In this document: one piece after another, positions 1-31,386 of the stretch
Layout: each line of letters starts with the position of its first letter
How positions within the stretch are numbered: the stretch's first letter is position 1
Source: a virus
Reading direction: 5' to 3' (one strand)
DNA: 31,386 nt
IMG/VR virus record: IMGVR_UViG_3300034061_001956
Location: 1 to 31,386 of that record
Notes under the pieces: generated by a model
Seen by the model: the letters and a program-made list of their open reading frames with translations, nothing else
Databases searched by the model: none
Told to the model about the DNA's origin: nothing
Position numbers and translations under genes: made by a program

Positions 1-1522
1 TTCCAGAATTTTGATTTCGATTAGTATAAATGATTTGTTCTGATGTTTTTGTGAACTGAGAAAGTGCACGTTTATTAAGTTCTATTCCTTGTTGTCGCAA
101 TTTAAGCGACGTATCTCGTAACCATAACCCGATACAAAACGACATAACGAGGTCATCATTATATCCATTTTGAGCTTGTGCTTTGCCATTTAACCAAACA
201 AAGACAAACAATTCTTGTATCAAACGTTTTGAACGAATTAGAGGCGTTCGTTCTCGCATATACATTTCAAGTGCCGATATCATTAATGGACGCGTACGTG
301 AGGTTGTTGATACGCCAGGAACCATCTGCGACTTATCCTTCATATCATAACCCTTTTTAAGTTGTATGTCTACATCAACATAACCATCATCTTTATATGT
401 ATAAAATATATTTTCATATCCGCGGTCTAATGCTGGTTGAATTGCTGCCCAACCTATGTTTGCATTTTCAATTGCTAGTAATGCATTGTTCCATTCTGTT
501 GCAACTGATACAAGCATATTTCCAAAATCTTTAGGTGGCAGTTTGCCTTTATATTCTGCAACTTGTGCTATTGATTGTACATCAATAACATGAAATGTCG
601 ACCAGTCGGCACCATCACCTCGGGCAACGTCAGCTACTACTATGTAATTTTTTTCATAGTTAGGATATTCCCAAATCCAATAGTTGTTATCAAAGCCTCG
701 TCGTTCGATGGGTTCTTGACATTTTATTTCATAATCCATCAATATAGCACCATCTATTACAGTATGACCAGATGAAATAAAGTCACAATCACATTCTTGA
801 GCAGCACCTCGTTCACCTAATAATTTTGTTTGTTCATCGCGCCATTCTTGATCTCGATCCGGATGTACGGTCCAATGCAATTTAATTGTATGGAATCCAT
901 TAATCTCTTGTTCAGCTTCTGACCATACTGAATGAAACCAATTACCAATACCGTTAGGTGTAGATAAAACAATAGCACCACCACCTGTTGATAATGTTGC
1001 TTGCGATGCTACCCATATTTCTTCAATATTGCGAATGAACGCAGCCTCATCTATAATTAACAATGATAATGCTTCAGAACGTGCTCCTGTGGTTGCAGAT
1101 GACACTGCTTTAATTTGCGAGCCATTTTTGAATTTCAATGAAAGTTTATTGTCTGCTTCAATTGTTCCTTTTAACCAACTAGGTAAATTGTCATGCATTA
1201 CCCGTACTTTTGTTACTAAGTTTTTTGCTACTTCTTGTGTTGTTGCAATAACAAGTACGTTAAAATCGTCTTTAAATAACATACTCCATAAAGCAAAGCC
1301 AGCTGATAGTGTTGATATACCTAACTGACGTGACTTTAAAATTACATTATATCGATTATCTCGCAATTCAGTTAATGAATTTTCCTGAAATGGATATAAA
1401 TTAAATTTAATCTTACCGCGTTTAGGATGTTGGATATAACAATATTGCTTCATGAAAAAAACAGGATCTTTAGCACACATCGTGTACTGTTGTTGAATGA
1501 TCTGTTTTATATTTTGTGACAT
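1..1522 (-). CDS. 17: Terminase large subunit (T4 gp17-like), 3' end cut by window edge
   Basis: This is the DNA-packaging motor: an ATPase that translocates DNA into the prohead, plus a nuclease that cuts the concatemer. The frame is open from ATG at 1522 to the left edge, giving about 507 visible residues against about 610 in T4, so the C-terminus is missing. Visible motifs in order are the Walker A-like SRQLGIST (64-71), Walker B LLIIDEA (154-160, D158/E159), the coupling motif LSTPNG (186-191), the nuclease Asp in VADVARGDG (D298), an IENAN acidic motif (E352), and NDDLVMS with D456/D457. Together these are the full gp17 ATPase and RNase H-like nuclease set. The start follows the stop of the upstream gene by one base, which suggests translational coupling. 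No small terminase is recognisable just upstream. Confidence 0.96.
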   Translation of the reverse strand, partial: MSQNIKQIIQQQYTMCAKDPVFFMKQYCYIQHPKRGKIKFNLYPFQENSLTELRDNRYNVILKSRQLGISTLSAGFALWSMLFKDDFNVLVIATTQEVAKNLVTKVRVMHDNLPSWLKGTIEADNKLSLKFKNGSQIKAVSSATTGARSEALSLLIIDEAAFIRNIEEIWVASQATLSTGGGAIVLSTPNGIGNWFHSVWSEAEQEINGFHTIKLHWTVHPDRDQEWRDEQTKLLGERGAAQECDCDFISSGHTVIDGAILMDYEIKCQEPIERRGFDNNYWIWEYPNYEKNYIVVADVARGDGADWSTFHVIDVQSIAQVAEYKGKLPPKDFGNMLVSVATEWNNALLAIENANIGWAAIQPALDRGYENIFYTYKDDGYVDVDIQLKKGYDMKDKSQMVPGVSTTSRTRPLMISALEMYMRERTPLIRSKRLIQELFVFVWLNGKAQAQNGYNDDLVMSFCIGLWLRDTSLKLRQQGIELNKRALSQFTKTSEQIIYTNRNQNSG

Positions 1523-1523
1523 A

Positions 1524-1904
1524 TTATTTCAATAATTGATTAATTAATATTCCAGAGCCTAATGATGTAAATATACCTAATCCAAACCATAAGCCTTTTG
1601 CTTCATACCATTTTGGTTTTAAATAACGTTCTCTGCGAATATATAATTCTACATTTTCTTGTAACAATGCAATTTGTTGATCTTTATATCGAATCTGTAA
1701 TGAATCTAATTTAATCAATTCATCTTGTTGTTTAGATAATGTTACATACTTATCAATCAATGCCGTATTAATTGAATCTAATGCAAATAATGAATCTAAT
1801 GTATATGAAATATCAACAATTTCTTGTTGCGTAAAACACGTATCTGGTTTAGTTTGCGTAAATGCAAATATTGGAAATAATAATATAACTAATAATCGTT
1901 TCAT
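1524..1904 (-). CDS. Small exported coiled-coil protein with C-terminal membrane segment (spanin-like architecture)
   Basis: No family is recognised. The 126-aa product starts with a basic-hydrophobic signal (MKRLLVILLFPIFAF, then TQ) of the kind common in Flavobacteria. A helical, Gln/Leu/Asp-rich coiled-coil region follows (about 30-95), and a hydrophobic stretch near the C-terminus (about 104-124, rich in G/L/I/F) could be a membrane anchor. No lipobox cysteine is visible; the only Cys in the region is C23, beyond the likely cleavage site. A signal at one end, a membrane span at the other and a coiled coil between them resembles unimolecular spanins, but those carry a lipoprotein signal. 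The gene lies between another membrane coiled-coil gene and the terminase, one base from each. The role in host lysis is inference only. Confidence 0.75.
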   Translation of the reverse strand: MKRLLVILLFPIFAFTQTKPDTCFTQQEIVDISYTLDSLFALDSINTALIDKYVTLSKQQDELIKLDSLQIRYKDQQIALLQENVELYIRRERYLKPKWYEAKGLWFGLGIFTSLGSGILINQLLK

Positions 1905-1905
1905 A

Positions 1906-2244
1906 TTAATTTTTTGATTTTCGTCCTCGACGTGTTTTATTTAAAATATTTTGTTTAGCTTCTTCTACTGGCAATTCTGTTACTTTTAATTCTTCTTTAG
2001 CAGTTTCTAATTCAGCAATTTCCGTTTTAGTTTCTTGAATCTCTTGTTTAACTTCAACACGTTGTTCTTCAATTACTTCAGTTTTTCCTTGTAGTTGATC
2101 AATTTTTTGATTATTATCATCAATCTTATCATCAATTTTTTTAACTTTGCGCTTGTCATTTTTATTAGATGCCATTGCAAAAATAGCTAATAGTGCTAAT
2201 ATGGCACCTACGATAACTGCCCAATATTTTTTAATTGTTTTCAT
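1906..2244 (-). CDS. Membrane-anchored coiled-coil protein (Rz/i-spanin-like candidate)
   Basis: The product is 112 aa. A short basic N-terminus is followed by one transmembrane helix (about 8-25, YWAVIVGAILALLAIFAMA), then an almost uninterrupted charged coiled coil (about 30-95, repeating K/E/Q/I/D) and a basic tail (RRGRKSK). This is the layout of inner-membrane spanins, with an N-terminal anchor and an extended coiled coil outside the membrane, but many unrelated phage membrane proteins share it. The gene begins inside the end of the upstream 214-aa gene (overlap 2231-2244) and ends next to the 126-aa exported protein, so the two membrane proteins are probably translated together. GGAAA lies shortly before the start codon. 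Without a holin or endolysin beside it, the lysis role remains a guess. Confidence 0.75.
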   Translation of the reverse strand: MKTIKKYWAVIVGAILALLAIFAMASNKNDKRKVKKIDDKIDDNNQKIDQLQGKTEVIEEQRVEVKQEIQETKTEIAELETAKEELKVTELPVEEAKQNILNKTRRGRKSKN

Positions 2245-2875
2245 CTTGTTTGTTTTCCTTATTTAGTTTTTCTAGAAATTTTGTTTTAAATTCTTCAAAT
2301 TGTTTTTGTATAGTGTTTTCAAATTCTTCTGCAGTCATTTTTGCTGACCAATGTTCAACTTGTCCATCTGAATTTGAAACAAATTGTTGTACTTGCGTAT
2401 ATGCTTGTTTCAATAATTCAACATCTCGTTCTGCATCTCGTAGCCAAGCCATTGCATTTTCTCGAATTTTATTTTGTTCGTATTCATCATATTTGCCGGC
2501 TTTTTTTAATTCATGTTCCATTTCAATTACACAATCAAAACACATTCCATGAATTTTACGCATTTTTTGATCTAACTGATGTGTACCGACACATGTGCAT
2601 ATATCTTTCCTACAATTAGGAAATGATTGTAATTCATCTCGTATAGATTGAAATATTTCAGAATTTTTAGTTTTTCTTATACGAAAACCTTCTCGTTGTT
2701 CTACAACATGTACATTGCCATTAGAATCAGTTTCTTCCCAAACATCTCCTATTTCTCGATGTTCTGATTTTTTTGATTGAGCATCGGAAAAGCCTACAGT
2801 TTTTTTAGTTTGAAACTTGTGAGTTCCATCTAACATTTGTTGTACGGCTTTAACATTTTGTAACTTTTTTGACAT
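2231..2875 (-). CDS. Conserved-looking phage protein with Cys cluster (possible zinc site)
   Basis: Function unknown; 214 aa. The N-terminal third is polar. A cysteine group sits at C88, C93 and C95 (CRKDICTC), followed by C112 and C115 (CFDC), which suggests one zinc-binding site. The C-terminal half (about 117-214) is strongly helical and charged (Lys/Glu/Gln-rich) and ends in a coiled-coil-like stretch. The pattern of a Cys pair, then CxxC, then a long charged helix recalls small conserved proteins in T4-like marine phages, but I cannot name the family. It lies upstream of terminase in the same gene string, so a packaging or head role such as the missing small terminase is possible, though no DNA-binding HTH is evident. 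The start at 2875 follows the preceding stop by 19 bases. Confidence 0.8.
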   Translation of the reverse strand: MSKKLQNVKAVQQMLDGTHKFQTKKTVGFSDAQSKKSEHREIGDVWEETDSNGNVHVVEQREGFRIRKTKNSEIFQSIRDELQSFPNCRKDICTCVGTHQLDQKMRKIHGMCFDCVIEMEHELKKAGKYDEYEQNKIRENAMAWLRDAERDVELLKQAYTQVQQFVSNSDGQVEHWSAKMTAEEFENTIQKQFEEFKTKFLEKLNKENKQDENN

Positions 2876-2894
2876 AACTTGTTTATTTTATTTA

Positions 2895-3797
2895 TTAAGA
2901 TTCTGAATCAGATTCTTCTTCTTCTGGTACGTTAATACTTTTAATTTGATTAATAGCCATAGCTTTTGCTCGTTCTAAATCTTCTGGATTCAATTTCAAT
3001 AACAATTTAGCTAATGGAGATATTGCAGCAGAAACCATAGAACTAGGTCCTCGTTGTTGTTTTCTTTTCAAAAACTCCAACCACTTTCTAATAGCTAAAA
3101 TACCCTCAGCTTCTTGTTGTTCTACATCTTTTTTAACATCAGTAGGTTCAGCATCTTGTTCTCCTGCAGGTGGAGTAGGCGTTGTTGGCGCCGCGGGAGT
3201 TGTTGGTGCAGCAGGTGCTGGGGTTGGAGCTGCAGCTGGTGCTGGCGTCTCCGTTGTTCCTGCTTCGGCATCTGGCGTTTCTTCTGCAGGAGCATCTGCA
3301 GGAGCGTCTGCCGGTGCATCTTCTGGTGCGTCTTCTGTTTCTCCTCCTTGTTCACGCAAAACTTTTAAAATTTTTCTGCGAATATATTCGCGTACTAAAA
3401 GTTCTTTTTGAGTTGGCGTTAAACGATTTATTCGTTCTTGAATTTCTGGAGTAGTTACACCATGATCAATTAATTCTAATTTTTTCAAATATTCATCAGA
3501 ATCAGTTTTTTGTCGTTTATTTAAAACTTTAGCAGCATGCTTAGGATCATAATCTGCAGACTCTGGATCGTATAATCTATCATTATCAGTATATTTTTGA
3601 TATAGCTTTCCATCATCTTGTACGGCTTTATCAGTTTTACGAGCAACCTTTTCTTGCTTTTTGCCGGTAGAAAATGGATTCAAATTTCCTTGTTTGTCAT
3701 CATGAGTATAATCTTTAAGATCTTTTCTTGTTTTTGTTTTTTGAGATTTTTCAAAATCTTTTGGGGTTTTATACTTGCTTTTGTGTTTTTCAGCCAT
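2895..3797 (-). CDS. Hypothetical protein with Ala/Pro/Asp/Thr-rich linker
   Basis: No family is recognised; 300 aa. The first 75 residues are highly charged and Lys-rich. Residues about 80-150 look helical (LTPTQKELLVREYIRRKI). Residues about 156-216 form a disordered linker built from PADA-type and AP/TP repeats. The C-terminal part (about 225-285) is helical and basic, and the tail is very acidic (EEEESDSES). The segment ILKVLRE (about 143-149) ends in LRE, the same ending as the leaders of the packaged-protein candidates at 14187 and 16090, but here it lies mid-protein. A regulatory ATATTTATA element lies 19 bases before the start codon. A role in head assembly or as a scaffold-like protein would fit the composition and the nearby terminase, but this is speculative. 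Confidence 0.8.
   Translation of the reverse strand: MAEKHKSKYKTPKDFEKSQKTKTRKDLKDYTHDDKQGNLNPFSTGKKQEKVARKTDKAVQDDGKLYQKYTDNDRLYDPESADYDPKHAAKVLNKRQKTDSDEYLKKLELIDHGVTTPEIQERINRLTPTQKELLVREYIRRKILKVLREQGGETEDAPEDAPADAPADAPAEETPDAEAGTTETPAPAAAPTPAPAAPTTPAAPTTPTPPAGEQDAEPTDVKKDVEQQEAEGILAIRKWLEFLKRKQQRGPSSMVSAAISPLAKLLLKLNPEDLERAKAMAINQIKSINVPEEEESDSES
3150..3330 (-). repeat. Low-complexity Ala/Pro/Asp/Thr coding repeat
   Basis: Short in-frame repeats encode PADA units followed by AP, TP and TTP runs. This stretch is visibly richer in G+C than its surroundings, which follows from Ala and Pro codons. It encodes the flexible linker of the 300-aa protein. Confidence 0.8.
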
Positions 3798-3816
3798 GAT
3801 TAAATTCCAATTTTAA

Positions 3817-3825
3817 TATAAATAT
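3817..3825 (-). promoter_or_regulatory. ATATTTATA element, copy 1
   Basis: The coding strand reads ATATTTATA followed after two bases by AAA, 19 bases before the ATG of the 300-aa gene. It lies in the 29-base gap that follows the nucleotidyltransferase-ligase gene. It is one of seven matching copies and is read as a candidate phage late promoter. Confidence 0.55.
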
Positions 3826-3826
3826 G

Positions 3827-5830
3827 TTATCGCGCGTATTTCAATACTCCTAGTATCTGATTAACTGGTGCAAACGCTCCTGTAAGTTTATATGTATTAC
3901 CTCGATAAGTAAATACTACTCCCTCTGATGGAACGATTGCATCAAATCCTCCTAACTTATCAATTCGTTTAAGTTCCAATTCTAATTTAGAAATTGTAGC
4001 TGGATTAGGATTATTTTGTAATTCTTGTGTTAAATCAGCTAACTCTTGTTTGATTTGTTGAACTGTCTTAGATGGATTTGCTGCTAAGAAATTTTCTGCA
4101 TTTTTTAATGCAACTGCACCCAATCGTAAAAATATAGTTTCAAACGGTTCCATGTTTTGTTTGTAATATTGTTTGAATTCTTTTTTATCAAATTCTTGAA
4201 CCCAATTTAAAAATTCTGGATTTGTAATTTGTTTTTTAAGTGAGGTCATGCTTTCTGATTTGTCAAAGAATCCCCATCGATATATTAATACATTTAAAAT
4301 ATTTTCTGGAATATCATATCCTAGTTTAGCGGCTTGAGCTTTAATAACATCACGCCACCATGCTCGATGATATTCAGTAACTTGATCTGTATCTTTTAAA
4401 TTATATCGATTTCGTAATTGATCAATTTCATTGAAGAATGCTGCTTGCTGATCTTCAAAATTAGATATTCGTCCAATTTTAATTTTTTGTGGAGGAATAA
4501 ATGAAAATGTTTTTTGAAGATGCGCATTTGCATCTTGTATGATGCCTTGCAAAGTCCCGCCGCCTGTTAAGTCAGTTTCTACAACATTTCCTTGTTCGTC
4601 ATATTCTACTAAATTGTGAAATTGTAATACAGCAACTTCATATGCAATAACATTACGCGTTGCTGGATAAATAATTTCCATGTTAGCAAACACTCGACCA
4701 TTTTTAAATATTTGATTGAGTTGGTCTTGCGGTATGCGACTAAATGCTTCTGCTAAATCTTCTGCAGCATTTCCAAATGCATCTGATATTGGTCCTCTAC
4801 CCCCAAACTTATCTTGTATTTCTTGTACCGACATCGGATTAATTACAGTACCTTTATTACGAGCAAAACCAATTTGTCCGTTTTTCCATGTTACTTGAAT
4901 GTTTTGTCCATCAGTTTTTTCAGTTACTGCCGCTTCTATATCTAAACGTCCTTCTAATGCTCTGCTAACAATTTCTTTCATATCATTGAAAGTTAATCCA
5001 TGATCATCCCATGGGTGCGCCATATGTCCTGCAGCACCGCCTTCCATTAGCCTTACGCCGTAAACCGTTTTTGGAAATTTATCAAAATCATATACAAATG
5101 ATTGATCATTTTGTTTATCTAAATAGTTACTTAACTTGTTGATTTTATTTTTATGTCGACGAGTTTCAGCGTTATTCATTGTAGCGCCAAATACTTCATC
5201 AATATCTTCTTGCAATTGCATTGCCCACCACTCTTTTGTAAATAATGATTCTTGCAAATTTGTTGCAATTTGCCATATATTTTTAACTATAGCATCATTG
5301 AATTGTGGATATGATGCACGAAATGTTTCATAATCGCGATTAACAATTGATTGTCGTACAACGGTTGCTGATATAGGCATACCATTTGCATATGTTTCTG
5401 GATCTACATCAATACTTAATTCTGTTGCATCAATTCCTGCAGGAATTTTGCGTCCTTTTTTATCACCGATTGTTGCATATTTATCTACATTTGGAACAAA
5501 CGTTTTTGCTCTAACGTAATCATCTCCTTTAGTAGATGCAGCCATGGCATAACGTCCTTTTGCATCGGATGGCAAATCAAACAAATATTCATACGCTGCC
5601 ACAATGGGTGAATTATGTTGCGTAGGTTGAATGATGATGTCAGGATTGTTATTGAGTAAATTAAACATTTCAATGCTTTGTTCTCTAGTAATACCATCTC
5701 TAGAATTTGGTCCAATTAATAATATTACTCGACCTACTTGCGGAGATTCTGCATATCGTTGTGCTAATGCTAAATGAGCTCCAGTTAATGGTTTAAATCC
5801 TCCGGGAAATAAAACTGTTATTTTATTCAT
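3827..5830 (-). CDS. Fusion of NMNAT-like nucleotidyltransferase and polynucleotide-ligase-like domain
   Basis: The product is 667 aa with two domains. Residues 1-185 look like an HxGH-superfamily nucleotidyltransferase. FPGGFKPLTGAH (8-19) matches the N-terminal nucleotide-binding motif, although the usual HxGH reads TGAH. ISATVVR (153-159) matches the ISxTxxR motif of NMN adenylyltransferases and their relatives. From about 260 onward the protein looks like a covalent nucleotidyltransferase of the RNA/DNA ligase type. Motif I is EKTDGQN (K305 as the likely AMP-accepting lysine), followed by an FARNKG segment (about 322-327), a MEIIYP segment with an acidic residue (about 384-389), motif IV SEGVVF (635-640) and a motif V-like YKLTG (K648). 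The gap of about 250 residues before motif IV is unusually long. Joining an NAD-type enzyme to a ligase suggests nucleic-acid end repair or NAD-linked chemistry. Substrates cannot be told from the sequence. Confidence 0.82.
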   Translation of the reverse strand: MNKITVLFPGGFKPLTGAHLALAQRYAESPQVGRVILLIGPNSRDGITREQSIEMFNLLNNNPDIIIQPTQHNSPIVAAYEYLFDLPSDAKGRYAMAASTKGDDYVRAKTFVPNVDKYATIGDKKGRKIPAGIDATELSIDVDPETYANGMPISATVVRQSIVNRDYETFRASYPQFNDAIVKNIWQIATNLQESLFTKEWWAMQLQEDIDEVFGATMNNAETRRHKNKINKLSNYLDKQNDQSFVYDFDKFPKTVYGVRLMEGGAAGHMAHPWDDHGLTFNDMKEIVSRALEGRLDIEAAVTEKTDGQNIQVTWKNGQIGFARNKGTVINPMSVQEIQDKFGGRGPISDAFGNAAEDLAEAFSRIPQDQLNQIFKNGRVFANMEIIYPATRNVIAYEVAVLQFHNLVEYDEQGNVVETDLTGGGTLQGIIQDANAHLQKTFSFIPPQKIKIGRISNFEDQQAAFFNEIDQLRNRYNLKDTDQVTEYHRAWWRDVIKAQAAKLGYDIPENILNVLIYRWGFFDKSESMTSLKKQITNPEFLNWVQEFDKKEFKQYYKQNMEPFETIFLRLGAVALKNAENFLAANPSKTVQQIKQELADLTQELQNNPNPATISKLELELKRIDKLGGFDAIVPSEGVVFTYRGNTYKLTGAFAPVNQILGVLKYAR

Positions 5831-5844
5831 TATGTTTCTTTATA

Positions 5845-5853
5845 TATAAATAT
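5845..5853 (-). promoter_or_regulatory. ATATTTATA element, copy 2
   Basis: The element lies 14 bases before the ATG of the nucleotidyltransferase-ligase gene, in a 29-base gap. AAA follows after three bases rather than the usual two. The start codon has only a weak AAAGAAA as a ribosome-binding site. Confidence 0.55.
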
Positions 5854-5859
5854 CAACTG

Positions 5860-8643
5860 TTAATTATCTAACTGTTTCCAAGCTCCATTCAAATAACAAT
5901 ATGCATGCTGATTAACTCCAGATCCAGATACTATTATTTGACCTGCTGCTGGTGAAGTTGGATCAGAAAGTTGCGGTCCTACTATCAATCCAATTGGAAA
6001 TTTTGGTGTAATGGTATCATAACTTGATACTGTTTGTATTTTCCAATCTGTAACACTTTGTGCAAAAAAGATTCGATTACCACTAGTAGCCTTAAAAACT
6101 TGTGGGTAACTTACGCCTAATGAGTCTGGAACAAGTTGACTAATAAATGCTGGGGATATCCAATCGTCGGTATCTACCGATATTTTGCTGTCAGGTGCAT
6201 TTAATGGTGATTGTGCTGCATTTGGTCCGCGTTTGAAATATATAGCTGATGTTGCTACTTCTATTACTACAAATGATGCATAATCTTGATATTTAGGATA
6301 TGATGCTGTATGAATATTTATTGCGCCAATTGGATATTGCAATGCAGCTTCGATACGAATAAACATACCGGGCCCGGTGCTAACATTTGCTGGATCATAA
6401 CTTCCAGTTAAATTTAATGCATAATATGTTAAGCCGCCTTCGGTGTACTCAGATAGATTGTTTAGTGTAGCAGTTTGAATACGAATAGACCGAAACTGAT
6501 AAAAATCTGCTAAATTAACACCTCGAAATTCGCCATCTGACGCTGTTATGTTTCCCTGTGCATCTAAATGAAAATTAGATGCAGAAATTTCAATATTTCC
6601 ATTAGCACCACTAATAAATGTTGTTGCAGGATTTCCGAAAAAGAATTTATTTGTTCGAACATCTATTTCGGAATCTGTAGTTGAATATCTAAAATAACTT
6701 GAAGTATTTGCATAAAGTTCTAATCCAACGCCGCTATATGCAGCGCCGCCTTTTGTTCCGGCGCTACTTGGTAATGCTGATCCAGACCACAGTAAAAATC
6801 CCGGAAAGCCGGCAGCGAATCCTTCATATCCTAATGACCTAACAAATCCAGAATTAGGATATCCGCTAATTGCAACGCCACTATTTAATGAATCTGCAAC
6901 ATATAAAGATCCAGTAAGCATTGAAAAATTACCATCAATATATCGATTACCGCCTTCCCAATCTTTGTTATAAACATATGATATTTGTTTGCTTCGTTCT
7001 CCAGCTACATTGTAATATTCTGCTTTAAAAGAAATTTGATTGTCTATTTTATGTGTAGTTGTAATTGGAGTTTTGATTCTAGTATAATTTGGAGAATATC
7101 CTGCATCATTATCCGTAGTAACTCGTATATCAGCAACTTGCCATTCGCCTGATTCTACTATTAATAACAACGTACCATTACCGGTATATTCAGATTCAAA
7201 ATTTAATATAATATCATCAAAACGTTGATTATCACCAACTGCACGTAATTCTCCAACACGTTTTCCAAATTTTACAGGAAATTCTTGATTAAAATAATCA
7301 GTTGGGTTTGCATAAAATGCACTTCCAGATAAATATACTGATAGAACCGGATCTACTGAACCATTTCTTGTTGCTAAGGCATCAATTGTTATTTTATATG
7401 ATGAATTTTCAATAAAATATCCAGAACTAGTAGTTTTTACAAGCAATACCGAATTTTCTGCATCTAAGTTTAATGAACTAGAAATTTTCATTGCATTGTT
7501 TAATGATGCCGTCGTCCATGTTAATGTTGGAGCCGTAGCAGAAACAAATCCATTATATGCAGATGCCGTCCAATATGTATTAATTGTGCTTTGTGTAACA
7601 AATGTTCCAAGCGCTTGATCTGGATATAATGATGCGGTATTTGTAACAAATATTTCCGTTTCTTCTAGTTCTACATCATTAACTAAGTCCCAAGAACCAA
7701 TTGTACCATTATTGTTAGTAAATACTTTGATTCTTGAAACATCGCCAGCTGCTGGATCTAATCCTTTAACTTGTATATATGCAAATGATTGTGAATTTTC
7801 TGTTGGCGTATATGTAGGTGTAGCTTCATATGACAATGAAAATGCAGAATATCCAAATACATTATATGTATGTGATGAAATACTTTGGCTGCTATAAACT
7901 GTATAATCTGTGTCTAACAATGCCGTAGTTGGAGATAGAATCTTTTTAATTGTAGATACGTAAGGTGTTGTAGCTACCACGTAATTAGGAGTAGGAGTAG
8001 GATTTGACGGGGTTGCAACTGTTATAGTACCAGTAGACATATCTGAAGTAAATGTGCCTCCGGTTATTTCTATTGCAGGTTGATTGTTATATAAATAATA
8101 TCGTACTTGTCCGGTAGTGTAAATTGGAAATTGTCCATTAGCATACGTTCGATCTAATTGAACTCCTATTATTTCTTCAACAATTAATTCAGGTTCAGTT
8201 TCAAAAATAATTTCCGAAACGTTTGATACATTTGGATTAACAGAAACTGATCTTGTCCAACGTATATTAGGTTTATTTTGCCATTCTGCAGGTACGAATG
8301 TATTATCAATTGTAACTGCTTCTGAAAGCAATGTTATGGTACAATCGCCCGGAGATGTATCTTCATAAATATAAATTGCAATTACGCGACTTTTATCTTC
8401 ATCAATATAATCTACAACTTCATGATAAATTGGATCGCCGTTGTAATCTAATATTTCAATTCCTAATACTCCGCCTACTTTTAAATTTTGAGGATTTCCT
8501 CGCAATTTAAATAAATTCTTTCCTGCAGTTAATCTATTAGGAAATTCAGATATTTGAAAATAATCAGGAGATGTTAGTGACGTATCTTCAAAATAAACTG
8601 GAGTAAATTGTAGACCTTTATATACAGCTTCTTTGCGTTTCAT
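5860..8643 (-). CDS. Large virion protein, tail-fibre or adhesin-like
   Basis: No named family is certain; 927 aa. The composition is typical of fibres: rich in Ser, Thr, Gly, Tyr and Asn, poor in Cys, and predicted to be mostly beta. Residues about 20-200 resemble repeated beta-sandwich modules. The middle contains a possible carbohydrate-binding-like module (about 360-530). From about 560 on, segments such as SGANGNIEISASNF and GNITASDGEF resemble the distal region of phage tail-tip or fibre proteins. The C-terminus (PAAGQIIVSGSG, then YCYLNGAWKQLDN) looks like a fibre tip module. The gene is separated from the other tail genes by the DNA-metabolism block, so it may have moved as a host-range module. 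Receptor binding is inferred. The ATG at 8643 lacks a clear Shine-Dalgarno and is preceded by an ATATTTATA element. Confidence 0.8.
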   Translation of the reverse strand: MKRKEAVYKGLQFTPVYFEDTSLTSPDYFQISEFPNRLTAGKNLFKLRGNPQNLKVGGVLGIEILDYNGDPIYHEVVDYIDEDKSRVIAIYIYEDTSPGDCTITLLSEAVTIDNTFVPAEWQNKPNIRWTRSVSVNPNVSNVSEIIFETEPELIVEEIIGVQLDRTYANGQFPIYTTGQVRYYLYNNQPAIEITGGTFTSDMSTGTITVATPSNPTPTPNYVVATTPYVSTIKKILSPTTALLDTDYTVYSSQSISSHTYNVFGYSAFSLSYEATPTYTPTENSQSFAYIQVKGLDPAAGDVSRIKVFTNNNGTIGSWDLVNDVELEETEIFVTNTASLYPDQALGTFVTQSTINTYWTASAYNGFVSATAPTLTWTTASLNNAMKISSSLNLDAENSVLLVKTTSSGYFIENSSYKITIDALATRNGSVDPVLSVYLSGSAFYANPTDYFNQEFPVKFGKRVGELRAVGDNQRFDDIILNFESEYTGNGTLLLIVESGEWQVADIRVTTDNDAGYSPNYTRIKTPITTTHKIDNQISFKAEYYNVAGERSKQISYVYNKDWEGGNRYIDGNFSMLTGSLYVADSLNSGVAISGYPNSGFVRSLGYEGFAAGFPGFLLWSGSALPSSAGTKGGAAYSGVGLELYANTSSYFRYSTTDSEIDVRTNKFFFGNPATTFISGANGNIEISASNFHLDAQGNITASDGEFRGVNLADFYQFRSIRIQTATLNNLSEYTEGGLTYYALNLTGSYDPANVSTGPGMFIRIEAALQYPIGAINIHTASYPKYQDYASFVVIEVATSAIYFKRGPNAAQSPLNAPDSKISVDTDDWISPAFISQLVPDSLGVSYPQVFKATSGNRIFFAQSVTDWKIQTVSSYDTITPKFPIGLIVGPQLSDPTSPAAGQIIVSGSGVNQHAYCYLNGAWKQLDN

Positions 8644-8659
8644 GAATTTGATACTTTAT

Positions 8660-8668
8660 TATAAATAT
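8660..8668 (-). promoter_or_regulatory. ATATTTATA element, copy 3
   Basis: The coding strand reads GATATTTATA, then ATAAA, 16 bases before the ATG of the 927-aa fibre-like gene. It touches the TGA stop of the Mre11-Rad50 fusion gene. Confidence 0.55.
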
Positions 8669-11600
8669 CAAACATGATTAATATTGCTGAATCCGTTTGT
8701 TTTATTTACTTCAATTAAATTATCTACCATATCTCGCATTGAATCTACGTGTGAGATAATGATTGAAAAATCAAATTTGGTTCTAAAATAATCAAATAAG
8801 TTTACAACCGATGAAATATGTTCTGCATCTAATGAACCCCAACCTTCGTCGATTGCAATGAAATTAGGACGAGGCAATGCTGAAACATTGATAAGTGCTA
8901 TGCGAATTGCTAATGATGAAATAAACCGTTCCATACCGGACGTTAATTCTAATGGCCAATAGTTATCTTCATCATATATGATATATCCATTAATATTTTT
9001 GCCATCAGTATTTAATACCATGTTAAAATCAACAACCTGATTAAGTACATTGTTTATTTCAGATTCAATTTTAGGAACAGCTTTTGAAATTAATTCATAC
9101 GGAATGCCATCTCGTTTAACCGATTCCAAATAATATCCATATGCCTTGTATTCAGTTTCTAATTGTCGATAACGATCCAATTGTTCGATTGCAGCACCTT
9201 TATTTGTTTTTGCAACTTCGATTGCACCAAAGAGTGATTTGATTTGTTCTTGTATATTTTTTATTTGTTCTGAACATGTTGCAATTTGTTGTTTGCATTT
9301 ATTGATTTGCGTATCAACATGTTGATTATGTGTAATTGCCGTTTCATTTTTGCGAAATGATTCTTGTCGTTCTACGGTAGTTTCTAATTCAGATTCTCGA
9401 GTTTGTAAATCACTCTCTAATATTTGCAATTGCAATTCATTGCGTTCTAACGTAATTTTTTTAGTTGCAATAGTATTTTTAAGTTTATTATACTGAGTTT
9501 CTAATTCAAATACTGGTTTTAATGATTCTAATTCCGTATTAAGATCTTCGATGCGTTGTTGTAAATCATTTAATATTGTTCGATCCGCTTCAATTGTATT
9601 TTGTGCCTCGATTGCATTTTGAATGAAAACGTTAGATGTACAGTATTTGCAGTTTGGATCATATTCGTGAGATTCAAGATGTTTAATTTTTTCTTGTTTT
9701 CCATTTACGATTTCCTTTTGTTGTCGATATTTTTGTAAAATTGTGTTAACTGAATGTTCTATTTTTGCGTATTGTGTTAGTTTGGATGTAATGTCATTAA
9801 CATCAAATTGAGTTATTTGTTCTTCGTGAGTTTCAATTTCTGCAGTTAGTGTTTCTAGGTCTTGTTCTGCCGTTTCGATGTCTTGTTGAATTGATTCAAT
9901 TGTAGCAATTAAATCTTGTTCTTGACGTTGCAATTCATCGATGTTTGGTCCATCGTATGTAGTTGGAAGTTTTGTTTCAATCAATGAAACAATTTGTTCT
10001 TGTAAATCATTTCTCGTGTCTTGTTGGGCATCTTCTTGTTGTTCTAAAGAAATAATATTGTCTTGGTTTTCTGAAATAATTGCATCAGCTTGAATGATAA
10101 TTTCAGCAAAATCTGTTTTCTTATAATCTTTTAAACGGCCCGATGTTTCTTTGATTTCATCTGCTGCAAGCTGATAAAGTTGTTCAAACACCGTAATATC
10201 TAAAAATTGTGATAATAAATCTTTGCGTTCTTTTTGTGACTTTTCAATAAAATTGTTGTTGTCAGCTTGAAGTGAAAATGCAGTTAAAATAAAATCATCA
10301 TAGGTGCCTAAATAGCGACGAATGTTTTTGTTTGTTTCACTACGTTCTTCTCCGTTTAAATTTTCTGAATCAGTATAAAATTCTACATCAACTTTAACGT
10401 GCGATTCTTTCTTTTTATTTTGAGTACCTCTACGTTCAATAGTATACATAACACCGTTCATTTCAAAACGAAATACACCACGGAACCATGTTTTCTTATT
10501 ATTTAAAACTTCATTTGCTTTGCTTGTTTTGCTACATTTATCAAATATGGTATAAGTAATTGCATCAAGCAAACTAGATTTTCCAGATGTATTTGCAGCA
10601 AATAAACCACATACATCAGACAAGTTTTCAAAATTTAAAACATTGCCTTCGCCATATGAAAACATGTTGTCAAATTCAAATGATACGGGATGCCATGTTG
10701 TATGACGAATTGATTCTACTGCAGGTAATTTTGAATTAATTGTGCGATTGATATGTCGAATAGCATCGACTTCTTCTGCAGTTGCTTGTGGAAAATTTGA
10801 ATCAATATAATCTGTTAATAGGGTGTTTTGATATTCAACGTCACGTACATTCCCAATAGCTAAGCTAGATGATGTTGAAGTTGCAGCACTACCAATTGTT
10901 CGTTGAATTGTAATGTCTTCTACATCATATTTTTTACGAATTGCAGCAATAAGTTTTTTCATATCCGCTGCACTCGTTTCATTAAATTTAATACGAACCC
11001 GAGGACGTTGTGGCATTCGAGCTGGTGCATTAATGATTGCTGCTCCTTGAGTTTCTATAGTTACATAACCATATTCATTGTGTATTTCATGAAACTCTGC
11101 ACTGCGTTGTTCTACGTCCCAAACCAATATTCCATGAATCAATGCTTCGCCATGATTTTGTTGAATCAATGAACCCGGATATGCAACTGTCTTTGCATCA
11201 TCTAAGAATTGTGCTGGCTTATGTATATCGCCTAACAACGTAATATCATGTCCTTCGAACAAATCAACACCTACATGTTCATTTGATATTTGATATCCAA
11301 TATCAGTTTTAGCAGTATTAACGGCACCATGGTGTAATGCAATTTTATATGGAGCTACGAAATCTTTAGCTCGAATATAATCTGCAGGTGTTTTATCAAC
11401 TGCCATATGATTCCATGTTATGCTGCCAAATTCAAACAAACCATTATCTTTGATAAAATGAATGTTTGGATTCTTAATAACATCTAATACTGGAGATATT
11501 GCATCAATCCTGTGCATGTTATTTAGATTCATATCATGATTACCTAAAATAACAATTGTAGGAATTGTAAATCCATTAAAGAAATCTACAAGCATTTGAA

Positions 11601-11814
11601 CTAGTTCCGGAGACATATCTAATTTGCTATGCACAATATCGCCAGTGACTACAGCAACACTATTTCCTGTTGCATGCGTTTCAATATGATCAAATAACGT
11701 TTTAAATACTTGTCGATATTCTCGATGCCGTTTCAATGTACGTATGTGTACATCGGAGATATGAAAAATTTTGTCAATTTTTTCTAAAGGAGAATCTATT
11801 CGTTTTATGTCCAT
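8668..11814 (-). CDS. Single-chain Mre11-Rad50 (SbcD-SbcC, gp47-gp46) nuclease-ATPase
   Basis: The product is 1048 aa and joins the two subunits of the phage recombination nuclease. Residues 15-250 carry the Mre11/SbcD phosphoesterase motifs: DVH (21-23), GDIVH (58-62), GNHD (91-94), HH (161-162) and GDIHKP (195-200). From about 375 the Rad50/SbcC half begins. Its Walker A-like AANTSGKSS (406-414) has Ala at the first P-loop Gly. A long coiled coil (about 550-900) has a zinc-hook CKYC (722-725) at its tip. The signature TSGMERF (958-964), Walker B FIAIDEG (985-991) and D-loop SLD (994-996) follow. In T4 these are separate proteins (gp47 about 340 aa, gp46 about 560 aa) that resect DNA ends for recombination-dependent replication. 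The start overlaps the end of the primase gene, and the joined frame is continuous with no sign of a frameshift. Confidence 0.95.
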   Translation of the reverse strand: MDIKRIDSPLEKIDKIFHISDVHIRTLKRHREYRQVFKTLFDHIETHATGNSVAVVTGDIVHSKLDMSPELVQMLVDFFNGFTIPTIVILGNHDMNLNNMHRIDAISPVLDVIKNPNIHFIKDNGLFEFGSITWNHMAVDKTPADYIRAKDFVAPYKIALHHGAVNTAKTDIGYQISNEHVGVDLFEGHDITLLGDIHKPAQFLDDAKTVAYPGSLIQQNHGEALIHGILVWDVEQRSAEFHEIHNEYGYVTIETQGAAIINAPARMPQRPRVRIKFNETSAADMKKLIAAIRKKYDVEDITIQRTIGSAATSTSSSLAIGNVRDVEYQNTLLTDYIDSNFPQATAEEVDAIRHINRTINSKLPAVESIRHTTWHPVSFEFDNMFSYGEGNVLNFENLSDVCGLFAANTSGKSSLLDAITYTIFDKCSKTSKANEVLNNKKTWFRGVFRFEMNGVMYTIERRGTQNKKKESHVKVDVEFYTDSENLNGEERSETNKNIRRYLGTYDDFILTAFSLQADNNNFIEKSQKERKDLLSQFLDITVFEQLYQLAADEIKETSGRLKDYKKTDFAEIIIQADAIISENQDNIISLEQQEDAQQDTRNDLQEQIVSLIETKLPTTYDGPNIDELQRQEQDLIATIESIQQDIETAEQDLETLTAEIETHEEQITQFDVNDITSKLTQYAKIEHSVNTILQKYRQQKEIVNGKQEKIKHLESHEYDPNCKYCTSNVFIQNAIEAQNTIEADRTILNDLQQRIEDLNTELESLKPVFELETQYNKLKNTIATKKITLERNELQLQILESDLQTRESELETTVERQESFRKNETAITHNQHVDTQINKCKQQIATCSEQIKNIQEQIKSLFGAIEVAKTNKGAAIEQLDRYRQLETEYKAYGYYLESVKRDGIPYELISKAVPKIESEINNVLNQVVDFNMVLNTDGKNINGYIIYDEDNYWPLELTSGMERFISSLAIRIALINVSALPRPNFIAIDEGWGSLDAEHISSVVNLFDYFRTKFDFSIIISHVDSMRDMVDNLIEVNKTNGFSNINHV

Positions 11815-12746
11815 AACATGTCCATTTTAAGTGCCATGATGCGCTCAAAAGTTAATATATCAGTATTGTTGATAATTTCTGTAATTTGTTCAAAACCTAA
11901 TTCCGATGCATCGGCATCTTCAAGTCGTATAAAATAAACATTTAATCCTTCTGCCATAAATCGTTCTGCAATTTGTATTGCATTTCGAAGTGCATCAGCA
12001 TCCAAGCAAATATAGATATCACGTACTCGTTTTTCGATGATTTTCTTTTGTAATGCCGGTTGAATGATTTTACCAAACAATGGAATTGCATTGCGTTTAA
12101 TTGCAATTGCATCAAATGAACCTTCGCAAAGAATAATTGGTTGTGACCAATTAATTGTTAAATCAAATCCAATGATGTCTTTTGAAATTTTAGGATTTTT
12201 ATGTTTTTGTTTGTCTGCTCGATAATATGCTCTTGATACAAAATAATTCAATTGTCCGGCATCATCGTAACTAGGAATAATTATTTTGCCAGAATATTCA
12301 CCTTGTTCACAATAACCAATTCGATACTTTAAAATATCCAACATAGTTACACCACGTTGTTTTAAATAATGAATTGCATTTCTATAATCAGGTGTTGTTT
12401 TTGCAATCCATAATGGAGCATAATGTTCCGGTAATGTGATTGCAGTAACTGTTTTTGTTTCAGTGGTATTGCGATATCGAGATGATTCGATTATTTTTGC
12501 TAGCTGTTCAAACCGTTCTTTAGGCAATCCCATTTGTTTAAACAAACTAGATATAGTTCGGCCTTTTTTATCAGATATCCAACAGTGCCATGGATTTTCT
12601 CCATTGTGGTTAGTATTGATATCAATTTCTAATTTAGGTTTGTAATGTGAAGTAAACGGAGAAAAGAATGCAATATTATTACCTGAAGTAGATTTTCCTT
12701 TACCTAAAACAGATTCTAATAATTGTAACAGTTTAAGATTCTTCAC
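11805..12746 (-). CDS. 61: DNA primase, T4 gp61-like, with degenerate zinc-binding domain
   Basis: The product is 313 aa and would make RNA primers for lagging-strand synthesis with the replicative helicase, which is not in this window. The N-terminal region (about 10-75) has the layout of the primase zinc domain (an FFSPFTSH..KPKLEI segment, then NPWHCW and GRTISSLF), but the usual metal-binding cysteines are missing apart from C54. A catalytic core follows, with a TOPRIM module: CEGSFDAIA (E208) and ICLDADA (D249, D251). The likely start is GTG at 12746, because the residues that follow fit the family; no Shine-Dalgarno is visible and an AT-rich stretch abuts the start codon. The gene is preceded by the largest non-coding gap, and its 3' end overlaps the Mre11-Rad50 fusion gene by 10 bases. 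Confidence 0.9.
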   Translation of the reverse strand: MKNLKLLQLLESVLGKGKSTSGNNIAFFSPFTSHYKPKLEIDINTNHNGENPWHCWISDKKGRTISSLFKQMGLPKERFEQLAKIIESSRYRNTTETKTVTAITLPEHYAPLWIAKTTPDYRNAIHYLKQRGVTMLDILKYRIGYCEQGEYSGKIIIPSYDDAGQLNYFVSRAYYRADKQKHKNPKISKDIIGFDLTINWSQPIILCEGSFDAIAIKRNAIPLFGKIIQPALQKKIIEKRVRDIYICLDADALRNAIQIAERFMAEGLNVYFIRLEDADASELGFEQITEIINNTDILTFERIMALKMDMLWT

Positions 12747-12924
12747 AATTATAATATAAAGAAATTCTGTAAGGAATCCAATTAATATTAATTAATAATA
12801 TATTGTTAAGCACATACATTTCATTACTGGCTTAACGATTGAATCAATAAATTCTTCAATCTATTAATAAAATAAATTTCATTAACTTTCATGAATATAT
12901 TATTTTTTTTTCAAAAAACAAACC
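12747..12924 (-). other. AT-rich intergenic gap with inverted repeat
   Basis: This is the longest non-coding stretch in the window (178 bp), between the endonuclease I stop and the primase start. It is almost entirely A and T. It holds a perfect 7-base inverted repeat, GTTAAGC (12805-12811) and GCTTAAC (12830-12836), with an 18-base spacer and no following T-run, so it is not an obvious terminator. Runs of alternating AT (about 12781-12803) and poly-T (12902-12910) flank it. A 22-codon reading frame on the minus strand (12824-12892) is probably chance. The ATATTTATA element seen elsewhere is absent. The gap could hold the promoter of the replication genes or a replication start, but nothing in it proves either. 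Confidence 0.5.
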
Positions 12925-13407
12925 TTATTTAAAAAAACGTTTAACATCAACTGCTTCTTCGCCTCGTTTTATGCATTCCGCCATCCATTCTGCAGGAATT
13001 TCTTTTTTTGCAACGTGCACGATTCCTAACTTACGAGCATATGCTTCATACGTAGTTGGAGAGGTTTTTGACAATTTTTGATTCGGATTTTGAAACACCA
13101 TTCTTATATCAATTCCAGGATTTGACTGCAATACGTGTTTCATTTTAGTACGATCTGCAGTAGTCCAACGTCCTTTTGTTTCAATATACATGGTTGCTCC
13201 GTTGCGTTTTGTAAACACAAAATCAGGTGTATATTTTGCTTTGCGCTCTGGCACAACGTAGTTTAATGTTTCTGCTTCGTAACGAAGTTCATACTCGGTT
13301 TGTTTGATTTGTTCGGATACGGTTAATTCTAATCCTGACTTATAACCATGTTTAAGTGCATTAGCTCGCTTCGAGTTTCCAGCACTGTGAAAGTGATTTC
13401 GTTTCAT
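12925..13407 (-). CDS. Endonuclease I, T7 gp3-like Holliday junction resolvase
   Basis: The product is 160 aa, about the length of T7 endonuclease I (149 aa). It would resolve branched DNA such as Holliday junctions and recombination or packaging intermediates. The catalytic set is complete: E27 in SGLE, D62 in YTPDF, and E76 and K78 in IETKG, compared with E20, D55, E65 and K67 in T7. Further shared segments are IRMVFQNPNQKL and SPTTYEAYARKLGI, and IPAEW near the end. T4 itself uses the unrelated endonuclease VII, so this is a replacement by a podovirus-type enzyme. The gene starts four bases after the stop of the M15-like peptidase gene and is followed by the 178-bp gap, so it appears to be the last gene of the cassette that starts at 17673. 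Confidence 0.94.
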   Translation of the reverse strand: MKRNHFHSAGNSKRANALKHGYKSGLELTVSEQIKQTEYELRYEAETLNYVVPERKAKYTPDFVFTKRNGATMYIETKGRWTTADRTKMKHVLQSNPGIDIRMVFQNPNQKLSKTSPTTYEAYARKLGIVHVAKKEIPAEWMAECIKRGEEAVDVKRFFK

Positions 13408-13410
13408 AAC

Positions 13411-14187
13411 TTACATGTAATCCCAATTAAGAGTTTTTGTTTGTTTTGTATATGTATTAGTAGAAGAATTCCATTTATCAAATGGAAATGATATTGATAC
13501 AGAGTCGCCATCTAATATTGCTTTATGTATCGCAGTACATGCATCTTGGAATACAGTGATATTTTTTGAATCTTCAAAACTACATTTATTTGAAATTTTA
13601 TCAATTACTGGCGTTTTTGCTAGTTGATTAAACAATGATTCAAAATATGCTGCAGCCCCTTCTTCATCATCTCCAATGCCTTTAGAAAATGGATTCCATG
13701 ATTTAAATTTAGAAAAATATTCTTCGGGTTTTTTTTCAGTTACATACTGTATATCATTGATTGCAGATTCTATAGAATCATTGTGTTGTTTTTTTGTTGA
13801 ATTTGATAATGATGATTTAATTTTAAAATCTACGTGCACGTGATCCGTATGGGGACTAACGCCGGAATATGTATTCCATCCTTGTGATAAGTTCCATATT
13901 TTACGATTATAAATTATGTTTTGTGCTTGAATTATATCGGCATTTTTAACTAACCAATTGGCTAATTTTTGCATAACCGGATCGCCTACACCTTTTTTTC
14001 CGTGCCAATCGATAGCATTGCCTGTTGAGTGCTGTGATGGTGTATTAGTGCCAGCAATATTTCTTTTACTCCATATTCCAATAGATTTCCATTTATCTGC
14101 AGAAAATTCTGGTTTAGATAAAACCAATTGTTTGCAAAACTTTGTTGCAGAAGTTTGTTCCGTAAGTAAATGTTTCAATGTTATCAT
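13411..14187 (-). CDS. M15-like metallopeptidase with capsid-targeting-like leader
   Basis: The product is 258 aa. The leader MITLKHLLTE (1-10) matches in length and pattern the T4 capsid-targeting sequence MKTYQEFIAE, which is cut after Glu by the prohead protease, whose rule is roughly (L/I)xE. Next comes a compact peptidase domain with SQHSTGNAIDW (51-61; H53, D60) and PHTDHVHVD (112-120; H116, H118), the zinc ligands expected for M15/LAS-type peptidoglycan peptidases. Residues about 130-258 are unassigned. The family cleaves peptide bonds in peptidoglycan. If the leader is real, the protein would be packed in the head and injected. An alternative is an endolysin whose N-terminus resembles the leader by chance. 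The start overlaps the stop of the MORN-like gene, and no Shine-Dalgarno is seen, so coupled translation is likely. Confidence 0.85.
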   Translation of the reverse strand: MITLKHLLTEQTSATKFCKQLVLSKPEFSADKWKSIGIWSKRNIAGTNTPSQHSTGNAIDWHGKKGVGDPVMQKLANWLVKNADIIQAQNIIYNRKIWNLSQGWNTYSGVSPHTDHVHVDFKIKSSLSNSTKKQHNDSIESAINDIQYVTEKKPEEYFSKFKSWNPFSKGIGDDEEGAAAYFESLFNQLAKTPVIDKISNKCSFEDSKNITVFQDACTAIHKAILDGDSVSISFPFDKWNSSTNTYTKQTKTLNWDYM

Positions 14188-15530
14188 TTAGTAGTGTCTA
14201 CATATTTTCCGTTTGTAAAAGTACCGGTTATAGTTGATTTAGTATCATCAGTATATAAAGTACCATTATTAGGATTTCCATCCAAATTAAACGTACCTTC
14301 ATAATATGATATTACTTTATTACTAGCATCATATGCGAATATTTTAGAGTTATTATTTTTTGTATCTATATCGTCAGCTGTTTTAAAACCATGATATACT
14401 CGATATGATACATCTGGCATCGAAGATACTACTTCTCGATTTGTAAATTGATATTCGCCGTCTGTAAATACACCATTTTCGGTAAATGTACCGATTCGTA
14501 TTTGATCGGGCGTTTTCCACGTACCATTACTAAACCACCAACGCTTACTAGTAGCATCATATGAAAATGTGCCATCTAATGTTGTATTACGTTGTTTAAA
14601 TATGCCTTTAATCGGTATTCCTTTTGTATTATTCCATGTGCCAGTAAAAGTAGAAGTACCAACTTTTTTATCAGTGACTTCTTGTATATCATCTTGTACA
14701 TTATCGATTTCTTCTTGATCTGCCGGGTCATCTGTTATATCATCCGTAGCAACCACACCTGGCGAACTAGCTACTCCAGGAAACTCATTTTTTGCAAAGT
14801 CATACCAAGCTTGTGGAGGATATGGAATTTCTTGTTTATTTTTTAGATACCATTTCCGATCAACATTCTCGATTCTATCTTCTATTAAATTTAGCATCAA
14901 TTTCATACTCTTAACACTTGCATTCCCTACCGCAATAAATGAGCTATCTGTAACAGCTGTATCACTTTGAAGTCCTTGGTGGTGAGCCATATATTTAAGC
15001 AGTGCGTTTTTCGTATTCATTACAAGTACAGTAACACGATATCGTTTACCTAGTTGTTTGACATTTCCATATAGATAGTAATATGCAGATATAAATGAAA
15101 TCTGATCTGGTTCATCTAAATTGATAGCATATTCAAGATTTGGTGCCGATGCATATTTACCATCTGGTCCAACATCTTCTTTTTTACTTTCCGGGTCGCC
15201 TCCTGATGCATTACATGCTGCTGCTATAGCCGTGGATAATCTCGATTCTGGTAATCGTTTCGTAACAACTGCAAATACATGATCCGCACCACATTTTTTT
15301 GCTAATTCGAAATCTTCTTTCTTAGTTCTTACTATTTTAGCTACACCTTCTGTTAATAGTGTTTTCTTGATAATGTGTTCTAAAATTGCACCGGGTTTAG
15401 GTTTAGCTGTTATTTTGTTTTGTTGTGACGGTGGCACTAATGCATATTTAATAATATTTTCTAACAATGCATCTTGTTGGCGTCGTTTCATTATCAATTG
15501 TCGTATAGCATCTTCTATTCGATTACTCAT
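14184..15530 (-). CDS. Protein with helical N-terminal propeptide-like region and MORN-like C-terminal repeats
   Basis: The product is 448 aa from ATG at 15530, chosen because AAAAAAGGAT precedes it at good spacing; a longer frame would need TTG at 15554. Residues 1-61 hold two related helices (ALLENIIKYAL at 21-31 and AILEHIIKKTLLTE at 48-61) that end in LxE or IxE, the consensus cut sites of T4-type prohead protease. LLTE followed by Gly at 61/62 is identical to the end of the neighbouring peptidase leader. Residues about 62-245 form an unassigned globular domain. After an acidic linker (about 260-290), the C-terminal part (about 294-445) repeats a beta-hairpin pattern (TGTW, DGTFSYD, NGTW, IGTFTENGVFTDGEY, EGTFNLDG, TGTFTNGKYV) like MORN repeats, which often mediate membrane or protein contacts. 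The function is unknown. It lies between two genes with packaging-type leaders. Confidence 0.82.
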   Translation of the reverse strand: MSNRIEDAIRQLIMKRRQQDALLENIIKYALVPPSQQNKITAKPKPGAILEHIIKKTLLTEGVAKIVRTKKEDFELAKKCGADHVFAVVTKRLPESRLSTAIAAACNASGGDPESKKEDVGPDGKYASAPNLEYAINLDEPDQISFISAYYYLYGNVKQLGKRYRVTVLVMNTKNALLKYMAHHQGLQSDTAVTDSSFIAVGNASVKSMKLMLNLIEDRIENVDRKWYLKNKQEIPYPPQAWYDFAKNEFPGVASSPGVVATDDITDDPADQEEIDNVQDDIQEVTDKKVGTSTFTGTWNNTKGIPIKGIFKQRNTTLDGTFSYDATSKRWWFSNGTWKTPDQIRIGTFTENGVFTDGEYQFTNREVVSSMPDVSYRVYHGFKTADDIDTKNNNSKIFAYDASNKVISYYEGTFNLDGNPNNGTLYTDDTKSTITGTFTNGKYVDTTK

Positions 15531-15547
15531 ATCATCCTTTTTTATAA

Positions 15548-16090
15548 TTACCAATCAATCATTACTAGTTTGTTGTTCCAAACCATAATGTTATCAGTTT
15601 TAAAATCCAAATCCAAATCTAAATCAGAAATTCCTGTTTTTTGTACATCTCGTTGCAATGCCCGTAAAAAATTAACGAAACGAACATCTGTATCGCGAGC
15701 ACCATCGGCATCTAAATAATCAAAAATAGAAACTTCGCCGCCTTCGCTACGAGCATAATTTTTATAGTTTTCAATAAATTGATCAATATTGGCACGTTGG
15801 TTTCCTGATAATTCTGATGCTTTTGACATAACGTACATGTTATTTCCATCAACATAATATACAGGAATAAACGTTGTAAATTCTGAATAACGATTAACAA
15901 TTACTTCTGCAACTTGATATTCTTCTTGTTCCGTTGTTATTTTAAATAATTTATCTTCACCCTCAATTTCATATACGCGACCATTATCGCCTTGCCCAAA
16001 CAATTTGAATTGTTTATTGCGTATTTTTTCTAATATGCGTTTTAAATCGCTATCAGTCATTTCTCGGAGAAGTTGTTTTAATCGTATCAT
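15548..16090 (-). CDS. Small kinase-like protein with capsid-targeting-like leader
   Basis: The product is 180 aa. Three ATG codons lie in a row at 16096-16088. The third (16090) is six bases after AAAGG, the best spacing, and gives MIRLKQLLRE as residues 1-10, almost the same as the leader of the peptidase at 14187. The rest reads as a reduced protein-kinase/phosphotransferase fold: a glycine-loop-like FGQGDNGRVY (31-40), LFKIT with K50 as the probable ATP lysine, YVMSK near a hinge (86-90), a catalytic-loop-like LDFKTDNIMV (D162, N167), and a terminal MIDW in which D179 would be the metal-binding Asp. The protein stops right there, so the activation segment and the rest of the C-lobe are absent. 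It may phosphorylate a small substrate or be a pseudokinase. The start region overlaps the end of the LamG protein gene. Confidence 0.82.
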   Translation of the reverse strand: MIRLKQLLREMTDSDLKRILEKIRNKQFKLFGQGDNGRVYEIEGEDKLFKITTEQEEYQVAEVIVNRYSEFTTFIPVYYVDGNNMYVMSKASELSGNQRANIDQFIENYKNYARSEGGEVSIFDYLDADGARDTDVRFVNFLRALQRDVQKTGISDLDLDLDFKTDNIMVWNNKLVMIDW

Positions 16091-16092
16091 CA

Positions 16093-17673
16093 TCATCCTT
16101 TAGGCAAAACATTAGCATCTAAATCTAATCGTATTAAAAAATTCATATCAACATCACTGCGTTTACGTATAGGCTGTGCCAATTTCCCAATTGCAAGTAA
16201 TTGACCGGCATCATTATACAATCCGATCGTTGTGATATACGGAGAAAATGTGCTACTAGTTGCAAATGTACGATATGTAGAATCATCATCTGCTGTCAAT
16301 GTTATGTTAGTAGACATATTAAAATCTCCGGCATCTAATTTTGTTACAACATTCATTTCATGAATCGTAACGGTACTACGATATGATGAAGTAAATGGCG
16401 TTTTTAATAAATCATTGACCCGGTAATCTGCAGATGAAAAAACAATGATACCATGTTTTCCAAAAACATTTCCTACGTATTGAGTTTGCAATGCAGTGCC
16501 ACCCTCATTACGGTTGGATAACGCACTTATCTGCGACCCGGACAACGCGGTATTAAAGATTCTTATTTCATCTAGATAACCTTGTAGATTTAAACTATTG
16601 GGGCTAAAACCACCAATCTTTAATGAATCTCTGTTATCAATCCTAGAAGATGCTGTTAATGGAGAATTGTAAACTCCCAATAACGTGCTAGATGCAGATG
16701 AATGCAACGTGCCATTAACATACATATGCAATGAACTTCCCGTTTTTTGACAAACAACGTGTGTCCAACTCGATGTAACATATGTAGATGATGTAATCAT
16801 TGTTTTATATGAAGTACTTCCTTGTGCCGTAAATACAAGTTGATTGCTACCACTTAATTCAATTCGAAACGGAAATGTAGGGGTTGTACTTTGTGATGCT
16901 TTTGTTGCAATTATTTGATTTGCAGAAGTAGTATTTCCGCCGCTAATAAAAAATGATACAGCATAATCATGATCTCGATCATATAATCCGTTTAATTCAG
17001 ATTCAATATATCCCGAACCCGAAAAATATGCAGCCATTCCCAATGCACGTTGTTGTCCGGTATTTGTAACAATACCTGGTACATATGTAACTCCTGAGCT
17101 AACATATGTTGTTCTAGATGCATCAAAATATTCATTGAAACCTTCATACCATTTTACATTAGGAATAATTAAGCCGGTATTGTATGCCGAATCAATAATA
17201 TTTCCATAACGATCACTATAAAATGATCCAGACACCGATGATGTAAATGTAAATGATGCAGGTTTTATTCCTTCGCCTATTCGTACTTGTGGTATCGATA
17301 AAATAGAAGCAGTTTGAAACAATGCTTTTTTTGTGCGATTTAAATTGGTAGGACCATATGTTTTTGCAGGATCAGCTTTGTGTTTATAATACAAATGATT
17401 TACAGAAAAATACGTAACACTTTGCAAACTATCATCTACATTCTTTGCATCATTGTATGTTAATTCACTACCCAATGCTGGTAATACATTGACATCGGTG
17501 TATATTCCTCGTAAAGGCAATGCACTACTAGTAGCGCTACCAGAATATATAGTCCAAGATTTATAAGCAGGAAACGGATTGATTGCTACATCGGACATAT
17601 CAATTTTTTTAAAAACTGATGGATATATTCCTTTGTATGCGTCTTCTTGTTCTTGAATTTTTGATTGTGCCAT
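16093..17673 (-). CDS. Virion protein with LamG/concanavalin-like domain
   Basis: The product is 526 aa. The N-terminal part (about 1-190) is of unknown fold. Residues about 195-380 form a LamG-like lectin sandwich: AAYFSGSGYIES, SWTHVVCQKTGSSLHMYVNG and LDEIRIFNTALSGSQISAL match the usual strands. The last 75 or so residues (YITTIGLYNDAGQLLAIGKL, then RLDL) are clearly related to the C-terminus of the neighbouring 434-aa protein. Such lectin-like domains on tail or baseplate proteins bind surface sugars or stabilise assemblies; I infer a tail or baseplate accessory role. The gene follows a hairpin that overlaps an ATATTTATA element. No strong Shine-Dalgarno is seen before the ATG at 17673. 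Confidence 0.82.
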   Translation of the reverse strand: MAQSKIQEQEDAYKGIYPSVFKKIDMSDVAINPFPAYKSWTIYSGSATSSALPLRGIYTDVNVLPALGSELTYNDAKNVDDSLQSVTYFSVNHLYYKHKADPAKTYGPTNLNRTKKALFQTASILSIPQVRIGEGIKPASFTFTSSVSGSFYSDRYGNIIDSAYNTGLIIPNVKWYEGFNEYFDASRTTYVSSGVTYVPGIVTNTGQQRALGMAAYFSGSGYIESELNGLYDRDHDYAVSFFISGGNTTSANQIIATKASQSTTPTFPFRIELSGSNQLVFTAQGSTSYKTMITSSTYVTSSWTHVVCQKTGSSLHMYVNGTLHSSASSTLLGVYNSPLTASSRIDNRDSLKIGGFSPNSLNLQGYLDEIRIFNTALSGSQISALSNRNEGGTALQTQYVGNVFGKHGIIVFSSADYRVNDLLKTPFTSSYRSTVTIHEMNVVTKLDAGDFNMSTNITLTADDDSTYRTFATSSTFSPYITTIGLYNDAGQLLAIGKLAQPIRKRSDVDMNFLIRLDLDANVLPKG

Positions 17674-17678
17674 ATAGT

Positions 17679-17717
17679 AAAAACCCTGCTACATTTAATA
17701 TAAATATAACAGGGCTT
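17679..17717 (-). terminator. Hairpin terminator with a promoter-like element in its loop
   Basis: On the coding strand AAGCCCTG (17717-17710) pairs with CAGGGTTT (17688-17681), an 8-bp stem including one G-T pair. It is followed by a run of five T in all and encloses a 21-base loop. The hairpin lies after the 434-aa gene stop and before the 526-aa gene start. The loop contains the ATATTTATA element (17699-17707). Confidence 0.65.
17699..17707 (-). promoter_or_regulatory. ATATTTATA element, copy 4
   Basis: The element lies 25 bases before the ATG of the LamG protein gene, inside the loop of the hairpin at 17679-17717. If transcription starts just downstream, the new transcript lacks the first arm of the hairpin and would not be terminated by it. 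Confidence 0.55.
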
Positions 17718-17732
17718 AAATCAGTGATGATT

Positions 17733-19037
17733 TTAAAAATCTAATTTAACTCGTATAAGAGCTTCTCGCTGGAATGATTTCAATAATGGTTTAGAAAGTT
17801 TTGCTACTGCTAACAATTCTTGACTATCATTGTACAATCCTACCGTAGTAATATATGTTTTAGGATCGCCAATAAATGTTGATTGTGCTACTTGACCAAC
17901 ACTTCCAGTTACATATGATGGATTATTTGAAAAATTATATTCTGCATTTTTAATTCTTACAAAATAATGCGTACTAGTAATTTTTTCAGAATTTCTTGCA
18001 ATAAATCCATATGGGTCAGAAGTTGTAGGATCGGTAAATAATGCAGATCCGGATATTGAATGATATAATACGAAATGATTATTTCCTTCAGAACTTGAAC
18101 CAGTATTCGTTGCAAATCCTAATTTTTGATCAAGCATCTTACCATCTAAAATCAATGTACCATAATCTGGATATGCTAATCCGTAATAAGTTGGTGCGGT
18201 AGGATTAAATACTCCCGAATTAACTGATCCAGAAACGATATTATAAATTTTACCAGAATCGCCAACTGCTGCCGATGCAATAGAAGAATCATCAATAAGC
18301 GTAATAATTCCTGAGCCAGTTACTACAGACCCGGTAGCATTTGTTGCTCTAGAAGAAATTGCAACTAATGGAATCTCAAAATTACCTGCATCTAAACGTT
18401 CTTTCATTCTATTACGTTTAAAATTAACAACATAAATATAATCTGTACTACCAGATCCTGCAGTTGTAAAACGCGTATCAGTTGGAGATAATAAAAGTTG
18501 ACGATATTGTGAATAAACTGCCTTCGAAGGAGAATCATTAAGTTGTCCTTGCGAATCAGATCCACTACCTAATGCATGACCGAATGCTAACGCAAATTGT
18601 ACGGCTGCTCCATCTGCGGTAGGCGTATCTTGATAAACATCAACATAATATCTACGTTGTGTGGTGGTTTGAGTTGATGCAGTAAAATAAGTAGTTAAAC
18701 TTGCTAAATTATCACTCCACATACCTGCCGTAACAGTTTCAATTTGATTTGCAACAATATCATTTGCCGGATCAAATTTTGTATATGTTCTACCATTACG
18801 AGACAATATTTGCGTTTGTGCACGTTCTGCTACAATTTGATTTGCAAGTTGTTCAGCCAATTGGCGTACTTGTTCATTTACTCCATTATTTGCCGTAGAT
18901 AAAGTTTGATTTTCTGTTTGCAATCTTTGAACTTCTGCAGAAGATGGTAGACGTTGCGATCTAGGCGGAACTCCGCCAATTCTAGGTTGTTGTTTTAATC
19001 GTGCAATGAATTCATTCATTTTCATATTTTTTTCCAT
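17733..19037 (-). CDS. Virion structural protein, paralogous C-terminus to the LamG protein
   Basis: The product is 434 aa. The N-terminal 80 residues are polar and helical with a coiled-coil section (about 33-75, Gln/Leu/Ala-rich) and could form a trimerising or docking stalk. The middle is a beta-rich domain of unknown family. The C-terminus (YITTVGLYNDSQELLAVAKL, then IRVKLDF) matches the end of the 526-aa protein, so the pair probably dock to the same partner or to each other. The start is uncertain: ATG at 19037 is one base after the upstream stop and has no Shine-Dalgarno, while ATG at 19025 is preceded by GGAAAAAAAT. The role in the tail or baseplate is inferred from its neighbours. 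Confidence 0.8.
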   Translation of the reverse strand: MEKNMKMNEFIARLKQQPRIGGVPPRSQRLPSSAEVQRLQTENQTLSTANNGVNEQVRQLAEQLANQIVAERAQTQILSRNGRTYTKFDPANDIVANQIETVTAGMWSDNLASLTTYFTASTQTTTQRRYYVDVYQDTPTADGAAVQFALAFGHALGSGSDSQGQLNDSPSKAVYSQYRQLLLSPTDTRFTTAGSGSTDYIYVVNFKRNRMKERLDAGNFEIPLVAISSRATNATGSVVTGSGIITLIDDSSIASAAVGDSGKIYNIVSGSVNSGVFNPTAPTYYGLAYPDYGTLILDGKMLDQKLGFATNTGSSSEGNNHFVLYHSISGSALFTDPTTSDPYGFIARNSEKITSTHYFVRIKNAEYNFSNNPSYVTGSVGQVAQSTFIGDPKTYITTVGLYNDSQELLAVAKLSKPLLKSFQREALIRVKLDF

Positions 19038-19038
19038 A

Positions 19039-19689
19039 TTATAATGTTGCAGTAGTTGCTTTTTTAACCGTTAAATTGATAGTAACACTTCCACCCGTTT
19101 CATTTGCAATTACTGTAATTGTTGCAGTTTTATCTTCAATTAATTGCGTTTTAGCAACAACCCGGAATTCAAATCCAGCAACAGCAACACTTTGAGCATC
19201 TTGATCGTCTCCGACAAATCTAGGTGTAGTTGGAAGTACTGAATTTTGTAATGCTCTAGTTACTTGTATATCTGCAACTGTTGAATCAGACAATATTGCC
19301 GTATATCCTAATGTTGCATTGCCACCGCGGAAATTACTTGTATTTGGTGCAATAACAGTACTATCACCAGGCGCAGACAATGTAATTGAAGTATTACCTA
19401 CAGTTACAACTGGTATGTTGGTTGTTTGTTTTGGCAAAGTAACTAATTTATATTTCAATGCTTGTGTTTCATCCGGAATTGCTTCAGTGATTGGCATATT
19501 TTCAATAATTGTTCCGTAATATGCAGTTCCTAGCGGATGATCCGGATTCCATAATGAATAATCAATTTCATCATCACCTACTGCAAATTGCGTAATATTA
19601 AAAGCATTTCCGCCTTTTGCTAAAAGTTCACGTCCTTTTAACGTTAAAATTGCGTCTATTGTAACGCTCGAATTATCTAAATATCCCAT
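19039..19689 (-). CDS. Virion structural protein, small, beta-rich
   Basis: The product is 216 aa. Residues about 8-60 (VTIDAILTLKGRELLA, then ITQFAVGDDEIDYSLW) resemble the N-terminal segment shared by several small structural proteins of large phages. Residues about 90-216 look like an immunoglobulin-like beta domain, with alternating Val/Thr strands and ITVIANETGGSVTINLTV at the end. A tail or baseplate accessory protein is likely; the exact role is unknown. It is the first gene of its transcription group, 48 bases after the gp7-like gene, with an ATATTTATA element and AAGG before the ATG at 19689. The 434-aa gene follows after one base. Confidence 0.8.
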   Translation of the reverse strand: MGYLDNSSVTIDAILTLKGRELLAKGGNAFNITQFAVGDDEIDYSLWNPDHPLGTAYYGTIIENMPITEAIPDETQALKYKLVTLPKQTTNIPVVTVGNTSITLSAPGDSTVIAPNTSNFRGGNATLGYTAILSDSTVADIQVTRALQNSVLPTTPRFVGDDQDAQSVAVAGFEFRVVAKTQLIEDKTATITVIANETGGSVTINLTVKKATTATL

Positions 19690-19708
19690 ATGTTTTTACC
19701 TTATTTTA

Positions 19709-19717
19709 TATAAATAT
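19709..19717 (-). promoter_or_regulatory. ATATTTATA element, copy 5
   Basis: The element lies 19 bases before the ATG of the 216-aa structural gene in a 48-base gap. AAA follows after two bases, and AAGG (a weak ribosome-binding site) lies between it and the start codon. Confidence 0.55.
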
Positions 19718-19737
19718 ACATGTTGTAATTTTTATGG

Positions 19738-22700
19738 TTAAACTAATCTAAAACTTCCCTGTGCATTATCTTGATTTTGATATATCAATTGATTTGGATT
19801 TGCTGTTTTAAATTCTGCTACCGGGCCACCATCGACAGTTTGTGTTGAATTTATATTGAAATCTGGAGAAGTCATTTTAGCACCAGAATAACGTTGATTT
19901 TCAATTCCGCGAGGTAAATAATCTTGTATTTCTGCAAAACTTCCGGTAAATTTACGTTCAACATTAATACCATAACTAGAAAATCCATATGTTCCGGCGC
20001 CGTATGAACCAATTGGCCCGGAACTAGTAATTGCGGATACGCTTTCAGAAATATATCGTAATTCTGATAATACACTACTAGTATATATTGGCTGTAATAC
20101 GTCACTTAACCAATATGGTGATGATGCTGTTATATATGTACTTCCAGATTTAATTAAATATTGATGTGAATATACAACTCCATCATATTTTTCTGAAGTT
20201 GACGCAGTTAAATATATTTGCCACTGATCATCATCATTTGCAGAAAGCGTTAATACTTTTGCATCAGTTTCTCCTAGATATTGTACATAATCTCCCGATG
20301 CAGTAACATGAGAATTTTCAATTAATGAATTATAACTACTATCAAATCTAGCTAATTCTGGTAGAATTGTATCTTTGCTTCGTTCCAATACATTTGGCTG
20401 TACTAATATTCCCGTTAATTTATGTGCACGTGCTGGTAATAATTGTTCTAATTGCCGGAAAAATGACAAATCAAACAATGTAAACATATTAATATATGCA
20501 TTGATATCATTTTTATCAGAATATTTTTTCCAATATGTTTGTGCTGCTTGTATTAATTTTGGATATGATTTAGAATCAGTTTCTCCTGGATCGCCAATAT
20601 ATTGATCTAATTCAATAAAACCTAATTGTGCAATAACATCTTCATCAATCATTGATTGTGGAGAAAAATATACACCTAATTTTTTGCTATCTAATGGTGC
20701 TTTATCAAATTGACTGCGTTCAGCACGCGTTTTAACATCTAAACCACCAACTAATTCATTTTGTTCAATTCGTATTTTATTATCATCAAACGTTCCGGCA
20801 CCTAATGATGGTGCATCGTAATATTGAGTTTCTTCATACGAATCGTATGGCGTGTTTATTGACCAACTAGCAAATGATGCTGAGATAGTTGAATCTTTTG
20901 GTTGTATGCCCGATAAACTACTTGTTAGTGCATGATTAATTTTTTCATTTAATGGCAATCTAAATATCAATTCCGAATAAGCATCAGAATTTGCATTATA
21001 TGCTCCTGCGGCTTTAACGTGATTATTAAAAGCAGTTTCTAATAATGATGAAGACCATAAACGTAATTCTTGTAATTGACCAACAAACCGATTTGCACCT
21101 GTACTAGTTCCGCCTAATACAATTGAACCAGTTGCACCAAATGATGCAGTTGCAGATGAAGAAACTGCTGCAACAATTTTACCATATTTAGATTTTTTCG
21201 TAATTAAATCTAAATTAGTACCATTTCGTTTTATCATGGTAGTCAACCATTCGTCATTGTATAATTCAATTAATCCAGAACCTGTTCCGTTAATTTTCAT
21301 TATACCTTTATTACCGCTATTAAATTCTAATGTTACTGCATTTGAGCCTATATTAAGCAGGTTCATTGTAGTTGGAATAGATGGGTTTGCTACAACGTCA
21401 TCTGGTCTAAAACGAAGTTCTACGGTATTAATTGACTGTGAATAATTTACAGTAACGGTACCTGCCGTACTACCAATTAAATCCAATGCATAATCAAAAT
21501 TGTATTTTTCATATAATGGAGCTCGTTCTAATCTAGGTCCACCATATTCGTTAATACTTATGATTGATTGTGGAATTCCATAACAAGCTAATAATGCTTG
21601 TATGCTTCGTTTAGTTCCTTTAGATTTAAGTAATAATGGTATATTGTTAACGATGCGGCGCCAAATTGCATATGTTATATTTTGTCCCGACACGGCAGGA
21701 TCGCCGACACTAACCGAACCAGTTAATGGTATGCCGGCATCATTAGTGCCTAATACATATTCCCATAATTCTTGATTCTGTTTTCCGTTAGTTAAAGTCC
21801 AACCAAATTGTTTTGCTACAGAATATAACAATTCATTTGGCATACCCAATTTAGGATTTTCTTCTCGTTTGTGAATTAACGATGCATGCTGTACATATGT
21901 ATATAAAATATCATAATGTTGTCCTAACATGTATACAAATGATGTGAAATTAGTATTACTTGTATCTAATGTAAGGAATTCTGGTACTGTATATATTAAT
22001 CCATTGATGTTTGATAAATCATATAATGATGCTGTTTGTAATAAATTGTTGTACCAACTTTTAAAAATTGAACTCGTTGTTGAAGTTAATGTATATGGTC
22101 TAGTGCTTGTTGTTTTTGGCACTGGCTGTATGTAACTACCTGTTAGTTCTGCAACATTAAATGTTTCATTGGGAATATTATATGTAGTTAGCATCGAAGA
22201 TGATTCGTAATACAAATAATTTTCAAAATTATCAAATCCACTAATCAAATTAGTTTTTAATACAGTAAAGTCTTGTGCATTAGTAGTAGCAGCACTACCA
22301 GATAATGTTGCAACAAATGCACTTTGACTTGTATAGTATTCTATTAAATCTAATTTATATTTAAAATTTTTCAAACGTTCTGTTGCTGAACTATAAAATA
22401 CAAAATTATTAAAATCTGAATAGTCAATATTTAACTTTATTCCAGACAAACTACCAGAAAAATATGTATCAACTAATTGTTGTGATGTTTGTGTTGTTGA
22501 ACTTAATAAATCCGTCCAATTTTTTAAACCAGTTTCAGCAGATGTATTATAAATTGCATTTGCTTGCCAATTTGGCTTTGCTAAAGATTTAAATGTACGT
22601 AATGAACCTTTTGATGCAATATCAACCGTATCAATATATGAAGGTTTTTGTTCTTCAACTACCCAACACTTAAAATCTACTGCAAAATTTTGGGGTAATG

Positions 22701-23319
22701 GTTCATAAAGTTTAACATACAAATATTCACCAATTACGACACTATTAACAAATAATACGCATTGATTTCTACTAAAATTTAACAAATATGTTTTGTGAAA
22801 TTCAGAAGCCGTTTGATCTACAGTTTGTATATAATTTGTAATTTGTTGTAAAAATTCAGGATCTTCATCATCAATTGCTCGCAATCTAATTTCTGTTCGA
22901 TCTGGAGAAATTTCATCAATTCTTAAATGTTGTCGTTCGTAACTACCAATTAAATTTTTAAAAAAGTTAACGGCAATTCTAAAATTTCCAGAAGTTAATT
23001 TAATTTTTTCTAACTCTGAAAATATATCAATTGCAATTGGATTAAGTACTGGAATTGTTTTATTAGTTGTTCTATCAATAAAACGAGGAACTTTTCTTTG
23101 AAGCTGAATTTTGTGATTACCAGTAATCCAAGAATCATCAACATAAACATGTAATTCTAATCTAGAATCATCTGCAGAATTAACAATATCGGTATTAAAA
23201 AATATAGGTTGTTCTGTTGAATAAGATACAACATCCAATTTAGAACGATCTATACGATTTGCAGAAATCGATTTGTTTGTAGATTTTATTTCATTGATAT
23301 TTTTATACTGATTAAGCAT
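19738..23319 (-). CDS. Large baseplate wedge protein, gp7-like by position, with inserted lectin-like domain
   Basis: The product is 1193 aa, close to T4 gp7 (1032 aa) and, like it, encoded downstream of gp6. Residues about 550-580 (NNIPLLLKSKGTKRSIQALLACYGIP) match a segment seen in phage tail protein I and related baseplate components. Residues about 590-770 look like a LamG-type domain ending in FVGQLQELRLWSSSL, apparently inserted after that segment. The remainder is large and beta/alpha mixed (SFFRQLEQLLPARAHKLTGILVQPN near 970). It most likely builds the wedge that links gp6-type and peripheral fibre-binding proteins; the gp7 label is from position and size, not from clear sequence identity. 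The ATG at 23319 lies inside the end of the 293-aa gene and is preceded by a good Shine-Dalgarno (CAGGAGATAA). Confidence 0.82.
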   Translation of the reverse strand: MLNQYKNINEIKSTNKSISANRIDRSKLDVVSYSTEQPIFFNTDIVNSADDSRLELHVYVDDSWITGNHKIQLQRKVPRFIDRTTNKTIPVLNPIAIDIFSELEKIKLTSGNFRIAVNFFKNLIGSYERQHLRIDEISPDRTEIRLRAIDDEDPEFLQQITNYIQTVDQTASEFHKTYLLNFSRNQCVLFVNSVVIGEYLYVKLYEPLPQNFAVDFKCWVVEEQKPSYIDTVDIASKGSLRTFKSLAKPNWQANAIYNTSAETGLKNWTDLLSSTTQTSQQLVDTYFSGSLSGIKLNIDYSDFNNFVFYSSATERLKNFKYKLDLIEYYTSQSAFVATLSGSAATTNAQDFTVLKTNLISGFDNFENYLYYESSSMLTTYNIPNETFNVAELTGSYIQPVPKTTSTRPYTLTSTTSSIFKSWYNNLLQTASLYDLSNINGLIYTVPEFLTLDTSNTNFTSFVYMLGQHYDILYTYVQHASLIHKREENPKLGMPNELLYSVAKQFGWTLTNGKQNQELWEYVLGTNDAGIPLTGSVSVGDPAVSGQNITYAIWRRIVNNIPLLLKSKGTKRSIQALLACYGIPQSIISINEYGGPRLERAPLYEKYNFDYALDLIGSTAGTVTVNYSQSINTVELRFRPDDVVANPSIPTTMNLLNIGSNAVTLEFNSGNKGIMKINGTGSGLIELYNDEWLTTMIKRNGTNLDLITKKSKYGKIVAAVSSSATASFGATGSIVLGGTSTGANRFVGQLQELRLWSSSLLETAFNNHVKAAGAYNANSDAYSELIFRLPLNEKINHALTSSLSGIQPKDSTISASFASWSINTPYDSYEETQYYDAPSLGAGTFDDNKIRIEQNELVGGLDVKTRAERSQFDKAPLDSKKLGVYFSPQSMIDEDVIAQLGFIELDQYIGDPGETDSKSYPKLIQAAQTYWKKYSDKNDINAYINMFTLFDLSFFRQLEQLLPARAHKLTGILVQPNVLERSKDTILPELARFDSSYNSLIENSHVTASGDYVQYLGETDAKVLTLSANDDDQWQIYLTASTSEKYDGVVYSHQYLIKSGSTYITASSPYWLSDVLQPIYTSSVLSELRYISESVSAITSSGPIGSYGAGTYGFSSYGINVERKFTGSFAEIQDYLPRGIENQRYSGAKMTSPDFNINSTQTVDGGPVAEFKTANPNQLIYQNQDNAQGSFRLV

Positions 23320-24193
23320 TTATCTCCTGATTCCAAAGATCTACATTTTTACTTGCATCTGTTATCACCCAATATGACTGTAATGCATTTATTGTATGAA
23401 ATTCAGTATTGTTATTTTGCCCTGCTTTCGCACCAATACCAAATCTATCTCCAATTTCAAATTCTGAATTTGGAATAACAATATCAACTTCTAAATTTTG
23501 AACTTCATATTGATTAATTGATCCCGGTACTGTTGGTCTAAATTCTGAGGTATTTTCAAAAGTACGATAGTCTCGTTCTAATCCTTGTTCTGATGCTCGT
23601 ATTAAAGAAAAGAAAGCAGTTCCAAATCCAGATGGCGCATCATATCGATGTTGCAATTTAATTCTAAATCTTAAATCAGCTCCAGAATTTTTAAGATCTT
23701 TTGTTACTGTATATGTATTTTCCGTTTGTTGTGACAATCCGTCTTGTACTTCATCCATTAAAATACCAGCATAATCTGCACTAGCAATAATTCGTCGATC
23801 TTCCGATGGACGATATCTTGCAAATACAGGATCTAAACTTTGTAAATCTAAATCTAAATCTAAATCAACAACATCCTCATCTACCACCGTTATCCGTGCA
23901 GGAAATTCAAAATATTTAAATTGTGTATCCAAAACGCGCAACATTGATTTAGTTGTTATGCGATTAACTGTTGGTTCTATAATTAATAATGGATTGTTAT
24001 TAACACCTTCTTGCAATGCAATATTACCATTTTCATTTCTAGGAACAACGTTAACGTTATTTGAAACATACGTTAATCCTTGATTCTGATACTTGACCTG
24101 CAAATCAACCGCAATAGAATCTTTAATTATAGAAACTGATTCTTTAATCGAATTTCCTATATTCAATAATCTATCATTACTTATATTAACCAT
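23312..24193 (-). CDS. Virion structural protein, unassigned
   Basis: No family is recognised; 293 aa. The N-terminal region is helical (SIKESVSIIKDSIAVDL) and the rest is beta-rich with no cysteine. A VVDLDLDLDLQ stretch (about 108-118) comes from four perfect TAAATC hexamers on the plus strand at 23843-23866. Its place between the DNRLRE-like gene and the gp7-like gene makes a baseplate or tail accessory role likely. The start at 24193 follows AGGTAG at reasonable spacing, and its 3' end overlaps the next gene by eight bases. A copy of the ATATTTATA element lies 158 bases upstream, inside the previous gene, and could give it an extra promoter. Confidence 0.78.
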   Translation of the reverse strand: MVNISNDRLLNIGNSIKESVSIIKDSIAVDLQVKYQNQGLTYVSNNVNVVPRNENGNIALQEGVNNNPLLIIEPTVNRITTKSMLRVLDTQFKYFEFPARITVVDEDVVDLDLDLDLQSLDPVFARYRPSEDRRIIASADYAGILMDEVQDGLSQQTENTYTVTKDLKNSGADLRFRIKLQHRYDAPSGFGTAFFSLIRASEQGLERDYRTFENTSEFRPTVPGSINQYEVQNLEVDIVIPNSEFEIGDRFGIGAKAGQNNNTEFHTINALQSYWVITDASKNVDLWNQEINA

Positions 24194-24199
24194 TATTTA

Positions 24200-25378
24200 C
24201 TACCTAACTACTTTAAAATAAATTTGGTCGTCAATGTACTGTTCCATAAATCCATCTACTATTTTAAGATTTAAACGATAATTGCGTTCTGGCATTAATC
24301 CGTTCATATCTAAATAAATGAAATTACTAGTACTATCACAACTTACTTTAGTATAAATATCATCAAACGGAATTATGACTTCATCCGTAGCCGCATCCGA
24401 AATTGAATAATATGTAGTAGTTGGTAAATGTTTAACTGTTTGTATAGGAAATAAATTTGTTGGAGATTTTCTAGGATATTTATCTCGACCGTAAATTCTT
24501 ACTTTTGCAATCTCTGTATCTTTATAAGTTGGTTTAATATTTGTATATACAATGTATGATTCTGTATTGATATCTTGCAAGGACCCAGTTGCAAAATTGC
24601 TATCATCCCAATACATTACTAATCTAGGAACATATATTGTATGAGTTTCTCTACTAAAAAATCTTACATATCCTGCAACATTAGTATTAGATTCGTCGGC
24701 ATCTGAAAACTTTAATAAGAAACCATTATTAGCAATTGCATTTCCACCACTTCCGGATTTCCAAAGTAAAACAGCTTCGGTAACGTCCATATTAATGTCA
24801 GTTGGACGATATGAAAATCCTTCCGCTTCTTCTAATCCTGGCTGATAAAAAAATGCTTGATTAAAAAATGATGAATTAAAAACTCCTGAACCAGATTGAA
24901 ATAACCAACTTCCACCCTTGCCTGAGCCGGTAGCATATAAACTTGTGCCATTTACTTGAATATTACTTCCGGAAATCCATTGATTTCCAGTATATGGATA
25001 AAATGACCAAGTTGCATATGGCTCTGCCCAATTTGCACCATCTTGTGTTGCAGACGCTGCGGATAAAAATCCTGTTCCATTAATCCATGGCTGTGCAACA
25101 ATTTTTGCATCGATACTATATTCGGATGGTAAATTTTTTGCATGGGTTGTAAACAATTGCAATATAAATTTACAATCATTTACACTAACTGAATATTTTG
25201 ATAATACTGCATTAATTTCATTTAAATCAAATTTTACCAATGCTCTAGATTTCAAATAAGTAGAACCATCCGTATTTAAACGTTTTCCTATTTCTAAAAT
25301 TTCATCTAAACCAGTATTATAATATTCAGCTGCTTCATATAATGTTGCATCTTTTTCTGCATAAAATATTCTGAACAT
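24200..25378 (-). CDS. Virion protein with DNRLRE-like beta domain
   Basis: The product is 392 aa. Residues about 1-60 (AEKDATLYEAAEYYNTG, then EILEIGKRL, then SRALVKFDLNEI) match the entry strands of DNRLRE/CBM96-type beta-sandwich domains, which read as D-x-T/L, then N-x-G, then L-x-x-G, then a FDL. The remainder continues in Ser/Gly/Tyr-rich beta strands; IYVPRLVMYWDD (about 251-262) resembles the typical end of such a domain. The C-terminal 100 residues look like a fibronectin-like fold. These domains occur on cell-surface and fibre-associated proteins; here I infer a tail-fibre or baseplate attachment role. TAGGA lies just before the ATG at 25378. The gene directly follows the large fibre gene and ends with TAG. 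Confidence 0.8.
   Translation of the reverse strand: MFRIFYAEKDATLYEAAEYYNTGLDEILEIGKRLNTDGSTYLKSRALVKFDLNEINAVLSKYSVSVNDCKFILQLFTTHAKNLPSEYSIDAKIVAQPWINGTGFLSAASATQDGANWAEPYATWSFYPYTGNQWISGSNIQVNGTSLYATGSGKGGSWLFQSGSGVFNSSFFNQAFFYQPGLEEAEGFSYRPTDINMDVTEAVLLWKSGSGGNAIANNGFLLKFSDADESNTNVAGYVRFFSRETHTIYVPRLVMYWDDSNFATGSLQDINTESYIVYTNIKPTYKDTEIAKVRIYGRDKYPRKSPTNLFPIQTVKHLPTTTYYSISDAATDEVIIPFDDIYTKVSCDSTSNFIYLDMNGLMPERNYRLNLKIVDGFMEQYIDDQIYFKVVR
24352..24360 (-). promoter_or_regulatory. ATATTTATA element, copy 7, inside a gene
   Basis: This is a full match, including AAA two bases downstream, located within the 392-aa gene 158 bases upstream of the 293-aa gene start. It could be an internal promoter, but it may equally be coding sequence (Ile-Tyr-Thr-Lys) that matches by chance. 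Confidence 0.3.
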
Positions 25379-25379
25379 A

Positions 25380-28300
25380 TTATCCTAATTTTTTCACTGT
25401 TAATCTAGGTGGTGTACTATTACTAGTAATTGTTGTAATATTTGCATTTGATGGATTAACTAATACTCTATAATATCCTGGTGTAGAAATATATTCAACT
25501 AATGTACCAGTTACGGTTTGATCATTAGTACCTTCAACCGATTTGTAATCATTGAATAAAGAAACCAATGTAAATACACCTCCGGTACTAGTACCAGTTG
25601 CTAATTTAATTAAAATATCAACGTCAGCACCCAATCCGCTTAAATATATTTGCGTAATAAATTCATAATATCCAGGTTGTTTTATATAAACAGCTGCAGT
25701 TGTTAAACCGGCATCAACTAATTCAAAACTAGCTACTGCAGTATTATAATCATTCGTATTAAATCTAATATTATTATCTACACTATTCGTTAACGTTACG
25801 CCATTGATACTATTTGAAAATCTTGCAACAGGCATTCCAAAATACGATGACGTCATTGCATGCGATGCAGTTACTGCAAAAGATGATGTTCCAAACAATG
25901 AACCCGTTAATGACCCCGTAATAAAACTAGCCGTTACATGTGTGAACGAAGCGGTTGCAATTGAAATTAAACTTCCTGATATTGAATTCAAATTAGCAAA
26001 ACTACTAGTAATTGTTGAAAACTGCGCTAATGATCCAGAAATGCTACCGGTAATGCCCAAACTAGCGCTAACATATCCGACTAAACTACCGGTAATATTT
26101 CCTTTTAAAGATCCTGTTATCGATACAAAGTCTGCTTCTGTACCAACAATATTACCCGTAACATTACCCGTTAAATTACCTACAACGGCTGTAACAGAAA
26201 TATTTGGAACTGCCAATGTATTTGTATTTGGATTATATTCAAACCCAGTGTCTGCTTTAAGACTACTAGGTCCGGTATTATTTGTTGTAAATATTACAAA
26301 ACGATTTGCATTTGTTGAATCTAATTCTATTTGAGCATTTCCGGCATTAGTTGCATACGATGCTGTACCATTCAATGATCCAGACAACGATCCCGTAAAT
26401 AAACCATGAATTTGTCCCGTATAATTTGGAGTGGATAATGAGCCACTAAATGTTTTTAATTGTGCAATACTTGAACTAAATGAAGCAGAATCTAAAGGAT
26501 AATTATTTATATTCAATGCTAAACTAGCGCTAAATGATGCTGAATCTAATAAGTATGAATTATAATTATTTACTATGCTTGAACTAAATGAAGCCGAATC
26601 TAATAAGTATTTATTATAGTTATTTACTATGCTTGAGCTAAACGATGCCGAATTGAGCAAATACGTATTATAATTATTTACTATGCTTGAACTAAATGAA
26701 GCCGAATCTAATAAATATGTAGTTTGATTTGCGGCAATACTAGAACTAAATGATGCAGAATTGAGCAAATATGTAGTTTGATTTGCAGCAATGCTTGAAC
26801 TAAACGAAGCCGAATCTAATAAGTATGAATTATAATTGTTTACTATGCTTGAACTAAATGACGCAGAATTTAATAAATAGGTATTGTAATTGTTTACTAT
26901 GCTTGAACTAAATGATGCAGAATCTAATAAATATGATGTTTGATTTGCAGCAATACTTGCACTAAATGATGCTGAATTTAATAAGTATGTAGTTTGGTTT
27001 CCAGCAATACTTGCGCTGAATGATGCTGAATTTAATAAATACGTAGTTTGATTTGCGGCAATGCTTGAGCTAAATGATGCTGAATTTAATAAGTATGTAG
27101 TTTGGTTTCCGGCAATACTTGCACTAAATGACGCAGAATCTAAAAGATAACTACTATTAATTGACGCAGTTGATGAATACAAACTAGCAGTAAATGCACT
27201 AAAAGATGCGGTAGGTAAAAATTCAGGTGTTACTGATATTGTTAAAGTTTTAGTCCCTGGATTAGTTGTTAATGAAATATCATTTCCTGCAGTGATAGTC
27301 ATTGTATCGGTAGCATTCGCAGCTACAATACTACTTTGTCCAGTTACTGCAAATGTTGTAAATGAACTTCCCGAATAAACTCCCGACCCTGATACATTCC
27401 CATATAATGCAGATGATGCGGTATAATATAATTGTCCGGTCCCGGTATCAATTACAACTACATTGTTTAAATTTTGTTGAGTTGTTGCAGGAACAAATAA
27501 ACTACTAGTAACTGTTAAATTACCATTAACGGTTTGGCTACCCAATACATTTACAGAGCCGGTAATAGCTACATTTCCTAAAAATTTATGCGGCAAATTT
27601 GAATTTGCTACATACGTTATGCCTTGTTGCTGAATTGGGTCTTCTTCAATATAGCCTGTATATATTATAGGAGATATTATATCATTAGCTTCTAGATTAT
27701 TAAATACGTTAACGCCTGTAAATGTATTAGAACCAGTTGTTGCAACTGAGCCGCTAAATACTTCTAATGCTGTTGATCTATTAGCAAATGATGCCGAATC
27801 ATTTTGATATGATGCAGTGAATGATGTAAATTGAATTTCGCTAGCATATGATGTATCTAAACTAGAACTAAAAGATTCTAATGCTGAAATTCTAGTAGAA
27901 TTAGATGCAGAAACATTTAAGAAACTACTACTTAATATCGCAACACTAGAACTATTAATTATTATGTTTGCAGCAAATGATGCTGAATTTGTTACGAGAT
28001 TAGCAATTCCAGAACTAAATGATGCCGATGTTGATAAATAACTAGATGATAATGTTGCAATACTAGAACTATTAATAATGATTCTAGATGCAAATGATGC
28101 TGAATCAATTAAATAATTGTTTTGATTCGTAATAATGCTTGAACTAAATGATGCAGAATCTAATAAATATGATGTTTGATTTGCAGCAATACTTGCACTA
28201 TTTGTAGTAATTCTAGATGCAAATGATGCTGAATTATTTAAAAAGCTTCCACTTAATAAAGCAATACTAGAACTATTTGCAGTAATTCTCGTATCGAATG

Positions 28301-28619
28301 ATGCTGAATCTACATAATACGTAAATGGACTACCAGTAATTTCATAATTAGTTCCATTTGTATTTATAATGATATTTGGGCCTGCAACTAAACTTACATA
28401 TGAAGCAGTAATTGCACGATTTGACCAACTTGAAGTCCCTTGTAGTGATGCTGTTACGCCTTGGGTAACAATCATTGACCCGGTAATTTTCATTGACCCG
28501 GTTAATTGTACTGATTCAGTGACTGCACCAGTAAATATATCATATAAATCTGATACGAAACTTGCTGATATCAAACCTCCAGCAACGATTTGCGCACGGT
28601 TCGTTGACAATTTGCCCAT
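25380..28619 (-). CDS. Large repeat-rich tail fibre with C1q/TNF-like tip
   Basis: The product is 1079 aa and contains almost no Cys. Residues about 1-75 hold GS-rich motifs (TGSMKITGSMIVTQG). Residues about 78-230 are degenerate repeats of SASF/NSSSIA units. Residues about 235-475 include a non-repeat region (GSNTFTGVNVF). Residues about 475-720 are a tandem array with an 18-residue period (YLLDSASFSSSI, then AANQT or VNNYN). Residues about 730-930 carry GSLxG repeats (ITGSLKGNITGSL, GSLSGSLNGTASYATN). Residues about 935-1079 are a beta-rich module (PGYYEFITQIYLSG, then PGYYRVLV) like a C1q/TNF or fibre-tip jelly roll. This is a long trimeric fibre probably used for host recognition. The gene follows gp6, where T4 instead has baseplate genes. 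A promoter-like element and AAAGGA precede the ATG. Confidence 0.88.
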   Translation of the reverse strand: MGKLSTNRAQIVAGGLISASFVSDLYDIFTGAVTESVQLTGSMKITGSMIVTQGVTASLQGTSSWSNRAITASYVSLVAGPNIIINTNGTNYEITGSPFTYYVDSASFDTRITANSSSIALLSGSFLNNSASFASRITTNSASIAANQTSYLLDSASFSSSIITNQNNYLIDSASFASRIIINSSSIATLSSSYLSTSASFSSGIANLVTNSASFAANIIINSSSVAILSSSFLNVSASNSTRISALESFSSSLDTSYASEIQFTSFTASYQNDSASFANRSTALEVFSGSVATTGSNTFTGVNVFNNLEANDIISPIIYTGYIEEDPIQQQGITYVANSNLPHKFLGNVAITGSVNVLGSQTVNGNLTVTSSLFVPATTQQNLNNVVVIDTGTGQLYYTASSALYGNVSGSGVYSGSSFTTFAVTGQSSIVAANATDTMTITAGNDISLTTNPGTKTLTISVTPEFLPTASFSAFTASLYSSTASINSSYLLDSASFSASIAGNQTTYLLNSASFSSSIAANQTTYLLNSASFSASIAGNQTTYLLNSASFSASIAANQTSYLLDSASFSSSIVNNYNTYLLNSASFSSSIVNNYNSYLLDSASFSSSIAANQTTYLLNSASFSSSIAANQTTYLLDSASFSSSIVNNYNTYLLNSASFSSSIVNNYNKYLLDSASFSSSIVNNYNSYLLDSASFSASLALNINNYPLDSASFSSSIAQLKTFSGSLSTPNYTGQIHGLFTGSLSGSLNGTASYATNAGNAQIELDSTNANRFVIFTTNNTGPSSLKADTGFEYNPNTNTLAVPNISVTAVVGNLTGNVTGNIVGTEADFVSITGSLKGNITGSLVGYVSASLGITGSISGSLAQFSTITSSFANLNSISGSLISIATASFTHVTASFITGSLTGSLFGTSSFAVTASHAMTSSYFGMPVARFSNSINGVTLTNSVDNNIRFNTNDYNTAVASFELVDAGLTTAAVYIKQPGYYEFITQIYLSGLGADVDILIKLATGTSTGGVFTLVSLFNDYKSVEGTNDQTVTGTLVEYISTPGYYRVLVNPSNANITTITSNSTPPRLTVKKLG
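26470..27160 (-). repeat. 54-bp tandem repeat array, about 13 units
   Basis: In-frame units of exactly 54 bp (for example the ctaaa core at 26476 and again at 26530) encode the 18-residue fibre repeat. Units alternate between two or three variants (VNNYN against AANQT or AGNQT), so the array looks homogenised by unequal recombination. Confidence 0.85.
27930..28390 (-). repeat. Degenerate repeat array in the fibre shaft
   Basis: Older-looking copies of the same SASF/SSSI units as in the main array, with variable spacing, encode residues about 78-230 of the fibre. They retain the Ser-Ala-Ser-Phe core but have diverged more than the 54-bp units. Confidence 0.65.
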
Positions 28620-28639
28620 GATAAATGATCCTTTTTTTG

Positions 28640-28648
28640 TATAAATAT
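28640..28648 (-). promoter_or_regulatory. ATATTTATA element, copy 6
   Basis: The element lies 20 bases before the ATG of the 1079-aa fibre gene, in the 33-base gap after gp6. It is followed by CAAAAAAAGG, which may supply the ribosome-binding site. Confidence 0.55.
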
Positions 28649-28652
28649 GGAA

Positions 28653-30533
28653 TTAGTAATTAATTACCCGTCCTTTTATATCTTTATCAGGAAACTTAAC
28701 TTCAAAGATACTAGGATCTAATGAAGGATAAATAACTCCACTTTTTGTAGCCGCAGCTAAATCATATACATTACCTGAATAATTCAATGCAGTATCATAT
28801 AAATTATTAAACGTTACATTTACTACAGATTGTACTCCTTTAACATTTCCTAGTAAATTTGTAACATCAGATTTCATAACTGGTTGATTGATTTGCCATC
28901 GATCGATATTGAAATGATTTTTAAGTGCATCAATACATTTTAATAAAACTTCATTGCTATTATAATTAGATAATACTGTTATTTCAAATTGTATACCAAT
29001 ATTAATTATAAATGCATCTTTAATGTTTATTGCATCAGTTAATATACGATAATGATTTAAATAATTTTTTAAATTTTCTTTAACTGCTTGATTAAGTGCA
29101 GTAAGTTGTTTGTTTTGATTGAATCCTAAAATATACAAATTCATTGCTAATGGATTTGCAATTCTAGTTTGTTCAAATTCTTGTTGTGAAATTTGATCGT
29201 CAGGAACAATATATGCTTTTGCAACACTACCAAATTTTGCTGGCATTGAATAAGCACGAATAATATAATCATCTCGTGTTACTAAACGATTCTGTGTAGC
29301 AAAATTTCCTAATGCATTATTTTTAATATCTTCTAATGTATCTGCAGTTTTTGCACCAGTTGCTGGGTTAACATTTGTGGCTGCTACCGTAGATTTAATA
29401 AATGTAGTTGTTCCTACATTAGTACTAGAATTAATATCGTCTGTAAACTGTATAGATACTATATTAGTTAATACGCCTCCAGGCACATTGTCAGCAATAC
29501 CATTACCAACTGTATATGTAACAGTTAGTGTAGTATTTGATGGAGCTTGTCCATATGTTTTAGTATATAGAAAATTTGACGGATCAATATTTACATCTAC
29601 ATTTCTACGCAACGCTGCTAACCCATTTCCTACATTAGTTGGATTTGGAATAATTTCTTGATCATTATTATCAGAAATCCCTGAGCCAAATTGCATTTCT
29701 AAACGATTATCACTACGTAAACGCGTAACAAATCGTTTTGCAGTTTTACGTAATTTTAATAAACTAGGAGAACCCGATCGATATTGTGACAATTCCGGAT
29801 CATTTTCTGCCAAATTTGGAACTTCTTCAAAAATAGTATCTTGTGCTAAGTATGGAACTTCATACCAATTATCTCCATCAGATTCTGTAACAGAAATAAT
29901 TTCAATTATGTTTGATTCTGGTAAAACTACTTTATCATACGCAACAGGATTAGTAAATGTAAATGATGTAGTTTTTACATCGCCAGATACTGCCATTACT
30001 TGTTTTTTCAACAAATAATAAGTTGGTAATTTAGTAGTTGGATCAGATTCATATATTGTTATTTCAGTTGTATCAAATGATGATGAAAAAGAAAAATCAA
30101 TTGAATCCATTGTTCTAAAAATAGATGCACCATTACTTTGTTGAATGCGCATTCCGGGGTTGATTGATAATGCATAATCAAAATCTGGACGTACATTTAC
30201 ACCGGTACCAATGGCAGGAAGTAATTGATATACATCCAATGCAACGTATGCCGGAATAACATTTTTTGGTTGATATCCTAAATTCTTTGCAATATCAAAT
30301 ATATTAGTTCGTTCAGATGCTTGATCTAGTAATGATTCTCGCAAATTAACATCCATGTAATATGATAAAACATCACCTACATATGCCGACATTTCTAAAA
30401 ACAAAGAACCAGGTGCTGATTGATTAAAATCAGTATACGTTGTAGGAAAATACTGTTGTGCAAAATCAATTAGATTTTTTCTAAATTGATTAAAATCTTT
30501 GCCTAAATATGAAATATCTTTTTTTGTTTCCAT
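28653..30533 (-). CDS. 6: Baseplate wedge protein gp6 (baseplate J-like)
   Basis: The product is 626 aa, against 660 in T4. In T4, gp6 forms the iris of the baseplate that changes shape on contraction, paired with gp7 and gp25. The N-terminal region (FNQSAPGSLFLEMSAYVGDVLSYYMD, about 38-63, then RTNIFDIAKNLGYQPK at about 76-91) is the gp6/gpJ wedge signature. The C-terminal half contains AILGN-type beta structure and NRLVTRDDYIIRAYSMPAKFGSVAKAYIV (about 417-446), typical of J-like proteins. The gene lies immediately after gp25, with AAGGA before the ATG at 30533, so the two are probably translated from one transcript, as in T4-like phages. It is followed by the fibre gene and its promoter-like element. 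Confidence 0.94.
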   Translation of the reverse strand: METKKDISYLGKDFNQFRKNLIDFAQQYFPTTYTDFNQSAPGSLFLEMSAYVGDVLSYYMDVNLRESLLDQASERTNIFDIAKNLGYQPKNVIPAYVALDVYQLLPAIGTGVNVRPDFDYALSINPGMRIQQSNGASIFRTMDSIDFSFSSSFDTTEITIYESDPTTKLPTYYLLKKQVMAVSGDVKTTSFTFTNPVAYDKVVLPESNIIEIISVTESDGDNWYEVPYLAQDTIFEEVPNLAENDPELSQYRSGSPSLLKLRKTAKRFVTRLRSDNRLEMQFGSGISDNNDQEIIPNPTNVGNGLAALRRNVDVNIDPSNFLYTKTYGQAPSNTTLTVTYTVGNGIADNVPGGVLTNIVSIQFTDDINSSTNVGTTTFIKSTVAATNVNPATGAKTADTLEDIKNNALGNFATQNRLVTRDDYIIRAYSMPAKFGSVAKAYIVPDDQISQQEFEQTRIANPLAMNLYILGFNQNKQLTALNQAVKENLKNYLNHYRILTDAINIKDAFIINIGIQFEITVLSNYNSNEVLLKCIDALKNHFNIDRWQINQPVMKSDVTNLLGNVKGVQSVVNVTFNNLYDTALNYSGNVYDLAAATKSGVIYPSLDPSIFEVKFPDKDIKGRVINY

Positions 30534-30541
30534 GTTTTTCC

Positions 30542-30991
30542 TTAAGGGGTAACTGTCAATGTTCCAGTTTGATTAACACCCAATGTTAATGTTTTTTCTT
30601 CAGCACTATAAACTGGTCTAAATGTTATTGTAACGATAACATCGTGAATTAAATTAGGATCATCATCTGTTGTTTGTACATCGATGTTCATTAATTCAAT
30701 ATCAGGTAACCATTGATTGATTGGGTCTGTTATATATTCAACAATATCTTGTTTTATTTCGGATGTATTTGGTTGAAATATAATTTTTAATAAATCTGTG
30801 CCAAATGTTGGCAACATTACGCGTTCGCCCTTTCGAGTCAACAACAATGTTTTTAATTTAGCAAATTCTTGTTCAATACTAGTATATGTTGAATCAAATA
30901 CAACGTTGCCATTTGCGCCTAATGAAATGCCTAAAGTAGCTACGTTAGTTGTTCGAATAACATCAGCAGCAGTGACAACTTGATATCCCAT
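30542..30991 (-). CDS. 25: Baseplate wedge protein gp25
   Basis: The product is 149 aa, against 132 in T4 gp25. This small lysozyme-fold protein without enzymatic activity links the sheath to the baseplate wedge. The family core LTRKGERVMLPTFGTDL (51-67) is complete; the arginine-glycine-glutamate and phenylalanine-glycine parts are the usual signature. The C-terminal strands (DVIVTITFRPV, then LTLGVNQTGTLTVTP) are slightly longer than in T4. The ATG at 30991 overlaps the TAA of the upstream gene (TAATG) and has AAAGG six bases before it. gp6 follows after eight bases. Confidence 0.95.
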   Translation of the reverse strand: MGYQVVTAADVIRTTNVATLGISLGANGNVVFDSTYTSIEQEFAKLKTLLLTRKGERVMLPTFGTDLLKIIFQPNTSEIKQDIVEYITDPINQWLPDIELMNIDVQTTDDDPNLIHDVIVTITFRPVYSAEEKTLTLGVNQTGTLTVTP

Positions 30992-31386
30992 TACATACCT
31001 TTCTTCTTGTTAATTGCTTTCATTAATGCTGAATAATCTCGAGTCATTGCTTGTTGTACTTCTTGTGGAACTTCAAATGTTTTACCTGTCTCAGGATCTT
31101 CCATTATCTTTGGTGCTGTAGGTGCAACACCCATTGCTTCGCGCATATTTTGTCGCATTGTTCCGAAATTAACTGCATTTTGCGAATTCATTTTAATTTC
31201 TTCCATACCTTCATTCATTAAATCTCGAAAACTATTCATTGCTAATGGTTCTTGTTCATGTAAACTATCCGTTTCATTTAACACAGAAGCCCATTTATTA
31301 TCATTGAATTGTACTTTTGATTTTTTAGAAGATTCTGTAACAGTTTTTCTTTGCACGGGAACGTGTGCTATGCTTTTAAGATCTGC
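30991..31386 (-). CDS. Partial unknown protein, 5' end beyond the window
   Basis: The frame is open to the right edge, so the start is probably outside. The GTG at 31356 is a possible internal start but has no Shine-Dalgarno. About 131 residues are visible, hydrophilic and helical, with Met/Asn/Glu-rich stretches (NSFRDLMNEGMEEIKMNSQNAVNFGTM, split here as a description of about 41-67 counted from the GTG). The end is basic (INKKKGM). No family is recognised. It is translationally coupled to gp25 (TAATG overlap), so it is probably expressed with the baseplate genes. It could be a small head, neck or baseplate accessory protein. Confidence 0.7.
   Translation of the reverse strand, partial: ADLKSIAHVPVQRKTVTESSKKSKVQFNDNKWASVLNETDSLHEQEPLAMNSFRDLMNEGMEEIKMNSQNAVNFGTMRQNMREAMGVAPTAPKIMEDPETGKTFEVPQEVQQAMTRDYSALMKAINKKKGM

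What the first reader, a model, noticed from the sequence alone, without database searches (positions are those of the whole stretch)
13411..16090. Cassette of putatively packaged and injected effector proteins with T4-like capsid-targeting leaders
Seen: two adjacent-cassette proteins begin MIRLKQLLRE and MITLKHLLTE, sharing M-I-x-L-K-x-L-L-x-E although the rest of the proteins are unrelated (kinase-like and peptidase). Known: T4 internal proteins and Alt carry the 10-residue leader MKTYQEFIAE, cut after Glu by prohead protease gp21 with a rough (L/I)xE rule. The length, the hydrophobic pair at positions 7-8 and the terminal Glu all agree. The gene between them has LLTE before Gly at residue 61. 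Inference: these are head-packaged proteins injected with the DNA, forming an early-takeover or anti-defence module with a kinase, a MORN-like protein and a peptidase. Such a set is not one I know of.
Basis: partly seen in the sequence, partly recalled or inferred. Interest (0 to 1): 0.82.

Follow-up and report, generated by a model that had tools for sequence, protein, structure and literature searches.

The report
Phage cargo proteins with head-targeting tags
In this uncultured T4-like phage, two unrelated proteins (a small kinase and a cell-wall peptidase) start with the same ten-residue tag, and in related phages the tag opens dozens of unrelated proteins; it matches the tag that T4 uses to load proteins into its head for delivery with the DNA, so the first ten residues could be used to list candidate injected proteins.

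Summary
Observation confirmed, and larger than reported. The window is a 31 kb T4-like phage fragment. The kinase (MIRLKQLLRE) and peptidase (MITLKHLLTE) share a decapeptide; the gene between has LLTE|G at residue 61, a longer leader type. In 31 kinase relatives Leu4 and Glu10 are invariant. In T4, CTS residues 4/7 govern targeting and 8/10 processing (PMC9026906); T4 gp24 begins MAKINELLRE and loses ten residues. A syntenic 159.6 kb relative (terminase 92% identical) carries a Peptidase_S77/gp21 protease and about 15 other genes with this leader. All 82 matches read open an ORF. They form 49 unrelated families, including an ADP-ribosyltransferase, NUDIX, zeta-toxin-like, nuclease, peptidoglycan hydrolases, and a prohead-core gene near the protease. 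A T4-like MKxFKxF[IL]xE tag behaves likewise (32 families). Best explanation: capsid-targeting propeptides cut after Glu, cargo ejected with DNA. Packaging, cleavage and injection are inferred; no proteomics was found. 'Anti-defence takeover' is unproven; the peptidase, and several relatives' cargo, look like peptidoglycan enzymes. New variant of T4 internal proteins.

The parts
16061..16090 (-). Leader MIRLKQLLRE of the kinase, predicted cut after Glu10 (Glu12 of the MMM- ORF)
   Evidence: Leu4 and Glu10 invariant in 31 relatives; AF2 pLDDT 38 over residues 1-10, the only stretch under 50
15548..16096 (-). Minimal protein-kinase-fold protein (182 aa; G-loop GQGDNGRVY 34, FKIT 51, catalytic DFKTDN, C-terminal MIDW 179)
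   Evidence: Foldseek to CK2, Lpg2603, RIO1, OspG, top E 9e-4, prob 1.00; 45 relatives in IMG/VR
15348..15530 (-). Long leader of the middle gene from ATG to LLTE|G (Glu61): repeated amphipathic ..LLENIIKYAL.. and ILEHIIKKTLLTE segments
   Evidence: Relatives carry one or more such segments ending LLE|G, LIE|G, LFE|D or LHE|Q
14184..15554 (-). Middle gene (456 aa from TTG, 448 from ATG), function unknown, C-terminal G-x-F/W repeats that look MORN-like by eye
   Evidence: no Pfam support for MORN; relatives share the C-terminal part and vary at the N-terminus
14158..14187 (-). Leader MITLKHLLTE of the peptidase, predicted cut after Glu10
   Evidence: Conserved M-I-x-L-[KR]-H-L-[LI]-[TA]-E-Q in 7 family members
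13411..14187 (-). Zinc peptidase of LAS/M15-like fold (SxHxxGxAxDW ... HTDHVHVDF) plus a C-terminal domain of unknown role
   Evidence: Foldseek to VldE C-terminal domain, prob 1.00, TM (target) 0.65-0.73, five best hits; 8 relatives
12925..13407 (-). Phage endonuclease I family gene, downstream neighbour, no leader
   Evidence: Pfam PF05367 E 5e-32
16093..17673 (-). LamG-domain protein next to tail/baseplate genes, overlapping the kinase start (same operon)
   Evidence: PF13385 E 8e-18
17700..17707 (-). ATATTTAT promoter-like element upstream of the LamG-kinase operon; the same element precedes virion genes in relatives
2..1522 (-). Terminase large subunit, cut by the window edge; the protease gene lies about 3.5 kb beyond it in G001
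   Evidence: 92% identical to the G001 terminase

Best explanation
The ten N-terminal residues MIxLKxLLxE are a T4-type capsid-targeting propeptide. During late infection the protein is drawn into the prohead core through the amphipathic leader (hydrophobic positions 4, 7, 8). The phage's gp21-family (Peptidase_S77) protease then cuts after Glu10 ([LIV]-x-E|x). The leader leaves, the mature kinase or peptidase stays with the DNA and is ejected into the next host cell. The middle gene carries a longer leader ending in LLTE|G. Shown: the leader, its conservation, its reuse on dozens of unrelated proteins, the protease in close relatives, a matching conserved site in their major capsid protein and in the protease itself, and the leader on prohead-core genes. 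Inferred: packaging, cleavage, ejection, and the roles (kinase acts on host proteins; peptidase loosens peptidoglycan during or after DNA entry).
For: Leu4 and Glu10 invariant and 7/8 always L/I/M in 31 kinases; same pattern in the unrelated peptidase family. T4 experiments map targeting to CTS residues 4 and 7 and processing to 8 and 10, with 10 residues sufficient (PMC9026906). T4 gp24 starts MAKINELLRES and loses ten residues to the prohead protease (PMC9958956). Peptidase_S77 is found in all relative contigs over 40 kb tested that carry the kinase (G001, G002, G003, G005), and in Mel-JY01 and immuto. MCP cleavage region conserved (T4 FLTE|A; relatives LVKE|S/A, IVSE|A, LISE|A) and protease N-terminal LTE|S. 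In L103 a prohead-core gene near the protease starts MIKLKELLNE and a neighbour starts MKKLKEMLHE. 49 unrelated families bear the tag, including ART-PolyVal, a domain of injected proteins. AF2 leaves the kinase leader unfolded. S77 in 18/35 tagged contigs against 6/35 control contigs, p=0.0025. All 7 MIxLK contigs over 90 kb carry T4-type gp23; the two of them without S77 end about where it would lie. Leader genes of G001 carry the promoter-like element of virion genes more often than others (p=0.004-0.005).
Against: No virion proteomics was available, so cleavage and packaging are untested. The residue after Glu in the kinases is hydrophobic (M/I/L), unlike the usual small P1' residues of T4 gp21 sites, and P1' varies widely in the tagged set. 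17/35 tagged contigs show no S77 (many are fragments), and S77-positive control contigs lacked both tags, so the association is clade-bound. The promoter enrichment is significant only in G001. Several tagged proteins are lysozymes or peptidases, unlike T4 internal proteins. The leader genes are scattered, not in one cassette.
Confidence: 0.77

Rival explanations
1. The leader is a signal for another part of the virion (tail tube or baseplate loading, as for cargo of extracellular contractile injection systems), not for the head.
For: In the window the tagged genes lie next to tail/baseplate genes; several tagged proteins are lysozymes or peptidoglycan hydrolases, typical tail enzymes.
Against: Register and residues match the T4 head tag and gp24; the tag occurs on prohead-core genes near the protease; the terminal Glu and [LIV]xE match the prohead protease sites of the same phages.
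Confidence: 0.1
2. The N-terminal helix is an ordinary part of each protein or a translation-friendly AT-rich start; similarity is convergence.
For: AT-rich genome (32.6% GC); MIKLK is built from AT-rich codons; the kinase leader runs on into a helix with a conserved hydrophobic residue after Glu.
Against: Reversed DNA pattern 0 matches against at least 120; 49 unrelated families with Glu fixed at position 10; leaders in the window differ in synonymous codons; AF2 leaves residues 1-10 of the kinase unfolded; a start-context effect cannot explain an invariant Leu4 and Glu10.
Confidence: 0.06
3. Packaged but not injected: the tagged proteins serve head assembly or lysis (e.g. stored peptidoglycan enzymes), so the tag is for packaging only.
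For: T4 gp24 has such a leader and stays in the shell; tagged prohead-core genes exist.
Against: Tagged cargo includes ART-PolyVal, NUDIX, zeta-toxin-like and nuclease domains with no obvious assembly role; T4 Alt and IPs with such leaders are injected.
Confidence: 0.07

Closest known systems
T4 internal proteins IPI-IPIII with the capsid-targeting sequence MKTYQEFIAE
   Same: 10-residue leader, hydrophobics at 4, 7, 8, Glu at 10, cargo otherwise diverse, gp21-family protease
   Different: Different consensus (MIxLKxLLxE), many more cargo families (ART, kinase, peptidases, lysozymes), additional longer leader types; cleavage not tested
T4 gp24 vertex protein propeptide MAKINELLRE|S
   Same: Closest known leader sequence; ten residues removed by the prohead protease
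   Different: gp24 is a shell protein, not cargo
T4 Alt and polyvalent-protein ARTs (injected ADP-ribosyltransferases)
   Same: An ART-PolyVal protein bears the tag in another contig (L150); other tagged proteins have YHGT-like ART motifs by eye
   Different: The window itself has no ART; its tagged enzymes are a kinase and a LAS-type peptidase
phiKZ/SPN3US prohead-protease processed ejection proteins
   Same: Head cargo cut after Glu in an S/A-x-E motif by a gp21-related protease (PMC5694885)
   Different: Mostly long propeptides (several over 100 aa) and A/S-x-E there; 10 aa and [LIV]-x-E here
VldE (LAS family zinc peptidase)
   Same: Fold of the catalytic domain of the window peptidase
   Different: Phage version has a head-type leader and an extra C-terminal domain

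Membership tests
T4-type capsid-targeting propeptide (CTS) | About 10-residue N-terminal leader ending in [LIV]-x-E with hydrophobics at 4, 7, 8 | tested here: met
   positions as mapped in PMC9026906
T4-type capsid-targeting propeptide (CTS) | Same leader on otherwise unrelated proteins | tested here: met
   Kinase and peptidase in the window; 49 families in IMG/VR; about 15 genes in G001
T4-type capsid-targeting propeptide (CTS) | gp21-family prohead protease in the same genome | tested here: inconclusive
   Absent from the 31 kb window, which ends inside the terminase; present in the syntenic relative G001 and all other kinase-bearing relatives over 40 kb tested
T4-type capsid-targeting propeptide (CTS) | Protease specificity of the same phages fits the leader | tested here: met
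   Conserved [LIV]xE|[AS] in MCP at the T4 site and LTE|S in the protease; by alignment, not by experiment
T4-type capsid-targeting propeptide (CTS) | Leader removed and mature protein found in the head | not testable with these tools
   No virion proteomics found
Protein-kinase-like superfamily | Kinase fold with G-loop, Lys, catalytic Asp/Asn and metal Asp | tested here: met
   Foldseek prob 1.00 to several kinases, TM 0.3-0.47; motifs at 34, 51, 160-169, 179
LAS/M15-type zinc peptidase | Fold and SxHxxGxAxD...HxH metal motif | tested here: met
   (VldE, prob 1.00) and invariant residues; Pfam gives no significant hit
MORN repeat protein | MORN repeats recognised by profile | tested here: not met
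   No MORN match up to E 5

The most novel reading that the evidence does not exclude
A whole clade of environmental T4-like phages uses one portable decapeptide as a general loading tag, so that each genome carries some 10-20 head-packaged, injected effectors of unrelated origin (kinases, ARTs, NUDIX, nucleases, cell-wall enzymes), and the effector set of a phage can be read from its N-termini.
Probability: 0.6. Interest if true: 0.82.

Novelty: new variant of a known kind. Interest (0 to 1): 0.72.

Why it matters
T4 has a handful of known injected proteins, and finding more in other phages usually needs virion proteomics. If the tag holds, a ten-residue pattern turns many uncultured phage genomes into lists of candidate injected effectors, most of unknown function. 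It would also give portable tags for loading chosen proteins into heads of non-model phages, and explain why a phage kinase and a cell-wall peptidase share a start.

Tried and rejected
Direct search for the protease in the window: none, because the fragment ends in the terminase. tblastn of the three proteins in cultured phages: only remote peptidase hits, so relatives were sought through the baseplate protein and IMG/VR. PHROGs and Pfam gave no useful name for the three proteins (a REC1 hit of the kinase, E 9e-4, is far below its cut-off and was taken as spurious). Literature search for the literal tag gave nothing; the held library is open-access only, so absence of a report is weak. Control-contig test of leader against protease: association significant (18/35 v 6/35), but S77-positive control contigs lacked the two exact patterns. 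Promoter enrichment at leader genes was significant only in G001. The N-terminus of 30991-31386 (MNSFRDLMNE internal) was left aside because the gene runs off the window.

Full report
What the window is. The window is a 31.4 kb fragment (32.6% GC) of a T4-like myovirus record. The closest cultured phages by its baseplate-wedge protein are Microcystis phage Mel-JY01 (53% identity over the protein) and Flavobacterium phage immuto (42%). An uncultured 159.6 kb contig (G001 here, IMGVR_UViG_3300013126_000012) is syntenic with the window from end to end, with terminase 92%, primase 90% and kinase 74% identical. Two genes of the finding, the middle gene and the peptidase, have no G001 match at the threshold used.

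The observation. The kinase begins MIRLKQLLRE (third Met of the ORF, at 16090) and the peptidase MITLKHLLTE (14187). The gene between has LLTE|G with Glu at residue 61 counted from its ATG. In 31 kinase sequences Met1 and Ile2 are nearly invariant, Leu4 and Glu10 are invariant, positions 7 and 8 are always L/I/M, and positions 6 and 9 vary freely. Single-residue indels among the relatives fall beside the Glu: L047 lacks one residue before it, L048/L051 have one more after it. The seven leader-bearing peptidases show the same pattern: M, I, L4, L7 and E10 fixed. A more distant peptidase (L058) has another start, MIIKSKLTE|Q. AlphaFold2 gives residues 1-10 of the kinase a pLDDT of 38, the only stretch below 50, and residues 1-10 of the peptidase 59.

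More than chance. At gene starts the strict motif is found in 6/200 genes of G001 against 1/719 internal Met, and in 5/128 of G002 against 0/555. Allowing other start codons and the longer leaders, G001 has roughly 15-20 such genes. The T4 positive control picks out IP leaders (MKTYQEFIAE) and MAKINELLRES, which from my knowledge of T4 is gp24. All 82 matches that I read open an ORF (median 150 aa; 73 with an in-frame stop within 30 codons upstream), and 77 of these proteins fall into 49 families unrelated to each other after the leader. Control contigs chosen by an arbitrary 16-mer have neither tag (0/35).

Link to the head. T4 experiments located targeting in CTS residues 4 and 7 and processing in residues 8 and 10, with the first ten residues sufficient (PMC9026906); these are the conserved positions here. 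The T4 prohead protease removes ten residues from gp24 (PMC9958956). A Peptidase_S77 protease (Pfam E 6e-30 for Mel-JY01) occurs in every kinase-bearing contig over 40 kb tested (G001, G002, G003, G005) and in both cultured relatives; in G001 it lies about 3.5 kb beyond the terminase, just off the window. In these phages the capsid protein keeps [LIV]xE|[AS] at the T4 gp23 cleavage position, and the protease itself has a conserved [LI]xE|S near its N-terminus. In contig L103 a gene homologous to the prohead-core gene next to the protease starts MIKLKELLNE; others in that cluster start MKKLKEMLHE and MGEIDILKKIIKEEVKKSLLNE|G. S77 is present in 18 of 35 tagged contigs (11/20 and 7/15) against 6 of 35 control contigs of similar size (p=0.0025). 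All seven MIxLK-tagged contigs above 90 kb carry T4-type gp23; the two of them that lack S77 (G010, G012) end within about 3-5 kb of gp23, where the protease would lie.

What the cargo is. The kinase has a protein-kinase fold without most of the C-terminal lobe; matches include CK2, RIO1, Lpg2603 and the minimal kinase OspG. It ends at the IDW that stands for the metal-binding DFG, and the aligned relatives end there too. The immuto phage has a smaller probable relative with its own leader, MISIYNILKE (gp093). The peptidase's catalytic domain matches the VldE zinc peptidase (LAS family), so peptidoglycan is a plausible substrate. In G001/G002 other leader proteins are a LysM-lysozyme, an M23-lysozyme and a GDSL-lysozyme. 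In the IMG/VR set, Pfam names ART-PolyVal, NUDIX, AAA_33/zeta toxin, PD-(D/E)XK nuclease and PG_binding/GH19, with a sub-threshold MPTase-PolyVal. ART, kinase and metallopeptidase domains are listed among proteins injected with the DNA (PMC5512222). T-even internal proteins are described as a diverse set of defence proteins that share only the CTS (PMC3012670).

Leader types. Besides the decapeptide there is a longer type in the middle gene and its relatives, built of [IL]-[IL]-E-x-[IL]-I-[RK]-x-x-L-x-E segments. Relatives carry one segment (MSSILENLIRTYLIE|G) or more (window, L010), as if the leader were modular.

Expression. The element ATATTTATA is about 20-fold enriched upstream of genes in G001 and G002, in one orientation, and precedes sheath, tube, portal, baseplate and many leader genes. 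In G001 leader genes have it more often than others (p=0.004-0.005); in the other genomes the trend is not significant. In the window it lies upstream of the LamG-kinase operon. Late expression is inferred from this.

Mechanism and limits. The most likely sequence of events is: late synthesis, entry into the prohead core by the leader, cleavage after Glu, retention with DNA, ejection. Only the sequence side is shown. Cleavage, presence in the virion, injection and any anti-defence effect are untested. The hydrophobic residue after Glu in the kinases is a real doubt about cutting. The peptidase and lysozymes suggest that part of the cargo helps DNA cross the cell wall rather than counter defence. 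The 'cassette' of three is better described as a conserved kinase beside a slot with changing cargo.

Novelty. The kind, T4 internal proteins with a capsid-targeting sequence, is known. The different consensus, the modular longer leaders, the breadth of cargo and the scale in uncultured phages are, as far as the searches here show, not described, with the caveat that only open-access papers could be searched.

Noticed in passing
G009 71415-72467, G013 77004-78647, G015 64436-65488, G061 79089-80741 (contigs behind L104, L162, L150, L382): The prohead protease S77 domain is split by an in-frame insertion within one long open frame (367, 585 or 1109 aa), suggesting an intein or inserted domain.
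   Followed up: no
G001 126279-126923, 127511-128371, 128935-129630, 61342-61617; L106, L128: A second short N-terminal motif, ENM[LR]RFGTKNLSE, recurs after or instead of the decapeptide in otherwise different proteins; it may be a second processing leader.
   Followed up: partly
window 16093-17673, 3827-5830, 5860-8643, 19039-19689, 25380-28619 (upstream regions) and relatives: Promoter-like ATATTTATA element (reverse complement of the T4 late TATAAATA box) upstream of virion genes, strongly oriented.
   Followed up: partly
Mel-JY01 60276-60926, 60923-61105, 62056-62718 (L002): Tandem paralogues starting MIKLKSLLQE/MIKLMSLVTE followed by ISDRVWH[LV]T, resembling ADP-ribosyltransferases by eye; no Pfam hit for the one tested.
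   Followed up: partly
L263 (14.2 kb contig), 7000-9422: Four genes with unlike sequences in 2.5 kb all start MKTFKQFI[TSL]E: a compact array of putative head cargo.
   Followed up: no
window 25380-28619: Large fibre-like protein with many repeats of the type LLxSASFSSSIxxNxxx; its G001 counterpart is far shorter (138 aa).
   Followed up: no
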